Source: Flavonifractor plautii ATCC 29863 (GTDB lineage Bacteria > Bacillota > Clostridia > Oscillospirales > Oscillospiraceae). Taken from it: DNA of 64,000 nt. Below the pieces are notes generated by a model. The model saw only the letters and a list, made by a program, of their open reading frames with translations, had not been told where the DNA came from and made no database searches. The stretch lies in assembly GCF_000239295.1 (NCBI RefSeq), contig NZ_JH417807.1, positions 1-64,000 of the forward strand, in the 5' to 3' direction. Below are positions 1 to 64,000 of the stretch, piece after piece. A program made the translations under genes and the position numbers. How positions within the stretch are numbered: the first letter of the stretch is position 1; each line of letters opens with the position of its first letter.

Positions 1-81
1 TCAGAGTACTGTCCTTTCTATAGGTACCATTTTAGTTATTTTCTGTCTTAAATAAAATCCTTAGAGTGGGCGCTTCTGGTT

Positions 82-109
82 GGTTCATTATGAACCGGGA
101 CTCGGTTCA
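82..109. other. GGTTCA inverted/direct repeat
   Basis: A perfect palindrome, GGTTCA-TTA-TGAACC, spans 82-96 and a third GGTTCA follows at 104-109. It lies downstream of the last gene of the minus-strand cluster. It could be an operator or recombinase-binding site; the sequence does not say which. Confidence 0.35.
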
Positions 110-119
110 CATGATATGT

Positions 120-152
120 AGACCCTCCCCTTGGCGGGAGGGTCTGCTTTTT
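120..152 (+). terminator. Intrinsic terminator hairpin
   Basis: A 10-bp perfect stem (AGACCCTCCC, 120-129, with its complement at 136-145) has a 6-nt loop and is followed by GCTTTTT on the plus strand. It sits just beyond the 3' end of the minus-strand cluster. The T-run orientation suits plus-strand transcripts arriving from the left; the stem alone may also stop minus-strand transcripts. Confidence 0.7.
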
Positions 153-157
153 ACAGG

Positions 158-379
158 CTATCTCACCAGACGGTTTCTTGCTTCCAGTGCTGATGCGCAG
201 TCATGGCCTGTCAAATACTGTGCCGCATCCAGCCATTCCTGTTCGCTGCATGCACCTAAAGGGATCGCGGCAGTGAGCCTGTGCAGCCGTTCACTTTGCT
301 GGGACAGCCGAAGATCAGAAAGAACTCCGCATCCCATTTGATAAGCCAAATAATCCAGTAGATCGATCTCAACCAGCAT
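158..379 (-). CDS. Small conserved ICE protein, unknown function
   Basis: A 73-residue protein beginning with an acidic, aromatic stretch (MLVEIDLLDYLAYQMGC). The start is supported by GGAGGTG about 5 nt upstream of the ATG. It follows the HTH gene by 12 nt and is the last gene of the minus-strand cluster. I recall similar short proteins next to coupling-protein genes in Firmicutes elements, but no function is known to me. No signal peptide or membrane segment is visible. Confidence 0.7.
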   Translation of the reverse strand: MLVEIDLLDYLAYQMGCGVLSDLRLSQQSERLHRLTAAIPLGACSEQEWLDAAQYLTGHDCASALEARNRLVR

Positions 380-391
380 TGGACACCTCCG

Positions 392-646
392 TCATACCAC
401 ATGATACAGATTGGAAGTAAGACTCCCATTCTCCCGCCAGCGTGGGTCCTTTTGCAGCAGACCAGCCCTGCAGAGATCATCCAGTGCCCGCTTGACCGTA
501 GAGCGGGAAAGCCCCAACTCCAGAGCAATGGTTCTGATGGCCGGCCAGCAGCGTCCCTCGCTGTCTGCCCGATCTTTGAGGTACATATAGACGCTCTTGG
601 CTCTGTGGCTTAGATTGGAATTGTAGATATTTCTAAAGCTGTTCAT
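392..646 (-). CDS. Helix-turn-helix (HTH_36-like) DNA-binding protein
   Basis: An 84-residue protein. Residues ~30-65 (IRTIALELGLSRSTVKRAL) form a clear winged helix-turn-helix recognition segment of the type found in replication or transfer regulators. The ATG at 646 has GGAGGG 7 nt upstream; a TTG six codons earlier is possible but would lie inside that ribosome site. It slightly overlaps or abuts the 3' end region of the upstream coupling-protein gene, so it is probably translationally coupled. Likely a local regulator of the transfer module; the target is unknown. Confidence 0.8.
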   Translation of the reverse strand: MNSFRNIYNSNLSHRAKSVYMYLKDRADSEGRCWPAIRTIALELGLSRSTVKRALDDLCRAGLLQKDPRWRENGSLTSNLYHVV

Positions 647-660
647 TCTGTTTCCCTCCG

Positions 661-2475
661 TCAAGGCCGAAATACCGTTTTGCGGGAATCCGGTGCGGCC
701 TGAATTCCCTGAGCCATACCGCCAGCGGATGTGCCGACTCCCTGCGGCTGCTCACTATCCATTACAATCGTCCCATAGTGGCGGCGGATGATGGACTCCT
801 CCAACTCCTGCTTGTCAGCATAGGCAACGAACCGCTGGGCCTTCTCCGGCACTTCATAGGGCTTGCCGAACCGGATGCCCCAGTCGAGGAACAGCCGCAG
901 CTTGACCTTCATGGGGTGGACGCCGGTCTTGGCCACAATAAAGCTGCCCTTGGGCATGGACTTGAGTTCATCCGGGGTCATGAGGGGACGCTCCATCATC
1001 TGGAGGGACTGGCTGGGATCGTTTTTCCCGCGGGAGATACTGCCGCTCATCACCGTCCGGCTGCCCAAAGATTTGGACAGTTCCACCGCAGTCTGACTGG
1101 CCGGGGCGAAGCCGCCGTAAAGGTTGACCTGGCAGTTGTCCACGATGATCTCAGAGCCCTCTTTTCCATAGTTTTTCTGCAGCTGTCCCGTAATACTCTG
1201 GACGATAGGCACCAACATGAGTCCTCTGGACCGGGAGGCGGAAAACATCAGCTCCAGCGACTGGATGGGCGGGCATGTCCCAAGCTCATCTGCAAAGAAG
1301 ACCACCCGGTTCTTGAGCCGCCCGCCGTTCTCATCGGCCACGGTGAGGATCTCCCGGTACAGATTTTGGAGGATCAGGCTGACCATGAAATACTTGGTCT
1401 GATCCTCCTCGGGCAGTACGATAAAGATGGCGGATTTCTCATTGCAAAACTTCTCCGCGTCAATGGCGGTGTCAAAGCAGAGGATCTGCTCCATCTCCGA
1501 GTCGAGGAAGGCGTTTAGGCGGGACAGTACCGTTGAGATCACGGAGGCCATGGCCTGCTCCGCCGTGTTGAGGGCGGACCCGGCAAACCAGCGGGCCTTA
1601 TGATTAGGCGGGAGCTTTTCCAGCAGGAGCTGGAACTGATTCTTTCCCTTCACCCGGCTGGGGGCCAGCAGTTCCTGCACCAGCTTGAACACCGACACGA
1701 TGTGGCGCTTTTCAATGGGATTGCCGTCCGCGTCCTCGGTGGGCAGATACTCGGCCACCAGCAGGAACATGGCGGTCAGCAGGCCCTCGGCGGAATCGTA
1801 GAAAAAGGCGTTTTGCCCATACTGGGCGCTGTCGCCGCCGCTGGTGTTGATGAGCGTCTTTGCGAGGATCTTGGAGTATTTCTCCGCCTTAGCCTTTGCT
1901 GCCAGGTTTTTGGGGTCGGCCTTATAGATATCCATGTACTTGTTGATCAGATGAAGCAGGTTGTTGCCGTCCGAGCGGGTGGGATTACGCAGATCCAACA
2001 CGGCGATTTGGTATCCGTAGCAGTCCTTGGCAATACCGGCATAATTGCGGAACAGGTCGCCCTTGGTATCCGTGCAGAGGAAGGACATCCCGCTGGCGAG
2101 GGCATATTCGATGTTGGGGTACAAAAAGAACGCGGTCTTTCCGGCGCCGCTGGCGGCGGTGACCATGGCGTGGATGTCATCGGTGTCCACCAGAGCTGTA
2201 ACATGGTCTTTGGGCCCTTCGCAGCCAAGGACAAGGCCCTGCTTTTCCGGCAGATGCTCTCCCTTGCGCCACAGCTCTGGTTCAAAAGGGACATGGGCAT
2301 AGGTCTGCCGAATCTCCTGTTTGGTAGCCCAGCGTGCGGTTCCGTGCTGGCCGTCGCCCACAGTCTTGGATTTGATTCCGTCAAGGGTATAGTAATGGGA
2401 GAGAAACGCGAGACCGCCGATCACGAGAAACATGATGGCACCTACCACGATAAGTGTTATAACTTGCGTTGGCAC
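661..2475 (-). CDS. virD4: VirD4/TraG-family type IV coupling protein
   Basis: A 604-residue inner-membrane ATPase that would deliver the relaxosome and protein substrates to the secretion channel. An N-terminal hydrophobic segment (residues ~5-27) anchors it. Walker A is AASGAGKT (107-114), and Walker B is in VVFFADELGT (around residue 395), followed by the family-typical segment SRSRGLMLVPIVQS. The GTG start has GGAGG five bases upstream. It is shorter than Gram-negative VirD4 because it has only one N-terminal membrane helix. It lies downstream of the relaxase and Toprim genes on the same strand. Its own C-terminus (KTVFRP) lacks the hydrophobic-Met tail seen on many neighbours, as expected for the receptor rather than a substrate. 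Confidence 0.93.
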   Translation of the reverse strand: MPTQVITLIVVGAIMFLVIGGLAFLSHYYTLDGIKSKTVGDGQHGTARWATKQEIRQTYAHVPFEPELWRKGEHLPEKQGLVLGCEGPKDHVTALVDTDDIHAMVTAASGAGKTAFFLYPNIEYALASGMSFLCTDTKGDLFRNYAGIAKDCYGYQIAVLDLRNPTRSDGNNLLHLINKYMDIYKADPKNLAAKAKAEKYSKILAKTLINTSGGDSAQYGQNAFFYDSAEGLLTAMFLLVAEYLPTEDADGNPIEKRHIVSVFKLVQELLAPSRVKGKNQFQLLLEKLPPNHKARWFAGSALNTAEQAMASVISTVLSRLNAFLDSEMEQILCFDTAIDAEKFCNEKSAIFIVLPEEDQTKYFMVSLILQNLYREILTVADENGGRLKNRVVFFADELGTCPPIQSLELMFSASRSRGLMLVPIVQSITGQLQKNYGKEGSEIIVDNCQVNLYGGFAPASQTAVELSKSLGSRTVMSGSISRGKNDPSQSLQMMERPLMTPDELKSMPKGSFIVAKTGVHPMKVKLRLFLDWGIRFGKPYEVPEKAQRFVAYADKQELEESIIRRHYGTIVMDSEQPQGVGTSAGGMAQGIQAAPDSRKTVFRP

Positions 2476-2541
2476 ATGATCCTCCTTTTGATATCTACGC
2501 CTTAATATCAGAAGGGGATGTTCAGTTTTCGCTTTGTCTGC

Positions 2542-2547
2542 TATAAT
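2542..2547 (+). promoter_or_regulatory. Putative -10 box for the small plus-strand gene
   Basis: TATAAT lies 22 nt before the ribosome-site/TTG start of the only plus-strand gene in the conjugative module. A convincing -35 box at 17-nt spacing is not visible (TTCAGT is at 15 nt). Divergent from the coupling-protein gene. Confidence 0.45.
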
Positions 2548-2569
2548 AAATTGGTATGAGGTGATTGCT

Positions 2570-2737
2570 TTGATTTGCGTATGTGACCATTGCTACTATC
2601 TGTTTGAGGCGCCGGAACTGCCGGAGCAATGCCCAGACTGTGGAAAGCAGGCAACTCGGCCAGCCAATAAGCAGGAGCGGGCAGAATATCTCAGCAGACA
2701 AACAAGCAGCCAGGAAGAAGCGGAGGAGTGGGACTGA
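2570..2737 (+). CDS. Small zinc-ribbon-like protein
   Basis: A 55-residue protein with two CxxC knuckles (CDHC near residue 5 and CPDC near residue 21), consistent with a zinc ribbon. I choose TTG at 2570 because GAGGTG lies 7 nt upstream; an open frame extends to a TTG at 2534 without a ribosome site. It is the only gene on the plus strand in the first 52 kb and runs convergently into the Toprim gene. The C-terminus is Glu/Gln-rich. Function unknown; a nucleic-acid or protein-interaction role is a guess from the fold. Confidence 0.75.
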   Translation: MICVCDHCYYLFEAPELPEQCPDCGKQATRPANKQERAEYLSRQTSSQEEAEEWD

Positions 2738-2760
2738 GCCATTCCTCCGCTTTGCTGTTT
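2720..2760 (+). terminator. Convergent terminator hairpin
   Basis: GCGGAGGA (from 2720) pairs with TCCTCCGC (ending 2750); TTTGCTGTTT follows. The stem starts inside the last codons of the small plus-strand gene and ends just before the stop codon of the convergent minus-strand Toprim gene. Confidence 0.6.
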
Positions 2761-2765
2761 CAGGC

Positions 2766-4211
2766 TTAGGCCATCACTGGCTCAGCTTCCCTCTGGGTCT
2801 TTTCCTCTTTCTGCCGCCGTTTGATCTCGTCGGCCTCGTACTTGACCGGCACCTTGGCACAAGAGATGGCCAGCTCCAGCCATGCGCTGGCCACCTCTTT
2901 TTTCTCTGCCTGGGTACGGATACCCTGGCGATTGTTCTTGGCCAATACGCTTTGGAATTGCATGGCGATCTCATCCGCCCGGTTCTTGAGGATACTCCGG
3001 TTCTGATGAGGCAGGATGTGGCTTTCTAAAAACCGGACGCCCTGCTCAGTGGTCAGCGCGATACCCATCTGTTTGCACTCCCGCAGCACCACCGAGAGGG
3101 CCAGCGCCGCCATGGTTTCCATACATTCCATCGCCTGGTCAAAGCGTCCCCAATGGAGGTCGTTCCGGTACTGTATGAGCAATCCGGGGAACTGATAAAC
3201 CGCCCGGTCCGGCTGAACTTCCTTGCACCTGGCTCCGATTCGCCGGCAGACGAGCCCCGCCACCACAAACTGCGGATGCTCCTCGGCGGGCTGGGCCTCC
3301 AGTCCATTCCACGCTTTCAGATCCTCGTCCCAGTCTTTGTATTCGGATTGCAGCGAGGCAATTTGAGAATAGCCATGCTCCCGCAGAATATCCGAGAGCC
3401 GGCCGGCGGCCTCGATTCCGGCGGCATCGTGATCCAGGCAAAGGATGGCTTTCCGCAGATTTGGATTTTTCTCCAGCATCCACAGCATAGCATGTTCCGC
3501 CGTACCACAGAGAGCCACATAGCTGTGCTGCTGCCAGCCGTCCGGGTACAGGGTGAGAAAGGCAAGCAGATCGATGGGGGCCTCGAATACATAGAGACGG
3601 TCGCTGGTACCGACCCAGTGGAAACTGCACCGGGGATCACTGCCCTCTATGTTGCCCCGGTAGCTTTTGCCTTGGGTATAGAGCCCCCGCTTGTGGGCAT
3701 GACGGGCAACGCCGCGTTCATCGAATCCGACGAACACGGCGTTGTGATACACCTTTGTCTGATCTATGGACAATTCCCGGCTCTCATAGATCAGTCCCTT
3801 CTGTGCGAAAGCGCTTAGTACCTCCCGGCTGATGTGCCTCTGCTGGAGCAGATAAGCATATACCCGCCGCATGGCCTGGTTTGAGGGAGGCAGGGCAAAT
3901 TCCTTTGGCGGCTTTTTTTCTTTTTTCTCCGCCGGTACATACACCTCCCCCTGTTCACCATTGAGCAGACGGGTCACTGCTTCAGGGTAAGTCAGGCCGT
4001 AGAAATTTTGGACAAAGGAGATTGCATGGCCACCCCTCTCTACAGCATGATCATACCACTCATTCCCATGCACAGTAATACTGTGATCTGAGGTGAGGCG
4101 TTTGTCCTGGCCGGAGGAGATGAGTTTCTCTCCCTGCCGGCGCAGGAACTCCACCAGGTCAACGGAGTTGGCACGGAGTTTTTGGTCCTCTGTGAAGTGG
4201 ATATATGGCAC
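2766..4211 (-). CDS. DUF3991/Toprim-domain protein (primase-like)
   Basis: A 481-residue protein. The N-terminal part (residues 1-100) resembles the DUF3991/CHC2-like region found with Toprim domains. A Toprim core follows: VFEAPIDLLAF (~210-220) supplies the Glu, and LCLDHDAAG (~265-273) the DxD. Such proteins are thought to handle primer synthesis or nicking at plasmid and ICE replication or transfer. The start is GTG with AAGGAGGG 8 nt upstream. A strong terminator-like hairpin lies only 17 nt before the start codon. The C-terminus ends AEPVMA, a weak version of the hydrophobic tail common in the cluster. Confidence 0.85.
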   Translation of the reverse strand: MPYIHFTEDQKLRANSVDLVEFLRRQGEKLISSGQDKRLTSDHSITVHGNEWYDHAVERGGHAISFVQNFYGLTYPEAVTRLLNGEQGEVYVPAEKKEKKPPKEFALPPSNQAMRRVYAYLLQQRHISREVLSAFAQKGLIYESRELSIDQTKVYHNAVFVGFDERGVARHAHKRGLYTQGKSYRGNIEGSDPRCSFHWVGTSDRLYVFEAPIDLLAFLTLYPDGWQQHSYVALCGTAEHAMLWMLEKNPNLRKAILCLDHDAAGIEAAGRLSDILREHGYSQIASLQSEYKDWDEDLKAWNGLEAQPAEEHPQFVVAGLVCRRIGARCKEVQPDRAVYQFPGLLIQYRNDLHWGRFDQAMECMETMAALALSVVLRECKQMGIALTTEQGVRFLESHILPHQNRSILKNRADEIAMQFQSVLAKNNRQGIRTQAEKKEVASAWLELAISCAKVPVKYEADEIKRRQKEEKTQREAEPVMA

Positions 4212-4228
4212 GCTACATCCCTCCTTAT

Positions 4229-4259
4229 CAAAAAAAGAGACCGCAGTATGCGGCCTCTC
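4229..4259 (-). terminator. Terminator/attenuator 17 nt before the Toprim gene
   Basis: On the minus strand GAG-CCGCA pairs across a 3-nt loop with TGCGG-CTC (one unpaired base on each arm) and is followed by seven T. The T-run ends 17 nt before the GTG start, leaving room for the ribosome site but no promoter. Confidence 0.65.
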
Positions 4260-4460
4260 AAATCTGTGTTAATTCATTCGGTTGGTTGGCATCTTTCGGA
4301 GCTCTTGGACTTGATCCCGACGCCCATAGACCACAGCGGTAGTGTGACTGGAAAGGTTCCTGAAAGGGTAACTGAAAAAGAGAAAAAAGATTTCAGAACT
4401 TCTTGTTGAAGCTCCAGAGGCTATTAATGGGAGTACGCAGGTTCATACCTCATATGCCTC
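4260..4460. other. Intergenic region, no gene recognised
   Basis: Between the 44-residue gene and the Toprim leader hairpin. A 17-codon minus-strand frame starting MNLRTPINS is present but has no good support. I see no strong promoter. Confidence 0.4.
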
Positions 4461-4595
4461 TCACTGATTCCTTCCCTTGAGTTTCCGGTGGAACAGAACA
4501 GGTCTGCACGGGATTGGCTTTTGCCGTTTCAGCCCTTGAATGCCTTTTGGATGCGCCAATAAAATCTGCTGTTTAAACTGCTCTTTCTGTTTCAA
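4461..4595 (-). CDS. Small basic protein, 44 aa
   Basis: A TTG start with an excellent AAGGGAGGT ribosome site 6 nt upstream opens a 44-codon frame, beginning MKQKEQFKQQILLAH and rich in Lys, Gln and Arg. It starts 13 nt downstream of the relaxase stop codon, so it is probably co-transcribed and coupled to it. Basic character suggests nucleic-acid contact, but nothing identifies a family. Easily missed by size-filtered annotation. Confidence 0.6.
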   Translation of the reverse strand: MKQKEQFKQQILLAHPKGIQGLKRQKPIPCRPVLFHRKLKGRNQ

Positions 4596-4608
4596 AAGAT
4601 TACCTCCC

Positions 4609-7605
4609 TTATAGCTGCATTTCCGGCTCATGGTCATCCGCCTTGTGGCCCTGAGCGATCTTCTTCGCCTTGATTTTTCGTAGGAGCTTCCGATCCACCG
4701 CGACCCGGACGCCACCGGAGGGCGGTGGTTGGTTTTGCTCCTGGAAAATGTTGGACAGATGGTGGAACAGCGAAATGACGGCCGCCACAGGAGGCTGGCC
4801 CAAGCGGTCATCCATGTGTTCCAGGAAATATTGAGCATATTCATTGCCCTGATCCGCTGCCAGCTGGAACCACTTGATCGCACTGGATCTATCTTTTGGG
4901 ACCTCCTTCCCAAGCAGATAGAGCTTGCCAAGGGCATACTGGGCGTATTGATTGCCCTGTTCCGCTGCGGCGGTGAGCCAGCGGATGGCGGCTTTCACAT
5001 CCTTTGGCGCATCTTCCCCCTGGAGCAGCAGCTTGCCCAGCCGGTACTGCGCAAACTGATTACCCCGGCCTGCTGACCGCTTCAGCAGACTTAGTGCTTT
5101 TACGCTGTCTTTGGGTACATCTTCTCCTTTGAGATAGACCAAGCCCAGAGCGTATTCCGCATACCCGTTCTCCTGTTTGGCCGCGGCAGCAAGCCAGCGG
5201 ATGGCGGCTGTTACATTCTTTGGGATACCGTTGTCTCCCTTCAGCACCAGTTTTCCCAGGCGGTACTGGGCAAACTGGTTCCCAAGTTCCGCAGCGTATG
5301 TGAGCCATTTCAGTGCGGCCGCCGGGTCTCTGGGCAGGGCTGCGTCACCGGCAAGATACAGCTTGCCAAGGGCAAAGGCGGCGAAGCTGTTTTCCTTCGT
5401 TGCCGCAAGTGTGAACAGAGCCACCGCCTTTTGAATGTCTTTTTCCACGCCCTGACCATCCCGATAGATTTTGCCGAGCGCGTATTGAGCACAGTCCTGG
5501 CCGGCTTCCGCCGCCTTTGTCAGCCACTCCAATGCCTGGGCTGTCTGCTCCGGTGTAGAGGATGGATCATTGAAAATCATCCGGGCCAGTTGGTACTGTG
5601 CATGGGGATTACCCAGTTTGGACGCCTGTTCAAACCACTCCCTGGCTGCCGCCTCATCTTTACCAGTCCCTACACCATGGAGGAGCATCCATCCGATGCG
5701 GTACTGCAATTTATCGTCATGGCTCTGCTGCTCCAATTCGAGAAATCCGGCGAAGGCTTGCCGGTACCACTGTTCCGACGCTTCGGCGTCCTTCTCACAG
5801 CCAATGCCGTCCCGATACATCTTTCCTAACTCGTAGGCGGCATAGGGGAAGTCCTGCTGTGCGGAAGCTGTGTATAACTCCAGCGCCCGCGCATCGTCCT
5901 GTTCCACACCCTGTCCACGGCGAAACAGGCCGGCAAGGGAATATTGCGCATACTTGTACCCTTTGTCTGCGGAAAGTTGGAACCACCGGGCGGCATCACC
6001 ATAGTCCTGCTCACAGCCGAGGCCCGCGGCATACAGTTTGCCGATCCGGTACTCCGCATAGCGTTTTTTCTTCTGCCTCTCAACAGCATAGAAAGCGGCC
6101 AGCGCCTTGCTGTACCACACATGGGCGGCCTGCATATCAATCTTCCGGCCCAGCCCGTCCGCAAGCATCCGGCCCAGATCGTGCATGGCCAGCGCATTGC
6201 CTTTTTGCGCCTCCTGTTGGAACAGGGTAAACGCCTGCTCAAGATCCTGGGGCTGATCCTTGCCGCCAAACAAACAGCGGCGGGCCAGGCGGTACTCATC
6301 GCTCCAGTTCATCTGCGCTTTGGCTGGCGCAGACACCGTTTTGTCTGGGACATCGTCCGGTGGGGACTCCGAGAAATCATTCCAGTCATTATCAGGCTGG
6401 GGCGCCTCCGGCAGCGGCGCTTCTTCCTGGTCCTCCACAGGGACACGGTCTTGCTGGTCATCTGGATGGAAAACCTGCTGGCGCGCCCCCAGTGTTACCG
6501 CTTCCTCAATGACGATGTTTTTGATCCGCTTGAATTCCTTCTGCTGGGAAAGGGGAAGGCGTGGAGGCAGGTCGTCCTTGTAGGTGCGCAGCACATCTTC
6601 CCGCAGTTCATACCACAGGGCATAGGCTGCGGCGACACATGGCTCTTTGGTCAGCTCGTCCACAATCTCATCCACCACAGCCTTCAGCGGAGCCTTGAGG
6701 TAGCCGTACTGCTTCCGGCCTCCGGTGTGCCGCAGGCGTTCCGCCAGATGCTCCATGAGCTTCTCCATGCGGTGGTTGACCACGGCGCCGCTCCACATCT
6801 GTTCAATCAACTGCTCCAGCACAGAGCGGGCGTCCTCATTCAGCGTGTTCCTACTCTGGGTCTGCTTCTGGTAAAGCTCCGTCAGCTCCTGCCGGAAGAT
6901 CTCTTTTGCCAGTCCCGACTTGATTTGGGCGATGCCCTGCGTGGTGAGGAAGCCTTTCGACGGATCGGCGCTGTAGCAGACCATGTGGATATGGGGATGG
7001 TGTGCTTCATCATGGAATGCAGCGTACCACCGGAAATCCTCCCAGGGGATCTTCATCGCCTCCGCCATTTCCATGGCATACTTGGAGAGCAGTGCTTTCC
7101 ATTCTTCCGCCTTGTCATAGCCGAGGCGGGCGGCGTCTTCCCGCCGCAGAGAGATGATGGGCAGCCACACATTACTGGGGTGGGCCGCGACCGCTTCCGC
7201 TACCTGCGCCAGTACGAGCTGATCTTCCTCGCCGGTAAACAATCCATGGGAACCGACGCGCTGGGCGCGGGGGCGGGTGGCGATGTACTTCAGATAGTTA
7301 TCCTTCTTGGCGATCTGGTCATAGTTGTCCTCCAGAGCGCGAGTGATGAACTCCGATGCGTTGGTGCGTGTCGGCTCGACCGCATAGTCCTCGTATTCAA
7401 ACATCCCACGGCTGAGCGGGAAGTCCCGCAGGATCTGTTCTACCATCTTTTTCTGCTTTGAGGTGGCCGGCCACTCACTGCGTCCCGGATCGATGCGCTC
7501 CACACCATTCCGTGTGGCCATATATTTCACATAGTTTTCAAGATGAGCGGTGGCGGAGGAGGTACCGCCCTTGATGTAGGGGCACTTGAAAATCAGGCGC
7601 GGCAC
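4609..7605 (-). CDS. MobL/MobP-type relaxase fused to Sel1 repeats
   Basis: A 998-residue protein. The N-terminal third is a relaxase that would nick and covalently hold the transferred strand. HLENYVKYMATR (21-32) is family-typical, and FHDEAHHPHIHMV (198-209) carries the metal-binding histidine triad. From about residue 460 to 975 there are ~13 Sel1/TPR-like repeats (pattern AQY-LGKLY--G). The GTG start lies 22 nt after the accessory-protein stop. Downstream come a 44-aa gene, the Toprim protein and the coupling protein. The C-terminus, EPEMQL, matches the hydrophobic-x-Met/Leu tail of many cluster proteins, notable because a relaxase is a true T4SS substrate. The long Sel1 tail could bind partner proteins. 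Confidence 0.9.
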   Translation of the reverse strand: MPRLIFKCPYIKGGTSSATAHLENYVKYMATRNGVERIDPGRSEWPATSKQKKMVEQILRDFPLSRGMFEYEDYAVEPTRTNASEFITRALEDNYDQIAKKDNYLKYIATRPRAQRVGSHGLFTGEEDQLVLAQVAEAVAAHPSNVWLPIISLRREDAARLGYDKAEEWKALLSKYAMEMAEAMKIPWEDFRWYAAFHDEAHHPHIHMVCYSADPSKGFLTTQGIAQIKSGLAKEIFRQELTELYQKQTQSRNTLNEDARSVLEQLIEQMWSGAVVNHRMEKLMEHLAERLRHTGGRKQYGYLKAPLKAVVDEIVDELTKEPCVAAAYALWYELREDVLRTYKDDLPPRLPLSQQKEFKRIKNIVIEEAVTLGARQQVFHPDDQQDRVPVEDQEEAPLPEAPQPDNDWNDFSESPPDDVPDKTVSAPAKAQMNWSDEYRLARRCLFGGKDQPQDLEQAFTLFQQEAQKGNALAMHDLGRMLADGLGRKIDMQAAHVWYSKALAAFYAVERQKKKRYAEYRIGKLYAAGLGCEQDYGDAARWFQLSADKGYKYAQYSLAGLFRRGQGVEQDDARALELYTASAQQDFPYAAYELGKMYRDGIGCEKDAEASEQWYRQAFAGFLELEQQSHDDKLQYRIGWMLLHGVGTGKDEAAAREWFEQASKLGNPHAQYQLARMIFNDPSSTPEQTAQALEWLTKAAEAGQDCAQYALGKIYRDGQGVEKDIQKAVALFTLAATKENSFAAFALGKLYLAGDAALPRDPAAALKWLTYAAELGNQFAQYRLGKLVLKGDNGIPKNVTAAIRWLAAAAKQENGYAEYALGLVYLKGEDVPKDSVKALSLLKRSAGRGNQFAQYRLGKLLLQGEDAPKDVKAAIRWLTAAAEQGNQYAQYALGKLYLLGKEVPKDRSSAIKWFQLAADQGNEYAQYFLEHMDDRLGQPPVAAVISLFHHLSNIFQEQNQPPPSGGVRVAVDRKLLRKIKAKKIAQGHKADDHEPEMQL

Positions 7606-7627
7606 AGACTGTCACCACCTTTGTGCA

Positions 7628-8035
7628 TCACTCCACGCCCCGCTGGTAGTCGATGGCGTCCTTGAAGCTGATGCGCCCATTGGTCTGCTTCACTTCACGG
7701 ACGGACCGGGCGCGGAGTGTCTTGAGATCCTCGTCACTGATTTCCATGCCCGCCGCCAGTACATTCATCATCATGTTGACCTCCACCGCCAGTTTGAAGA
7801 GCAGGCGGGCGATGCGGTTCTCACTGTCTTGGACGGTTCCGCGCATGGCTGCCACCAGTGCGGGCGGCAGATATGCTGTGGCTTCCTTGCCGGAAACATA
7901 GCCGGCATAGAAGCGGATTGCCTTTTCAATAAACTCGTTCTGGCTCTGGCAGTTATCCCTTTCACAGAGTTCTTTGACCAGTTGCTGTGTTTCGGGAGCA
8001 ATACGCAGAGCGAACTTGATTTTTTCTCTCGCCAT
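7628..8035 (-). CDS. Ribbon-helix-helix relaxosome accessory protein (MobC-like)
   Basis: A 135-residue protein. KIKFALRIAPETQQLVKELC followed by NEFIEKAIRFYAGY is a ribbon-helix-helix DNA-binding unit. The remainder is helical. It lies immediately upstream of the relaxase and downstream of the probable oriT, the usual place for a nicking accessory protein. The ATG at 8035 has GGAGG 5 nt upstream; a TTG four codons earlier would overlap that site. A perfect 11-bp hairpin with T-run ends 13 nt before the start, so expression may depend on read-through. Confidence 0.85.
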   Translation of the reverse strand: MAREKIKFALRIAPETQQLVKELCERDNCQSQNEFIEKAIRFYAGYVSGKEATAYLPPALVAAMRGTVQDSENRIARLLFKLAVEVNMMMNVLAAGMEISDEDLKTLRARSVREVKQTNGRISFKDAIDYQRGVE

Positions 8036-8048
8036 ACTTTCCTCCAAC

Positions 8049-8090
8049 CAAAAATCCCTGACCTTTGCATGGTCAGGGATTCGTCTTTTT
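8049..8090 (-). terminator. Bidirectional terminator before the accessory gene
   Basis: A perfect 11-bp stem (AATCCCTGACC, 8053-8063, with its complement at 8071-8081) has a 7-nt loop. T-runs flank it on both strands. On the minus strand it ends 13 nt upstream of the relaxosome accessory gene's start. Confidence 0.8.
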
Positions 8091-8210
8091 GAGTGACTTC
8101 TTTACTTCAAAACTGGATGCCGTCCATACTTTGATTTTGTGCCTCCTTTTCTGTCCATATCCCTGTTCTAATGCCGGATAAACGCTGGAGTGATGGGCCA
8201 TTCCAGCCGT

Positions 8211-8323
8211 GGTGACCCCCGGTGTGATCCCATCCCCTGAAAAGTGACCCCCGCAAAACCGTTCCCCGGCCCGCATTGCGGGGCGGTGTGAGCCGAGCGG
8301 GGGACGCTTTGCGACCCCCGCTC
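8211..8323. other. Probable origin of transfer (oriT)
   Basis: A 560-bp non-coding GC-rich stretch next to the relaxosome accessory and relaxase genes contains nested structure. There are two direct copies of GTGACCCCCG 32 bp apart (8212 and 8244). An 8-bp inverted repeat CCCCGCAA/TTGCGGGG spans 8249-8283. A hairpin GAGCGGGGG/CCCCCGCTC spans 8295-8323, with a further CGC/GCG extension across an A-A mismatch. This is the layout expected of a relaxase recognition region. The nick site cannot be pinpointed by eye. Confidence 0.55.
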
Positions 8324-8545
8324 TTTATCCCGCACTGTTTTCGACCCCTCGGTTCACCCTCGCTAAAGGCGAAAGTGAGAGGCCATCAACGCAGGACGGT
8401 CACCGCTCATTTTAGGAACGGCCCGCACAAAGCCGCCGCAAGCCCCCAGAAGGGCGGCAGGTGTACGGATGCCACCCCCTCTTGGAAAAGGGGACACAGG
8501 GCCGCACAGGGGGCAACGGCGGGGGAATGCGCTCCACGCCACAAA
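8324..8545. other. Non-coding remainder of the oriT-side intergenic region
   Basis: GC-rich with short open frames on both strands that lack ribosome sites. No convincing gene, promoter or repeat beyond the neighbouring hairpins. Confidence 0.4.
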
Positions 8546-8572
8546 AAGAGCCGTGCTGCCGCACGGCTTTTC
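8543..8572 (-). terminator. Intrinsic terminator
   Basis: An 8-bp stem AGCCGTGC (8549-8556) pairs with 8561-8568 across a tetraloop. It is followed on the minus strand by CTTTTT and on the plus strand by TTTTC. It lies just beyond the stop codon of the 151-residue unknown gene. Confidence 0.8.
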
Positions 8573-8596
8573 ATGGAGCATCGGCTATCGGCTTGC

Positions 8597-9052
8597 TCAG
8601 TTCTGTGTGCAGGCCATGGGCGCCTGGGCCCCCTCGTTCTCCGTCTGGCTTTTGATGATCCAGTCCGTCAGGTTCTGGCATTCGCTCAATTCCCTGGCCA
8701 GTGCGTACATCTCACGGCGGCCAGCGACGCTGTTCAGCTCCACCGCTGTCTCGAACAAGCCCCAGATATTATCCAGGGTTTGGAGGCCGCTGGCGTTTAT
8801 CGGCAGGTCTTTTTCCTCCATCACATGATTCACCTTTTCGGGCTCGGCTGCTTGGGTAACTGCGATTTCTTCCTGACGGATCAAGTCCAGCCACCGCTGT
8901 GTGTCTGGTATTGGAAGTCCCCATACCGTTCCAACCTGTGTCACAGCCTTTCGATATGGAGCTACATCCACGGTTGTTCCATAGAGCACAAGGTATGCAA
9001 TGGCCTCCTTTGCGAGATTTTCCTGCAGTTTACATACTTGTTTGGCTTTCAT
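8597..9052 (-). CDS. Hypothetical protein, 151 aa
   Basis: No family recognised. The ATG at 9052 has AAAGGAG about 8 nt upstream; the same frame is open for 32 more codons but without a ribosome site. It is a soluble, mostly helical-looking protein (MKAKQVCKLQENLAKEAIA at the start), with a middle segment WLDLIRQEEIAVTQAAEPEK. It sits between the DUF6103-linked gene and the oriT region. The tail (MACTQN) does not carry the common hydrophobic ending. Confidence 0.65.
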   Translation of the reverse strand: MKAKQVCKLQENLAKEAIAYLVLYGTTVDVAPYRKAVTQVGTVWGLPIPDTQRWLDLIRQEEIAVTQAAEPEKVNHVMEEKDLPINASGLQTLDNIWGLFETAVELNSVAGRREMYALARELSECQNLTDWIIKSQTENEGAQAPMACTQN

Positions 9053-9217
9053 TCGTTGAACTCCTTTCCTCAGTTTTTTGGTTTGTTTCAGGCGCCGGTT
9101 GGCTGCCCATGCAACAACACAATGCCACACTTCCGGAGAGAAATCCATTCATCACTGCCAATAAAAAGCGGCTTGGGAAGCTGTGGGAAGTCGATAAAAT
9201 TTACCGAGCGGCGTTTC

Positions 9218-10660
9218 CTACAGCCGAATCTCCAGCCCTTCTTCCGCCTGCTCCCGCAGCAGGGCGGTCCTTGTTTCCCCCAAGCTCTGTCCATTCTGTT
9301 GGTGACAGTAGGCGTCCATCTGGTTCCACAACTGGACCTGTTCCGCGGGAGTCAGCGGGTAGGAAAACTCAAACTCATGACCGTCAGAGCAGACGAGACA
9401 TACGGTCAATGCGCTGTCTATCCGCCCGGTCTTCCAGTCAAAATTGGCGTACACATTCAGCCAGTCATCGTTGACGGCGGAGGCAACATTGGTACCAAAT
9501 ACTGCGTCAGGATCGAAGTTTATGGGGATATAGAAGCTCAGTTTCCCATCGCACTCTGTGATCTCATCGGTGAAGGACACCGCATCTACCGGCAGCCTTT
9601 TGGTACCTGCAGTGAGTTCCGGAGGGGCTTCACGCTCCATATCCAACTGCGCATAGTAGTCGTTCAGCGTTTTCCCGGTCTGCTGTTGGCAGAATTGTTC
9701 AACTATTTTGAGGAGAAGATCTCGCTCCTCCTCCATCAATGGATAGAAAAAGTCGTGCCGTACCATCCCATTTTTCTGGCGGAGGGTTAGGCCAAGTTCG
9801 TCGCTGATTCCTTGGCGGGCGGCGTCATAACCGCAGGTGATCTCCAAAGAATTCTCCGGTTTCGAGCAGTCCACCATCAGGTTCAGCACCTCTTTCTGCA
9901 CCCCATAGCCGCTGAGATCCAGCCGGAACTTCAACTCCCGGCCTGCGTAAAAAGGTCCGTCAATACAGAGTATATCTCCCTTCTCCAAGGGACGCAGGCC
10001 CCCGATTTCAACAGGGGCAAAACTCTCCGGCTCGATTTGTTTCCCCTCCAGATGGCTGGTAAACTTTGCCCACTGGTCTGCCAGCGATACACGGGAACTG
10101 CGGGTGGCGTAGTAAACCGCTGCTGAGACATCTTTGATCTTAAAGGTCTGCCAGCCATCCATGATGCGGAGGCCAGAGAGCCAGCCGGCATCCAGATCGA
10201 TCTCAAACGCGCCTGCAACCTTGCCGGTATTTTCGAGGTGCAGAACCGCCAGTTCGTCAAACCGCTCCCGCGTAATGGGCTGAGAATTATAAAAGTGGTG
10301 GGAGAAATCGCCCTTCACAGCCGCAGCACCTCCTTGCAGATAACGGCGCAGCCGTATGGCCACATCCAGGAACTCCTCACCGTTACCCGTTGAGAAGATA
10401 CTGTCGTGGCCATGTTCCCGAACATGAAAGGCGGTGTAGACCGCACGTTCCTCAGCCTCCCGCGCTGCCTCTGCCGCCTCATCACTGATGCGTTTCTCCA
10501 CCTGCTCCCACTGTTCCTGTGGAACCGTCTCGTTGTACAGCGTTATCAGATAGTCCTGCAAATGCTGTTCAATATCGCTGCCCTGGGCCTTCAGCGCCTC
10601 CTCCAGCGCGTCCCAGCGCCGCTGATCCAGCCACACCTCGGCGGATGTAGAGCCTGCCAT
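9218..10660 (-). CDS. Large ICE cargo protein, unknown function
   Basis: A 480-residue soluble protein with no recognised domain. Residues 1-75 are acidic and helical; the centre is rich in beta-type sequence around FRLDLSGYGVQKEVLNLMV. The C-terminal quarter has a segment (DDWLNVYANFDWKTGRID) reminiscent of ArdA-associated accessory proteins. Its first codon overlaps the stop of the upstream ribbon-helix-helix gene, indicating coupled translation. The C-terminus GLEIRL fits the hydrophobic-x-Leu/Met tail. Confidence 0.75.
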   Translation of the reverse strand: MAGSTSAEVWLDQRRWDALEEALKAQGSDIEQHLQDYLITLYNETVPQEQWEQVEKRISDEAAEAAREAEERAVYTAFHVREHGHDSIFSTGNGEEFLDVAIRLRRYLQGGAAAVKGDFSHHFYNSQPITRERFDELAVLHLENTGKVAGAFEIDLDAGWLSGLRIMDGWQTFKIKDVSAAVYYATRSSRVSLADQWAKFTSHLEGKQIEPESFAPVEIGGLRPLEKGDILCIDGPFYAGRELKFRLDLSGYGVQKEVLNLMVDCSKPENSLEITCGYDAARQGISDELGLTLRQKNGMVRHDFFYPLMEEERDLLLKIVEQFCQQQTGKTLNDYYAQLDMEREAPPELTAGTKRLPVDAVSFTDEITECDGKLSFYIPINFDPDAVFGTNVASAVNDDWLNVYANFDWKTGRIDSALTVCLVCSDGHEFEFSYPLTPAEQVQLWNQMDAYCHQQNGQSLGETRTALLREQAEEGLEIRL

Positions 10661-10920
10661 TATTCGGCCTCCTTCCCCGAGTCAAGAGTATCCGGCATGG
10701 TGCTTCGAGGTGAGCGGGCAGACCGTGGACGGGGCTGTTCCTCCGGTTCCGCCATGCTTTCGATATACTCCCTGGTCTGGGACGGCACATATCTCTTGTA
10801 GAGCTTCTCCATGAACGCATCCAGTTCCGCCTCCAGGGAGGTGTCATTCTTTCCCGCATAGAACTGGACGGCTTTGAGTTTCTCCTGATCAAATGAAATA
10901 GTGACCGTGGCTTTTCTCAT
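10660..10920 (-). CDS. DUF6103-like ribbon-helix-helix protein
   Basis: An 86-residue protein beginning KATVTISFDQEKLKAVQFYA, a beta strand plus two helices as in ribbon-helix-helix repressors. RYVPSQTREYIESM follows. I recall this arrangement as the DUF6103 family of Firmicutes mobile elements. The gene overlaps the next start by one base. A DNA-binding regulator or partition-like accessory role is likely; the target is unknown. Confidence 0.75.
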   Translation of the reverse strand: MRKATVTISFDQEKLKAVQFYAGKNDTSLEAELDAFMEKLYKRYVPSQTREYIESMAEPEEQPRPRSARSPRSTMPDTLDSGKEAE

Positions 10921-10931
10921 TTAGATTCCTC

Positions 10932-11672
10932 CTACATGGTTATTTCCTGAGTTGCCTCTGTTTCCGTGGGCAAATTACATGCTGGATAAAATTCCAGGGC
11001 GTCGTGCCATAGCCTGATGCAAATCAAATCGCCACAGGCCGTATCAATATCCTGCAATTCAAGTGCGCCGCCCCAGCCATTTTCGTACTGATCCGCAATC
11101 TGCTGCTCAAACAATTCCAGTTCCCGTTGTGTCAGGTCTTCCGTCATTTGAAGTTTCAACGCCGCATAGATTGTTTCTCCATCCACATATATTCCTGGCG
11201 TTGCGGACAGTACCTTTTCCCGGATTCGTTTTTCTATCTTTGGATGAGTGGGCAAAACGAAGTAATTCATGAGATTGTTTGAGGGGTATTCATCAGTAGA
11301 AAAGTGTTCCATCATATTCCGAAGATCCTCGGCATATCTTGCGCCGTTGTCGTAAAGAGCTTCTTCCACCTCCCCCGAAGTCCGGTCTATGAGGGATAGA
11401 TGGACAGTGGACAACAGCATTGGCCGCTCCATAAGTCTTGAAAGGTCTGTTTCTGCATTCAGATTAAGGCGTCCCATGTTTATTTCGTTGGATTCCATGC
11501 AATAGCAATCCTTCAGATCAAATCCCAACAGCTCAATATCACTGTGGGTCATCCCCAAGTCATGATGCAGTATCTCATATAACTCACTGCTGTCATAATG
11601 TTCCCCAAGATAGCTGAAGAGCATATTGAGCAGTTGCTGTTCACGCTCGCTGCGGTTTATACGATAGCCCAT
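10932..11672 (-). CDS. ArdA-associated ICE cargo protein, 246 aa
   Basis: Residues ~25-55 contain SSELYEILHHDLGMTHSDIE followed by LLGFDL. The same ~28-residue module occurs in the next two genes, so the three are related in part. The rest is unrecognised. It ends TQEITM, a clear example of the shared tail. The stop codon lies directly before the ribosome site of the DUF6103-like gene. I would expect a soluble protein working with the antirestriction group, but this is inference from company. Confidence 0.7.
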   Translation of the reverse strand: MGYRINRSEREQQLLNMLFSYLGEHYDSSELYEILHHDLGMTHSDIELLGFDLKDCYCMESNEINMGRLNLNAETDLSRLMERPMLLSTVHLSLIDRTSGEVEEALYDNGARYAEDLRNMMEHFSTDEYPSNNLMNYFVLPTHPKIEKRIREKVLSATPGIYVDGETIYAALKLQMTEDLTQRELELFEQQIADQYENGWGGALELQDIDTACGDLICIRLWHDALEFYPACNLPTETEATQEITM

Positions 11673-11681
11673 AGCTCATCC

Positions 11682-13145
11682 TCACATAAAAAGCCCCAGG
11701 GTATTTTCAGCCCTGGAGTAATTGGCGATTGTTTCGTCATATTGAACCAACAGTTGAGGATCAACCCCGTCCAACATCAGCTCCACACCATAGGGGCCAG
11801 GATGAATGGCGGCGACTTTGGCGTCCAGCAGAGCTGAAAATTCTTCTTTCCCCTGGGCAGTCAGCCGAGAAAGATCCGCTGCGGGCACCCAGCCCACATC
11901 CTCTGTAGCATGAACCAGATAGACATCGTGGTCCGGCAGGCCGAGCGTGAGCAGATCCCGCACATGGATGGCAGGGGCTTCTGCCAATGCCTGGAGCTGC
12001 TGTTCCTGCACGGACTCTGGTGGGAAATACACTCTGGTTTCTCTGCCATCCCTGCAGAAATAATCGACCTTTCTCCACTCACCGCCATGAGCAACCTGCA
12101 GCTCCCCAAGATGGCTGTATCTCCAATTCCGACTATTTTCCTTGCACCACTGGGCTACATGGTCGCTGACGCTGCCGGACTTCCAGTCGAAGATGAAAAG
12201 GGTTTCACCTCTCTGCCGAAGCAGCTCCGTCCACTGTACCCGGTCTGTGAAGCCCATACTTCGGGCAACAAACGCCTCACACATCCGGATCGCCCAGTCG
12301 AACGGCTCTGCCTGATGTTCATGTTTCTTTCTGAACTCTTCCAACTGCCAAAGCAGATCCAACTGATCCTGTTTAATATTGATGTTTCTTTCCTCCTCTT
12401 TCGTGTCATCCTTTGACTGTTTATCCAGCGATAGATTGTTTCCAAAGACTTCCGTTAAGCTCTCATAGATGCTCTCCGTATCCCATTCGCCGGCAGCGGA
12501 CATCCGGCCGGCGATCTCCCGCAGGGTTGTTTCATGGGAGAGTATCTCATCGCAAGAGATAAACCAGGGCCAGATTTCCGAGGTTTCCTGCTCAAAGCGA
12601 ATGTAGTCCACGATGTCCTGGTATGCGTCACCGCAGTCCGGCTCATATCGGTGGGTGAGATCAAAGCCCATGGCTTCGATCTCCTGATTGGTCAGTCCCA
12701 GTTCATCGTGAAGCACCTTGTAGAGTTCCTCGCTTCCGTCATGCTCCGCAAGGAAAGCTATGAGCCGGTTCTGGATTCTGTTGGCGCCTGCCGTTGGAAA
12801 ATGTTTTGACAAGGCATCCAGGCTCTCCCGCAGACTGCCGGCCCGGTGGTCATATTCCACCCGTATCCGCCCATTGTCCAGGTCAATGACCACCTGCTGT
12901 TCCACAATCCCGCCATGACCAAGGTCATGGCTCAGGGCCTCTGCTTCGTCCGCAAACACTTGCCTGAGCGGAGTACCGCGCTCTGCGGCGGCATTGGAAA
13001 GTGCCTCTGCGAACCCGCTGTTTTCCACTTCCACGATGGCAGAGGCCCGCTCCAACAGGGAGTGCAGCTCCGTAAACCCACCTTCTTTTTCGCCTACAAA
13101 AGCGGTTTGACGCCCCTGTTCCTCTACTTGATACAGCACCGCCAT
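11682..13145 (-). CDS. Multidomain ICE cargo protein, 487 aa
   Basis: Residues ~135-165 carry SEELYKVLHDELGLTNQEIE, the module shared with the flanking genes. The N-terminal ~100 residues (with HDLGHGGIVEQQVVIDLDNG) and the last 120 residues (GWVPAADLSRLTAQGKEEF) look like separate domains. I associate the C-terminal one with other Firmicutes ICE proteins of unknown function. No membrane or catalytic motif is evident. It ends ENTLGLFM, matching the common tail. 9 nt separate its stop from the next gene. Confidence 0.72.
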   Translation of the reverse strand: MAVLYQVEEQGRQTAFVGEKEGGFTELHSLLERASAIVEVENSGFAEALSNAAAERGTPLRQVFADEAEALSHDLGHGGIVEQQVVIDLDNGRIRVEYDHRAGSLRESLDALSKHFPTAGANRIQNRLIAFLAEHDGSEELYKVLHDELGLTNQEIEAMGFDLTHRYEPDCGDAYQDIVDYIRFEQETSEIWPWFISCDEILSHETTLREIAGRMSAAGEWDTESIYESLTEVFGNNLSLDKQSKDDTKEEERNINIKQDQLDLLWQLEEFRKKHEHQAEPFDWAIRMCEAFVARSMGFTDRVQWTELLRQRGETLFIFDWKSGSVSDHVAQWCKENSRNWRYSHLGELQVAHGGEWRKVDYFCRDGRETRVYFPPESVQEQQLQALAEAPAIHVRDLLTLGLPDHDVYLVHATEDVGWVPAADLSRLTAQGKEEFSALLDAKVAAIHPGPYGVELMLDGVDPQLLVQYDETIANYSRAENTLGLFM

Positions 13146-13185
13146 GGTATTCCTCCCGTCGTTCTATTACTGCATACTTCCTCTT

Positions 13186-14532
13186 TTACATGGAGAGGTC
13201 CTGTCCCACCTCCATCTCTGCGTCCCACATCACCTCAGCCTCATGCAGGTAATGCTCGGCCAGCTCTTTATCCTCACAAAAATAGGGGACGATGCCGCGG
13301 AATCCATAGTACTCCCCGCCAACCGCCGGGTTGTATCGGCCGAGTACATAGTGTAGGGGGACTTTTTCCATTGTGAAAAAAGTCCCCCGCACCGAGCAGG
13401 TCTTGTCCTGCTCATCCACACTCTCTATCACTCCGCCTCGCAAAGCGAAATCACCAGGGCCTCCATACGGCTCGGTAGCGACGAACAGCACTCTTTCTCC
13501 AGCCGACAGTTCTTTGGCCAGCAGGCAGTCCCGCATACGGGAAATGATCTCATCGCGGGAAGTGAATTGTCCATCTATCTGGATTTCATCGCCCTTCAGT
13601 TCGAGGGCAGACAGCGCCTGCTGGTACACAGCATGAAGCCGCTCAGACGGCACATCGGGGTCAAGGCAGTAACCAAAAGTCCCCGGAGCCGAGTGGGTGA
13701 TACGCTCCTCATCTGGAAGCTGATGCAGTTCCTCATAGGCGGAGATCAAATTCGCCAGTTTCCCTGACTCCGGGAAATGGCCGGACTGTGCCCCCTCTGC
13801 ATCAATTTGCTCGTCCACATATTCATCGTGCAGGGCGAAGCCGAGGTATCCAATCTCATCGTCACTCATTCCCAGATTATTATGAAGCATCTCATACAGG
13901 TCAGATTTCTCATCGTACATATCACAGAAGACAGATACGGATTTGCGAAATAATTCGGACTGTCGTGCCAATGGAATTTGTCCTTCTATCTCCTCATCGC
14001 TCAGGTTTCTGCAGTAGTTCAGGTAATAGCAGATGTCAAAGCACTCATCTGTCAGGGCGACCTCCGCCGCCTCCGGCCGCTGCTCCAGCTTCTCAAGGAG
14101 CAGGGCGTCGAAGCCATTTCCATCCTCTATCACCAGTCCCATTTGCTCATAAAGCTCACTGAAATAATAGCACCAACTGCCCTCGTTGGTGTTCTCCGTG
14201 CCCTCCTTGATGATCTTTTCCACCGCCTGTTCCAGAATGGAATCGACCACCGCTCTCGCGCCGGGCAGATAGACGAAGTGTTCGCCCGCGTCATAAGCGA
14301 AAACGCCATCTGCGCGGCCCTCTCCCAAAATGAGAACACCCCGATAGACCCGTTTGCCGTCCTCCTCATAATAGAGCGGCTGTGCATCCCAGGATAGTTC
14401 TTTCTGAGGCCAGTTCAGAAAGGTTTGAAAGTCGTTGGCCGATAGAGTGAGCAGGCGGGTCGCTTCACACTCGGAGATGCGGAACTGGCCGGCCTTGGCC
14501 GGCAATTGAAGTTTCAGACGCAAAAATATCAA
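13186..14532 (-). CDS. Multidomain ICE cargo protein, 448 aa
   Basis: Soluble protein. Residues ~210-240 hold SDLYEMLHNNLGMSDDEIGY, again the shared module. The N-terminus (FLRLKLQLPAKAGQFRISEC) and the C-terminal region with RVLFVATEPYGGPGDFALRG are unrecognised. It starts inside the 3' end of the M23 peptidase gene (4-nt overlap). It ends VGQDLSM, a canonical member of the hydrophobic-x-Met tail group. Confidence 0.72.
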   Translation of the reverse strand: MIFLRLKLQLPAKAGQFRISECEATRLLTLSANDFQTFLNWPQKELSWDAQPLYYEEDGKRVYRGVLILGEGRADGVFAYDAGEHFVYLPGARAVVDSILEQAVEKIIKEGTENTNEGSWCYYFSELYEQMGLVIEDGNGFDALLLEKLEQRPEAAEVALTDECFDICYYLNYCRNLSDEEIEGQIPLARQSELFRKSVSVFCDMYDEKSDLYEMLHNNLGMSDDEIGYLGFALHDEYVDEQIDAEGAQSGHFPESGKLANLISAYEELHQLPDEERITHSAPGTFGYCLDPDVPSERLHAVYQQALSALELKGDEIQIDGQFTSRDEIISRMRDCLLAKELSAGERVLFVATEPYGGPGDFALRGGVIESVDEQDKTCSVRGTFFTMEKVPLHYVLGRYNPAVGGEYYGFRGIVPYFCEDKELAEHYLHEAEVMWDAEMEVGQDLSM

Positions 14533-15611
14533 CCTCCAGTCGTCGGTAGATAATAGCGGGGATTTGTGCGCTCCCCATTGATACGCACCTCAAAGTGCAG
14601 GTGCGGGCCGGTGGACCGCCCGGTGGAGCCGGAGAGGGAAATGATATCCCCAGCCTCCACCGTCTGTCCCACCTGAGCCAGCAGACGGGAATTGTGGCCA
14701 TATAGGGTGGACAGGCCATTGCCGTGGTCGATCATCACATAGTAGCCATAGCTGCTGTGGTACTGCGATACGGTCACTGTACCGGGTAATGCCGCACGGA
14801 TAGGGGTGCCAGTGGGCACCGCCAAATCCATCCCGGTGTGGCCTCGCGTTTCGCCGGTGAAGGGGTCGCTTCGGTACCCGAATTCCGAGGTGACCACGGC
14901 CTCCCAGCCTGCTCCGATGGGAGAGCAGAAGCCATCCACCTCAATGAACGGGACATCAGCCCCAGGGAACCAGCCGCCGCTTTCCCCGCTGGGGCTGCCA
15001 TAAAGGATGAGATGATAGATACCGTCAGCGTTGGCCTGATGGTCCGCGGTGACCTCGACTCCAATGGCATGGCTGATCCGCTCATAAATTTCTGCCAGGT
15101 CTTCAATAGGAACGGCCACCATGTAGGTTTCTGTGGTCTCCACCTCATTGCCTTCTTCGTCGGTGGTGGTAACCGTTCGGGTTCGCTCCTCATAATCCAC
15201 GAAACAGTCCGCAAACTCATGGATGCCATCTGTATCTGGCTGTTCTGCGGCGAAATACAGAGCATAAAAAATGGCCTTGACGCGGGTATCGTCAAGGCTT
15301 TTTCCATCTTCGCATTGACTATTGATCTCCGCGATCACTTCGTCCAGTTGGTCAAAGCTGTTCCGCATATCCTCGATGTATCTCCGGTACTCCGGCGTGG
15401 CGCTGGCGGAAATGGAGCCGCCGTGGAAGCACAGCTCCACGGCGGACACATTGTGCTGTGAGGTTCCTGAGAGGATGGCGCAAAGCAGAACCACCAGAAC
15501 GATCAGCGGGGAAAGGATAGCCACAATGCCCCAGCCCACCTTTTTGCGGGCTTCCTCATTGGAAAGAATTACTATCGCCGCTTTGACGGCCGCTGCAACG
15601 GTGGCACTCAT
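14529..15611 (-). CDS. M23-family peptidoglycan hydrolase of the T4SS
   Basis: A 360-residue protein with an uncleaved N-terminal membrane segment (~26-48, GWGIVAILSPLIVLVVLLCA). An extracellular linker follows, then a C-terminal M23/LytM domain. The zinc-site signatures are GHTGMDLA (~275) and GPHLHFEV (~338). It would locally open the cell wall for the conjugation channel, the role VirB1 or CwlT-type enzymes play elsewhere. It overlaps the next cargo gene by 4 nt and follows the ankyrin-like gene with a 4-nt overlap, so it is translationally coupled on both sides. Confidence 0.9.
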   Translation of the reverse strand: MSATVAAAVKAAIVILSNEEARKKVGWGIVAILSPLIVLVVLLCAILSGTSQHNVSAVELCFHGGSISASATPEYRRYIEDMRNSFDQLDEVIAEINSQCEDGKSLDDTRVKAIFYALYFAAEQPDTDGIHEFADCFVDYEERTRTVTTTDEEGNEVETTETYMVAVPIEDLAEIYERISHAIGVEVTADHQANADGIYHLILYGSPSGESGGWFPGADVPFIEVDGFCSPIGAGWEAVVTSEFGYRSDPFTGETRGHTGMDLAVPTGTPIRAALPGTVTVSQYHSSYGYYVMIDHGNGLSTLYGHNSRLLAQVGQTVEAGDIISLSGSTGRSTGPHLHFEVRINGERTNPRYYLPTTGG

Positions 15612-17002
15612 AGGTTCATACCTTTCATGGGCGAATCCTCTGGCTGCGTACTGTTCTGCAGTTCAGACCAGTACGCGGCCAGCTCCTCCATGGTTTCCGT
15701 GTACCCATCGCCTTTGGGCCGATGCTCCGCCCACAGCTGGTACTGCTCCAGATCAATCCCCCGGTCCAGCAGGAGCTTGGCGGCTCCGACCGCCTGATTG
15801 CTGACACAGGCATAGAGCGCGTCATAGTTGTCCGGCTCCACCGGCATCCCGTGTTCCAGCAGCCTCTCTGCCATCCACTCCTGATGCTGGCCCGTGAGGG
15901 TGCGCAGGATGCCGGCCACCTCATCGCCCGGTCGGACGCCCTTGTCCACCAGATCCACCGCGGTCTGGAAGTCCAGCTTTTCCGCAACCCAGCGGAGAAG
16001 CTTCGGGGGCACAGAAGCAATCTGCTCCGGCGTGCATTGGGCGATCAGGTCTTTGGCGATGTTCCGGCAGTTATTTGTATAGGCATAGAGGATCACCTCA
16101 CCGTGGAGGGAGGGGAGCGGCTCCGAGAGGCGGCCTTCTGATTCCTTCACCAATGTTTGTACCCGCCAACTGTCTCCCGTTTCCACCGCCCGCTTACAGG
16201 CAGTGAGATATGCCTCCGGGGAAAACCTCTCCACCGCCGCAAGAAGTATCAGGGTCATATTTCCTCCCACGACACCGGGGCGTCCCGCCACCTCGATCAG
16301 CAGGTCATCCGTCTGGCCTGATACCCTGGGATAAAGGTTTTTGAAGGCGTCAAATTCTCCGTCCCGAATGGCCAACACGGTTTTATCGTAGTCGCTGATG
16401 TGCAGGGGGTACCGTCCCACCTCATCCATATAGGCGGTGATGCTCCCGGTCATCCGCCGCAGGAGCTGTTCCGTCTGGGACATGGCCTGTTCCTGGCGTT
16501 CCTGCTGTTCCACCAGCGCCTCGATGATGGTGCGCTGCTCCGTAGGATTCAGGTGGACGATCATGCCCTCCGGCTCCGCCCGCTCACCCTGACGGAGATG
16601 TCGGGCATAGGTTTCGCCGTCCCCGTGGAACGCCTTGGTGATGGCGGAGGAGATGAGGAACATCCGGTCCAGATCTGCGCCGGTTTCGCCCAGCGTCTTG
16701 CCGGTGATGAAACTTTTGGTGACGGGGCGGCTGTCTTCATACCACTTCAGGTACACATCTAAATAGACGCCCTCGTTGCCGCCGTAGTCGGTGGTACAGA
16801 AGATGTCGGCGTCTTTGGGGATCTCCCGGCCATTTTCCCATTCCCGGTCCATGAGAAAATACTCGTCCGGCAGGTACCCCATACCCTCCAGGCGGTGCTT
16901 TAACTCCTCGAAGACCTCCTGAGCGGTACGCTGTCCGGCATACTGCGTCTGTCGGGGATCTCCCGGTAATGGCTCCCACTGTTCCAATTCAATTTCTTTC
17001 AT
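15608..17002 (-). CDS. Ankyrin-like-repeat ICE cargo protein
   Basis: A 464-residue soluble protein. The N-terminal 120 residues are unrecognised. From ~190 on there are degenerate helical repeats resembling ankyrin units, for example GILRTLTGQHQEWMAERLLEHGMPVEPDN and AVGAAKLLLDRGIDL in separate pieces. Such repeats usually bind proteins. A charged coiled segment with repeated QQERQEQ lies near residue 165. It is encoded directly upstream of the M23 hydrolase with a 4-nt overlap. The ending SPMKGMNL fits the shared tail. Confidence 0.7.
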   Translation of the reverse strand: MKEIELEQWEPLPGDPRQTQYAGQRTAQEVFEELKHRLEGMGYLPDEYFLMDREWENGREIPKDADIFCTTDYGGNEGVYLDVYLKWYEDSRPVTKSFITGKTLGETGADLDRMFLISSAITKAFHGDGETYARHLRQGERAEPEGMIVHLNPTEQRTIIEALVEQQERQEQAMSQTEQLLRRMTGSITAYMDEVGRYPLHISDYDKTVLAIRDGEFDAFKNLYPRVSGQTDDLLIEVAGRPGVVGGNMTLILLAAVERFSPEAYLTACKRAVETGDSWRVQTLVKESEGRLSEPLPSLHGEVILYAYTNNCRNIAKDLIAQCTPEQIASVPPKLLRWVAEKLDFQTAVDLVDKGVRPGDEVAGILRTLTGQHQEWMAERLLEHGMPVEPDNYDALYACVSNQAVGAAKLLLDRGIDLEQYQLWAEHRPKGDGYTETMEELAAYWSELQNSTQPEDSPMKGMNL

Positions 17003-17020
17003 TCGAATTCCCTTTCTCTT

Positions 17021-17830
17021 TTATAGATCTGCTGCTGGCAGTTCACCTTTCATACAGCAGGAACAGGGCAGATCCTCATCTGAGAAAGCGCCCGGAATCG
17101 CCAGCTGATTTTCATCCGCGCAGATAAAATCCCGCCAGGCCCAGTTCTGGCCCAACCCCCGCACTGATGTGAGGTTTGGCATGGCTGCGTCTTCAATCGC
17201 CAAAGCCCGCCGCAGCAAATCCGGGTAGCGGTGGTACAATGTCCGAATTTCCCACCGCTTCATGCTGGGGCAGAAGAAGCAGGAAGACTTGCCCGGCAGG
17301 GGAAGGCCGGCATCCCGGATCGCCTGGATGCAGTCCTTTCGGCTCCAGCCCCACTCCATCAGGGGATATTCCTTCTGGTATTTTTTATCCTGAAGGTCAT
17401 GAGGAAGGGCGTTGAGCAGACGGCGCTCCTCTCCGGCATCGTATCCAATGAACTTGACGACCTTTTCTCCTTTCTCCCAGGCATCAATGCAGGGCTGGTA
17501 GTGCCTGCAGAACTTTTCCTGCGGGGCAACCTTGTGCTTGAGGGAGCATTTTTTGTACCCATAAGCAATGGAGGGCAGCGTTCCTGAGCGGAGGCACTCC
17601 TGCTCCAGCGTCAGCCTCTGGCCGTTCTTCTCGGTGTACCACACCCGCGTGATCGCCGGCATCCCATGGTTCTCCAGCCAGCGGCTCATGGTGTCCAGGT
17701 AGGCGTAGGTATGCGGCTGCTCGGCTCCGGGATCGGCAAAAAGGATCAGGTCGACTGGGACATGGTGCCGCCACAATCCTATCAGCATTGCCGTGCTGTC
17801 CGTTCCGCCTCCATACCCGACCACATTCAT
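17021..17830 (-). CDS. PAPS reductase/PP-loop ATPase family protein
   Basis: A 269-residue protein with a modified PP-loop GYGGGTDSTAM (residues 5-15) of the ATP-pyrophosphatase fold. Cysteine signatures (CSLKHK, SCFFCPSMK, PCSCCMKG) could hold a metal cluster. The family adenylates substrates in sulfur or nucleotide chemistry, and many members live on phages and plasmids with unknown targets. No dndB/D/E-type partners are nearby, so DNA phosphorothioation is not supported. Its ATG overlaps the stop of the virB4 gene (4 nt), so it is co-expressed with the channel ATPase. Confidence 0.82.
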   Translation of the reverse strand: MNVVGYGGGTDSTAMLIGLWRHHVPVDLILFADPGAEQPHTYAYLDTMSRWLENHGMPAITRVWYTEKNGQRLTLEQECLRSGTLPSIAYGYKKCSLKHKVAPQEKFCRHYQPCIDAWEKGEKVVKFIGYDAGEERRLLNALPHDLQDKKYQKEYPLMEWGWSRKDCIQAIRDAGLPLPGKSSCFFCPSMKRWEIRTLYHRYPDLLRRALAIEDAAMPNLTSVRGLGQNWAWRDFICADENQLAIPGAFSDEDLPCSCCMKGELPAADL

Positions 17831-19677
17831 CGCCCGCCCGCTGTGCCGAACAGCGCCTCCTTATAGGCAGGAGCGTGAACCTCCAGCAGGTACCGCTCGT
17901 TGCCGCATTTGAACAGGCACACACCCCGCTGGGGGAATCGGATGAGGTTGTACTCCGCCTCCTCCAGCTGGAGCAGATCCATATAAAACCGCTTGTCAAT
18001 GGAGCCGCAGTTGAAGATGAACTGGTGGGGCGGGATAGCGAACAGGGGCTTGGTCAACTCCCGGATGCCCTCCCGGTCAAAGTCCTCCAGATTCTGCGAG
18101 GCCATGATGAGGTTGGATTCCTTCTTGCGGACCCGCTTGAGAGTGTTGCGGATATACTCGATGATGGTGGTACCCACCGACACATTATCCGACAGCCACA
18201 CATACAGCTCGTCCAGCGCCGCTGTGGTGTTGCCGATGGTCAGCAGGCGGTCGGACATATAGGACAGGATGTTGAACAGCATGGCGCCGCGCACATTCTT
18301 GCTGGCCTGCAGCAGCCCCTTGACCCCGAAGACGATAAAGCGGGAGGAGGTCACATTGGTGTGCCCGTTGAAGAACTGAGCCTCGGCGCCCTGGCACATG
18401 GAGTGGAGGCCCAGCAGGATCTCCTGCAGCAGTTCCGCTGTGTAGAGCTGGTGGCAGTTCCCATCGTACTCTCTGTACTCCTGCTCAATGAGTTTATAGA
18501 GGTCGGAAAGGATGGGATAGTCCTGGGGCTTGAGGCCGGCGAAGTTGGTGCTGTCGCTGATGCCCCATTTGGCGTACAGCTTGCCCACCATGATCTCAAT
18601 GGCGTCGATGTGGCGGTCTGAGAAATCCTTGTAGGCCCGGAAAAAGTCCTTGAGAAAGGAGATGTGCTGGGAGAGCCGGGTGGATTTGCGGAATGCCTCC
18701 GGCGCGTCCCTGTCCTCCGGGCCACTGCCGTCATCCCAGCACTTGGGCTCCAGCGGATTGATGCGGTACACGCCGCCCATCAGATCCATGAAGCAGCCGC
18801 CCACCGTCTCACACATATCCTTTTGTTCGTGTTCCACATCCAGGGAAATCACGGATTTGCCCGCCTCGAGGAAGTTGAGCAGGAGCAATTTGAGCAGATA
18901 GCTCTTACCCTGGCCGGAGTTGCCGAGGATCAGGATGTTGGCGGAGGTCTTATCGTCATCTCGCTTATCAAAATCTACGAGGATATTGGCCCCGTACTTG
19001 TCCTTGCCGATGTAGAATCCGTGAGGATCGGTCTTGCCAGAATAATTGAAGGGATACAGGTTGGCCACCGAGCTGGCCGGAAGGACCCGTTCAAATTGGG
19101 CGCCGAAGGCGTTGCGGCCGGCCGGCATAGCAGAAACAAAGCCCTCCTGCTGACGGAGCATAAGCCGGTCCACATTGAGCTTGGAGCGGACCAGTTCGGT
19201 GAGCACATCGGTCTGGAGCAGCTTGAGGGCGTCGTAGTCCGGGGCGGTCAGCTCCAGGAACACCGCACAGTGGAGGAGCGGCTCCCGGTTGCGGTGCATG
19301 GAGGAGACCAGGGTAACCACATCCTGCAGGTTGGCCTCGGCGGTGACAGTCTGCTGGAGATCCTCGGTGCTGGAGCGGGACATTCGGTGCTTGTTGGCGG
19401 CGTTGTGGATGATCCGGCGCTCCTCACTGGGGGTGACCTGCCGGGTGTAGATGCGGATGGTGACCCCGTCCATCTCGCCCAGATGCCGCAGGATGGCCTG
19501 CTCATCGGTAGAAGTGGGGTACTCCCGCAGCGCCCATACACAGCGGCAGGTGTTGCCGCACAGGTAGTGGTCCACCTTGAAGTCGATGACCGAGGGGGCG
19601 ACCATGTCGAGGAAATCCTTGATATATGGTTCCTCCACCACAGGCCGGGGAGAGTTCTTTGTTCTGTTTTTCGGCAA
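17827..19677 (-). CDS. virB4: VirB4-type conjugation ATPase
   Basis: A 616-residue cytosolic ATPase that powers assembly and transport by the type IV secretion system. Walker A is GNSGQGKS (252-259) and the Walker B region is ALDELYVWLSD. The protein lacks the usual VirB4 N-terminal portion, which appears to be supplied by the separate 193-residue gene upstream. The TTG start (8 nt after AGGAGG) is chosen because no ATG or GTG is available. The ribosome site is part of the 3' arm of a terminator-like hairpin, so translation may be masked as well as transcription. The C-terminus (FGTAGGR) lacks the cargo tail. Confidence 0.9.
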   Translation of the reverse strand: MPKNRTKNSPRPVVEEPYIKDFLDMVAPSVIDFKVDHYLCGNTCRCVWALREYPTSTDEQAILRHLGEMDGVTIRIYTRQVTPSEERRIIHNAANKHRMSRSSTEDLQQTVTAEANLQDVVTLVSSMHRNREPLLHCAVFLELTAPDYDALKLLQTDVLTELVRSKLNVDRLMLRQQEGFVSAMPAGRNAFGAQFERVLPASSVANLYPFNYSGKTDPHGFYIGKDKYGANILVDFDKRDDDKTSANILILGNSGQGKSYLLKLLLLNFLEAGKSVISLDVEHEQKDMCETVGGCFMDLMGGVYRINPLEPKCWDDGSGPEDRDAPEAFRKSTRLSQHISFLKDFFRAYKDFSDRHIDAIEIMVGKLYAKWGISDSTNFAGLKPQDYPILSDLYKLIEQEYREYDGNCHQLYTAELLQEILLGLHSMCQGAEAQFFNGHTNVTSSRFIVFGVKGLLQASKNVRGAMLFNILSYMSDRLLTIGNTTAALDELYVWLSDNVSVGTTIIEYIRNTLKRVRKKESNLIMASQNLEDFDREGIRELTKPLFAIPPHQFIFNCGSIDKRFYMDLLQLEEAEYNLIRFPQRGVCLFKCGNERYLLEVHAPAYKEALFGTAGGR

Positions 19678-19679
19678 TG

Positions 19680-19712
19680 AAAAAACCTCCTGTCCAGGCC
19701 GGCAGGAGATCT
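19680..19712 (-). promoter_or_regulatory. Attenuator hairpin masking the virB4 ribosome site
   Basis: On the minus strand CTCCTG-CC pairs with GG-(A)-CAGGAG (19687-19708), followed by GTTTTTT that ends only 3 nt from the TTG start. The AGGAGG ribosome site is within and just after the 3' arm. A terminator and a Shine-Dalgarno-sequestering stem therefore coincide. Confidence 0.65.
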
Positions 19713-19788
19713 TTTATCGCACTGTTTCTTCCTGATATGGCCCGGAAGTTCTCCTGACGGCCATATCAATTAAATTGTGGGGCACGGG

Positions 19789-20370
19789 TCAGTCATTCAG
19801 AATGATCCAGCGTTCCCCGTCGTAATCCTCATATTTTTCCGTGGTGGCATTCTGCTCAAAATACACGCCCAGCATGCGCTTGAGATCCTCGCCGCTGGCG
19901 AGGCTTGCCTTGAAGCCCTGATCCTCGAGGCTTTTCTGGATGCGGGAGAGGTGGGTGTGCAGCTCCATCCCTGTTTCCTCACGCAACCGGACCAGTACGA
20001 AGAACTCACGGGCGGTCGCCATCTGGATCTGCAGGCGGTCCAGTGATTTAGCGTCCGCCTCCAGCAGCCGGCTGATGACCGGCAGGTCCTCCTCGGCAGC
20101 CCGCTGGCGATAGTGCCTCTTGTTGTCCTCAAAGCTCTCCTTGGAGTTGAGGGCCAACATCTCGATCTCAGCCTGCCCCTTGAGGACGGTCATGAGGGCA
20201 TAGATGCGATTGCTCACAGCCTCCGGGGGCTGGACCGAGAGGTTGGTGGGCTTGATGGCAAAGAAAATCAGCCTCCCATGACTGGTCTTTAGGCCGCTGT
20301 CGGTGATCTCGTCGATCCCGATGAGCTGCCGGGTAGTCTGTTTGGCCGTTGCTTCTTTTTTTCTGCTCAT
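19789..20370 (-). CDS. VirB4 N-terminal-domain-like conjugation protein
   Basis: A 193-residue soluble protein. The segment GRLIFFAIKPTNLSVQPPEA and the following helical region resemble the N-terminal domain of conjugative VirB4/TraE ATPases. It lies between the VirB3-like gene and the truncated virB4, so the ATPase is probably split into two polypeptides. It starts with a 4-nt overlap (ATGA type) with the VirB3-like gene. Confidence 0.75.
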   Translation of the reverse strand: MSRKKEATAKQTTRQLIGIDEITDSGLKTSHGRLIFFAIKPTNLSVQPPEAVSNRIYALMTVLKGQAEIEMLALNSKESFEDNKRHYRQRAAEEDLPVISRLLEADAKSLDRLQIQMATAREFFVLVRLREETGMELHTHLSRIQKSLEDQGFKASLASGEDLKRMLGVYFEQNATTEKYEDYDGERWIILND

Positions 20371-20657
20371 TTTCTATCACTCCTATCCGTTGATGGATTA
20401 CACAGCCCCCAGGCATAGGTCTGCTGGCCCAGGAGGAAATATCGGATTGCATAGCGCAGGAAGTCCAAGATACTGGTATCCTCCAGCCGAATCGAGAGGA
20501 AGGCATAGGCCGCAGTGATTACCACTGGGGGCAGGAAGCCAAGTTGGGCCATGGCAAACACAGAGATCAGGGTGCCCACGCCAATGATAGCGATGTCCCG
20601 CAGTTCCCACAGCCACAGTACGGCTTTGGATTTCAGATTATCGGGATAAATGTACAT
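20367..20657 (-). CDS. VirB3/PrgI-like conjugation membrane protein
   Basis: A 96-residue protein with two close hydrophobic helices (residues ~22-40 and ~43-58), then a conserved-looking tail DFLRYAIRYFLLGQQTYAWG. Size, two-helix layout and position directly before the VirB4 components match VirB3/PrgI-type inner-membrane channel proteins of Gram-positive systems. It overlaps the next gene by 4 nt. Confidence 0.82.
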   Translation of the reverse strand: MYIYPDNLKSKAVLWLWELRDIAIIGVGTLISVFAMAQLGFLPPVVITAAYAFLSIRLEDTSILDFLRYAIRYFLLGQQTYAWGLCNPSTDRSDRK

Positions 20658-20665
20658 GTTTCACC

Positions 20666-21214
20666 TCACATCGTCATGCTCATTCCAAACCCCTGTTCAT
20701 CCTGATCGGGGCCGAATTCCTGATCTTGTACTTCGTCTGGGCTTTGTTCCATCAACCAAGATTGGAGTTCCTGTGCCACCAACCCCACAACGAAGGCTCG
20801 TTTGGATACGCCATTATGCGCCTCCACATACTGCTCAACGCGGTGGAAAAGAGATTCGGGCATAGCAATGGCCAGCGTCCGTTCTTTCTTGTTGTCCTGA
20901 AGGGCCGCACTCTGGAGCGGTTCCTCGCCATGTTCCCACTGATCCAGTGCCTGATTCAAAAGGCTCTGAACCAGTGCCTTTTGGGTGAGGGGCGCATGAG
21001 CATCCAGGTAGGACTTCAGCCGCTGAAACATGTCATCTGAGATCTGAACGGCCAGGGTGCGCTGTTCCTGCTTTGCTGTGGCAGGCTGGTCCAGATAGGT
21101 AGTGAGTATCTTAGTGAGGTACTCACCGTTTGTCATTTCAGGACTTTTGCCCTCCATCAGCCGCTTGTGAAGCGACTCGGGAATCAAGCCGCAGAGGTTT
21201 TTCATCGGTTCCAT
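20666..21214 (-). CDS. Tandem ribbon-helix-helix-like protein
   Basis: A 182-residue soluble protein with two similar units, RTLAVQISDDMFQRLKSYLD (~52-71) and RTLAIAMPESLFHRVEQYVE (~112-131). Each is followed by helices, as in duplicated ribbon-helix-helix or Arc-type folds. It may bind DNA or act as a regulator. It follows the C5 methylase gene and precedes the VirB3-like gene. It ends GFGMSMTM, one of the clearest hydrophobic-Met tails. Confidence 0.75.
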   Translation of the reverse strand: MEPMKNLCGLIPESLHKRLMEGKSPEMTNGEYLTKILTTYLDQPATAKQEQRTLAVQISDDMFQRLKSYLDAHAPLTQKALVQSLLNQALDQWEHGEEPLQSAALQDNKKERTLAIAMPESLFHRVEQYVEAHNGVSKRAFVVGLVAQELQSWLMEQSPDEVQDQEFGPDQDEQGFGMSMTM

Positions 21215-21239
21215 GATCGCATCTCCTATTCATAATCAT

Positions 21240-23051
21240 TCAAGCTATCTGTGCTGTGGTCGCCCATGCGATTCCTTGCAAAACATAGTCGACGCAAGGA
21301 ATCGCTACACTGTTGCCCAGTGCTTTATAGCGGGCGGAGTCGGAAGCACCCTCGATATCAGTCCAACCATCCGGAAATCCCTGCAGGCGCTCGCATTCCA
21401 GCGGGGTCAGACGGCGGATCAGAAGAACCGAGGCACCTCTTGGAGCGGAGGCGCTGTTATCTGGCTCGTCCATATCCACGACCAAATCTGTTGCGTCTTT
21501 GTGCTGACGGGCGCTCTGAGTGCTGACCACCTCGTTGCTTTTGAACACATCCACACGCTGGCGGCTGAACACGGCATGGTGATCGGTGGCGGTGAGAGTA
21601 TAGGCGATGCCCTGTTGATACCCAATCCCGTTCCCGCCGTTCATAGGCTGCCGGTCAATGGCATTTCCGGTGATACAGAATATCGTGTCCGGTTCTGCGA
21701 CCAGCGGGACATTGTTCCCACCCGTACCGTAACGGGCTGACATTGTGGGCGCCACAGAATGTGGGCCGGTGTAGCGGGCATCGATCCCGTGGTTCTCGAA
21801 TACAAGCGACTGGTGGCCATGCTCCTGTGCCCGAAGTGTTCCGGCAACATTTTCGCTGCAGGCAATGGCGCGTCCGCCCTGGTCATTAAGGCACAGGATG
21901 GATGGCATACAGTTCCCGCTGGCGGTTCCTTTCAAGGTAGGCGAGACTTCCTCTCCATAGCCAATACTGCCCGCAGAAGCACCAGCTCCAGCAGAAAAAG
22001 CAGCTGTAAAAATGGCGGGATACCCTTGTCCGGGCATACCGCCGCCTCCGCTTAGTGCTGTGTGCCGCTCCTCGGAAAGGAAGCAATCACCGTTGCCTTT
22101 GGCCGTGATTCCGGCCACAAAGGTCTGCTGTTTCATCCCTGGCTGGGCGGTCAGCGCCGCGGCTACATCATGAAGATCCCGCACCTCGTCCCGCTGATTG
22201 GCGGCAAAGGCGGTGAGCACACCGTTTCGTCCAGTGGACATACCACAATTAACACCGAGAGTGGCTGCCTTTTCTCCTGTCAGGTCTCCGTTGTATCCGT
22301 CGAATCCGATGGGGCCAGTCCCGCCTGGAGGATCAGAGCATCCCGGAGCTGAGGCGGCAGTTCCTTGCCTCTGGCCTCCGCTCGACGCAGAATACCCAGG
22401 CAGGCGGTTTTGCTCAAATAGTATTTGCGGGGCGGATCGTCCTGCAAAATCTGCGACAAGGAAGATTCTCTTGCGACGCTGGGCGACACCCCAGAATTGA
22501 GCATCCATGACTCTCCAAGCCAGGCTGAATTGATCTCCCAGAATGATTGCCCCAGCAGATTCCCATGTCCCAGAGTCAGGTCGAGGCACTGAACAGGAGC
22601 CGTCTTTAATTCGGACAATCTCCTCGAGGACGATGCGGAAATCTTCGCCGCCCGCTGAACTGAATGATCCTGGTACATTCTCCCAGCACATATATCGAGG
22701 TCGAACAGTGTGAGCTGTTCTGCCGCGCCGCTCATCTGCATCCCTCATTTCTTTTACAACGCGGATCTGCTCCATAAACAGGCCGGAACGCTCTCCGGCA
22801 AGACCGGCTCTGGCCCCCGCCACGCTGAGATCCTGACAAGGGCTGCCTCCTGTGATAATGTCTACCGGGGGAAGTTCGGCACCATTCAGTTTCGTGATGT
22901 CCCCGACATGGAGCATGGAAGGGAACCTCTTTCTTGTCACTTCGATGGGGAAGGCTTCGATCTCGCTGGCCCACACCGGCTCGATGCCGTTGCGGACCGC
23001 CGCGAGGGGGAACCCTCCGATTCCATCGAACAGGCTGCCCAGCGTGGGCAT
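21240..23051 (-). CDS. DNA cytosine-5 methyltransferase
   Basis: A 603-residue enzyme of the C5 class. Motif I is LFDGIGG (7-13), the catalytic motif IV is SPCQDLS (~69-75), motif VI ENVPG (~123), and motif VIII QRRKRIF. Motifs IX-X follow at the C-terminus (RRLTPLECERLQGFP and ALGNS). A long variable central region (~220-530) is the target-recognition part. No restriction endonuclease is adjacent, so it is best read as an orphan methylase protecting the element from host restriction. The ATG overlaps the upstream stop by one base. Confidence 0.93.
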   Translation of the reverse strand: MPTLGSLFDGIGGFPLAAVRNGIEPVWASEIEAFPIEVTRKRFPSMLHVGDITKLNGAELPPVDIITGGSPCQDLSVAGARAGLAGERSGLFMEQIRVVKEMRDADERRGRTAHTVRPRYMCWENVPGSFSSAGGEDFRIVLEEIVRIKDGSCSVPRPDSGTWESAGAIILGDQFSLAWRVMDAQFWGVAQRRKRIFLVADFAGRSAPQILFEQNRLPGYSASSGGQRQGTAASAPGCSDPPGGTGPIGFDGYNGDLTGEKAATLGVNCGMSTGRNGVLTAFAANQRDEVRDLHDVAAALTAQPGMKQQTFVAGITAKGNGDCFLSEERHTALSGGGGMPGQGYPAIFTAAFSAGAGASAGSIGYGEEVSPTLKGTASGNCMPSILCLNDQGGRAIACSENVAGTLRAQEHGHQSLVFENHGIDARYTGPHSVAPTMSARYGTGGNNVPLVAEPDTIFCITGNAIDRQPMNGGNGIGYQQGIAYTLTATDHHAVFSRQRVDVFKSNEVVSTQSARQHKDATDLVVDMDEPDNSASAPRGASVLLIRRLTPLECERLQGFPDGWTDIEGASDSARYKALGNSVAIPCVDYVLQGIAWATTAQIA

Positions 23052-23440
23052 TATGCCATACCCATGCTCTGCCCTGGAGCTTCGCTTTGCTCCATCTCAG
23101 CGGGCAGAGCCTCCTGCTTGATTTCCAGCTCCCCAATCTGTCGGATGGGGATGCTGAGTCTTTGGGCCTCCTCAATCTCACGGGCCATGCCGGAACTGAC
23201 CCTGCCGCCGCAGAGCCACAGTTCATCGCAGACTTCCAGCACCCGATGTCCCAGCCGCAGTCCAATTTCCCGTTCTGTTGGCTCAGCGTCATCCAACATC
23301 TGTGGGTAGAGCAGGTGGACGGCGATGGGCGTATGCCCCTGATGGATGGCATACCGGCACGCCTTTTTCGCAAACGCGGTGTTTGCCTCAATATCTCCTG
23401 CATAGGGAGAGGCGATGTAAATCAGTTTTTCTCTGCTCAT
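23051..23440 (-). CDS. Nucleoside deoxyribosyltransferase-fold protein (DUF4406/DUF7768-like)
   Basis: A 129-residue protein. KLIYIASPYAGDIEANTAFA at the N-terminus and DELWLCGGRVSSGMAREIEE near residue 85 are the two signature segments of the nucleoside 2-deoxyribosyltransferase-like fold. Small relatives are common on phages and ICEs, but their substrates are mostly unproven. It overlaps the VirB6-like gene by 4 nt and the methylase by 1 nt. After the fold comes a Glu/Gln-rich tail ending GQSMGMA, close to the shared ending. Confidence 0.8.
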   Translation of the reverse strand: MSREKLIYIASPYAGDIEANTAFAKKACRYAIHQGHTPIAVHLLYPQMLDDAEPTEREIGLRLGHRVLEVCDELWLCGGRVSSGMAREIEEAQRLSIPIRQIGELEIKQEALPAEMEQSEAPGQSMGMA

Positions 23441-24342
23441 TTAGCCGCCCCCACTGCCTGTACCACGGTGCGGGTGGTGTTGACCGCTGACTGTGCTGCA
23501 TAGACAGCGGACATGATGTTGGCGCGTGTCGAGGTGTCCAGCCCAAAGGCGCCGCAGATGCGGGGCACTTCACCGGCCGACAGCATCAGGCCAAGGCCCA
23601 GCAGCGCATGATCCTTCAGCACCAGCAGTCCCGCTGTAAGGATGGTGGCCTGCAGGAAGGTGGTCAGACACAGACCGATGATCTGCTTGCACCACTGCAC
23701 AAAACCGTCCATATAGCCGCGGGGCACCGAGAACATATACAGGGAACCCACAGCTATCTGGATGAGTAAGATTCCTCCGCGCTTGAGGTTGGAGAAAAAG
23801 CACTTGATGACGGCGTACCCCATCATGATGATAATAAAAATGACCATGATGGGGCTGGTGATGCTGCCGATCCCGCCGAATACGCCGGAGGAGGCCGCGG
23901 CCCCGATATCCACGCCCTGCAGGGAGTTGATGATATCAGTGGAAAGGGCATCAAAGCTCTCGCCATACCCGGTAATTCCAGAGGTCAGGTTGGCCTGCAG
24001 CGTGACGGAGAGTTTATAAAGTTCCACCGGCACCAGGGTAAAGCACCCCACGGCCATAAAGCCCTTGACGGCGCTGATAGCCGCGTCCTTGATGCTGGCC
24101 CGTCCGGTCTGGTATTCGATTCCGACCTCGAACACGGCCACCACCAGCCCGACGACATACAGCGTCCAGGCCAGATAAGAAAAAAAGAGAACAATGGACT
24201 GTACCCAGCTCATCTCAAAGAGCTCGACGCCCATGTTCCCCATCTCGGCAAAAAAGTTGCCAAAGAAACCAACAAGCTGGCTGTAGACCCAGTCGATAAA
24301 CTGATCCATCAGCCCGCCAAGGAAAAAGTCCAATATAAACAT
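23437..24342 (-). CDS. VirB6/TrbL-like polytopic membrane protein (DUF6045-like)
   Basis: A 301-residue protein with about six hydrophobic segments, at roughly 48-72, 90-110, 160-182, 190-210, 220-240 and 245-260. The amphipathic start FILDFFLGGLMDQFIDWV is typical of the Clostridia TrbL/VirB6-like family, which forms the inner-membrane pore. It lies between the Maff2-like subunit and the VirB3/VirB4 genes. A perfect 11-bp hairpin lies 70 nt upstream. The tail (VGAAK) lacks the cargo ending. Confidence 0.88.
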   Translation of the reverse strand: MFILDFFLGGLMDQFIDWVYSQLVGFFGNFFAEMGNMGVELFEMSWVQSIVLFFSYLAWTLYVVGLVVAVFEVGIEYQTGRASIKDAAISAVKGFMAVGCFTLVPVELYKLSVTLQANLTSGITGYGESFDALSTDIINSLQGVDIGAAASSGVFGGIGSITSPIMVIFIIIMMGYAVIKCFFSNLKRGGILLIQIAVGSLYMFSVPRGYMDGFVQWCKQIIGLCLTTFLQATILTAGLLVLKDHALLGLGLMLSAGEVPRICGAFGLDTSTRANIMSAVYAAQSAVNTTRTVVQAVGAAK

Positions 24343-24411
24343 CTGGTGGTTTCACCTCTTTGCGTAAGGGGGACCGTGCCAGCATTGGACGCATACTCCT
24401 GCTCAAAGGCA

Positions 24412-24439
24412 CAGGGGCCGTGACTGGGCACGGCCCCTG
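24412..24439. terminator. Strong GC hairpin upstream of the VirB6-like gene
   Basis: A perfect 11-bp stem CAGGGGCCGTG (24412-24422) with its complement at 24429-24439 and a 6-nt loop. No clear T-run follows on either strand, so it may be a processing or pausing stem rather than a full terminator. Confidence 0.55.
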
Positions 24440-24461
24440 CTTGTATTCGCTTCCTATTTTC

Positions 24462-24890
24462 TTAGCACATTTGCGGGCTGTGTTCTTGCGCCTCCTCCTG
24501 ACGCTGGAACACCTGCAGATATTCGTCCACCGTACCCGCCAGCAGCCTGTAATCCGCCTGAGTAGGCTGGTAAACATACCAGTCTACCTTCCCATAATCA
24601 TCCCAGAGGTGTGGTAAGATACCATCCGAGAAGTTGGGATTGCTCACTTTTTTCTTTCCCAGTAAATCGCCAAAGCGTAGGATATTCACATCCACCGCGC
24701 CCTCGGTCCGGTTCAGGATCGTCAGCTTGAGGGCATTGTACTGGCTGGCAATGTTCAGAGAAACAAACTCCAGCCTGGCCCGCAAATCCGGGTCAAGCTG
24801 GATATAGGCGGATCTGCCCGCATAAGACACAACGCCGCTGGTTTTGCACTGAGTGAGGATTTTCCTCAACTCCTGTCCAAATGGATTCAA
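24462..24890 (-). CDS. Hypothetical ICE cargo protein, 142 aa
   Basis: A soluble protein with no recognised family. TTG at 24890 is chosen because GGGAGGG lies ~10 nt upstream, just after the upstream stop; an ATG further out would overlap the DUF4259 gene by ~127 nt. The segment DPDLRARLEFVSLNIASQYN and the Trp/Tyr-rich DYGKVDWYVYQPTQADY suggest a compact alpha/beta fold. It ends HSPQMC. Confidence 0.65.
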   Translation of the reverse strand: MNPFGQELRKILTQCKTSGVVSYAGRSAYIQLDPDLRARLEFVSLNIASQYNALKLTILNRTEGAVDVNILRFGDLLGKKKVSNPNFSDGILPHLWDDYGKVDWYVYQPTQADYRLLAGTVDEYLQVFQRQEEAQEHSPQMC

Positions 24891-24907
24891 TTTTCTTCTT
24901 TCCCTCC

Positions 24908-25453
24908 CTACATGGTTAATTCCGGGACAGTCGGCGCCAGTGGATGAGCTAACTCCAGCGTACTGCCTTCCAAGGCCAGAACGCCATCCAGCCGGTGAAT
25001 AAGGCCCTCCATGTGTTTCTGCCATCCGTCCCAATCCTTCGGATCAAACCAGCCGCCGGGCAGCTCGCCGGCTTTGATCTGCCGCTCCGCTCTGATCCTG
25101 GCGTATTTCAAAGTGTCCGCAAGGTAATCCCGGAGTTCCCGGAGAGAAGCCCTTGATGCTGTAAACGAGGTGATGGACCGGAACTTGTTGTCCTCGGCCG
25201 CCCACTCCTCATCATAGTCCAAACTGCCAGGATCACCGTCAAGATACTTTACAATGATCTCAGCCAGTGCCATAGGGCTGGTATGCGCACACCCCAGCTT
25301 TACATCACAGGGGGCATTCCATCGGTCTTTCTTTAATCGTTCAAGCATTTCTCCCAGGTCCAGTTGTCCATCTGCCGGTAAATTGTACCGGACACATCCA
25401 ACCGCATCCAGTCCATCGTCGGACTCCAGTGCGGTGATTCCCCAACAGCCCAT
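24908..25453 (-). CDS. DUF4259-domain protein
   Basis: A 181-residue soluble protein whose start MGCWGITALESDDGLD matches the DUF4259 signature (Gly-Trp-Gly then an acidic Asp-Asp pair). DUF4259 proteins have no established function; some are found near toxin-immunity loci, which is only suggestive here. It ends TVPELTM followed directly by the ribosome site of the next gene, and fits the shared tail exactly. Confidence 0.75.
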   Translation of the reverse strand: MGCWGITALESDDGLDAVGCVRYNLPADGQLDLGEMLERLKKDRWNAPCDVKLGCAHTSPMALAEIIVKYLDGDPGSLDYDEEWAAEDNKFRSITSFTASRASLRELRDYLADTLKYARIRAERQIKAGELPGGWFDPKDWDGWQKHMEGLIHRLDGVLALEGSTLELAHPLAPTVPELTM

Positions 25454-25497
25454 AGAAACCGTCTCCCATTTCCGGCTTACGCCTCATCATTCTTGTC

Positions 25498-25962
25498 CTA
25501 CATTTCCAGTTTCGGTCCAATCTGCTCCTGCTCATCCAGCCCAAATGCCTCGCGCATTTCCGCATCCACCAGAATCCCGAACGCTTCCTGACAATCTGCG
25601 CAGCTCACGATCCAGGTCTTTCCTTCAAAGTACCGGAGCATTTCCGCCAATATTCTGGTCTTCGGGTCCGAGGCAGAGAGAAGCTGCTCCACCTCCTCCC
25701 GCGAAAGATATTTGCGCTCTCCGCTCCAGGAGCCAATCACGCCGACAGTGTACTCAGGGATTTCCTCCGGCAGTATTTTACAATTCAGAACCGGATCTGG
25801 ATCAAAGGTGAAAAACACATCAATGGGAGTATCTTCTACCACGCTTACCCCGATGCCGTATGGACCTGCACCTGCTCTGCACATCCCGATAGACCGCTGG
25901 TACAGCTCGTTAACCAATGAAAGCATTTTATTTCCGGATGGATTTGGAATTGGATATTCCAT
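25498..25962 (-). CDS. Hypothetical ICE cargo protein, 154 aa
   Basis: A soluble protein, family not recognised. It begins MEYPIPNPSGNKMLSLVNEL and contains WIVSCADCQEAFGILVDAEM, with a possible CxxC. It lies between the Maff2-like subunit and the DUF4259 gene. The Glu/Gln-rich end QEQIGPKLEM carries the shared tail. Confidence 0.68.
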   Translation of the reverse strand: MEYPIPNPSGNKMLSLVNELYQRSIGMCRAGAGPYGIGVSVVEDTPIDVFFTFDPDPVLNCKILPEEIPEYTVGVIGSWSGERKYLSREEVEQLLSASDPKTRILAEMLRYFEGKTWIVSCADCQEAFGILVDAEMREAFGLDEQEQIGPKLEM

Positions 25963-25996
25963 TGCTTCCTTCCTCCTGTATTCTCAGAATAATTCT

Positions 25997-26338
25997 TTAC
26001 ATTCCCAGGATCGTCCAGACATAGGTGGGAGCCGTCAGGGTGAAGATAAGGCAGGCAAACAGGATGGCCGGCGCAGTCCATTCGAACTGGCCGTGCTTTC
26101 TATAGTCAAAATACGCCATGCCCAATTTGGCGAAGAAGAACACAGCCAGAACAAGGTCAATCACGGGAAAGACCACATTATTGACAACCGTTTTGATCTG
26201 GGCGGATGCGTCCGTCCAAGTGCCTTCAATGGCACCAGCCACATCCCCGGTTCCTGCCGCAAATGCGGGTACCGTAAACATGATGGCCAGCATCATTACC
26301 ATTACGACCGCACAGAGCATCTTTTTCGTTTTCATCAT
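25997..26338 (-). CDS. Maff2/DUF3852-family VirB2-like subunit
   Basis: A 113-residue protein with a signal peptide (basic start, hydrophobic stretch ~8-22, cleavage near AFAA). A short outside loop and two hydrophobic segments follow (~45-65 and ~82-103), the second pair separated by YFDYRKHGQFEW. I recognise this as the DUF3852/Maff2-type protein of Firmicutes conjugation modules, with a VirB2-like layout. ATG at 26338 is preferred (AGGTGG 8 nt upstream); a TTG one codon earlier is possible. A terminator-like hairpin ends ~20 nt before the start. Confidence 0.85.
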   Translation of the reverse strand: MMKTKKMLCAVVMVMMLAIMFTVPAFAAGTGDVAGAIEGTWTDASAQIKTVVNNVVFPVIDLVLAVFFFAKLGMAYFDYRKHGQFEWTAPAILFACLIFTLTAPTYVWTILGM

Positions 26339-26360
26339 CAAATACCACCTTTCTTTGCTG

Positions 26361-26455
26361 AAAAAAGAAAGGCCGCAGGGGTGTTCCCGCGAATGGATGA
26401 TCTATCCCGAACAGGCCGCGAGGCACTTTCCCACGGCCCGTTTCTTTTCTGATTT
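26361..26455 (-). terminator. Large hairpin upstream of the Maff2-like gene
   Basis: AAAGAAA-GGCCG at 26363 on pairs with CGGCC-TTTCTTT near 26452, enclosing a GC-rich loop. On the minus strand the stem runs into TTTCTTTTTT that ends ~20 nt before the start codon, leaving no space for a promoter. Confidence 0.6.
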
Positions 26456-26470
26456 TGTTACTGTGAATGC

Positions 26471-26941
26471 TTACATCGTGAGCACAGGTCCACTCAGTTC
26501 CTGTGTTTCCAGGAACTGAGCCCGGATTATTTCTTCAAACGCTTCCTTTGCTAACCTACAGAAGACAGAGTACATAGGCAGACCGTTCTCAGCCGTGTAT
26601 TCATACGGTTCAGGTAACCGCCCGCATTTTGTAAAAAAGTTCTTTTCCGCCTCCATAAGCCGCTCAATAGACCACTCACGTACTTCGTTCCGATATTCCA
26701 AGACGGTTTGAACATGGCGCTCATCTCTTGCGGAGAGAAGCGTGGGGTAACGAAGTTCAGCATACTCTTGGGCGGTCATGTCCATATAGCGTTCAAATGT
26801 TCTGCGTGTCGGCAGCCCATATTGAGGCTTCATTTCCCTTGCCACTGGCAGCCTTCTGTTCTTTTCTACAAATCCCGCAAAGGCTTCTTCGATTTTCTCC
26901 TTGGTCCATACTGCCGGAGGCCCTTTTTTGCACATTGTCAA
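26471..26941 (-). CDS. HNH-associated-repeat-like ICE protein
   Basis: A 156-residue soluble protein with two similar units, NRRLPVAREMKPQYGLPTRR (~28-47) and GRLPEPYEYTAENGLPMYS (~107-125). Each resembles the short helical repeat found in some homing-endonuclease and DNA-binding proteins. No catalytic HNH motif is visible. Possibly a DNA-binding cargo protein. It ends SGPVLTM; the next gene starts 133 nt away across a hairpin, so the tail is not explained by an overlapping ribosome site. Confidence 0.65.
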   Translation of the reverse strand: MTMCKKGPPAVWTKEKIEEAFAGFVEKNRRLPVAREMKPQYGLPTRRTFERYMDMTAQEYAELRYPTLLSARDERHVQTVLEYRNEVREWSIERLMEAEKNFFTKCGRLPEPYEYTAENGLPMYSVFCRLAKEAFEEIIRAQFLETQELSGPVLTM

Positions 26942-26949
26942 CCGCCTCT

Positions 26950-27423
26950 TTACATCAAGAAAGAAATATCTAAAAACTGCGTTTGAGCAGCCTCGACCAG
27001 TGGGGCTACTTCAATGACCTCTGGATTCTGTTGGAACTTCAAATCTCCCCGGAAGCCCAGTTTCAGGTTACTGAATGTTTCGGCGGCCTTCAGCAGTTCG
27101 GGCGGCGATTCTGGAGGCATATCCTGCATCCACTGTACCCATTCACCTTTCTGAAAGCGGGGATTTAGCCGAAGGATCACATAGTCCTCCGGCACAAACT
27201 TGGGATAGCGGCCGATGCTGCCGCCCACCTTATAGTAGGGCTTTCCCTCCATCATGACCGTGGCCCGCATGAGCGTCAGGGTATCCTCCAAAGAGGCGCA
27301 AAACCAGCACTCCCTATCGCCCATACGCCTGATTCGGCCATCCCGCAGGATGCTGTCCAGATTCTTTCGGTGCGTGTAGTGGTAGACCTCGCCAGGCTGC
27401 TCATCCAGTCGGATGTATCCCAT
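26950..27423 (-). CDS. Possible ADP-ribosyltransferase-fold protein
   Basis: A 157-residue soluble protein. VYHYTHRKNLDSILRDGRI (residues ~13-31) resembles the opening of DarT/DUF4433 and other ART-fold enzymes, in which a Tyr-His-x-Thr motif contacts NAD and an Asn-Leu-x-x-Ile-Leu helix follows. The catalytic Glu of such enzymes is not obvious to me. It could be an effector acting on DNA or protein in the recipient, or an inactive binding protein. It ends LDISFLM, with the hydrophobic-Met tail. Confidence 0.55.
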   Translation of the reverse strand: MGYIRLDEQPGEVYHYTHRKNLDSILRDGRIRRMGDRECWFCASLEDTLTLMRATVMMEGKPYYKVGGSIGRYPKFVPEDYVILRLNPRFQKGEWVQWMQDMPPESPPELLKAAETFSNLKLGFRGDLKFQQNPEVIEVAPLVEAAQTQFLDISFLM

Positions 27424-27438
27424 GGCTTCACCTCCCGC

Positions 27439-29127
27439 CTATAGATCAAGCGGAGCGATATGCCAATCGTCCCATAGATTGCCCCGGATATTCAGTGAAT
27501 CGGTGAGGTTGACCGAGAGCATCCCTGCCGGGGTCCAGCAGTCAATGACCCAGGTGTTGACCGTATAGGAGCCATCCGGGTACCAGATAGGAGTGAAATG
27601 GGTACGCCGGTTATAGGTGCTATACTCGTTCTTCTGGAACTCCAGCCGGGAGGACGAGGAACTGATAGAGATGCGGTCCAGCAGCCTCCAGAACGACTCA
27701 TAGTTAAATTCCGGGAAGTAGCTGACTGCGTTCTGCAGGGCAGTCGTGGCCGATCTCTGGGAACTGCTCACCCTGGCGGTGACGACCTGATTTACGCCAT
27801 AGCCGGACTTCATGCTGTTGCCGCTGGCGGTGGGGTTCTTCTCATCTGGGGTAATTTCCATGTCGGCGGAAAGGCTGGCACTGTAGCGGTCCAGATCAAA
27901 TTCCCACCAGCCGTGGTCGCACCAGTATCCGTCCTCATCATCGCCATGCCATACCCAATACTCCTGCCACCATGGGTCCCAAATGGTCCACTGGGCCGAG
28001 GTTTTCTCCGGCCGGTCTGGGACCGGGGAGGGTGTGAAGGAGTCGTTCCGGTCATCTGCTACTGGATTGGGCGGCGGATTCTCGTCCAGATCTACGATCT
28101 TACAGTGGATGGTGGCCTGTGCTGATCCTGGGCCGGATACATCCACATCGATGGTCATGTCCTGCGGCTCGTCCGGTGTAGTCCAGCGTACCCAGGCCAA
28201 TTGGGAATCTCCGTCCGGGTAGTAGACATTGCTGACCGTATAGGTCGTCCCATCAATATGGAACCGTACAGTGACCGGATCATCCGGGTCACTTTGGCCA
28301 CCGCTGACCTCTACCGCCGTGATGACCTCGGTATTGGTTCGGTATTCATAGTCATAGGTGCTGATCTCCGGCTCCTCCGGCTGCTCCTCAAAGCGGACGA
28401 TACCAAGCCCAAGGGAGGACTTGATGTCCGAGTTGGACACATTCTTATTGGTGGGGCCGGACCATGCAGGGTAGCCTAAATCGGGCGTTTCCAAGAACAT
28501 GGACAGCGGGAGGTTTTTAGCGGTCAGCGATCCCATCCAATAGCGGAGCTGTCCTCCAACCACCTCATCATAGAGAGCAGCTTCGGTCGCTGTTGTAGCG
28601 ATCATGACACCTTCGAACTTATAATAGGCGATGGGTTCCAGCAGAATTTTATACTCGCCGCCGATAAGTGTTTCATAGTTCATGCCAGCCTGCTCTGCGA
28701 TTACTCGAATTACTTGCTCATCCGTAAAATAACTCTTGATTGCTTCAATGTTATTTTTTCCATTGGTACTAATAATTCGAGGAATTGCCTGACTTGGAGT
28801 TTTATAGGTATATCCGCCTTGGACTGGCGACAACCCTGTACCATTGTTGTATTGAATCTTGCTTACTTTTCCGAAATGGTAGATAGAAGAAGATGGCGCT
28901 TTGTTCGTAAGGTCAAAGGGAGTTGAAACTACCGCATGATCGCTGGAACGCACGATGGTCACTCGAACGCCCTCATTCCCAGGATTCCAAGAGCCATGGC
29001 TGGTGGCGTCACCCATATTCCCACCGCCACCGTCAATGTTGCCTTCGCCAGTGGCAAAGGCAGTTAGCGGACTGAACATGCAAAGAACAACAGCAAATGT
29101 GAGCAGTATGCACCAAAGCCTTCTCAT
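27439..29127 (-). CDS. Secreted surface protein of the conjugation module
   Basis: A 562-residue exported protein. A signal peptide is clear (MRRLWCILLTFAVVLCMFSP, cleavage near AFAT). The ATG at 29127 has AAAGGAGG ~5 nt upstream. The middle (~260-370) looks like an Ig-type or fibronectin-like beta domain; an acidic Pro-rich linker and a Trp-rich segment (WTIWDPWWQEYWVWHGDD) follow. No sortase motif or membrane anchor is evident at the C-terminus, which reads HIAPLDL. Its place between the DUF6550 and Maff2-like genes suggests an adhesion or extracellular channel role. Confidence 0.72.
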   Translation of the reverse strand: MRRLWCILLTFAVVLCMFSPLTAFATGEGNIDGGGGNMGDATSHGSWNPGNEGVRVTIVRSSDHAVVSTPFDLTNKAPSSSIYHFGKVSKIQYNNGTGLSPVQGGYTYKTPSQAIPRIISTNGKNNIEAIKSYFTDEQVIRVIAEQAGMNYETLIGGEYKILLEPIAYYKFEGVMIATTATEAALYDEVVGGQLRYWMGSLTAKNLPLSMFLETPDLGYPAWSGPTNKNVSNSDIKSSLGLGIVRFEEQPEEPEISTYDYEYRTNTEVITAVEVSGGQSDPDDPVTVRFHIDGTTYTVSNVYYPDGDSQLAWVRWTTPDEPQDMTIDVDVSGPGSAQATIHCKIVDLDENPPPNPVADDRNDSFTPSPVPDRPEKTSAQWTIWDPWWQEYWVWHGDDEDGYWCDHGWWEFDLDRYSASLSADMEITPDEKNPTASGNSMKSGYGVNQVVTARVSSSQRSATTALQNAVSYFPEFNYESFWRLLDRISISSSSSRLEFQKNEYSTYNRRTHFTPIWYPDGSYTVNTWVIDCWTPAGMLSVNLTDSLNIRGNLWDDWHIAPLDL

Positions 29128-29148
29128 TGTTCCTCCTTTCTGGCAAAA

Positions 29149-29177
29149 CAAAAAGCACAGCCGAAGCTGTGCCTTTT
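29149..29177 (-). terminator. Terminator/attenuator before the secreted-protein gene
   Basis: A 7-bp stem GCACAGC/GCTGTGC (29155-29172) with CGAA tetraloop is extended by A-T pairs. On the minus strand it is followed by TTTTTG and ends ~22 nt before the ATG. Confidence 0.75.
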
Positions 29178-29187
29178 GCCCTGGTCC

Positions 29188-29745
29188 TTATCCCATGATG
29201 CCGATTTTATTCCCGTTCTCATACATATCGTCAAGATATTCCCCCTGATTTTCTCCCGCATTGGGGACATTATCGAAACCAGGCAGACCGCCACTGGTGT
29301 TGGTGGAGGGCTGTTCAGGGGGAGGCGTCACATTGTTGTGATCCTGCGACTCAGGAGTACCCTCGACCGGAGTCCCATCCGGCGTCTTGGTGGGGTCCTT
29401 CAGTTCATCCTCTGTATATTCCGGTTTGACCGGGTCCGGCTGAATGGTCTGCTCTGTGCCGGTAAAATCCGCGCCGTTTCCATCATCGGTGTTGGTACTG
29501 GCATCCGGGGTTTCCGGGTTAACGGTCACATTATCTCCCGGCTTCTGGTTATCCTCGGATTCTGCGGGAGGCGGGGTACTGCTGTCCAGGTCCACCACTA
29601 CATCGCCCTGCTGGGAGCTGTTGGGCGGGAGCGGGTCATCGGTGACCTTGTCTTTGCTGAAGCTACTTGCGATCACAATAACCAGCACTACGCAGACGGC
29701 GAGGCAGCCGGCCACAGTCAGCCATTTCTTGGTGCTATTTTTCAT
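29188..29745 (-). CDS. DUF6550-like single-pass membrane protein
   Basis: A 185-residue protein: a short basic N-terminus, one membrane helix (~8-28), then an acidic, Pro/Thr-rich extracellular stretch. The end GGLPGFDNVPNAG...NGNKIGIMG is one I recall as conserved in the DUF6550 family of Firmicutes conjugation clusters. It is probably a wall-spanning part of the channel. A TTGACA with a GAAAAT box lies about 100 nt upstream, so transcription may restart here. Confidence 0.78.
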   Translation of the reverse strand: MKNSTKKWLTVAGCLAVCVVLVIVIASSFSKDKVTDDPLPPNSSQQGDVVVDLDSSTPPPAESEDNQKPGDNVTVNPETPDASTNTDDGNGADFTGTEQTIQPDPVKPEYTEDELKDPTKTPDGTPVEGTPESQDHNNVTPPPEQPSTNTSGGLPGFDNVPNAGENQGEYLDDMYENGNKIGIMG

Positions 29746-29847
29746 CGTCTGGATTCCTCCTTTTTCTGTCGGTTATGCTTCTTGTAAAACTGTCCGTGTG
29801 ATTTCAAGCCGTTGAGGGTAGGTCGTCGTAGAAAAACTATTACCCAC

Positions 29848-29876
29848 ATTTTCCTATACCTCTTGGATCTTGTCAA
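29848..29876 (-). promoter_or_regulatory. Candidate promoter for the DUF6550 gene
   Basis: On the minus strand TTGACA (29871-29876) and GAAAAT (29848-29853) are separated by 17 nt in a ~200-bp gap after the Tad pseudopilin gene. The -10 box matches consensus at 4 of 6 positions. Confidence 0.45.
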
Positions 29877-29942
29877 CACGAACCCTACCACAAGCATGGC
29901 AAGAAGTCTATCAAAGCAATAGAAAACTTTTTGAAAACAGTA

Positions 29943-30488
29943 TTAAAACTGGGGCGTGTAGCCCGCGCTGACTTTGACTGTCATCCGCATAGGCGGCAGA
30001 AGTTCTCCGCCAAAGGATACCGGGACCTCCAGCTCAATTTCACAGTCCGCTACAAAACGGTCACCGGCGCTGTCTCCGGAAGCGAACGGCGCGTTGCGGA
30101 TCTCCACATCAAGGCCCCATACACGGAACTCCATGCCGCCATCCTCCGTGTACTGGGTGTGGTAGCCGCCCCGATAGGTCAGCCCAAGGATATCGTCCAG
30201 GCGTCCATAGATATCGCCATAGTCCAGTGATTCCTCAAAGTCTCCCGCCAACGGCTGGTAGGCGCCGGAGTAGCCCTCCCGGACGCCATGGTACACATCG
30301 TCATAGTTGTCGTTGACGGTGGAGATCACAGCCTCCTGTACCGCGTCCCGGACGCCCTGGGCCACGATGAGCAGACGGAAATATTCGCTGATGCAGCACA
30401 TCAGCATTACCAGCACCAGCACAATGGCAATAATCAGGGGGAAGGCCACGCCGCGCCGGTCTTTCAAAATCTGCCGGAGTCTGTTCAT
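29943..30488 (-). CDS. TadE/TadF-like pseudopilin
   Basis: A 181-residue protein. A short basic leader (RRG) precedes a hydrophobic segment (VAFPLIIAIVLVLVMLMCC), the layout of TadE/TadF minor pilins processed by the prepilin peptidase. The rest is an extracellular domain. It overlaps the upstream DUF4320 gene by 4 nt and belongs to the Tad set. Confidence 0.75.
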   Translation of the reverse strand: MNRLRQILKDRRGVAFPLIIAIVLVLVMLMCCISEYFRLLIVAQGVRDAVQEAVISTVNDNYDDVYHGVREGYSGAYQPLAGDFEESLDYGDIYGRLDDILGLTYRGGYHTQYTEDGGMEFRVWGLDVEIRNAPFASGDSAGDRFVADCEIELEVPVSFGGELLPPMRMTVKVSAGYTPQF

Positions 30489-30883
30489 TTCCAGTACACC
30501 TCCGACTTTCCTGTGGCATCTGCCCGCAGGGTGATGGGGAAACTGCCAAAGCCGGCAAAGAGACCGAGGTCGATCTCATGAGTGAGCGTGACCGTGACCT
30601 CCTCGTTGAGCTGGATGCGGCCGGTATCGCTCCATTCAATCTCCGGGTCCAGGCCGGTCTGCTCCCGCAGGGCCTGTTCCCGGCGGTCAGTTTCCGGCCC
30701 GACCCTGCCGGCGATTTCCGCCTCACGCACCAGTTCAGTGGCAAAGGTATCGAGCTGCTGTTTGGCAATAAAGGCTGGGAGGACCTGCACTGCCAGCGCG
30801 ATCACCAGCATGGCGCAGAGCACCAGGACGCACACATCGATGTATCCCTCTCCGCGTCGGGATCTTAAAATCTGTTTCAGCAC
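30485..30883 (-). CDS. DUF4320/TadE-like pseudopilin
   Basis: A 132-residue protein with leader LRSRRGEGYIDV and one hydrophobic helix (~15-36). This RGEGYID signal is shared with the Flp-like subunit at 37.5 kb, so both are probably cut by the same prepilin peptidase after Gly. I recognise the family as DUF4320. It overlaps genes on both sides by a few bases. Confidence 0.8.
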   Translation of the reverse strand: MLKQILRSRRGEGYIDVCVLVLCAMLVIALAVQVLPAFIAKQQLDTFATELVREAEIAGRVGPETDRREQALREQTGLDPEIEWSDTGRIQLNEEVTVTLTHEIDLGLFAGFGSFPITLRADATGKSEVYWK

Positions 30884-31197
30884 ATGGTCACCTCCATCCC
30901 GACATTACTTTGTTCCAATTCGGAATGATCACTGATGATATACCACGCTCCCTCATGGTAATTGCAGTTTGCGATTACCTGGGGGAGAAGTTCTTCCGCA
31001 GGCATCTCCCGGTCGTATCCTGGGCATCCCGGATGGCCGGACATGCTTTGTCCTGTCAGCAGTTCAGCCGCCTGTGCCACAGTCAGATCCACATATCCGC
31101 CAGGGGTCATCAGATGAAATGCTTCCCCTGGATGAGCGGCGATAAAATCCTGAACGGTAAGTGGCTGCTTCTTCAACGAGTCTTGCATATAGTCCAT
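30877..31197 (-). CDS. Small ICE cargo protein, 106 aa
   Basis: A soluble protein between TadC and a pseudopilin gene. It includes the segment FHLMTPGGYVDLTVAQAAEL and a possible metal site (HPGCPGYD). The segment LLPQVIANCNYHEGAWYIIS is one I associate with multidomain ICE accessory proteins. It overlaps the DUF4320 gene by 7 nt and is unrelated to pili by sequence. It ends GMEVTMC, a near match to the shared tail. Confidence 0.62.
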   Translation of the reverse strand: MDYMQDSLKKQPLTVQDFIAAHPGEAFHLMTPGGYVDLTVAQAAELLTGQSMSGHPGCPGYDREMPAEELLPQVIANCNYHEGAWYIISDHSELEQSNVGMEVTMC

Positions 31198-31212
31198 TTG
31201 GTGCCTCCTCTC

Positions 31213-32085
31213 TTAAAACATCCCGCCCAGGGAGTGGATGATTTCATAGATGATGATGGCCAGATAGGTCACCAGGAAGCACATGAGCAGGACAAAGGAG
31301 AATACACGGATCTTAGGCGGGATCTTCATGGCCTTTGCCTTGAGCCGCTGGAGTTCCAACTGCTTCATATCGTGGCTGAGCATCTGAAAGTAGTGGACTC
31401 CGTTGTCGCCCCGCAGCACGCCGATGAGTCCGCGGACAATATCCGAAAGCAGCGGAGAGTCGAACCGGGCCTCAAAGCGGGTCAGTGCCGCCTCATAGGA
31501 GCCGGAACGCATATCCGCGGTGAGGACATCCAGTTCAGCGGAGAAAACAGGACCGGAGTTTTGCTTGTAATGCTCGATCATGCTCAGCACATCCCGGCTG
31601 GCGGCCAGTTCTTGGGTGATGGTGGCCACGAACCGGGGCAGTTCCGCCTCAATCTCGTCCCTCTTGGCAGAGAGTTTTTCCTCCGCCCTGCGAATCTCTT
31701 TGAAATAAACCGCCACCGCCAGAAGAACAACTATCAGCGCCAACATTGGGAAAATCAACAGGCACGGAATCACCGCCAGTAGCACTGCACCGGTCTTGAC
31801 CATGGCAAAGGCGGTGTACTCCTCCGGTGTCATGTTCAGCCCAGCAGCGGCCAGCGTATTTTTCAGACGGCCCCGCTTATACTCATCCATATGGATGTGT
31901 GGGGCCAGCTTGATCGCCCAGCCCATGAGCAGGGCCTCCACACTGCGGGCCTGCTTCTTCTCCTGGCGGCCCACCGAGAGCATGGCACGCTGGGTGGCCA
32001 GACGGGGGAGTCTGAGCAGATCAGCCATCAAAAGAAACATACCCAGTGCAAGGAATATGCCAAATAAAAACAGAAGGAAAGTCAT
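31213..32085 (-). CDS. tadC: TadC-like pilus assembly membrane protein
   Basis: A 290-residue type II secretion F-domain protein with an N-terminal helix, a pair near residues 105-145 and a C-terminal helix (IRVFSFVLLMCFLVTYLAI). The motif ELPRFVATITQELAASRDVL is typical of TadC. The ATG at 32085 has GGAGG 14 nt upstream, somewhat far; a GTG further upstream is possible. It works with TadB as the inner-membrane platform. A terminator-like hairpin lies ~24 nt upstream. Confidence 0.85.
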   Translation of the reverse strand: MTFLLFLFGIFLALGMFLLMADLLRLPRLATQRAMLSVGRQEKKQARSVEALLMGWAIKLAPHIHMDEYKRGRLKNTLAAAGLNMTPEEYTAFAMVKTGAVLLAVIPCLLIFPMLALIVVLLAVAVYFKEIRRAEEKLSAKRDEIEAELPRFVATITQELAASRDVLSMIEHYKQNSGPVFSAELDVLTADMRSGSYEAALTRFEARFDSPLLSDIVRGLIGVLRGDNGVHYFQMLSHDMKQLELQRLKAKAMKIPPKIRVFSFVLLMCFLVTYLAIIIYEIIHSLGGMF

Positions 32086-32108
32086 GGTTGTTTTGTTCAC
32101 CTCCACAT

Positions 32109-32155
32109 AAAAACAGAGCCAGTACACGACAGATGTATACCGGCCCTGTTTTTCT
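32109..32155. terminator. Bidirectional terminator before tadC
   Basis: AAAAACAG-GCC (from 32109) pairs with GGC-CTGTTTTT (to 32153) with one mismatch. T-runs are present on both strands, and on the minus strand the run ends about 23 nt before the tadC ATG. Confidence 0.7.
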
Positions 32156-32191
32156 TCTTATGCTGTATTACAAGGCACTCTTTCTATGGCA

Positions 32192-32512
32192 TTATTGCAT
32201 CACATCTAACTCCGCAACAAATGACGAATCAAAGTCATCCCGCCAGTTTCGATAGTCAGGATACAGTCCCAAACCCTTTCGGATGAGTTCCCGGTTTTCC
32301 GGGGTGTCAATATAGATACCGTCCGGAATGCCGTCCATTCCATAGATGAGCCGGACCCCATCCTGCTCCGCTGCCTTTGCTGCTTCAAAATCTCCATCAT
32401 AGAGCGCCATGTCATCGATGCGTTCTACATGGAGGGCCTCCGGAATATAGGAACCATGGTTGATCGTTGCGGTAATAAAATATCCCTTTTCCTGGTTACT
32501 GATGAGGATCAC
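32192..32512 (-). CDS. Small ICE cargo protein, 106 aa
   Basis: A soluble protein beginning MILISNQEKGYFITATINHG and containing MALYDGDFEAAKAAEQDGVR and DGIYIDTPENRELI. I have the impression of similar stand-alone and fused domains in Clostridia ICE proteins but cannot name the family. It is inserted between tadB and tadC with a 4-nt overlap with tadB. It ends AELDVMQ, a one-residue-extended form of the common tail. Confidence 0.62.
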   Translation of the reverse strand: MILISNQEKGYFITATINHGSYIPEALHVERIDDMALYDGDFEAAKAAEQDGVRLIYGMDGIPDGIYIDTPENRELIRKGLGLYPDYRNWRDDFDSSFVAELDVMQ

Positions 32513-33438
32513 CTCCGATACTCAATGGGCTGGGTCAGCTTGATGACCGCTGCGGTGCTGATGAACATCACAGCGGCAATGATCGCCAACAGCGCCTGCC
32601 CCAGCGGGGTGTGCATCAGGACATCGTACCAGTCCTGATTGAGCCAGTACAGCAACGGGATATTGCCGATGACCAGCACCTGCATGGTGATAAACTCCTT
32701 GCGGGGCTCAAACACCAGATTCTCCAGCTCACCGTTGACGATCCGCATATCGGAGAGTTTAGCCACGATGGGAGTCAGGATGGTCTTGAGCCCCCGGTCG
32801 TGTCGGCAGGTCAGCAGAGCGGCCACCCACTCCCGAAACACGGCGTTGTCGATCTTCGTCCCCATGTCCTGGAGGGCGGCGTCCACATCGGGGTCCACCA
32901 GCTTGATCCGGGTGAGAAACTCCACAAACACACTCCGGACGGGCGGGTTGAGATAGTCAATGTTTTCCTCCACTGCCGTCTGGATGTCCTCATTGCGGAG
33001 ATAAGCTGTGGTGATGATAGAGAGGGCGGTTTCCAGTTCAGCGGCGATGTTCTTTTTGTAGTGATTTGCGGTCAGACGGATAAACCAGAACGGCACGAAC
33101 ATCATGCCCACCGCCAGCACCGGCACCAGGAAGAGGTTGCCCAGCGTCAGGGCGAAGGCGGCCCCTACCAGAAAAAGAAGCAGGGACAGGGCGCACACCA
33201 TGGGAAACTTGGCGGCCCGGCCAGTCATCCGCAGAATGGTCTGTGTCTCCTCGATTTCCCGGCGCAGAAAGGATTTCTTTTTGCGCCGTGTACTCTCATT
33301 AACCTCCGACCGGATGCTTTTGGGCTTACTGGTGATTCTGCGGAAGACCCCTTCAGTGAAGTCCATAGGGGAGATGTGTAAAAGGACAAAACAACCTGTG
33401 ATCAGCCCTATACAGGCAATCAACTGGATCAGATTCAT
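32509..33438 (-). CDS. tadB: TadB-like pilus assembly membrane protein
   Basis: A 309-residue protein: an N-terminal helix, a basic cytosolic stretch (RRKKKSFLRR), a double helix near 80-120 and C-terminal helices. The cytosolic domain between them matches TadB/GspF type. It overlaps tadA by 4 nt at its start. Confidence 0.82.
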   Translation of the reverse strand: MNLIQLIACIGLITGCFVLLHISPMDFTEGVFRRITSKPKSIRSEVNESTRRKKKSFLRREIEETQTILRMTGRAAKFPMVCALSLLLFLVGAAFALTLGNLFLVPVLAVGMMFVPFWFIRLTANHYKKNIAAELETALSIITTAYLRNEDIQTAVEENIDYLNPPVRSVFVEFLTRIKLVDPDVDAALQDMGTKIDNAVFREWVAALLTCRHDRGLKTILTPIVAKLSDMRIVNGELENLVFEPRKEFITMQVLVIGNIPLLYWLNQDWYDVLMHTPLGQALLAIIAAVMFISTAAVIKLTQPIEYRR

Positions 33439-35228
33439 ACAGATTCGCCTCCTTCCTTGCCGGTTTCAGGTTTGGCAGGCGGCTTGGACTGTGCGCTCCT
33501 GGTCTTCGGAGCGGGCTTTGCCTGTCCTGCCTTTGCCGGACTGGAGCCTGACTTACCCTTAGAGGGAGCGGACTTTTTGCCCACGAGCTGAGTCAGCACC
33601 TCCTGCGGCATACCATTGTCGATGAACCGCTTCTGCAGGCTTTCCGAGATGGGGTTGACCGCCTCGTGGCGGCCCTTAATACGGTATTTGCCGTCCTCCA
33701 ACCGGTTTTCTTCGATTTTGAAGTGATAAAGGGTGTTGTACCGGCGCTCCCCAGTGGGCAGGATCTCACACTCCATGATCTCCATGATTTTACGGCTCTT
33801 ATCCTCCAGCTGCTTGGCGAACACCACGATGGGGAATGCCTCGGTGACCAGATCCATGAGGGTATCGTCGGCCATCTCGTGCTTACGCTTGCAGAGGGTG
33901 ACCATACGCCGCCATGTAGCCTGGGATGAGTTGGAATGAATGGTGGTCAACACGCCGTGGCCAGTACGGGCGGCCTCCTGTGCGGCATACGCCTCCGCAG
34001 ACCGCATCTCGCCCACACAGATGATGTCGGGGTGGTACCGCAGGGCCATGTCCAGCAGCATATCCTGATCGATATTCTGCTTGGCGTTCTCGCTCTCACG
34101 GGTGATGGTGTGGATGACGCTGTTGCACACCCGGCCATCTTTCTCCCGCACCAGGTCCAGCTCACGGGAGCCGTTCTCGATGGTGAAAATACGCTTGTTG
34201 TCCGGGATGGTGGTCAGGAGCCAGCCTGCCACCGTAGTCTTGCCGGAACCGGTGGCCCCGGCAACGCAGACGGAAACGCCGTAACGCAGGCAGGCGGCCA
34301 GAAAGTCCAGCATGGGGCCTGTGGCTGTTCCACCTTTTACGAAGTCCTCTTTCTGCATATTCTGCGGGTTGACGATACGGATGGATGCCGTGACGCCCAC
34401 ATCCTCGTCCACCAAAGGGGTCTTGAGGACCGCGATGCGGATGTTCTTGCTGAGATGGCCCAGGACGGCGGGACTGGCATTGTCCAGCACCATACCGCTG
34501 ACATGGAGCATACGGCGGATCACATTGACGGCGTGTTCAGGGCTGTCGAAATGTTCCTCCAGCTTGACCGTTTCGCCATTGGCGTACAACACCTCGATAT
34601 CCCGCCAAGAGTTCACATTAATCTCCTCAATGCCGGTTCCGAAGATGTACTTGGTGAGCAGGCCGAACTCGGCCATCTCCGTGTAGAGGGCGTCCACCAG
34701 CTGGTCGCCGGAATAGCCTTTGACCGCGATGCGCCGGTCCTGCACATATTTGGTGATGTACCGTTTGATCTGGGCCTTGGCGTCTTCATCGCCGCCCTCG
34801 GTGATGAGGGCGGAATACTTGCCGGAGATATATTCCTGCACATCCTGCAGGACGGTGTTGAAATCCTGCCCTTCATTCTCCGGGGTGAAGAAGAGAGAAT
34901 GCGCCCGATAGCCGCCTGCAGACTCTGTATTCAGGGACCGCCTGGGGAGATCCTCCGCCATGTTCACGCTATCTGTGGGATCAGCTTCAACCCCTGTCCC
35001 ATCATCAGCTGGGGCGTGACGCAGCGGCTCATCCGCGGGCTGGGGTTCTCCAACGCCGGCTTCATGCTGATTCTGACCCATATTGCCGCTTACCGGGCAG
35101 TCCGGGCCGAAATAGAGGGGAAGTTCTTTCTTCCGCCCGTCCGGACCTGTCGTGATATGTGTTGCGGCGGCTTTCTCAGCGGACGCTTTGGGAGTGAACA
35201 GGGACTGACTTCGCTTCTCGCCTAACAC
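33435..35228 (-). CDS. tadA: TadA/CpaF pilus ATPase
   Basis: A 597-residue secretion ATPase. Walker A is AGATGSGKTT, and ICVGEMRSAEAYAAQEAART with LTTIHSN gives the Asp/His boxes. A Pro/Gln-rich N-terminal ~110 residues and a C-terminal Lys/Pro/Ala-rich tail (~60 residues) flank the core. I choose GTG at 35228: GGAGG lies 7 nt upstream and the frame then overlaps the tadZ stop by only a few bases, whereas the longer open frame has no start signal. Confidence 0.92.
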   Translation of the reverse strand: MLGEKRSQSLFTPKASAEKAAATHITTGPDGRKKELPLYFGPDCPVSGNMGQNQHEAGVGEPQPADEPLRHAPADDGTGVEADPTDSVNMAEDLPRRSLNTESAGGYRAHSLFFTPENEGQDFNTVLQDVQEYISGKYSALITEGGDEDAKAQIKRYITKYVQDRRIAVKGYSGDQLVDALYTEMAEFGLLTKYIFGTGIEEINVNSWRDIEVLYANGETVKLEEHFDSPEHAVNVIRRMLHVSGMVLDNASPAVLGHLSKNIRIAVLKTPLVDEDVGVTASIRIVNPQNMQKEDFVKGGTATGPMLDFLAACLRYGVSVCVAGATGSGKTTVAGWLLTTIPDNKRIFTIENGSRELDLVREKDGRVCNSVIHTITRESENAKQNIDQDMLLDMALRYHPDIICVGEMRSAEAYAAQEAARTGHGVLTTIHSNSSQATWRRMVTLCKRKHEMADDTLMDLVTEAFPIVVFAKQLEDKSRKIMEIMECEILPTGERRYNTLYHFKIEENRLEDGKYRIKGRHEAVNPISESLQKRFIDNGMPQEVLTQLVGKKSAPSKGKSGSSPAKAGQAKPAPKTRSAQSKPPAKPETGKEGGESV

Positions 35229-36037
35229 CCAAACACCTCCCTGGCAATCTTCTCGATCTCCTTGCGGAATACCCGGCTGTCCTTCATGGATAGGTCCGCC
35301 AGCAGGTTGCCGGCCAGATACTGTCCCTCCAGCTCCGCCGAATGGGGCAGCGTGAAGGCCACTGTCCCAAGCGCCTGACTCATGTGATCCCCGGCCTGCT
35401 GGGGCTTTACATTGCTGGCGGTCTTGTACTGCTTGTCCGTATCCCATTTGGCATCCCGCAGGAGGGGAAGTTGGCTGGACAGGTAGCTGATGCTCTTGAG
35501 GTCGGCGTTGGCCAGCCGCAGGACGGAATCCGCCTCCATGAGCGCCACAGCGGAGAGGATGTCGTTGGCGATGTAACTGCCGCAGTCAATGACCACATAG
35601 GGGGCGATCTCCCGCAGGCAGTCAATGAGCTCCCGCGCCTGCACCTCGTTGTAAGGCGGGTAGGTGTACTCATTCTCTCCCTTGAGCATCCCCAGCACGG
35701 TGAGGTAACCCAGGCGTTTGTGGGTGACCAGGTTGTTCTTGACCAGATTCTCCGACACATGGGCGGCGGCCAATACGCTCCCGAGGGAACGCTCATACTC
35801 CAGATCTGCCGCCGGGCAGATACAGGGAAGCATTGGGGCTGTCATGTCGCAGAGAAGGAGGATCACATTCCGGTGCTTGTCGGCCAGATACTTGGCCAGC
35901 CGCACGGCCACGGTGGTCTTGCCGCTGCCGGGGCTGCCCCACACCGCCAGCACCCCGCCGCTCTGGTCCTCCTGCTCACAGGCGTCCTCCTGGCCACTTC
36001 CTCGGGAAAAAATACCCGCTTTCTTGAAGTTCAGCAT
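35222..36037 (-). CDS. tadZ: TadZ/CpaE-like ParA-family ATPase
   Basis: A 271-residue MinD/ParA-type protein with deviant Walker A WGSPGSGKTTVA (~33-44). VVIDCGSYIANDIL follows as the second nucleotide-binding region. In Tad systems this protein positions the pilus machine. Sits between cpaB and tadA with overlaps on both sides. Confidence 0.85.
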   Translation of the reverse strand: MLNFKKAGIFSRGSGQEDACEQEDQSGGVLAVWGSPGSGKTTVAVRLAKYLADKHRNVILLLCDMTAPMLPCICPAADLEYERSLGSVLAAAHVSENLVKNNLVTHKRLGYLTVLGMLKGENEYTYPPYNEVQARELIDCLREIAPYVVIDCGSYIANDILSAVALMEADSVLRLANADLKSISYLSSQLPLLRDAKWDTDKQYKTASNVKPQQAGDHMSQALGTVAFTLPHSAELEGQYLAGNLLADLSMKDSRVFRKEIEKIAREVFGC

Positions 36038-36882
36038 CAGGCCACCTCCTCGGGTTTCGCGGGCGCCTCCGTTTCTGCGGTTTCGCTGGAGTCAGCGGCG
36101 GGTTCGGACTCTGCGGGATTCTCCTGTGGTTTCTCCTCGGGGCCCGGCTCCGGGGGATACAATTCCAGAATGATCTCGTCTTGAGCGGTCAGGAACTTGT
36201 CGGCATTCTCCCGGTCGCCCCGGTAGACCAGCGCCAGATGGATGGTCCCCTCGGCCTCCAGCTCGGCCAACACTTTGGCCTGCTCGGGGGACACCAGCAG
36301 GGTGACAGTATCGGGCAGTTCCTTGTCATCCTCCTCGTCCACAGGCTCACCGGTGTTGGCGTCATAGCCGGAGGAGGCGGTAACACTGATGATCTCCACA
36401 TACTGCAGCTCAGCGGGGACAACGGTCTGGCCCTGCTGCTTGTAGTCCGGGGCGATCACCGACACAATGTCGCCGCTCTGCAGTTTGCCGGAGAGCCCCT
36501 CCGCAAAACTTTTGATGGACACGGAGATGGCCTGCTGGCTCCCGTCCAGGCTGTACAGGTAGGCGTTTTCCGCTGCTGGGGCGTCTGAGAGTTTGGAAGG
36601 GATGATATAGTCGCCCACAGCCAGATCCGCAGTAGCGTATTTACCCACGGCGCTCTCTTTCTGCCGCAGGACATCCTCTGGGAGATTATAGCCGCCCACC
36701 TCCACGGTCTGGACCATGCTCTCGGTGATCTCATCGCCGGCCCGGATGGGCTGGACTACCCGCACGATCTCAGCTTTCTGGCTGACGCTCTGGTTGAACA
36801 GCGGGGTCAGACCGAAGCAGATCAGCAGGGAGAGCAGGATGCAGATTACACCGACCACGGTGCGATTTTTCAAAAAACTCAT
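36037..36882 (-). CDS. cpaB: CpaB/RcpC-like pilus assembly protein
   Basis: A 281-residue protein with an N-terminal membrane helix (VVGVICILLSLLICFGL) and a SAF domain (VRVVQPIRAGDEITESMV, ~40-58), followed by a second CpaB domain. The C-terminal ~45 residues are an acidic Pro/Glu linker. In Gram-positive bacteria it probably links the platform to the cell wall. Confidence 0.85.
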   Translation of the reverse strand: MSFLKNRTVVGVICILLSLLICFGLTPLFNQSVSQKAEIVRVVQPIRAGDEITESMVQTVEVGGYNLPEDVLRQKESAVGKYATADLAVGDYIIPSKLSDAPAAENAYLYSLDGSQQAISVSIKSFAEGLSGKLQSGDIVSVIAPDYKQQGQTVVPAELQYVEIISVTASSGYDANTGEPVDEEDDKELPDTVTLLVSPEQAKVLAELEAEGTIHLALVYRGDRENADKFLTAQDEIILELYPPEPGPEEKPQENPAESEPAADSSETAETEAPAKPEEVA

Positions 36883-36929
36883 ACTGGCATTTCCTCCTTG
36901 ATTTCATGTTGGGTCGGAAAGTCCGGGCA

Positions 36930-37058
36930 TTACGCCCGGACCGATCTGGCCCTTCTGCTCCGCTTCAGCCGGCGCAGAAGAATGGCGGCCGCCGTCAGGG
37001 GCAGGGTCACGCCAACGATGGTGAGCACAGTCTTTCTCGTTACATGGAACTTCTTCAT
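36930..37058 (-). CDS. Small single-pass membrane protein, 42 aa
   Basis: An ATG with GGAGGTTG 7 nt upstream opens a 42-codon frame: basic start (MKKFHVTRKT), hydrophobic helix (VLTIVGVTLPLTAAAILL) and strongly basic end (RRLKRSRRARSVRA). It lies between the prepilin peptidase gene (6 nt away) and cpaB, so it is probably part of the Tad operon. No family is known to me. Likely an accessory membrane peptide; easily lost in annotation. Confidence 0.65.
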   Translation of the reverse strand: MKKFHVTRKTVLTIVGVTLPLTAAAILLRRLKRSRRARSVRA

Positions 37059-37063
37059 AGCAG

Positions 37064-37483
37064 TCAACCTCCAAAACAGTATAGTGCGGCAAAGCCGATG
37101 GATAAAAACGGTCCCAGCGGCAGCGCCGCCCGTGTCATTGCGGGTAGCGGATGATGAATGAATTTTTGAAATAGCATGGCGGCACAGAAATACAGCACCG
37201 CCAGCAGCAGACCCAGCGCCATCCCCCAGATCCCCCGCCAAAAGCCCAGCACGAAGCCGGCCGCAGCAGTGAGTTTGATGTCGCCGCCGCCCATGCACTC
37301 CGGCCGGATCAGGGCGGCAATCAGCAGGGGCAGAGCCGCCAGCACTCCAAAAAACTGGGCGGGGCTGAAGGAGATCAGCCCCGCCGCAGCGGTTAAAAGG
37401 CAGAGAAAATCAGGAATCGTGCGCTCACGGCAGTCCACCGCGGAGGCGGCAGTCAGTGCCGTGAGGAACAAGAGCGCCTGCAC
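37064..37483 (-). CDS. tadV: Type IV prepilin peptidase (TadV/CpaA-like, A24)
   Basis: A 139-residue polytopic membrane protease. Catalytic aspartates are seen in DCRERTIPD (~17-25) and CMGGGDIK (~63-70, the GxGD motif). It would cleave the leaders of the Flp-like subunit and the pseudopilins. The start is a GTG 4 nt past the pilin stop, which suggests re-initiation. Short version without the N-terminal methylase domain, as usual for Tad systems. Confidence 0.87.
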   Translation of the reverse strand: MQALLFLTALTAASAVDCRERTIPDFLCLLTAAAGLISFSPAQFFGVLAALPLLIAALIRPECMGGGDIKLTAAAGFVLGFWRGIWGMALGLLLAVLYFCAAMLFQKFIHHPLPAMTRAALPLGPFLSIGFAALYCFGG

Positions 37484-37489
37484 CGGGCA

Positions 37490-37753
37490 TCAGCCCTTGT
37501 AGTCAAACATTTCCTCCACGCGCTCGGTCACGGTGGGCAGGACGGTGTCCCCGAACAAAGTGTAGAGGCCAGCCAGGAGCAGGGCGCCCAGCACCACGGC
37601 AATCAGGATCTTGATGGCGGTGTCGATGTAGCCCTCGCCGCGAGTGTTGCAGAGAGGGGCGGAAAGGCGGGCACGGGCACAGGTCATGGCGCAGTGGGCC
37701 TTGCAGGTCATCGCCTTCACGGTGTTGGACATCTTGTTGAACATCTTCTTCAT
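37490..37753 (-). CDS. Flp-like pilin subunit (DUF6133-like)
   Basis: An 87-residue protein. A basic, Cys-containing leader of ~39 residues ends at RG, followed by EGYIDTAIKILIAVVLGALL, a hydrophobic pilin helix, and a short tail. Cleavage after Gly39 would leave a ~48-residue Flp-size pilin. The RGEGYID signal recurs in the DUF4320 pseudopilin. I associate it with DUF6133. It is the probable major subunit of the Tad pilus carried by the element. Confidence 0.8.
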   Translation of the reverse strand: MKKMFNKMSNTVKAMTCKAHCAMTCARARLSAPLCNTRGEGYIDTAIKILIAVVLGALLLAGLYTLFGDTVLPTVTERVEEMFDYKG

Positions 37754-37805
37754 AGAGAGTTCCTCCTCAAAATTTTAGATTGTTGATTGTTGTGTGGTCA
37801 GTGGG

Positions 37806-38201
37806 TCACATACCCATCTTCTGAGCCTGCTGTGCCGTGGGGTCCGGCGCGGACTGGGGAGAGCGGTTCATCCCCTGCGTCAGTGCCTGCTGGTAGGCGG
37901 TCACGACAGCCGATTCCAGTTCGGCGCGTGCCTCCCGTGTGTACGGAAAACAGATGTCCTTGATTTCACCCTTGCTGTTGATCTGGCCGGGCATGGATAC
38001 AAACAGCCCATTGCTGCCCTCCATGAGCTTGACGCCCCGGACGGCAAAACAGCCGTTGATGTTCAGCGATGCGGTGGCCCGGCAGGGACCGTCAAACTGG
38101 ATAGAGTGGATACGGACATCATACTGCATGGGAAGGACAGGAGTATCCTGCTGGGAAACCTCTCCCTGGTGGTTTTCACTTGTGGTCTGCGCTTTTGCCA
38201 T
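37806..38201 (-). CDS. spoVG: SpoVG-family protein
   Basis: A 131-residue protein. YDVRIHSIQFDGPCRATASL (~27-46), INGCFAVRGVKLMEG and GLFVSMPG are the SpoVG signature, a small nucleic-acid-binding regulator. Compared with chromosomal SpoVG it has a ~25-residue N-terminal extension and a Gln/Pro-rich C-terminal extension ending QAQKMGM, the cargo-type tail. Chromosomal SpoVG proteins do not usually end this way. It may regulate element genes or act on transferred DNA/RNA. Confidence 0.85.
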   Translation of the reverse strand: MAKAQTTSENHQGEVSQQDTPVLPMQYDVRIHSIQFDGPCRATASLNINGCFAVRGVKLMEGSNGLFVSMPGQINSKGEIKDICFPYTREARAELESAVVTAYQQALTQGMNRSPQSAPDPTAQQAQKMGM

Positions 38202-38256
38202 GGTGTGTTCCTCCTTTTTATGAATATAAAAAATAAGTGGCTTTTCCGCTCTTGGG

Positions 38257-38808
38257 TCACAGGGTCATGGTCATGCCTGATTCCTGCTCCGGGGTTTTCA
38301 GTTGGACGGGGACGATAGCTGTGCGGTCCACATAGTAGAACTCGCTGCCGGAATCGTCGTAGAGTTCGACAAGGTCTGAGATGGCCAGCGGCTGTCCGTC
38401 GCTGCCCAGGGACCTGCGACAGAATGCCTCCCAAATCCCATCCAGACTGTTGGTGCTGACAGTGCCGTCAAACACTGCCTGGTAACGGGTAAGGTCAGGT
38501 CCGCCATATTCACCACTCATGCGGTCCAGCCCAATGAAGCGCATGGCGGCGGGAGCTGAGGGGCCGAGCTGCCAGATACGGCAGGATTTCAGGGCTGGCC
38601 CGTTGTCTGCTGCCTTCTGGTATCCACCGCTGGAGAGACGGTCATAGATGCCGTCCTCCCACCGGACAGCCAGCCCCTTCCTTGCCAGCCAGTCCTCCAA
38701 CTCCTCACGGCGGAACATGGAGTCCGCCACCACTCCTTGTTCTGTCCTATAGCCCACTGGATTCCCATAGTAGAGCAGACATCGATTTTTCATTTCCACA
38801 CTTCGCAT
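38257..38808 (-). CDS. YodL-like-domain ICE protein
   Basis: A 183-residue soluble protein. Residues ~105-175 (TRYQAVFDGTVSTNSLDGIW, then LAISDLVELYDDSGSEFYYV) match the YodL-type fold found in many Clostridia ICE proteins, function unknown. ATG at 38808 has AAAGGAGA 11 nt upstream; the open frame extends 70 codons further without a start signal and overlaps the next gene. It ends ESGMTMTL, with the shared tail. Confidence 0.72.
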   Translation of the reverse strand: MRSVEMKNRCLLYYGNPVGYRTEQGVVADSMFRREELEDWLARKGLAVRWEDGIYDRLSSGGYQKAADNGPALKSCRIWQLGPSAPAAMRFIGLDRMSGEYGGPDLTRYQAVFDGTVSTNSLDGIWEAFCRRSLGSDGQPLAISDLVELYDDSGSEFYYVDRTAIVPVQLKTPEQESGMTMTL

Positions 38809-38831
38809 GGCGGCATATCTCCTTTCTGCGG

Positions 38832-39563
38832 TTAAGTCATTTCCATCCCTCCCATGCCTGCGTTCTGCCCTTGAAGCTCCTCCAGCTTTTCTCTGGCCCA
38901 GCCGGGGAGGAATTCCTCTTTCAGAACGCCGGTGAAGTCTGTGCGGTTCCATCTGGTCTGCTCTCCATCGCCCAGGCAGGTACAGCGGATAGACCGGACG
39001 ACAGCGTGGGGGCTGCATCCAAAGCCGTCATGGGCCAGCCAGAGCTGGTTCTGGGGCGTCCAGCAGGACTCCTTGAGGGTGTCTGGACTGAGCACCAACA
39101 CCCGGCCCTCATAGTCCAGAGATTCATAGGAGTTGGGTTCGCAGTGCTCCGGCCCAAATAGTTCCAGCTTGCCGTATGCCTCCCTCACTTGACTGATAAA
39201 TGCGTCCAGATACGCCAGGGCGGTGTCCACTTCAAAATAACGGTTATGGGCATCATCGGGTGGGACATAGGTTTTCTTTTGCCATTCTTGGTTTTCCGCG
39301 CTGAGCTGCTCCTTGTAAGGCCCCAGCCTTTCCATCGTGTTGGCCAGGACGAAATTGGTCCGCTTGAAGCCCCACCGTTTCAGCACCATTTGGGATGCTT
39401 CCGGCTTTAATGCGCTGCGGCCGTCGCCATAGACGCGGATGACGGCTTCGATGTCCCGCGCACAGGATACATTGGCGTGGAAACTTGCATCCCAGAGCGC
39501 AGCTTCCCCAAGTCTGTGGGCCTCTGACTGTGAGCCGGGATAGAGGTAGATATCCTGTTCCAT
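38832..39563 (-). CDS. DUF3849-like ICE protein
   Basis: A 243-residue soluble protein. The N-terminal two thirds (ASFHANVSCARDIEAVI, RTNFVLANTMERLG, FISQVREAYGKLEL) match the DUF3849 pattern. The C-terminal part (DGEQTRWNRTDFTGVLKEEF) is a second domain known from multidomain ICE proteins. Function unknown in both cases. It ends AGMGGMEMT, the shared tail with one extra residue. Confidence 0.72.
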   Translation of the reverse strand: MEQDIYLYPGSQSEAHRLGEAALWDASFHANVSCARDIEAVIRVYGDGRSALKPEASQMVLKRWGFKRTNFVLANTMERLGPYKEQLSAENQEWQKKTYVPPDDAHNRYFEVDTALAYLDAFISQVREAYGKLELFGPEHCEPNSYESLDYEGRVLVLSPDTLKESCWTPQNQLWLAHDGFGCSPHAVVRSIRCTCLGDGEQTRWNRTDFTGVLKEEFLPGWAREKLEELQGQNAGMGGMEMT

Positions 39564-39573
39564 CTTGCCTCCT

Positions 39574-39993
39574 TTACGGCAGGCGCCATTTGCCCGCTGG
39601 GGGGATCGTCAGCGGGCTGATGCCCAGCTCATTGAGCAGGCAGCAAAGCTCCACCGAAAGCTCCCGCAGTTCCTCCGTTGAGGGGACGATGATGAGCGCT
39701 CCATCCGCGGCCAGAACCGCGACTTCTTCTCCCACGGGGATAGATGCCTCGGATAACAGTGCGGCGGGCAGATTGAGTTCCATACCGCTGCTGGTGTATC
39801 CGGTACACTCAGCGTCGTCACAGGTTCTGGTCACCAGGAGGCTGTTTGCGTCACAGTCGCAGATGTACTGGTTCGCTGGGGTGGTGATGGGAACTTCTTC
39901 CCCCGGCTCATAGCCCATTCCGCGCATGAAAAATGCAGGCAGGGTCAGAGACCCGTCTACACCGACCCGAACCGTTGTATGGATCTTACTCAT
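39574..39993 (-). CDS. AbrB/MazE-like domain protein
   Basis: A 139-residue protein with two swapped-hairpin AbrB-like units (TTVRVGVDGSLTLPAFFMRG and SGMELNLPAALLSEASIPVG). ATG at 39993 has GGAGG 9 nt upstream. Its start lies 8 nt inside the end of the related 180-residue gene, so the pair is coupled. Probably DNA-binding transition-state-type regulators; no toxin partner is adjacent. No cargo tail. Confidence 0.72.
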   Translation of the reverse strand: MSKIHTTVRVGVDGSLTLPAFFMRGMGYEPGEEVPITTPANQYICDCDANSLLVTRTCDDAECTGYTSSGMELNLPAALLSEASIPVGEEVAVLAADGALIIVPSTEELRELSVELCCLLNELGISPLTIPPAGKWRLP

Positions 39994-40528
39994 CGCCGTG
40001 TTCCTCCTGCCCATTGCATGCGGTGCGTTCTCCGTAGATGAGATTCCCCACCATCAGCTGTTCCTCCAGCTCGCCCAGGCAGATTCCGGCTTCACCCAGC
40101 ATCTCCAGCAGGTAGGGAGGCACATCCCGCAGGTCATGGTCATATCCGGCCTCGGCAATGGTGACGGTCTTTTCTTCGTCATCCACATAGACACAGAGCT
40201 TGGCCCCGGCAGGGATGCCGGCTTCTTCCCGCAGGTAGTCTGGCAGTTCCAGCATACCGTCCTCCAGATCATCGAATGGGCAGCCATCCTCGCAGTCATC
40301 ACAGGTGCCACAGACTCTGGCCAGATGGACGGTGAGCTCCGTGGCCAGCCGGTGCAGGGCATCCATCGCCTGGATCAGTTCCATGGTGGTCATTTGCTTT
40401 TTCAGAACGACCACCGCGCTGTCCAGCGTGTGGATCTCGACCTTTTCTCCGCCCTCAAAGCCACTGATCTTGAACGTTCCGCCGGGAATCAAAAGAGTAC
40501 CATTGTTTATCTGTTTGTTGAATTTCAT
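39986..40528 (-). CDS. AbrB-like protein with Cys cluster
   Basis: A 180-residue protein with an AbrB-like N-terminal hairpin (NGTLLIPGGTFKISGFEGGE) and a second at ~90-125 (DGMLELPDYLREEAGIPAGA). Between them is CGTCDDCEDGC, a probable metal-binding cluster. Paired with the next AbrB-like gene by an 8-nt overlap. Likely a regulator; the ligand is unknown. Confidence 0.72.
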   Translation of the reverse strand: MKFNKQINNGTLLIPGGTFKISGFEGGEKVEIHTLDSAVVVLKKQMTTMELIQAMDALHRLATELTVHLARVCGTCDDCEDGCPFDDLEDGMLELPDYLREEAGIPAGAKLCVYVDDEEKTVTIAEAGYDHDLRDVPPYLLEMLGEAGICLGELEEQLMVGNLIYGERTACNGQEEHGDE

Positions 40529-40541
40529 CTTCTTCTCCTTA

Positions 40542-40982
40542 TTACATTGAAATTGTAGAACGGGCTGGATTGGATGCTCCCGGCCATTCCTGTCCTTGTT
40601 GGGCAGCCAGCCCGTCCCGGAAGGCTGTCAGATCTTCTCCTGTCGGCGTATAGCGCCTTGCTTCAAGGGCGGCCATCAGCGCATAGGTCTGGCCAACCTC
40701 GGACAGCAGTGCCCGAAGATCGTCCGCAACCATATCCGTCCCCATCCGGCGGAGCTGCGCGGTAAAGGTGATTCGGTAATGCGGCTGGCCGGGGATGCTG
40801 TCGATCCGCATATCCATTCCCAAGTTGGAATCGTGTTGCGGGCGGATATAGACCTGACCCACTACGCTGGGGCAGACCTGAAGGCGGCCCTGACTCATTT
40901 CCTCAATCAGCTGAGCCGCCTGCTGGAGCTTTTCCAGTTCAGAGAGCTGTTCATCCAATTGCCTCACCCCCGTTCCAGTCAA
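40542..40982 (-). CDS. Hypothetical ICE cargo protein, up to 146 aa
   Basis: A soluble protein with a coiled N-terminus (LDEQLSELEKLQQAAQLIEE) and a beta-rich middle (YRITFTAQLRRMGTDMV). The start is uncertain: the long frame begins at a TTG inside the methylase gene (32-nt overlap), with in-frame GTG and TTG alternatives a few codons in. No family recognised. It ends ARSTISM, an exact match to the shared tail. Confidence 0.65.
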   Translation of the reverse strand: MTGTGVRQLDEQLSELEKLQQAAQLIEEMSQGRLQVCPSVVGQVYIRPQHDSNLGMDMRIDSIPGQPHYRITFTAQLRRMGTDMVADDLRALLSEVGQTYALMAALEARRYTPTGEDLTAFRDGLAAQQGQEWPGASNPARSTISM

Positions 40983-41787
40983 ACAGCGTCATTTGAGAGG
41001 GAACCGCCCGGCTCCGCTCCCGCAGGTCATAGTTGGCGATAAGCAGTTCCGGGAACTGAGCCCCATTGTCGTACCTCTGCTTGATGTTGTTGATACGGGT
41101 GGTTTCCATGAGGTAGATGCCTGGCCTGTCGTACAGCCCGCGGACAAAGGCGTCGTCGTTGTAGGAGAGCAGGAATTTGCCCTCGATCCGCATCAGGGCG
41201 TCCCGCAGGCGGATGTGGTCGGCTTCGGTGAAACCGTCTTCACCAATGTTCTGGTAATACCCCTCGGTGGCATGGTAGGGCGGGTCGAGATAGAAAAAGC
41301 TCACTGGCCGGTCATATTGACGGAGCAGTTTTTCAAAGTCCTTGTTCTCAATAACCACCTTGGCAAGCCTCCGGTGGGCCTGCTCAATGAGCGGAAAGTT
41401 GCTCCGCATATCGTGGGGCTGGCTGCCAAAACTGGTCAGCCCGGAGGCGTAGCTGTAGCGGATGAGCTGATAGAACCATGCCGCCCGTTGGACATCGCTG
41501 GCGGGGCTGTCCCGCGCCAAGGCGGAGCGGATGCGGTCAAAGTCCTCCCGTGCGTTGAGTACATACCGCAGAGCCTCCATCAGCTCCTCCGGTTTGTCCC
41601 GCACACAGCGGTACAGGTTGACCAACAGGCCGTTGAAGTCATTGTAGACCTCAAAGTCGTTGCCGGGAGGCTTGTGGAACAGTACCCAGCCCCCGCCGCC
41701 GAACACCTCAATGTACCGCTCATAGTAGAGGGGGAACAGCCGGACGATCAACTCCCGCAGGGCCTTCTTGCCTCCAATCCAGGACAT
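40951..41787 (-). CDS. DNA adenine methyltransferase (Dam/D12 class)
   Basis: A 278-residue N6-adenine methylase. The AdoMet motif is YIEVFGGGGWVLF (~25-37) and the catalytic motif DPPY (~175-178, in FYLDPPYHATEG). The N-terminal WIGGKK is family-typical. With no restriction enzyme nearby it is probably an orphan methylase that protects or marks the element, as for the C5 enzyme at 21-23 kb. It overlaps the following cargo gene and starts 8 nt after the small HTH gene. Confidence 0.92.
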   Translation of the reverse strand: MSWIGGKKALRELIVRLFPLYYERYIEVFGGGGWVLFHKPPGNDFEVYNDFNGLLVNLYRCVRDKPEELMEALRYVLNAREDFDRIRSALARDSPASDVQRAAWFYQLIRYSYASGLTSFGSQPHDMRSNFPLIEQAHRRLAKVVIENKDFEKLLRQYDRPVSFFYLDPPYHATEGYYQNIGEDGFTEADHIRLRDALMRIEGKFLLSYNDDAFVRGLYDRPGIYLMETTRINNIKQRYDNGAQFPELLIANYDLRERSRAVPSQMTLFDWNGGEAIG

Positions 41788-41795
41788 GAAACTGT

Positions 41796-42128
41796 TCAGG
41801 GCGTATCACCCCCATCCAGCGGCAGGCGGGTCTGTGCGGTATCCTCTCGCTCCAGAGTCCGATCCAGTCCCCGGATGGCGGCCGCGATTCCGCTGATCCG
41901 CCTGGTCAGATGGGCGATGGTGGCCCGCACCTCCTGGTCCGTGGCGGCATAGAAGTATCCACTCCCGTTGCTGGCGATGGGGACGCCATCCCGCCGCAGG
42001 GCATTGACCATGTGTCGAACCTGAATCCCTTTGATGCCGAAGGTCAGTTCCAACTCCCGGCTGGTGGCGGCGTTGAGAGCTCCCATGTGGTACTGCTCCA
42101 GATATTCCGCCAGCCGTTCTTTCTCCAT
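41796..42128 (-). CDS. Winged-helix DNA-binding protein
   Basis: A 110-residue protein. The segment TSRELELTFGIKGIQVRHMV (~22-41) followed by LRRDGVPIASNGSGYFYA is a winged-helix fold, as in phage and ICE replication or regulator proteins. A coiled C-terminal tail follows. ATG with GGAGG upstream. A very strong terminator-like hairpin ends 40 nt before the start. Confidence 0.75.
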   Translation of the reverse strand: MEKERLAEYLEQYHMGALNAATSRELELTFGIKGIQVRHMVNALRRDGVPIASNGSGYFYAATDQEVRATIAHLTRRISGIAAAIRGLDRTLEREDTAQTRLPLDGGDTP

Positions 42129-42168
42129 GAATGCCTCCTTTCCGGGCCTGTTTTCCGAAAAAGGGCAT

Positions 42169-42210
42169 AAAAAAGAAGGGGCCGTTTTCCCCTTTCGGAA
42201 AACGGCCCCT
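42169..42210 (-). terminator. Strong terminator before the winged-helix/methylase genes
   Basis: A perfect 14-bp stem (42177-42190 with 42197-42210) and 6-nt loop is followed on the minus strand by TTCTTTTTTA. It separates the ArdA-like group from the winged-helix gene; only 40 nt lie between it and the next start codon. Confidence 0.85.
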
Positions 42211-42303
42211 GTGTCATATTCTATATCCTGTTTTTACTTCATCGAATCACCCCCAGCTCCCGCAGCGGACAGATGCGGTTTTTGTGACTTGGCAATAGAT
42301 CGG

Positions 42304-43341
42304 CTATATTGACAGAGCGGGACTGTGGTGCTCAGGCTGGCTATACTCATACCGGCGCTCTCCACCGTTCCAGGCTACATAGCCGTGGTCGGTGGTCGAG
42401 AGGCCATATTGACCCATATTGGCCTCTGCGTAGGCAGCCCCGTCAAAGGCGTCTGTTATCAGTCTGCTGGGCGGGATCACGCCGTTTTGGACCGCAAGTT
42501 CCCGCCCGTATGCGGCCAAGTCCATGCCGCGGGGGAAGAACTCATAGTGCTGGAGATTCTGGGCGAGATCCAGAGCCAAATCCAGCCGGTGGCAGTCCTC
42601 CAGCTCCAGCACCGCCTGCCATTTGTCCAACCAGTGGGGTGCCCCCTGACCCTGTTCCGCCCAAACATAACCGAAGTCAATGGCATGGCGAACCAGTTCG
42701 CTGGCTGAGTCGTACTGGTCGAGAATACCCGTCAGCTGGGGCAGGCAGCAGTCCACCTCCAGTGCGATGCACTCGCTGAGGCTCTCTGCCTGTAGCGAGT
42801 CCAGCCCCAGCAGGAGTTCGTCCGGATGGTTTGAGTCGATATACTCGCCGGAATCCGGGAAGCCAACCCAAATCCCCTCCATATTGCTCCGGCTGGCCAG
42901 TTTAACTCGTATGGCATAGTCACCGGCGACCGGCTGGAGGGTGGGATCTTCCTCTACGAAGGGATCTGCCAGTTTGATGTTCCGCACATAGTGACCGTTA
43001 CAAAAGGCTCCATTCTGCGACTGGTGGTAGGCGGCCCCCAAATGCTCCGCATTCAGGAATGGACGGGCGGCATCCGAGGAACACTCTATGCTCTCCATGA
43101 CAAATTTTCCAAGCGCGGCCTCGTCTCCCGCGCCATAGAAGAGGTCGTAACAGTCCAGTTGGGACGCAATCCGCATCACATGGCCGATCTCTTGGGGCTT
43201 CTCCAACTCCATCGCCCCTTGGAACAGGATCTTTTCTTTCTCTGTCATATTGGAAAAGCGCCGCTCCAGCCAGTCATGCTCCGATTTTGTAACATAGAAG
43301 CCGTCCAGCTTGTCAAAGAGGGCGGCGTTTTGATCTGACAT
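42304..43341 (-). CDS. ArdA-like antirestriction-type protein
   Basis: A 345-residue acidic soluble protein. The N-terminal part (MTEKEKILFQGAMELEKPQE then LDCYDLFYGAGDEAALGKF) and a C-terminal repeat (LDLAQNLQHYEFFPRGMDLAAYGRE, seen here in two pieces) follow the ArdA pattern of acidic, DNA-mimic antirestriction proteins, apparently duplicated. No catalytic motif. It starts 3 nt downstream of the next ArdA-like gene's stop region. It ends HHSPALSI, a weak version of the shared tail. Confidence 0.7.
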   Translation of the reverse strand: MSDQNAALFDKLDGFYVTKSEHDWLERRFSNMTEKEKILFQGAMELEKPQEIGHVMRIASQLDCYDLFYGAGDEAALGKFVMESIECSSDAARPFLNAEHLGAAYHQSQNGAFCNGHYVRNIKLADPFVEEDPTLQPVAGDYAIRVKLASRSNMEGIWVGFPDSGEYIDSNHPDELLLGLDSLQAESLSECIALEVDCCLPQLTGILDQYDSASELVRHAIDFGYVWAEQGQGAPHWLDKWQAVLELEDCHRLDLALDLAQNLQHYEFFPRGMDLAAYGRELAVQNGVIPPSRLITDAFDGAAYAEANMGQYGLSTTDHGYVAWNGGERRYEYSQPEHHSPALSI

Positions 43342-43344
43342 CGC

Positions 43345-44592
43345 TCACATCATCTCCAGTCCTTGTCCTATTTCCTGTTCCGGCTGAAATACCGGGAGAG
43401 GCTGGCCGTCCTTTCTGCGGATCAGACCATACTCTGTGATAACCCCCAGCCGGTCATCCAGCATCTTCTGGCCGATCTGGGCCGCCTGCGGGGTCTGGAA
43501 CAGCTCCTCTGGTAAAGCAGAATACTTCTCACGGAACATCATCTCCGCATAGCCCCAGGCCTGCGCTACCTCGGGACGGAGTTCGTACTGGTCAATCTCG
43601 CCCATCAACCGTGTGGCGTCCTGCAGACTGGGGTGGTCAACCACGGATAAAAGCGCCTTATACTTGACCATATCCGATTCGGGCCACTCCCGTTCTATTT
43701 GAGCCAACCGCTTGGCAAATTCGTCGGCCTGTTCAATGCCATCCTCATCGTCGATAGCGTTGTTGATAGCATCCCGCAGGAAGGGGATCAGGCAATCCAC
43801 ACAGCGGAATGCACATTCATCCACTGAGGCGGCATCTACTTTTTCCACCGCTCTCCATATACCGGCATCCGCTGCGGGAAGATTCAGCACTGCGGTTTTG
43901 TCGTTATCATAGCTTGGGTCATTGAAAAATCCCTTACGCACCTCCAGCACCACCGGAGCATCGGAGCGATGGAAGCAAGCCGTTTCATTGGACTGGCACA
44001 CATAGATGTCCTTGATTTCTCCACCCAGTTCCGCATAGCCGAAGTCGGTGAACACGCCGCCATGATCCTCCTGATGCTGTTCTCCCAGCAGTTCCAGCAG
44101 TCTTTCCCGAAAGCCGCTGCCCTCCTCTGTGGTGTCAAGCAGAGCCATAGCCTCATTTGAGAGCATTTCATTTGCGTATAAAAACGCCCCCAGTTCTTCA
44201 TGATTGGAAACTCGGGGCGCAAAACAGCAGATATCGGTATTGTAGGTCAGGTTAATCAATTGGTTCAGCGGAATGGGAGCGACGCGGTGATTCTGCTTGA
44301 TTTTCAAAAGAGCATCCATCCCTTTTTTCTGCTCCTCTGTCAGTGAGGCCAATCGCTGGGCAAACAGGTTTAGGTCGTATAGATTAGCATTCCACCCAAT
44401 CATGGCATGCGTGAGGCCATTGTAATGGATGCAGGTTAGCTCATTTTTGCAGAAGCTACCGTCTTTGATTCTCGCCTTTTGGAGTGCGTCGCTGAACTCC
44501 GCAAAGGATGCTGGCATTTTCATTACCGTGGCCGTCTCATAAGATTTAGGTCCACTGTTGCTGATCTCCACCTCGAAAATTGTCTTATCCAA
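43345..44592 (-). CDS. ArdA-like antirestriction-type protein
   Basis: A 415-residue acidic soluble protein. Residues ~65-150 (NLYDLNLFAQRLASLTEEQ, LNQLINLTYNTDICCFAPRV, SNHEELGAFL) follow the ArdA core closely, and GVFTDFGYAEL matches its end. A second related unit occupies the C-terminal half (DKYKALLS-type helices, then QYELRPEVAQAWGYAEMMF). Likely blocks type I restriction in a recipient. It ends GQGLEMM. Confidence 0.75.
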   Translation of the reverse strand: MDKTIFEVEISNSGPKSYETATVMKMPASFAEFSDALQKARIKDGSFCKNELTCIHYNGLTHAMIGWNANLYDLNLFAQRLASLTEEQKKGMDALLKIKQNHRVAPIPLNQLINLTYNTDICCFAPRVSNHEELGAFLYANEMLSNEAMALLDTTEEGSGFRERLLELLGEQHQEDHGGVFTDFGYAELGGEIKDIYVCQSNETACFHRSDAPVVLEVRKGFFNDPSYDNDKTAVLNLPAADAGIWRAVEKVDAASVDECAFRCVDCLIPFLRDAINNAIDDEDGIEQADEFAKRLAQIEREWPESDMVKYKALLSVVDHPSLQDATRLMGEIDQYELRPEVAQAWGYAEMMFREKYSALPEELFQTPQAAQIGQKMLDDRLGVITEYGLIRRKDGQPLPVFQPEQEIGQGLEMM

Positions 44593-44899
44593 GAGTAATC
44601 CCTCCCTGTGTAGACTCTTGCTCAGGAGCCTCGGGCGGTTCCATGTCTGAGTGAACTTCGTTCACGGTTTCCAATATGGATTCCAAGTCTCTTTTCCGAG
44701 AAATATTCGCAAAATCCACGGAGCGGCAGTATACTTCGCCATCCTTTCCCACAGAGCACTGTGTCTGCTCTTTGCCTCGCATCTTTTTCGATTTCACTGC
44801 CAGGCATCCGTCATCGGCAATTCGTGAGGAGAAGCCCTTTTCCTTTAACCGCTCCGACAATACCGAAAAAAACTGCCGCGTTCTCCCATCAAGATCCAT
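44585..44899 (-). CDS. Small ICE protein, 104 aa
   Basis: A basic N-terminal soluble protein (RTRQFFSVLSERLKEKGFSS). Its opening resembles the first ~60 residues of the 219-residue gene at 51.5-52.1 kb (a helix followed by a beta strand and a second strand after a Gly turn). It overlaps the next ArdA-like gene by 8 nt. Function unknown. The end TQGGITLG is close to the shared tail. Confidence 0.62.
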   Translation of the reverse strand: MDLDGRTRQFFSVLSERLKEKGFSSRIADDGCLAVKSKKMRGKEQTQCSVGKDGEVYCRSVDFANISRKRDLESILETVNEVHSDMEPPEAPEQESTQGGITLG

Positions 44900-44914
44900 T
44901 TTATACGCCTCTTT

Positions 44915-45913
44915 CTATAAACTCATTCCCTGCATCTCAATATCTTCTGCAGGAGCGGAAGGGGCCTCATAGAGTGTGCTTCGGCCATAAGCGATGCGGA
45001 TGATATCCTCTGCGGAGTAGTCGGAGCCAGCGCCAAAAAGATGCCTGAACTGCAGGCGGTCTGACGGAGCAATGTACCATGTGGAATACTGAGACTTCAG
45101 CCCTTTCAGGGATTCAGCCGATGTTTTGAAGGTCAGTTCCACTCCGTCCTTCTGTACCGTGACATTGACCGCCTTTGCGCCACTTTTTTGGAGGGCATCT
45201 GTAATCGCCCGCATCCGATAGACCGGTGCATCGCTGTCCTGGCTGAGCATCTGATACTCTGCCAGCAACGCATCCTTCTTTAGAAACTGCGCCAGAAATT
45301 CCTCCTGGTTGTCCCGCATATACTGTTCCGCAGTTGTTTTTATATAATCCTCCGGGGATTTGAGGTAGGAGAGCAGGGTGTCTTCTGTCAAGGATGTATA
45401 ATACTCACTGTGAAACTGTACATCGGGTTTCTCCCCAGAAAAAACGAGGGAAGCTGCCTCCCGCCCTGCCTCGGTTCCCTTGTAATACCGGTATGAATTG
45501 ATGTTCCTCTCACTGGTGAGTTCCCTGACAGAGAGGCGACTTCGGTCATTGGAAATGGCCGCCTCAACATAGCGGTCGACCTCCTGAGCGATGCGCTTCC
45601 CAAACGCCGTAGAATCCTGGCATTCTTCTTCCGTCAGTCCGGAGACAAAGTTGGGAAGGGGGTCATCCAGAAGATGGAGCGCCTGGTGTTGCCGGTCGTA
45701 CAGGCCGCAGAACTCCAAACGGTCGCTCCAGCTGATCCTCTCTCCATAAAATGTTTCGCATCCAAAGAGGTAATCAATCTCTGGCGTTGCGGGAACTTTC
45801 ACTACTGAGCCCAAATGCTTGCCCTTTTGCAGAACTAAAACTGGCACAGCGGCATTTTCCAGCCACTCTTGAAACTCCTGCCGGGGAAGTGGGGCCTGCT
45901 TTTGCTGCGACAT
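44915..45913 (-). CDS. Hypothetical ICE cargo protein, 332 aa
   Basis: A soluble, mostly helical protein with no recognised family. Notable segments: FGCETFYGERISWSDRLEFC (~50-69) and LKSQYSTWYIAPSDRLQFRH near the C-terminus, two similar SDRLxF stretches that may be a repeat. It ends IEMQGMSL, an exact shared tail. Confidence 0.68.
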   Translation of the reverse strand: MSQQKQAPLPRQEFQEWLENAAVPVLVLQKGKHLGSVVKVPATPEIDYLFGCETFYGERISWSDRLEFCGLYDRQHQALHLLDDPLPNFVSGLTEEECQDSTAFGKRIAQEVDRYVEAAISNDRSRLSVRELTSERNINSYRYYKGTEAGREAASLVFSGEKPDVQFHSEYYTSLTEDTLLSYLKSPEDYIKTTAEQYMRDNQEEFLAQFLKKDALLAEYQMLSQDSDAPVYRMRAITDALQKSGAKAVNVTVQKDGVELTFKTSAESLKGLKSQYSTWYIAPSDRLQFRHLFGAGSDYSAEDIIRIAYGRSTLYEAPSAPAEDIEMQGMSL

Positions 45914-45930
45914 TACAAAATCCTCCCATT

Positions 45931-46926
45931 TTACTGTTTCTGCTCAAAGTTTGCACAACTTGTCTGTCCCGAGTATGACTCTTCATAGTGTTTGGGGTCA
46001 GCACCAGGCACATCCCACCCAGCCATGCTTCCTATCTCCATAGCTTGCCGCTGGATGGGGGTGACGCCCAGGTCTTCGTTCAACTCATCCGCCAGTTCCA
46101 CATTCCCTTCCTTGTCGCCGGTATCCCAGTCGGAGGGGTAGTAGCCAGTTTCACCCCGTTTGATGCAGATAAGCTGTCCGGTGGTCCGCAGGGTGGAGAA
46201 GCACAGTTCCGGCAACCCCTCGGCCACCTTGGGGGCAAACCGTTCCTGTTCGGTTTGGATGCTCCAATCATCAGGCTGCCACAGATGGACATACAGCTCG
46301 CCGCCGTCCACCTCGATGGGGCGCTGCTCGAAGCCTTCGCCCCATCCGTCAGAGGCTTGTCCACCCAGGTACTCTTTTAAGATGGTAAGCTCTTCCGGAG
46401 TCAGCTCTCCGGCCACCCGGCACTCCGCTACACCCCAGAGCTGGCGATTCCTGACCTCAACAGTAAACACCGCCGAGCGGACCTTGTGATCTACACTGTC
46501 GTCCTCACCGTACCAGTGCATGAGGCCGCTCTCGTTTTCCTCTGGTACCCGGTTTTTTACCAGAGCGGACAGAATTTGTCCCTCATAATCCATGAGGGTG
46601 CGGCCATCCCACTCCTCACCGTCCTCTGACATATCCCCCCACTCGTCCCGTCCATAGAAGTCCGCTGTGAGCGGCATATACAATTTGAATGTCTGAGGCT
46701 CTGGCAGATAGACCGAGAATCGGTCTTCTCCCAGCACCAGAGCCAAGGTACATCCATTGTCCCACTTTACATGGAATTGCCCGGCATCGTCGATATAATC
46801 CAGTTTCCCGGTACTGCCGGGGGAAATGGGCCGGGGATTACCGCCTATCTCTGTGAGTTGGATGCGGGAATCCTTGGGGAACTGCTGCCGCAAGAAGTCC
46901 AGCCACTCTCTCGGTACGCTTTGCAT
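45931..46926 (-). CDS. DUF4314-domain multidomain ICE protein
   Basis: A 331-residue soluble protein. Residues 1-75 (PREWLDFLRQQFPKDSRIQL then GKLDYIDDAGQFHVKWDNGC) are a DUF4314 domain, SH3-like. The middle (RVAGELTPEELTILKEYLGG then QASDGWGEGFEQRPIEV) and the end (DELNEDLGVTPIQRQAMEIG) are segments I recall from other Clostridia ICE proteins. It ends CANFEQKQ, so it lacks the shared tail although its neighbours have it. Confidence 0.78.
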   Translation of the reverse strand: MQSVPREWLDFLRQQFPKDSRIQLTEIGGNPRPISPGSTGKLDYIDDAGQFHVKWDNGCTLALVLGEDRFSVYLPEPQTFKLYMPLTADFYGRDEWGDMSEDGEEWDGRTLMDYEGQILSALVKNRVPEENESGLMHWYGEDDSVDHKVRSAVFTVEVRNRQLWGVAECRVAGELTPEELTILKEYLGGQASDGWGEGFEQRPIEVDGGELYVHLWQPDDWSIQTEQERFAPKVAEGLPELCFSTLRTTGQLICIKRGETGYYPSDWDTGDKEGNVELADELNEDLGVTPIQRQAMEIGSMAGWDVPGADPKHYEESYSGQTSCANFEQKQ

Positions 46927-48264
46927 TTACATCTCTCCCATTCTAATCCCAATATCCGGCTGATTTAATTGTTGATAGAGCCGTTCCATCGCCTCCGCCA
47001 CCACGAGGTCCGACCGGAAGCTTTCCAGTTTTTCGTGATCCGTAAAGAATTGCTGTTCACCGCTCTGGAAATGAACAAAGTCCACTGTGGCGATACCGTC
47101 CTTAATAACGCCCAGCCGTTTCTCACTGGTATTGCTGTCCTGGTAGATTTGGATTGCTTCCTCCAGAGTCAGATCTTGCCTGATTATCTCCTGCGGGGTA
47201 TTGGTGTCCGCCATGACAAACCAGGCATAGGTGTGGGGAATGCTGGGATCTGCGGCTTTCCTAAGAGCCTGCTTCCCAGTTTCAGTCAGTCCATAGTTGC
47301 AGGTACGGCGTGAATTGTCCTCACCGGCAAAATCCAACAGGATATCGTCTACCGCTTTTTTGACCTCCGGATCGTCTGTCAGCGTTTCAAAGCGGAAGCC
47401 GGTTGTGCTGCGGAAGGGCAGTTCCTCCCGGATGGCCTGGAGCAACGCCTTGGAATCCGTGAACTCCTGCTGTTCGCCGCTGGCGAAGGTTACCCGACCT
47501 ACCACAGGGTGTTCCTGTCGGTACATCTCCTGCTGGCAAAGATCATAGCAATAGAGGTACCCCTGATACTCGCCGGGAAAGGGAGTACAGCGTAGACAGA
47601 AACGGTAATTTTCTGTTTCCGCAATATAGCCATAACTCCTGCGGTCCTCTGTGATGGAGCCGCCATGCTGCCAGCAGTAGGCGTCCATGGCCCCCAGATT
47701 CTTCAGGAGTCCAGTCTGACGCAGGTCGTCCACAAATCGCTGCAGCACCTCTTTGAACTCCGGGGTGTTGAACCTATCCTCGTTATGGGGCCACCAGGTG
47801 TGCCAGAACTCCTTCTCACCATGGCCGAAATCCATGCGGAGGTGGCCTACAGTACCCAGTGCCTCGTCCAGCTTTTCTTCGGAATAGAACAGCCCCGCCT
47901 CATCCAGGGAGGCGGGGCGCAGTACAAACTCACGATTATCCTGGGGGTAGGCCAGATCATGCTCCTCGCAAAACTGCTCCAGCGTCATTTCTTCTCCCAG
48001 CAGATAAAATGTGCCGTTGACCCGGCGCGAAGCAGTACCTTCATGCTTTAAAGGGATTGGAGAAAGTACGGTTCCTGCATGATAGTCAGCGGCATGATCC
48101 ACCAGAGTGGTTCGGGTGCTGGGAGATTTATGTGTCCCCCGCAGGTCATAGCAGTACCACCCATCAGGAATGATATCCCGCTGAATCAGCCAGTTGGTGA
48201 ACAGCACAGGTTTTCCAAGCAACGCTGCGTGTTGCATGGAGTCTGTCCAGATGTTAATGCTCAT
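46927..48264 (-). CDS. Multidomain ICE cargo protein (LPD-type N-terminus)
   Basis: A 445-residue soluble protein. The N-terminal ~110 residues (WYCYDLRGTHKSPSTRTTLV, YHAGTVLSPIPLK, FYLLGEEMTLEQFCEEHDL) match a domain found in large mobile-element polypeptides of gut Firmicutes. A second half has two copies of a SGEQQ-F-FTD-x-L motif (near 265 and 405). Function unknown. It ends IGIRMGEM. Stop and next start are adjacent. Confidence 0.7.
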   Translation of the reverse strand: MSINIWTDSMQHAALLGKPVLFTNWLIQRDIIPDGWYCYDLRGTHKSPSTRTTLVDHAADYHAGTVLSPIPLKHEGTASRRVNGTFYLLGEEMTLEQFCEEHDLAYPQDNREFVLRPASLDEAGLFYSEEKLDEALGTVGHLRMDFGHGEKEFWHTWWPHNEDRFNTPEFKEVLQRFVDDLRQTGLLKNLGAMDAYCWQHGGSITEDRRSYGYIAETENYRFCLRCTPFPGEYQGYLYCYDLCQQEMYRQEHPVVGRVTFASGEQQEFTDSKALLQAIREELPFRSTTGFRFETLTDDPEVKKAVDDILLDFAGEDNSRRTCNYGLTETGKQALRKAADPSIPHTYAWFVMADTNTPQEIIRQDLTLEEAIQIYQDSNTSEKRLGVIKDGIATVDFVHFQSGEQQFFTDHEKLESFRSDLVVAEAMERLYQQLNQPDIGIRMGEM

Positions 48265-48339
48265 TTAATCCCTCCCATATTCACAGTGTTTTCCCACTCG
48301 TGCTGGTTCCACAGCGTATCTTGTATCTGCGTACAGGGA

Positions 48340-49470
48340 TTAATGCATCTGCAACCCATCTTGTACTTCAGGGAACGGATCACTGAGCTTTCGGAGCAGG
48401 CCAAATTCGGTCCTTCTCACACCATCCTCCCGCATATAAAAGTTGCCCATTGCTTCGAAATCCGTAAAGCCATCGAGGGTAGAGATCAGCTCCTCGTCCG
48501 CCCCGATCCGCTCCAACACCTGCTTGCCATATTCCTCCGGATCGTCCGGTACACGCTCGTAGTCATCCAGTTCGATGGAAAACCTCAAAGCCTCCTGGAG
48601 CGTTGCCGGCTGTTCCACCTCAAGGACAGAGAGGTATTTCAGCAATGCGCCATCCTCCTGATCCATTATCCGGATATTTTCCGCCAACTCGTCCAATTGC
48701 TCCAGTCTCAGATCCATCCCCTGGAGAGGAAGATATTCCCCCAGATAAGGCCGCAGGGCCTCCACCCGAGTGAGTTTCGCCATATTGAGGCTGTCCACTC
48801 CCAGAAGTTGTCTGGCGCTCTCCAATTGCTCAAAGGTCGCAGGCAGAGTGATCTGCGCTGTTTCGCTCTGTACACGAACAGGGCAGGGGTTTTCCATCCA
48901 TATCCGGAAAACGCCGTCCAATCTCTCGTTCTCCAAAAGTTCAGGTGTCTTTTTCTGCACATAATTGCCGCTGGAATATTCTCCTCCATGCTTTTCCCGA
49001 TATTCAGCCCCCACACGGGCATAATTGATATAGGGCTTGAAGCGATCCGGAAATGGTGTGATCCCTTTGTTCACAAGGTAGATGCCCAATTCTGAATCAG
49101 ACGACACATTGTTGACGAGCATATACTCATCCAGCCTGTCCGCCACAGTAAGGGCCCCCTCCAAGTTCCAGACACACTCCGCATCCAATGCCCCGGAAAA
49201 GATGGCGGCTTTCGCCGGAGAAAGTGCCTCTGTGCGTTCCGCCAGTTTTTGTAGTTTTTGAAACTGCTCCGAATCTTCTACATCCACATCGTACAGGCAT
49301 CGGTAAAGGACCGGTACATTGCTGCTCACATCCAGGATGGCGGTGGCTGTGGTATCGAGGCTGATTCTGTCCAGGAAGGCAAATGCCTCCCCAATCTCAG
49401 CGGGACTGGCGGGCAGTTGCAGACGGACAGTTTCTTCTCCTTTTCCCCGGCTCAGAGTCAACAGAATCAT
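48340..49470 (-). CDS. ArdA-like antirestriction-type protein
   Basis: A 376-residue acidic soluble protein. The N-terminal half (SPAEIGEAFAFLDRISLDTT, QKLAERTEALSPAKAAIFSG, SDSELGIYLVNKG) and a second, degenerate copy in the C-terminal half (LDELAENIRIMDQEDGALLK) follow the ArdA pattern. It ends VQDGLQMH. Paralogous in layout to the genes at 42.3, 43.3 and 49.5 kb. Confidence 0.72.
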   Translation of the reverse strand: MILLTLSRGKGEETVRLQLPASPAEIGEAFAFLDRISLDTTATAILDVSSNVPVLYRCLYDVDVEDSEQFQKLQKLAERTEALSPAKAAIFSGALDAECVWNLEGALTVADRLDEYMLVNNVSSDSELGIYLVNKGITPFPDRFKPYINYARVGAEYREKHGGEYSSGNYVQKKTPELLENERLDGVFRIWMENPCPVRVQSETAQITLPATFEQLESARQLLGVDSLNMAKLTRVEALRPYLGEYLPLQGMDLRLEQLDELAENIRIMDQEDGALLKYLSVLEVEQPATLQEALRFSIELDDYERVPDDPEEYGKQVLERIGADEELISTLDGFTDFEAMGNFYMREDGVRRTEFGLLRKLSDPFPEVQDGLQMH

Positions 49471-49472
49471 CG

Positions 49473-50678
49473 TTACATTCCTCCCATCTGAAATTCCTGT
49501 TCCCGCTGGTGCTGCTCTGCCGGACCGCCGGCCATCAGCTCCCCCAATGTCAATGTGCCACAGTAGGCCACATATCCTTTCTCCGTGAAGGCTCCTGTTT
49601 CCTTCTCCATACGGAGTTTGCCGTAACGCTCATAATCATAGAACTCCTCCAGATTGGGGTCATATTCATAATGGCCGGAGTCCTGGATCATGTATCTGCC
49701 ATATTCGGCGGGAGTGCGGACTTTGGGTGCAAACTCAAACAGCTCCAGATTTTTGGCCAGTTCGCGTATCTCGCTGGCACACTCCGGCTTGGCCATCTCC
49801 ATGACCGCCGTCAACTTTTTCTGTTCCAAATCAGACAGTGCAGCGATGGCCGTCGCCATATCATTCAGCGCGAATAGATCCTCCCGTTGTCCCTCCAGGA
49901 CCTCCTCCACCTCGGATGGAAGCAGACTGTCCTCATACCAGATGCGGGCATCGTGGATGTTAACGCCTGAGCGTGCAATTCCACGCTGGAGCTGTTGCTC
50001 GGAGCAGGGCAGGAGCAGCCAAGTGATTTGATCTGTATTTTCCGGCTCTTGCCGGGAGGAAAGCCCTACCGCCAGCAGATTCGGCTGGTAGTGGTAACAG
50101 GGGAAGTGGCGGCCGTCATAGAGCTGCTCCAGTTTCATCCCGTTATCATAGACCACGCCATAAGGGGTAATCCTTCCCTCAAGATGATTGAGGATCAGGT
50201 CCAGAGCGAACTTGCGGCCATCCAGCCGCTCGAGCTCCTCGATTCTGCAGCCCCCACCCTGCATCGTCATGTAGTGCTGCCGCCCAATGGCGTCCAGGTC
50301 GGAGAAGTCTGTGATGACCGTGGCCTGCTGGCAGCAAAAGGTCAGATTGATGAAATCCTTTATATTTGAGACGCCCAATTTGCAGGCCATTCCCTGGAAC
50401 TGGGCAGCCTCACCGTCATCAAAACTGTCCAGCCGTTTGGCCAGATAGTCCAGCTCATCAAAATTGACCAATGAGCCAACCAGCCTGTTCAGTACGGTAT
50501 AGAAGCTGTCCAGTTCATCCACCCGGCAATCCTGCCGGAGCGCGTCACCGATTTCCAATGGCTCCAGCAGTTCGATCATGCGGTCATATTTCTCATCGGG
50601 GATAGGGAATGGAACCGTAATCTGCCCATATTCCGGGTGCTGAGCGCTGCTCAGTACCGCTTTCAGCACATAGCCCAT
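49473..50678 (-). CDS. ArdA-like antirestriction-type protein (duplicated domain)
   Basis: A 401-residue acidic soluble protein with two ArdA-like halves. The first has LVNFDELDYLAKRLDSFDDG and SNIKDFINLTFCCQQATVIT. The second has LNDMATAIAALSDLEQKKLT, AKNLELFEFAPKVRTPAEYG and FYDYERYGKLRMEKETGAFT, which closely follows the ArdA ending. It would mimic DNA and titrate type I restriction complexes. It overlaps the upstream Cys-cluster gene by 16 nt. It ends EFQMGGM. Confidence 0.78.
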   Translation of the reverse strand: MGYVLKAVLSSAQHPEYGQITVPFPIPDEKYDRMIELLEPLEIGDALRQDCRVDELDSFYTVLNRLVGSLVNFDELDYLAKRLDSFDDGEAAQFQGMACKLGVSNIKDFINLTFCCQQATVITDFSDLDAIGRQHYMTMQGGGCRIEELERLDGRKFALDLILNHLEGRITPYGVVYDNGMKLEQLYDGRHFPCYHYQPNLLAVGLSSRQEPENTDQITWLLLPCSEQQLQRGIARSGVNIHDARIWYEDSLLPSEVEEVLEGQREDLFALNDMATAIAALSDLEQKKLTAVMEMAKPECASEIRELAKNLELFEFAPKVRTPAEYGRYMIQDSGHYEYDPNLEEFYDYERYGKLRMEKETGAFTEKGYVAYCGTLTLGELMAGGPAEQHQREQEFQMGGM

Positions 50679-51376
50679 TCTGGTGCCTCCTTACTCGCAT
50701 CCATGACCGCCTTTCCATATCTGGCAATCATGGTTGCGTAAATAATATTGTGGAAGTCCAGATCACTCACCAGTTTTGGGTGTGCCAAATCTTCTGCCTC
50801 CATGGGTGACTTCAGGTCATACAGCCGTCTGGCGGAATAAAAGATGGGGTAATCCTGTATCGCAAATCCATGGGGTTTGGATACGATGCGGCTGAAATCA
50901 ATGGAATCGTGTGAAAGAGCGGGGAGCGCCGGTTGCCAGAGTCGCTCCTTTGAGGCGAGAAGATAGAGCGCCGCCAGATAGCCAGGAGGCGCATCATCCC
51001 ATACCCTGTCCGCAAAGCGGCTTCTGAGGTGGACGGACACTGTGTGCAGGACTGCCTGATCCGGCCCGCTCCAGTGTTCCACAGCCTGAATCCTCTTGTG
51101 CAGGCCGGCATGAGGGATGTGTCCGAAATATTCCAGAATCAAATCCAGGTACTCAATCGCGCCGGACTTCAACCGCTCCGCGATATACGGACAGGTGCGG
51201 ACTTGACAGGATCGGCGGCGGTAATGCAGGCAGTACCGGCAATCCACATCCTCCGGCTTGTAGCAGAAGCGGCTGAGGATCATCATCCCGCCGCCGCGCT
51301 TCTGGAAGCCAGGGACGCTCATCATCATATGCTCCAGACCAGCTCGAGGGGTATTCTGAGCGAAATATCTTGTCAT
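50663..51376 (-). CDS. Conserved ICE protein with Cys cluster
   Basis: A 237-residue soluble protein. CRYCLHYRRRSCQVRTCPYI (~46-65) is a compact four-Cys cluster, probably metal-binding. Similar proteins with this cluster are common in Firmicutes ICEs near ArdA genes, function unknown to me. A 16-bp terminator-like stem ends 22 nt before the ATG. It ends PEWAMC, a variant of the shared tail. Confidence 0.72.
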   Translation of the reverse strand: MTRYFAQNTPRAGLEHMMMSVPGFQKRGGGMMILSRFCYKPEDVDCRYCLHYRRRSCQVRTCPYIAERLKSGAIEYLDLILEYFGHIPHAGLHKRIQAVEHWSGPDQAVLHTVSVHLRSRFADRVWDDAPPGYLAALYLLASKERLWQPALPALSHDSIDFSRIVSKPHGFAIQDYPIFYSARRLYDLKSPMEAEDLAHPKLVSDLDFHNIIYATMIARYGKAVMDASKEAPEWAMC

Positions 51377-51398
51377 GGCACACTCCTTCTTTCAAAGC

Positions 51399-51455
51399 AA
51401 AAAAGCGGGAGCCGCTTATGCTGCACAGTGTGTGCAGATGCGGCTCCCGCTTTTT
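51399..51455. terminator. Very strong bidirectional terminator
   Basis: A perfect 16-bp stem (51400-51415 with 51440-51455, AAAAAGCGGGAGCCGC) with an internal CTGCACA/TGTGCAG hairpin in its loop. T-runs on both strands. It stands between the first and second genes of the minus-strand cluster, 22 nt before the second start codon. Confidence 0.85.
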
Positions 51456-51461
51456 CTGATG

Positions 51462-52121
51462 TCACATATCAATTTGTGGCTCCTGTGCTTGTCCCTGCTC
51501 CAGTCTGTCCGCCAGATCTGGGACAGTGTATTCGATCTTTGTCCTTGCGGTCTGCATGGCTTTGAGGTGTCCATCTTCCAGCTCTGGGCCTTCATCCAGC
51601 AGGTAGTCTGTGGCCCGGTAGAGTTCAGTTAGCTCCTCCGGTGAGAAAAGCTGGGTCTTGGAGATCAGCCCAGAGCGGACGGCAAAATCCTGCTTGGCCC
51701 CGCAAAAATCTTCATCATAATAATGTCCGTAGCTCACGCCGGTTCTGTTATAGTCCCAGATCCAAGTGACAAACTGATAGCCCCTGCCATTTTCCAACTC
51801 CCGGCCAGCCAGCACTGCGCCGCCAAAATCCGCCAGCAGATGGAATTTTTCGCTCAGACCGCTGATATGAAGGGTGGGCGCAGTTTGAACCGCCTCAACA
51901 TAAGTGTACACTTCATCTGCGGTCTGTGCGACTCTGTGGTACAATTCACTGGCCTCCGGATTATTGCTTCCGGCAGGAAAAAGGAACACATCGTTTCCTG
52001 GAGAAACAAAGAGGACAGGCTGACCATGGAGGAAAATCTCCAGCCGCCTATCCTCTACATTGGATGATTCAACTCCGCCTTCTCTCAGGCGCCGGGAAAG
52101 TTCTTCAAAAAATTTTTTCAA
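51462..52121 (-). CDS. First gene of the ICE cluster, DUF5688-like
   Basis: A 219-residue soluble protein. TTG start with GAGGTT upstream. A helix-strand N-terminus (FFEELSRRLREGGVESSNVE) is followed by YRLLADFGG-type and LFVSPGND-type segments; FAVRSGLISKTQLFSPEELT near residue 155 is a conserved-looking motif in ICE proteins I recall as DUF5688-like. It is the promoter-proximal gene. It ends EPQIDM, an exact shared tail; 85 nt with a hairpin separate it from the next start. Confidence 0.68.
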   Translation of the reverse strand: MKKFFEELSRRLREGGVESSNVEDRRLEIFLHGQPVLFVSPGNDVFLFPAGSNNPEASELYHRVAQTADEVYTYVEAVQTAPTLHISGLSEKFHLLADFGGAVLAGRELENGRGYQFVTWIWDYNRTGVSYGHYYDEDFCGAKQDFAVRSGLISKTQLFSPEELTELYRATDYLLDEGPELEDGHLKAMQTARTKIEYTVPDLADRLEQGQAQEPQIDM

Positions 52122-52162
52122 TGGTTAAACCTCATTTCTTTTTTATCTGTTGGGACGACAAC

Positions 52163-52197
52163 AAAAAAGCGGAGATTCTATCATCGAATCTCCGCTT
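52163..52197 (-). terminator. Leader hairpin of the ICE cluster
   Basis: A perfect 12-bp stem AAGCGGAGATTC (52167-52178) with 52186-52197 and a 7-nt loop, followed on the minus strand by TTTTTTG. It lies 41 nt before the first gene of the cluster, as an attenuator would. A weak TATAGT -10-like box is just upstream (about 52203-52208). Confidence 0.75.
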
Positions 52198-52270
52198 CAA
52201 TAACTATATTGGTTTTTCTCCGGGGGAAGGGAATCAGGTGTCCGTCCTCTTTGTGTTTTCGTATGGATAG

Positions 52271-52311
52271 AACAATGACTCACACATTTGGTCTGTGTGA
52301 GTCATTGTTTT

Positions 52312-52313
<2 letters not shown>
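52271..52313. terminator. Terminator 3' of minus-strand tRNA-Ala
   Basis: A perfect 16-bp stem (52271-52286 with 52294-52309) and 7-nt loop. It lies immediately beyond the 3' end of the minus-strand tRNA-Ala and probably ends its transcript. T-run on the plus strand. Confidence 0.8.
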
Positions 52314-52387
<74 letters not shown>

Positions 52388-52457
52388 ATGTTGCCAGAAA
52401 CCCTTGATTTTGCTGGATTTCTGAGCTATTCAATTTTTTGACTTTACTCTCCGTTGC

Positions 52458-52504
52458 GGGGGAGCATACCCGGTTGCTTGCGCTCCCAGCTGAGCTATAC
52501 CCCC
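52458..52504 (-). pseudogene. tRNA-Ala-like 5' half closed by a novel 3' segment
   Basis: Directly after the promoter, the first 23-25 nt of tRNA-Ala (GGGGGTATAGCTCAGCTGG...) are followed not by an anticodon arm but by ~20 unrelated nt. They end in CCCCC, which can pair with the 5' GGGGG. No T-arm and no CCA. Either a decayed tRNA or a tRNA-like RNA. Confidence 0.55.
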
Positions 52505-52543
52505 ATGTTCAATTTTTGCTGTTTTGCTGACCGAACGAATTGT

Positions 52544-52572
52544 ATTTTAGCAGAGTATTACCCATTTGTCAA
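52544..52572 (-). promoter_or_regulatory. Promoter of minus-strand tRNA unit
   Basis: TTGACA (52567-52572) and TAAAAT (52544-52549) with 17-nt spacing on the minus strand, a near-consensus sigma-A promoter reading into the tRNA-like segment and tRNA-Ala. Confidence 0.85.
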
Positions 52573-52578
52573 CTACTT

Positions 52579-52913
52579 TTTTCGCTTTTTTACAAATTCA
52601 TTTAGGTAAGCTGTGTGGACGGCGTATAAAAGTGAGAGCATCACGCAAATTGAATACTTCGTACTATGTTTGCAATTAATAATAGCATCTATCTTTTTGA
52701 CGCACGCAACCTGAACCGCCCCCCTCTTTTGAACAAGTCTAAAATATGTGCCCTGCATCTCCCAAGGGCTAAAAATTGGAACGGCACTCTTAGAGACTCC
52801 AGCAAAACGATATTTATTTTTGATTATGCCTGCTTATAATAGTCCACTATAGCGCTCAACTCCCAAATTACAAAGAACTCTCGCTCTTCTCGCTCTATTG
52901 GCAAAAAAACAAA
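52579..52913. other. AT-rich spacer between divergent tRNA promoters
   Basis: No supported gene. Several short frames lack ribosome sites. AT content is markedly higher than in neighbouring genes. Confidence 0.5.
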
Positions 52914-52920
52914 AAAGTAG

Positions 52921-52949
52921 TTGACAAATGGGTAATACTCTGCTAAAAT
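52921..52949 (+). promoter_or_regulatory. Promoter of plus-strand tRNA unit
   Basis: TTGACA (52921-52926) and TAAAAT (52944-52949), 17-nt spacing, identical to the divergent minus-strand copy. Confidence 0.85.
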
Positions 52950-52988
52950 ACAATTCGTTCGGTCAGCAAAACAGCAAAAATTGAACAT

Positions 52989-53043
52989 AGGGGTATAGCT
53001 CAGCTGGGAGCCTGGTACAAGCGTGTACTAGCACCCCTCACCA
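52989..53043 (+). pseudogene. tRNA-Ala-like mini-RNA ending in CCA
   Basis: The 5' portion AGGGGTATAGCTCAGCTGG is tRNA-Ala-like. It is followed by a 7-bp hairpin (CTGGTAC/GTACTAG, 6-nt loop), then ACCCCT, which pairs with the 5' AGGGGT, and CACCA. Acceptor and D-arm are present, the T-arm is missing. Decayed tRNA or T-armless tRNA-like RNA. Confidence 0.5.
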
Positions 53044-53060
53044 AAATTGAAAATCGAAAT

Positions 53061-53169
<109 letters not shown>

Positions 53170-53174
53170 TCAGA

Positions 53175-53204
53175 AATCCGTTTCCGCAAGGAAGCGGATT
53201 TTTG
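53175..53204 (+). terminator. Terminator of plus-strand tRNA-Ala
   Basis: AATCCGTTTCC (53175-53185) pairs with GGAAGCGGATT (53190-53200, one G-T pair) across GCAA, followed by TTTG TTT. Confidence 0.8.
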
Positions 53205-53205
53205 T

Positions 53206-54829
53206 TTATGCAGCAAAGGTCACTATGTCCAGGCCGCCGTTGAACTGCTCAAAGTCAATATTAAAGTCGATGTGCAGCTTATAGTCCCGGCAAACCTCCA
53301 CCCGCTTGATTAGGCATTTGACGATCATTTTCTTTGCCTCCAGGCTGGCGCTGTCATACATATCCGCCCAAGAAATGATGTCGTCATATTGAGCCTCCAG
53401 AGAGCTCAGGACAGTTTGCCCTTCCTCATAGGCGGCCTGGGCCGCTTCAAACTGCTTTTGGAGCTCGGTGCACTTGGCCTCGGCTTCGGACACCATAGAG
53501 CCCAGCAGGTCTTTGGAAAAGGCGCTTTCCCCGCGCAGGGCCTTGATGACCTCTGCTTTCAGCATATCTAATTCAACGGCAGCTTTGACGTGCTCCGCCC
53601 GGACACTTTGAAGCAACCGTTTCCGCTCCTCCATTTTTTCACGGTAACGAGTGTTGACAATCTCGCTTTTAGGGATTGCTTTCATGCGCTCAAAAATCTG
53701 ACGTACCATCTTATCAATGATCCCATCCAGAATATGGGCCGTGTAGCCCGTCTGCCCGTCACAGTCTGTCTGTTTGCGGGTTTTACCATAGCAGATATAC
53801 CGCACCCGCTTGATCACCCGGCGGGGATCGTCTTTACAAGGGTATGCCTTCCCGCTGGTGGTGAGAGTGAGCCTTGCTCCACAATGGCCGCAAAAGACAT
53901 TTCCAGACAAGAGGGACTGCCCGCCAATGTTGCGGGGAACAGTGCGTTCCTTTTCGGCAGCGTTGGCCCGGTTTGTGCGGATGCGCTGAGCGGCCTCAAA
54001 TAACTCCGGTTCAATAATCTGTAAATGCGGGAGCACCTTGGAACGGCTCTCACCGCTGCGGAGTACGTCTGTATAGGTCAGGTTACAGATGATACCCCGG
54101 ATGGTGGCGTGATGCCACATCTTGCCGCTGCGGGCCCGGTAGCCCTGGTTATTTAATGTAGGTGGCGATCCGCTGGGCTCCGTAGCCCTCGTGTACATAC
54201 TTATCAAAGACAATGCGGACGACAGCGGCCTCGGTTTCGCTGAGGGCCAGCTCGTAAACCTCGTGCTTGCGCTTGTTCACCCGCCCGCTTTTCAAAAGGT
54301 CATAGCCATAGGGGGCGACGCCACCCTTGAAGCCTCCATCCTCCACAAGCTACCCCAGAGCGGTTTTGGTACGGATGGAGGTTTTTTCGCTTTCGCCGTC
54401 CGCCTGCCAGAAGCGGATGTAGTTGGTGAGCTTGTCGGTGTGATTGTCAAACCGCTGCTCACCCTCCTGGGTACTCCAAACCCGGACGCCGTTCTTGACG
54501 AACCATTCCACCACAAAGGGCGTTTCGTCTGCGATCCGCCCGATGCGGTCAAACATGAACACCAGCAGAATATCAAACTTGCCCTGCCGGGCCCGTTCCT
54601 TGATGATTTGTAGCTTGTCCCGGTTTTCCGCCCGTACCTTATGGCCGGAAACGCCATCCTCCTGTTCCTCGTGAACAATCGTCCAGCCCATTTTCTCGCA
54701 AAAGGCGTGGCAGGCTTTCCACTGCATGGGAATGTCGGCCTGGTTTTTATCGTTGTGATCCACCTGCTTATCGGTAGACACCCGGTATAAACAGTCAACG
54801 CGAGTGCCAGTTATCATTTGATTTTCCAT
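53206..54829 (-). pseudogene. Large serine recombinase, inactivated
   Basis: Three consecutive pieces make one ~540-codon recombinase. The N-terminal catalytic part (54829-54350) has RVSTDKQ with the nucleophile Ser. It ends at an in-frame TAG (54350-54352) after TKTALG, where relatives have Gln. The middle piece (54349-54149) carries GGVAPYGYDLLKSGR. A single extra A near 54150 (ATTAAATAACC) then shifts the frame into the C-terminal zinc-ribbon and coiled-coil part (CGHCGARLTL ... ending DIVTFAA). If the sequence is right, the enzyme is dead; two small errors would explain it too. Tail next to tRNA-Ala. Confidence 0.88.
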
Positions 54830-54902
54830 GTATAAGCCATCCTTTCAAATGTCATTTAGGCAGGTGAAAAGAGGCTTTTCGTACGCAGGATTTTTGAACT
54901 TG

Positions 54903-55115
54903 TCAAGGTGCATAGGGACTACCCCCACCATTATTATCCCTCTGTTCCGAGGGCTTGACAAGGATGACTCCGGGCCGGGTGGATGTGGTCTGCGCCACAA
55001 AGGACGAGAGCAAAATCTGCTTGACCTGCCCAATGGCCACGGTGTTTTGTGACTCCGCAAAGGTGGCGGATATTTCAAACCCATCAATGGCAAAAACGGC
55101 ATTTGACTTTGGCAT
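54903..55115 (-). CDS. Small conserved mobile-element protein, 70 aa
   Basis: A 70-residue protein with an excellent GAGGAGG ribosome site 6 nt before the ATG. NAVFAIDGFEISATFAESQN then GQVKQILLSSFVAQT resembles small proteins I recall beside serine recombinases in Clostridia elements. Function unknown. It ends SEQRDNNGGGSPYAP. Confidence 0.72.
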   Translation of the reverse strand: MPKSNAVFAIDGFEISATFAESQNTVAIGQVKQILLSSFVAQTTSTRPGVILVKPSEQRDNNGGGSPYAP

Positions 55116-55527
55116 ATACGGCCTCCTCTCTCATGGATGGACTGACACGGACAAACTCCCCGTTGTCCCGTGGGGAAACGAACAGGGCCAGCACCGTTCC
55201 TGATGCTGGCCCTGTTCCTTGCCTCACTTCTGGACAAAGTATCCATAGGTCTAAAGATGGGGCCGCCGCACTCATTTTCTTGGCCTGTCGTTAGACAGCA
55301 ATACTCGGCGCGACGGCCCCGCACAAAGGGGCGGCGGCCCGGACAGTCAGGCGGCCAACCTGACCCGGCGGATCGTGGCCGTGGGATGGCCTGTCCCACT
55401 TGCGGCGCTGGTGTCAGACACCCACCGCTGAGCTCCCCGTGCTATATCAGGGGCCCCGGTGTCCCTTTGTTGAGAGGAACTTCCTCTCATATACCACCAG
55501 AAAAAGGGGGACAAATGGAGATGGCAG
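55116..55527. other. GC-rich structured non-coding region
   Basis: Contains a 14-bp hairpin (55180-55193 with 55204-55217), a 9-bp palindrome TGAGAGGAA-C-TTCCTCTCA (55471-55489) and the 15-mer ACTTCTGGACAAAGT (55226-55240) that recurs in the palindrome at 59059. Open frames here look like shadows. An old oriT is possible. Confidence 0.45.
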
Positions 55528-55950
55528 TTAGAAATTTTCCTGCAAATATTTTTTCATCTGCTTGATACCGCTCTCTACCGAGTGCCGGACGGCGCTTTTG
55601 TCTACGCCCTCCTCACGGGCAATCTGACGGTAGCTCTTTCCCAGGATCAAATGAGCGTCCACGCGGCGGCCCTGGAGCTCCGGCAGGGAGTTGAGGGCGT
55701 TCCACAGCCGGAAAAACAGCTCCTTGCGATCCATAAGCTCCTGGGGACTGGGCTCGTGCAGGCAAGCGGAGTATTCGATCCCATCATCACAATCCAGGGA
55801 GTAGAACGCCTTGTTGTAGCGTACTCGTTCCGCATGGGCGGCCTCACGCCGCTTGCTGGCTATGAGTTCCTCGGCCACTTCATCGGAAACCTCTATGTAT
55901 TCGTCGTGGGTGTACCACGGGTAAAAGTCTTTCAGATTGATGGTCGTCAT
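55528..55950 (-). CDS. Sigma-70 region 4-like / HTH regulator
   Basis: A 140-residue protein with a C-terminal HTH (LILGKSYRQIAREEGVDKSA then VRHSVESGIKQMKKYL), like the sigma-factor-type genes of Tn916-family elements (Orf7). The N-terminus (LKDFYPWYTHDEYIEVSDEV) is typical of those. Probably regulates excision or transfer genes of the small element; divergent from the XRE gene. Confidence 0.8.
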   Translation of the reverse strand: MTTINLKDFYPWYTHDEYIEVSDEVAEELIASKRREAAHAERVRYNKAFYSLDCDDGIEYSACLHEPSPQELMDRKELFFRLWNALNSLPELQGRRVDAHLILGKSYRQIAREEGVDKSAVRHSVESGIKQMKKYLQENF

Positions 55951-56256
55951 TTGTAATTCCTCCGTTCAGATGGTTAGGGGATGAATGGCAATCTGAACGG
56001 GGGAAGGTGGAGAGCGGCATCGAAACTCAACTCGTTTCTCTTTTCTTGATATGAATCGCAGTACACTTTGTTTTCCGTACCGAACTTCTATGCAACATTG
56101 AAATTCACATTCGACAACTCAGAAAACCAAAGTGGCCTAGGATTCATCGAAACCTCCCTTCACCAAACAAATAAATTGTAATACCTAAAAAAGGCGCACT
56201 GTGATGAATTTAGTCAGAAAAGAGTGTATTGTAAAATATTTTTGAGGTGAATTATA
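55951..56256. other. Divergent regulatory intergenic region
   Basis: 306 bp between the sigma-like (minus) and XRE (plus) genes. A TAAAAT box with flanking T/A runs lies about 25 nt before the XRE start. No gene. Probably contains operators for the XRE protein. Confidence 0.5.
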
Positions 56257-56607
56257 ATGCAATCTTATTCTAGGCCTTTAGGCGACGCAGTAAAGCGTGC
56301 GCGAGCTGAACTTGGTTTCACACAGAATCAAGTTGCAGAAGCGGCAGATATTGATGTGCGTACAGTACTGAACATAGAGAACTATAAAGGCAATCCTAAA
56401 ATGGAAGTGCTCTTCCCTCTTGTGCGTGTGTTGAAAATGGACTCCAGAGAGATTTTCTATCCAGAAATGCGTCGTGAAAGTCCAGCAATTCGCCGGTTGC
56501 GCTTCTTGATAGAAGAATGTAGTGAAGAAGAAGCAACGGCTTTAGCACCTGCGATAGAGTCTATTCTGTCTGTATTGAGATCAAAAACAGCTGCTACGGT
56601 TGGCTAA
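56257..56607 (+). CDS. XRE-family transcriptional regulator
   Basis: A 116-residue Cro/CI-type protein. HTH at ~15-65: KRARAELGFTQNQVAEAADI then DVRTVLNIENYKGNPKMEVL. A helical C-terminal part follows. Typical ICE/prophage master regulator. GAGGTG ribosome site before the ATG. Confidence 0.88.
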   Translation: MQSYSRPLGDAVKRARAELGFTQNQVAEAADIDVRTVLNIENYKGNPKMEVLFPLVRVLKMDSREIFYPEMRRESPAIRRLRFLIEECSEEEATALAPAIESILSVLRSKTAATVG

Positions 56608-56621
56608 TCATAAAAAAGAGA

Positions 56622-56656
56622 GCTTGCATCCCTTATATTGGGGAAGCAGGCTCTTC
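56622..56656. terminator. Convergent hairpin between XRE and KTR genes
   Basis: AGAGCTTGC pairs with GCAGGCTCT (one mismatch) with an A-run on the plus-strand 5' side. Serves the minus-strand direction best. Confidence 0.5.
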
Positions 56657-56660
56657 ATGC

Positions 56661-56906
56661 CTAAGTGTCAGGCTCTTTGTTTACTACCATTTTCAGTTGT
56701 ACGACATCTACCCTGATTTCCTTTTTACATTTAGGGCAGTAAAGGGGGAATTTCACAAGGACAGTATCTGCATATATTTTTGTTCGTGTCTTTCCACCAC
56801 AAATTGGGCAGCAAACCCACAGTGAGCCTTGTTGATCGTTTTTTACTGGTTCTATTCCGTCGTGTCTCTGCGTTAATCGGCGGGATCTATCAGACGAAAT
56901 ATACAT
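56661..56906 (-). CDS. Cysteine-rich KTR-domain protein
   Basis: Up to 81 residues with CPICGGKTRTKIY (~33-45) and FPLYCPKCKKEIRVDV (~53-68), the CxxC-x-KTR ... CPKCK signature of the cysteine-rich KTR family found in Firmicutes ICEs, a probable zinc ribbon. The start at 56906 lacks a well-placed ribosome site; internal starts are not evident. Confidence 0.8.
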   Translation of the reverse strand: MYISSDRSRRLTQRHDGIEPVKNDQQGSLWVCCPICGGKTRTKIYADTVLVKFPLYCPKCKKEIRVDVVQLKMVVNKEPDT

Positions 56907-56918
56907 ACCCTCAAAAGG

Positions 56919-57980
56919 TTAGTTGGCTTCGATCGAGATTTGATGATTTCCGTATTTCACATAGTCTACCTGAGACAGATCCAACGGAGCGGCGAACACA
57001 TAATACTCCATGCCTTCCATACCCGCACTCTCACTAATAGCTACTGTGGAGCCGTCCTTTAAGACAACTTCCAAGGGACCGACATACGGAACAATGCGGT
57101 TGTTGTTAGGTTCTGTAGCGGAGTAACTGAAAGTAAGGCTCAAAGGAGAAAGAGTCAGGTTCTCCAGCGTACTGGTATATCCATATTCTTCATCCGTCCA
57201 GGTCAGGCCAGCCGTATCCAGCGAGAGTATCTCGGTATCATTATAAAGGGTAATGTCGAAGGAAAACTCTCCACTCAGAATTTGAGTATATTCCTTTTCG
57301 GGAGTCTGAAGCCATAGCCCATGAAGTGTAAGCTGCTTGGACACCTCGTCATTGAAACGGACATCGGTTCCGGTTTGAGTTCCAATCCAGATAACACCTT
57401 CTTTCAAATTATCCTGGGGATTTTCATCAGGGAGCCAATCACATTTGAGGATGTAACCACTATCGGAATAGGCACCATCCTCAAAGGTAAGCTCCAATGC
57501 TTCACCAGGCCCAAAAAGCTGGTAGCATCCATCTGTCTTGCTATCATAATCGGGCAGAATCACATCTTCCGGTGCCTTGATCTGGAGGCGGAGATAGTAA
57601 ACGTTTTCGTCGGCCAGAGCTACAATAGGTGTAATGGTTGTGCCGTTGCTGGTTACACCATTCTCAAAAGTCTTTCCCATCTGGTCAATGACCTGAATCT
57701 GGCCATCCGAAAGAGAGCCATTCTTTTCAGCAAAGAAATTTTGAAGCAGCGCTCCCGCACCGAGTACATGACCAACTGCCAACGCAGAAACAGTAAGTGT
57801 AGAAATGATTGCTGCAACCGCCAAAAAACGAAGTGGACGGATGTGTTTCCGCGGTTTATTCATTGATACTTTATTCATAGTTAACTCCTTAATCCGTGAC
57901 GAGGAGTAAGGAGTAGTAATGCCCAAATCCAAACCCTCCACCGGGTATGAATCCAGCAAATCGGAAATATTACGCTTCAT
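56919..57980 (-). CDS. DUF4179-like membrane anti-sigma-type protein
   Basis: A 353-residue protein with one membrane helix (~47-70, PLRFLAVAAIISTLTVSALA) and an extracellular domain. The short cytosolic N-terminus and the gene's overlap with an ECF sigma gene fit an anti-sigma factor of DUF4179 type. ATG at 57980 has AGGAAGGG upstream and overlaps the sigma stop. Confidence 0.82.
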   Translation of the reverse strand: MKRNISDLLDSYPVEGLDLGITTPYSSSRIKELTMNKVSMNKPRKHIRPLRFLAVAAIISTLTVSALAVGHVLGAGALLQNFFAEKNGSLSDGQIQVIDQMGKTFENGVTSNGTTITPIVALADENVYYLRLQIKAPEDVILPDYDSKTDGCYQLFGPGEALELTFEDGAYSDSGYILKCDWLPDENPQDNLKEGVIWIGTQTGTDVRFNDEVSKQLTLHGLWLQTPEKEYTQILSGEFSFDITLYNDTEILSLDTAGLTWTDEEYGYTSTLENLTLSPLSLTFSYSATEPNNNRIVPYVGPLEVVLKDGSTVAISESAGMEGMEYYVFAAPLDLSQVDYVKYGNHQISIEAN

Positions 57981-58521
57981 TAACAAATCCCTTCCTCGTC
58001 AGTATTTCTTTTAGTTTTGCGCGACCTCTTCTTAGCCTGGTTTTGATGGTTGATTCATTGATTGCCATGCTAAGGGAGATTTCTTGAATCGTTTGAGCGT
58101 AGTAATAATATCGTAAAAAAATCTCTTGATCTTGTTCTGGCAACGATTGGATTGCTTTACGAACGAGCCGTTGCTCCTCGGCCTGCTCAACATCATTCAG
58201 CGGGTCATTGGGGCCGGGAATATCAAGAAAATCATCTTCTAGCGGAAGAGTCTTTCCCATCTTCCGTAACTTGTTTTTGGCTTTATTTCTCGCAACGGCA
58301 GCAAGCCACCCTTTTACAAAACCCGGTTTCAATTCGGATGATTGCTGCCATGCAGCCAGAAATACATCTGATACGACCTCCTCTCCGTCCTCCTGGGACA
58401 TAGCACCGCGAAGAATATTCCATACCACAGTAGAAACATAAGGTATGTAAATATCCATAAGTGACTCTAGCCCAGACGGATCACCGGTTTGCATTTTATG
58501 CAATATGGCATCTTCTCTCAT
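57970..58521 (-). CDS. ECF-type RNA polymerase sigma factor
   Basis: A 183-residue sigma factor. Region 2 (EEVVSDVFLAAWQQSSELKP, ~47-66) and region 4 (LPEQDQEIFLRYYYYAQTIQ then SMAINESTIKTRLRRGRAKL). Overlaps the downstream anti-sigma-like gene by 11 nt. An accessory stress or element regulator pair. Confidence 0.9.
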   Translation of the reverse strand: MREDAILHKMQTGDPSGLESLMDIYIPYVSTVVWNILRGAMSQEDGEEVVSDVFLAAWQQSSELKPGFVKGWLAAVARNKAKNKLRKMGKTLPLEDDFLDIPGPNDPLNDVEQAEEQRLVRKAIQSLPEQDQEIFLRYYYYAQTIQEISLSMAINESTIKTRLRRGRAKLKEILTRKGFVNEA

Positions 58522-58613
58522 AAGAAAGGCTCCTAACTGTCTTTGAAAGCTGCTTTCGCTTATAATATCACACCATTTTGATGCTAGGTTTCAAAAATTT
58601 TTGCTTTTGACGG

Positions 58614-58784
58614 CTACTGAAATCGGTAACAGTTTTGGGAATATTCATCGATGAATTTGAGATATTGTTCACGGCTCGTAATTTCTAACGGTAGTCCGTT
58701 TTCCGTAGTATGAAATGATACAATGTGATTTTTCTCGTCGATCCATACTCGCCATGATTCGCACAGCTCTTTTTCTACTTCCAT
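58614..58784 (-). CDS. Small conserved hypothetical, 56 aa
   Basis: ATG at 58784 with GGAGGG 7 nt upstream. The protein starts MEVEKELCESWRVWIDEKNH and contains VSFHTTENGLPLEITSREQY. I believe similar ~55-residue proteins occur in Firmicutes elements; function unknown. Confidence 0.65.
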   Translation of the reverse strand: MEVEKELCESWRVWIDEKNHIVSFHTTENGLPLEITSREQYLKFIDEYSQNCYRFQ

Positions 58785-59117
58785 TCGGTATCCCTCCATC
58801 TACAACGCTTGCTTAGGAAAACTCTTAATAAAAATAATTATTATAACAAGGATGGAATTTGTTTTATATAACCTCGCATCACTAATATCACATAAAAACT
58901 GTGCGTAGTTTCAAAAATTAAAAAAGGAAATATGTGGAATATAGAGAGCGTGTGGCATTGCAATTTTGGCAAGCAATTCGGGTGTGGCCACACTCCGAAA
59001 TTTTCACAGGCCGCAGACCCGTGAAAATGCTTGTTGTGGAGCTCCCCAAACCCGCTGAACTTCTGGACACTTTGTCCAGAAGTCCCGGCGCAAGCGCCTG
59101 TTGTCGGCGGCCCGGGG
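58785..59117. other. Non-coding region with palindromic mobilisation motif
   Basis: AT-rich near 58800-58930, then GC-rich. It holds the perfect 11-bp inverted repeat ACTTCTGGACA/TGTCCAGAAGT (59059-59083). The half-site plus AAGT recurs at 55226. Candidate oriT or relaxase site of the decayed mobilisation unit. No gene. Confidence 0.5.
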
Positions 59118-60350
59118 CTATCGCTCCTGGGCCTTATTTTCACGCCTATCCGTATGGCCGAGCAGATGGTCAATGTTCGCCTTGACCGCCACGGCCTGCC
59201 GCATATCCGCCTGGGCCTTGCGGTATTCCGCATAAAGGGCCTTTTTCTTTTCGGAGAGCTCCCGGCGCTGCTTTTTCAGCGTGTCCATTTTGGGGAGCTT
59301 TGCCCCGCCCAAAAGTTCACTCATGGCCGTCTTTGCCGCCCGGTAGTCTGCCAGCTCCGCCTCGTGCTGGGCCAGATATTTTCTGCTATACCGGGCCGCC
59401 TTGTAGCCGTCAAACACAGGCCGCGTCTTTGCGTACTGCACCACCGCGCCCATGAGCTCGGAGGTTTTGGCAAGGGTGGCCTCCGTGTCCCGCAGCTCCC
59501 CGGCCAGTTTGTGAGCCCGATCCACCGCCGCCTCGGTGCTGGATGCCAGCGCCGCATAGTCCATAAGATCGTGTTCCCGGAGATACAGGAGCGCGGCGGC
59601 CATCTGCTTTATGTTATAGACTTTGGCCCACCGCTCATAAGCCGAGCCCTTGCCCTGGGCCATGCGCTCTTGAATGTCGATGATCAGATTGACGCGCCGG
59701 GCCGGGGCCGGGCTGTCCTGGGGCAGCTCCGGGATGGGCCGTTCCCCGGCAATCGCCGCCCGGATGTCATCGGGATCGAAACCGGGGCCCAGGGTGGATG
59801 CCCGCAGGCGGGTGTACTTATCCTGTCCAGGGGCCAGGAACGAGATCGCGCCGCCCCGCCCATGCTTCACTTGAAAGCCGGACTCCTCCATGAGCCGCAG
59901 AAACGCCGGGAAGTAAGTCGGCGGGCTTTTGCTCCAGAGCCGCCACGATCCCCAGCCGCACCCGCTGCTGGGCCGAGGGTGGCTTTTCCCCGATCCATTG
60001 TCTATAGTGAAGAAAACGGCCCTTGCTATGCTGCTTCGGATTTTGAATGATAGACAGCTCGTGCTCAATGCACACCCGGTCAGAGAGCCGCCGCACCGCA
60101 AAGCTGGAGCCGATGAAGTTATGGAATTTCCGGGAACAGTCCTGGGCGGTGGAGTTGTAATAAATGTGATTGTGAATGTGGCTCTTGTCAATGTGGGTGC
60201 AGACGAAGAACTGATACGTGCCCTTTGTCCAGCGCATGGCTGTTTCATAGCCGATTTTGTTTGCCTCCTCCGGCGTGACCTCGCCGGGCGGGAACGCCTG
60301 CCGGATCTGAAAAAACAGGGCCCCGCGCTCCATGCCTGTGTCCTATAAAG
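59118..60350 (-). pseudogene. MobA/MobL-type relaxase, truncated and frameshifted
   Basis: The C-terminal ~290 residues (LRLMEESGFQVKHGRGG ... ending ENKAQER) and the N-terminal piece starting near 60333 (FQIRQAFPPGEVTPEEANKI, then CTHIDKSHIHNHIYYNS with the HxHNH relaxase histidines) are one relaxase. A one-base insertion near 59928 (GACTTAC) breaks it. The first ~80 residues are absent, and the upstream sequence suggests a further shift in a T6 run near 60318. A remnant of a mobilisable element. Confidence 0.85.
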
Positions 60351-60605
60351 AAGTGACAGGACGGAACAGGCAGACGGGCGAGTGGTGACAAGAGAACAGG
60401 GGACCGACTAAGAAAGTCGGCCCCCTGTCTTTTTATGCCTTCACGGCTCCTGGCGCTGGGTCTCTGCGCTCTGGCTCCTCTGGTTGTGCTCTGGTCCCTC
60501 GTCCTCCGTCCTATGCCCCGCAGGGCATGAGAGCGACGCAATTCCCACGGGGACCAGCCCCCGGAATGCAGAAACCCAGCGGCGGGGAATTGCATGGAGC
60601 GGGAC
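60351..60605. other. Non-coding junction sequence
   Basis: GC-rich stretch between the relaxase remnant and the truncated secreted-protein gene, with shadow frames in several registers. Probably a mobile-element/chromosome boundary. Confidence 0.4.
60396..60435 (+). terminator. Terminator-like hairpin
   Basis: ACAGGGG-CCGACT pairs with AGTCGG-CCCCTGT (one mismatch), followed by CTTTTT on the plus strand. It has no obvious plus-strand gene to serve and lies upstream of the relaxase remnant. Confidence 0.6.
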
Positions 60606-61061
60606 CTACCTTGTTCCCCGCCCTGCTGGACTTGTCAGCCAGCACCCAGGGTAGACCCGTGGCGGGCCTCCGGGGCCTGATTCCCTGCATGGTCCCCTTT
60701 TGAGCAACCCCTGTCTCCGTTGGCTCCCATACACACTGGTATACATCCAGCCCAGGTGTCGGTTCTGGAGTGTCCCCACACACCCTAACACCACATTTGC
60801 CGGGTCAGTATAGTCGAACGTGACAGTCCGCTCGGAGGATTGGACATGCAGCAGCATACCTGGGCCGAGGTTGGTAGGCGAGGACCACTTTGTACCAGAG
60901 CCACCACCGCCTGAGCCTGGGCTGGTACCGCCGCTGCCCGGCACGATGATATCTGATGCAAAGGCATTGATAGGAAGCATCGTGAGCACCAACAGCAGGC
61001 ACAACAAGCGCTTCAAGTTCCGCAATGAGGCACCTCCTTTCCTGGATTTGAGATTGTTCAT
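60606..61061 (-). pseudogene. 5' fragment of a secreted-protein gene
   Basis: ATG with GGAGGG upstream. A signal peptide (RLLCLLLVLTMLPINAFAS), a Gly/Ser linker and ~35 residues of beta-type sequence follow (SERTVTFDYTDPANVVLG). After that the frame reads through GC-rich sequence of different character (RGPCRESGPGGPPRVYPG). I read this as a gene cut by insertion of the mobilisation unit. The rest of the gene is not visible in the window. Confidence 0.6.
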
Positions 61062-61087
61062 AGCAATCCCTCCTTCGATGATGAACG

Positions 61088-61128
61088 CAAAAAGAGCGCG
61101 TCCCCAAAACTGGAAACGTGCTCTTCTG
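61088..61128 (-). terminator. Terminator of the S-layer-homology gene
   Basis: AGAGC-CGT pairs with ACG-GCTCT; on the minus strand CTTTTTG follows. It lies between the SLH gene stop and the truncated gene's start. Confidence 0.6.
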
Positions 61129-61155
61129 CCTAACCTGATATGAGATTGTTAAGGG

Positions 61156-62151
61156 TTAACTGAGATAGATGTTGGAAACTTCGGCATCACATGTTCTTCC
61201 GTAGCTAACCCCGATCGTTACCCGCTTAATCCCTGAGATATCTACAGAGTATGTTTTCGTAGTATCTGGATCCTGAATCGCATTGAGCCGCTGATCGTTA
61301 CTAATCATACTGTCGGCGCTATTTACAGTCACCCTATGCTCCACATCGTGAACCGACACAGTGAGCGTTAAGGTTGAATATCCAGTATTATCAAAATAAA
61401 TCCAGCCACCTGTGCCCTCGAAACCGGAGTTGTATAGATGGAAGACTCCGTTCTCATACTTAGAGCCGTCACCCTTAATGTAGAGGATGTTATCGTTGGT
61501 CAGGGTCAGAGAGCCTGCAGGCTTTTCAGGAGTAGAGGGTGTGCCACCGGAGCAGACTTCAAGGAGGCGATCCATGACCACAGCGGCCTGGGCACGGTCC
61601 ATGACCCCGGTACCATTGAAGGTGCCCTTATTGTCCACGCCGGTGAGCATGCCCATATTGTAGCAGACGGAGACAGCATCACGGTAGATGGAAGGAACAG
61701 AGGCCCAGTCGGCCACCTTGGAGGTGTCAGAAAGGGAGGATGTAGTGATACCCTCAGCCTTGAGGACGTTGTACATCAGCTGGGCCATGTCATAGCGGTT
61801 GATGGTACCCTCGGCAGTGACGTTGGTGCCAGTCAGGATGTTGGCGCTCTTGGCAGCGTCCATGAACTCGGAGTACCACTTCTCGCCTTCGGTGCCCAGC
61901 TTGTCCGCATAGAAGTGGCGGACGATCATGGTGACGAATTCCGCCCCTGTAAGCGTGTTGGAGGGAGCAAAGAGGTTGTTGCCAATGCCGGACATGATGC
62001 CCTTGTCGGCCATCTCGGTGATGGAGGAGGAAGCCCAGTGGCTGTCGGGCACATCGGTGAACTTCACGGAGGCCGCAAAGGCGGTGGTTGAGAACATAGT
62101 GACCGCCAAAGCGATGCTCATGGCACCGGCTAGAAATCGTTTCTTTTCCAT
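61156..62151 (-). CDS. S-layer-homology (SLH) domain protein
   Basis: A 331-residue exported protein. Signal peptide (KRFLAGAMSIALAVTMFSTT, cleavage near AFAA). Three SLH repeats occupy ~30-200 (VKFTDVPDSHWASSSITEMA, NRYDMAQLMYNVLKAEGITT, MDRAQAAVVMDRLLEV). A Thr/Pro linker and a C-terminal beta domain with a carbohydrate-binding look (NILYIKGDGSKYENGVFHLY, DISGIKRVTIGVSYG) follow, possibly NPCBM-like. It would be held to secondary cell-wall polymer. Confidence 0.85.
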   Translation of the reverse strand: MEKKRFLAGAMSIALAVTMFSTTAFAASVKFTDVPDSHWASSSITEMADKGIMSGIGNNLFAPSNTLTGAEFVTMIVRHFYADKLGTEGEKWYSEFMDAAKSANILTGTNVTAEGTINRYDMAQLMYNVLKAEGITTSSLSDTSKVADWASVPSIYRDAVSVCYNMGMLTGVDNKGTFNGTGVMDRAQAAVVMDRLLEVCSGGTPSTPEKPAGSLTLTNDNILYIKGDGSKYENGVFHLYNSGFEGTGGWIYFDNTGYSTLTLTVSVHDVEHRVTVNSADSMISNDQRLNAIQDPDTTKTYSVDISGIKRVTIGVSYGRTCDAEVSNIYLS

Positions 62152-62265
62152 TTTGAAGATCCCTCCTATGGATACTAAAATTCGACAGTTTTCTCCATTT
62201 TACCACGTGCACCGGCCAGACGCAAGGTATATCGCTGGCCTGTGATGCCCTCCCTGGCAGAATAT

Positions 62266-62300
62266 AAAACGGCTGACGGTCCAACCGCCAGCCGCTTTTT
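62266..62300. terminator. Bidirectional terminator
   Basis: CGGCTGACGGT (62270-62280) pairs with ACCGCCAGCCG (62284-62294) with one mismatch and a tight loop. CTTTTT follows on the plus strand and TTTTA on the minus strand. Confidence 0.75.
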
Positions 62301-62307
62301 CATAAGG

Positions 62308-62889
62308 TTATAAGCTGTTGCTACTATGAAACCTTAAATAATATTCTCTCGCCAATTTAGCCGGGCACTTTACATTGAGCGAGCTTTTGTCAGTTATATA
62401 CGAAACCATCGCCTGGTCGATCCTCTGCTGTTGCTCCATATCGAGCGTAGCACACAACATTTTATAAGTGGAGAGGACGGTCCAGTCATCAAAGTCTAAA
62501 TTGTGTTCTGTCCGCTCCATAATATGGACGATAATATCATCACAGCCACAGGGGTATGGGTAGTCTTGTACTATGTCAGTAAAAGTATCGATCAGTTTTT
62601 TACGGCGTTCTTCTTCCGTGTTGTTTTTTGATGGGGCGTAATACCGTTCCAAAGCCTTTTTTACCTTCAAAACAATGGGAGCATTTACATCACGTTCCCA
62701 ATTGTGGAGTTCCATTAAATACCGGGTATGGTCTTTCGGGGCAATACGAGCTTCCGCCATTAGTTCAAGTATATCTTCTTGTGCGTCACGGTGCAGACAG
62801 GCATAGCAAAGCCAAAATGCCCATACACGTTCCGAGAAGCTGAAGCGATAGAGCCCATCAAAAAAATGCTCTAAATCCAAAACCGTCAA
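62308..62889 (-). CDS. Hypothetical protein, 193 aa
   Basis: A helical soluble protein, no family recognised. Aromatic N-terminus (LEHFFDGLYRFSFSERVWAF) and a segment VQDYPYPCGCDDIIVHIMER. It follows a 138-codon frame by 3 nt and is probably in one operon with it. Confidence 0.65.
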   Translation of the reverse strand: MTVLDLEHFFDGLYRFSFSERVWAFWLCYACLHRDAQEDILELMAEARIAPKDHTRYLMELHNWERDVNAPIVLKVKKALERYYAPSKNNTEEERRKKLIDTFTDIVQDYPYPCGCDDIIVHIMERTEHNLDFDDWTVLSTYKMLCATLDMEQQQRIDQAMVSYITDKSSLNVKCPAKLAREYYLRFHSSNSL

Positions 62890-62892
62890 TGG

Positions 62893-63288
62893 TTAAAAAA
62901 TATCCCTTATGACAGGGCGCAGAGTGTGTGGGCTGCTTCTATTTTCAAGGATATATTGAAATACCTCGTCCTGTATGCGTTTAGCCCTGTCTTGGTACTC
63001 CTCCAGCCTTTGGTCTTCGGGAGGAATTTCTATTTCAAAGACCCGAAGATGGTTTGCCAGCTTCCATAGAGCATACAGCGGGACAGGACGGTCTTTGAAG
63101 TATTGATAGACGTTGGACCTCTCCAGAGCTCCCTTTGTAGGACTAAAGATAGAAATATCCATTTTACAGGCATATTCCACAAACTGATTCAGATTAAAAC
63201 CAAAGTCAGTTATCAGCACCTCCATTTCATTCATGATGACGTTGTCTTGCCGCCAAGGTTTCAAGGCGGCTCTTTCTTTGACACTCAT
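62893..63288 (-). CDS. Hypothetical protein, ~131 aa
   Basis: A soluble protein; the start is uncertain (ATG at 63288 or TTG at 63309, neither with a strong ribosome site). A central segment SNVYQYFKDRPVPLYALWKL could be part of a helix-turn-helix. It is transcribed with the 193-residue gene and diverges from the plus-strand small gene. Confidence 0.6.
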   Translation of the reverse strand: MSVKERAALKPWRQDNVIMNEMEVLITDFGFNLNQFVEYACKMDISIFSPTKGALERSNVYQYFKDRPVPLYALWKLANHLRVFEIEIPPEDQRLEEYQDRAKRIQDEVFQYILENRSSPHTLRPVIRDIF

Positions 63289-63463
63289 AGCGCACACCAC
63301 TTTTCTCAATGTGTCAGACGATATTTTTTAAATACTAGGTGACGGTTACTGACCAGAATTTGTGTGGTATCTTAAATCTGCAACAAGGGAATTTTCCGAC
63401 ATTGACTGCCGCAAGGTTCCCCTGTTCCTCCCCCCAGTCTGGGGCGGAAAGGAGGTGTTTTCT

Positions 63464-63685
63464 TTGACCGCAGAAGAACAGACCAAGCAGGTGGAAGCGA
63501 AGGCCTTGCTGACGTTGGATGTAGTATCGCGGGACGTCAGATGCTTAGTTGACGCTCTTCATCTCTTGGCAGAGGCTGACATGGGCCGATTCAAGTACGG
63601 CCGCCGCGCCATCGGCGGGGTGTGCTACGGCATCGAGGAAGCCATGAGCGACCTAGACCTCGCAGACTACCATTTGAACGGTTAG
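63464..63685 (+). CDS. Small hypothetical protein, 73 aa
   Basis: TTG start with AAAGGAGGTG 6 nt upstream. The protein (TAEEQTKQVEAKALLTLDVV then AMSDLDLADYHLNG) is helical and acidic with no recognised family. The open frame extends 34 codons upstream without a start signal. Confidence 0.65.
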   Translation: MTAEEQTKQVEAKALLTLDVVSRDVRCLVDALHLLAEADMGRFKYGRRAIGGVCYGIEEAMSDLDLADYHLNG

Positions 63686-63758
63686 CCAACCAGCAACCCT
63701 GGAGGCGCGGCCAGCGCCGCCCTCCGGGGCGCCCATCATCACTAAGGAGGAACCGATC

Positions 63759-64000
63759 ATGAAACACGAGTACACAGGACAAATGGCCCAGGCATTCCTG
63801 GGGACCCCCGCCGTCATCAGTCAGGTAGAGCCGATGAAGCGGCGCAGGCCCAAGGACGGCCCGGAGACCGTCAGCGACGATATCGGCGTTATGGTCCGGG
63901 CGGACGGCTGCGTATTGGCCCAGATCAGCCTGCCCTCGGGCGCTCTCGGGGGCCTCACCCAAGCGGACGTCACCGAGCGGAATCTTGCGCTTGACTTTAT
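63759..64000 (+). CDS. Hypothetical protein, 5' end only
   Basis: ATG with AAGGAGG 7 nt upstream. The frame (MKHEYTGQMAQAFLGTPAVI ... VMVRADGCVLAQISLPSG) is open to the window's edge, so the gene is partial. GC-rich codon use like the rest of the chromosome. No family recognised; probably in one operon with the preceding small gene. Confidence 0.6.
   Translation, partial: MKHEYTGQMAQAFLGTPAVISQVEPMKRRRPKDGPETVSDDIGVMVRADGCVLAQISLPSGALGGLTQADVTERNLALDF

Follow-up and report, generated by a model that had tools for sequence, protein, structure and literature searches.

A divergent pair of truncated tRNA-Ala genes, each followed by a complete copy

The window analysed here is a 64,000-nucleotide stretch of Flavonifractor plautii ATCC 29863 (contig NZ_JH417807.1, positions 1 to 64,000; genome G000 in what follows). 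It contains two divergent units, each consisting of a promoter-like sequence (TTGACA-17-TAAAAT), nucleotides 1–22 of tRNA-Ala(GGC) joined to other DNA, and a complete tRNA-Ala(GGC). A preliminary description had listed the truncated genes, hereafter called stubs, as two T-armless tRNA-like segments, and both were found as it stated, in divergent orientation and with a full tRNA-Ala behind each. In the plus stub, positions 52989-53010 correspond to tRNA-Ala nucleotides 1–22 with G1 changed to A, followed by an arm with a hairpin and ACCCCTCACCA. In the minus stub, positions 52504-52483 match nucleotides 1–22 exactly and the arm beyond ends in CCCCC. Both promoter-like sequences fall within a 114-nt inverted repeat (95%). 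The features are given below under the names used in the interpretation developed in the following sections.

1..52482, minus strand: putative minus element (compared stretch 45377-52508, remaining extent predicted), with MobL relaxase, coupling protein and secretion ATPase; attR and an intact recombinase on G000:C11
52312..52387, minus strand: complete tRNA-Ala(GGC), read as the replacement gene of the minus element; within the stretch common to G000 and G362
52454..52504, minus strand: predicted attL of the minus element, host tRNA-Ala nucleotides 1–22 (52504-52483) plus attP arm; the arm mirrors the orphan arm on G000:C11
52505..52988, no strand: host chromosome between the two elements, presumably the former middle of a divergent tRNA-Ala pair (intact divergent pairs in four genomes of another genus; 114-nt inverted repeat)
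52544..52572, minus strand: promoter-like TTGACA-17-TAAAAT of the host tRNA gene, consensus match only
52921..52949, plus strand: promoter-like TTGACA-17-TAAAAT of the host tRNA gene, consensus match only
52989..53040, plus strand: predicted attL of the plus element, host tRNA-Ala nucleotides 1–22 (52989-53010) plus attP arm; the arm mirrors the orphan arm on G000:C121
53011..64000, plus strand: left part of the putative plus element (predicted extent); attR on G000:C121
53061..53169, plus strand: 12-bp clasp around the plus replacement tRNA, CTTGTGCCTCTC (53061-53072) and GAGAGGCACAAG (53158-53169)
53081..53156, plus strand: complete tRNA-Ala(GGC), read as the replacement gene of the plus element; on the element side of attL
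53206..54829, minus strand: gene for the large serine recombinase of the plus element, broken up by in-frame stops as assembled; its Resolvase, Recombinase and zinc-ribbon domains are encoded in different frames

Among the other tRNA loci fetched from G000 (L186-L211), no comparable 5'-half stub was seen, one tRNA-Pro pair excepted. In this pair (L191:460-742, G000:C173), a tRNA-Pro(TGG) copy that diverges near its 3' end precedes, by 183 nt, an intact tRNA-Pro(TGG) whose 5' half is the same; this may be a further case of the 'broken then whole' arrangement, with the gene broken at a different point. At many loci, and in the window at about 53043-53054, the DNA between stub and tRNA contains a motif of the type AAAATTGAATA or AACTTAATAA, which is reminiscent of rRNA spacers.

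Distribution and regular spacing of the stubs

The stubs were searched for as a tRNA-Ala 5' half followed by C, the intact gene having A at that position. This pattern is present in 63 of 400 genomes of the family, and at least 119 stub stretches were obtained from GTDB contigs, most of which belong, by title, to Oscillospiraceae or other Clostridia, among them Faecalibacterium, Agathobaculum and Lacrimispora. Tandem arrays contain as many as four stubs. We kept 155 distinct stubs (including L126, a full variant tRNA, and the doubtful L063), of which 132 were long enough for the position of the closing CCCC to be scored. The CCCC started at one of two adjacent offsets in 99 of these, compared with a shuffled expectation of about 0.7–0.8 per offset. 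Given the number of genomes that carry the pattern and an offset count far above that from shuffling, the stubs are not a product of chance. The closing CCCC was absent from 24 of the 132 stubs, which kept the 5' half required by the search pattern.

Orphan 3' halves and mirrored arms

An element that splits a tRNA gene is expected to have the 3' half of that gene at its far end. Such orphan 3' halves were searched for in 52 of the 63 stub genomes, and 23 were read in 17 of them; in the remaining 35 (draft assemblies, searched with an exact pattern) none was confirmed. Among the 27 rows of the orphan table, L076:2859, L123 and L143 are variant full tRNAs and L076:5697 falls outside the 52 genomes, and an orphan at a contig end of G005 was left out of the count. 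In a family-wide control, orphan-like sites were present in 17 of 63 stub genomes versus 19 of 337 others (p = 2.5e-6), some of the hits in these 36 genomes being likely variant full tRNAs.

The orphan halves begin after a shared GAG or GGAG, so that the core common to stub and orphan amounts to about 3–5 bp. Genome G000 contains two orphans for its two stubs (G000:C121, plus; G000:C11, minus), each preceded by the matching mirror-image arm. Three stubs and three orphans are found in G092, one orphan being inverted and about 0.98 Mb away, and stub and orphan share contig and strand in G362, G084, G212, G428, G294 and G023. The last of these is exceptional in that stub and orphan are 10.7 kb apart with no tRNA between them. 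At the attR of minus-type elements, ARAGORN calls a 79-nt tRNA-Ala made up of the attP arm and the tRNA 3' half (L354:11799-11877 and L256:1218-1296). A sequence of about 32 nt at G000:C121:3073-3104 is repeated at many contig ends of G000 and G014, which points to a repeat dispersed in these genomes or to an effect of the assembly.

As judged from 26 stubs and 23 orphans, 19 of the latter with a stub in the same genome, the 25-base stretch that precedes an orphan half mirrors the one that follows the tRNA part in a stub. Over all pairs the best register places the centre between A21 and G22 (11.6 of 25), registers one base off giving 8.7 and 9.4. The best same-genome partner of the 19 orphans reached a mean of 16.8 of 25 versus 11.4 for other-genome pairs, and the observed sum was reached in 0 of 5000 permutations; the same-genome stub was nevertheless the top partner for only 9 of the 19 orphans, one of them tied, and ranked 8th of 26 for the plus orphan of the window. 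With regard to the two stubs of the window, the plus arm agrees with the G000:C121 orphan arm at 15 of 25 positions and with the other orphan at 7, whereas the minus arm agrees with the G000:C11 orphan arm at 17 and with the other at 9.

In the orphans, the G-run lies farther from the centre in the attP arms than in the tRNA, with an optimum at 5–6 bp; this peak is broad (0.43-0.54 for shifts of 2 to 7), because the motif is a run of G. Serine integrases are known to use a zinc-ribbon motif that is shifted by 5 bp between attP and attB (PMC3783163). Since the offset of the attP G-run fits this shift, the 'acceptor stem' GGGG...CCCC of the stubs is best read as one attB zinc-ribbon motif facing one attP motif. 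The predicted attP sites have the build of those of large serine integrases, namely an imperfect inverted repeat around a short core, with the zinc-ribbon motif about 5 bp farther out than in attB.

Element boundaries and an empty site

The minus element is 99.7% identical over 7132 nt to DNA of G362, which belongs to another genus, and the match extends only 4 nt beyond the stub's first base. The attR end of the same element on G000:C11 is 97.7% identical over 1785 nt to the attR end in G362, and here the match stops where the 3' half of the tRNA ends. Both element ends are on one contig in G362, about 107 kb apart. Genes on the minus side of the window encode MobL, T4SS-DNA_transf and T2SSE domains, and an open recombinase gene adjoins attR on G000:C11. 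By gene content, the minus element thereby has the relaxase, coupling protein, type IV secretion ATPase and integrase of an integrative and conjugative element.

G084, which has a stub, a 6.35-kb insertion and an orphan 3' half, is collinear on both sides of the insertion with its congener G501, in which the tRNA is uninterrupted. The preliminary description had named an intact tRNA at an element-free site as an outcome that would refute it; this outcome is present in the sister case, but was not found for the sites of G000 itself. For the right flanks on G000:C11 and G000:C121, none of 20 genomes from the genus (G000 included) supplied an informative homologue. The G362 flank was matched in 16 of 16 genomes of its genus, in which we recognised no intact tRNA flanked in the same way, and the G092 flank gave a single weak match outside G092. 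Four genomes of another genus (G501, G513, G296 and G504) have a divergent pair of intact tRNA-Ala genes, a layout that can give rise to the doubly occupied locus of the window.

The genes of the G084 insertion (L343:4349-10284, G084:C13) include one for a transposase that has an rve core and one for a helicase, with no serine recombinase among the four genes scanned; the insertion is presumably a remnant or a passive element.

Serine recombinases beside the junctions

From 119 loci we collected the neighbouring ORFs, 74 on the downstream and 108 on the upstream side. A zinc-ribbon domain was present in the nearest gene downstream at 22 of the 74 loci, a Recombinase domain at 19 and a Resolvase domain at 17, suggesting that the stubs mark the edge of mobile elements. 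No recombinase was present among the 25 commonest of 146 families in the 108 upstream neighbours. In total 51 matching recombinase ORFs (35 clusters at 97%) were placed: 40 are nearest to and converge on a full tRNA, 8 stand before attR on the same strand, and 3 are placed otherwise. Their distance to the element tRNA or attR is mostly 104-246 nt, with outliers at 728 and 1584 nt. In the plus element of the window the recombinase lies directly behind the replacement tRNA, unlike in the minus element, and both layouts recur elsewhere. One protein of each kind, tRNA-side and attR-side, was compared, and the two were 55% identical.

Large serine integrases were recognised as single proteins of about 450–600 aa that combine an N-terminal Resolvase domain with a Recombinase domain and a zinc ribbon, and this combination was found in L354 (556 aa), L256 (514 aa) and L039. 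Five proteins were scanned at full length, and for four of them NF047343 (SCCmec CcrB) was the best NCBIfam match (E 6.4e-25 to 2.6e-25 and similar). As the scores of 85-89 bits are far under the curated cut-off of 900, the recombinases are relatives of CcrB and not members of that family.

From these results we consider it very likely that the stubs are the attL junctions of two elements that entered a divergent host pair of tRNA-Ala(GGC) genes, with a serine recombinase as integrase, the D-arm as target and a spare tRNA behind attL. Counting against this reading are the 35 stub genomes in which no orphan was confirmed, the low rank of some same-genome partners, the broad offset peak, the layout of G023, the distant inverted orphan of G092, the few stubs with neither a tRNA nor another stub behind them, the interrupted state of the plus recombinase gene in the window and the lack of one among the genes scanned in the G084 insertion.

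A different enzyme, such as a tyrosine integrase, might instead have inserted the elements into tRNA-Ala, with the serine recombinase as cargo. tRNA genes are classical targets of tyrosine integrases (PMC4383910), some stubs have no adjoining serine recombinase, and the end-to-end reading covers only part of the elements. We regard this alternative as very unlikely, since a serine recombinase is repeatedly close to the element tRNA or attR, and since the short shared core, the symmetric attP arms and the attP/attB offset also speak against it.

A putative replacement tRNA behind most stubs

Of 120 stubs, 85 have a full tRNA within the next 257 nt and 26 have another stub there, 111 in all; the other 9 include one stub that is a tRNA in its own right and one whose sequence continues into masked bases. 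The start-to-start distance from stub to tRNA is about 76-236 nt, with a median of 97. The tRNA of the plus element in the window is enclosed by the 12-bp clasp listed above, and no clasp was seen around that of the minus element. Inverted-repeat clasps of at least 9 exact pairs surround 37 of 74 stub-borne tRNAs, compared with 1.9% when flanks were dealt randomly and with 5 of 28 tRNA-Ala copies that have no stub nearby. The clasp sequence varies between loci (L001-L185) while the pairing stays, and because the stems differ in this way a processing role in the RNA appears likely.

One orphan of G092 is followed by a stretch of 152 nt that shares 96% identity with the sequence behind a stub-borne tRNA elsewhere, and a recombinase also comes after this orphan, as expected if one element had entered the tRNA of another element.

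The stubs as possible RNAs

The first reading to be tried was that of a conserved RNA, drawn from the sequence classes and the constant length of the stubs, from their folding and from a possible pairing in the D-loop; it was given up as the main one when the recombinases and the orphan 3' halves turned up. It would make the stub a functional T-armless tRNA-mimic RNA, co-transcribed with tRNA-Ala and with its fold under selection. The constant spacing of the CCCC, the tRNA promoters upstream of the stubs and the acceptor, D-arm and hairpin in the fold of the plus stub (z -1.33) agree with this idea. The minus stub folds into a different layout (z -2.08), and the folding test does not discriminate, as a genuine tRNA scores only z -0.45. 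The closing CCCC of the acceptor-like stem is absent from the 24 stubs mentioned above, which weighs against a selected fold; the 5' side of this stem is set by the search pattern, so that the alignment of stubs carries no information on covariation. The exchange of A-T for G-C in the terminal pair had been taken as a small sign of covariation, a claim that was not borne out, because the changed base is in the host-derived half and those same 24 stubs have no CCCC to pair with. At a lax threshold, Rfam returned tRNA and weak microRNA matches for the stubs and nothing else. Attachment sites, on the other hand, account for every feature, including orphan halves, mirrored arms and the empty site. 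The suggestion of tRNA-mimic RNAs has thus gained no support, and we hold it to be very improbable; the stub DNA may still have a secondary role as RNA.

Tandem duplication of the tRNA gene followed by decay of the upstream copies, the recombinase being a passenger, would suit the tandem stubs and their 22-nt identity to tRNA, but it predicts neither mirrored arms nor an orphan 3' half on the opposite side of an insertion, is contradicted by the comparison of G084 with G501, and has in our judgement almost no chance of being correct. The stubs had also been described as possibly decayed tRNAs resulting from element insertion. That proposal comes close to the preferred reading, although the junctions look like products of precise recombination more than of decay.

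A model for integration

In the preferred reading, with the stubs as attL junctions of serine-integrase elements, a large serine recombinase would join attP to attB within the D-arm of the tRNA gene, the crossover most likely taking place at A21-G22, and excision is likewise presumed. The host promoter and tRNA nucleotides 1–22 would remain on one side as the stub (attL), and nucleotides 23–76 would be moved to the far end of the element (attR). Transcription of the complete tRNA-Ala(GGC), which the element bears shortly behind attL, presumably starts at the host promoter that has been captured and reads through the stub, and the cell would thereby keep its tRNA. The A1 change of the plus stub would then be located in a half that has been freed from working as tRNA. 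As the element-borne copy would constitute a fresh attB, open to further elements, the model would also explain the tandem stubs as the result of presumed successive insertions.

More generally, it seems probable that gut Clostridia contain a widespread clade of large serine integrases for which the D-arm of tRNA-Ala(GGC) is the target. Their elements, one of them an integrative and conjugative element of about 107 kb, would bring along a complete replacement tRNA that has an RNA-processing clasp of its own and is expressed from the host promoter they have captured. In this way an element would rebuild its own landing site, and a row of attL stubs would record successive insertions.

A family of serine integrases seems to integrate into a tRNA gene and to make up for this by bringing a whole copy of that gene. 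This would account for the recurrent tRNA-like stubs in genomes of Oscillospiraceae and their relatives, supply exact ends for many unmapped elements, yield candidate integrases with a conserved natural target, and give a readable log of successive insertions at one locus.

Comparison with known integrative systems

To our knowledge, serine integrases are not thought of as a class that targets tRNA genes; the host target of the A118 integrase is comK. Among the open-access papers listed by our searches we recognised no report of a serine integrase in a tRNA gene or of an arrangement such as the present one.

In the tRNA-gene islands catalogued by Islander, tyrosine integrases are at work and attP carries a gene fragment that regenerates the target (PMC4383910). 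The elements studied here are alike in that the tRNA gene is split, the displaced fragment lies at the other end and an intact copy is restored from the island. They are unlike in that no attP fragment completes the target; the shared core is about 3–5 bp, and a complete, separate tRNA stands behind attL instead.

The nearest serine-recombinase precedent that we found is provided by the Dehalococcoides ssrA islands (DsiB, PMC3146451). In the available part of that report, a serine recombinase of about 540 residues adjoins attL, the islands occur in tandem, and the target is within a gene for a tRNA-like RNA, namely the T-loop of tmRNA. They differ in that the target is tmRNA and that a 20-bp direct repeat of the 3' end of the gene is formed, and a whole replacement gene is not described in the same part.

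A118/LI and other large serine integrases share the Resolvase, Recombinase and zinc-ribbon domains and the motif shift of 5 bp between attB and attP (PMC3783163), the A118/LI integrase being a phage enzyme. SCCmec CcrB (NF047343), the best NCBIfam match yet far below its cut-off, denotes relatives only. Integrative elements in tRNA genes are known as such, and what would be new here is the combination of a serine integrase, a target in the D-arm and a complete spare tRNA.
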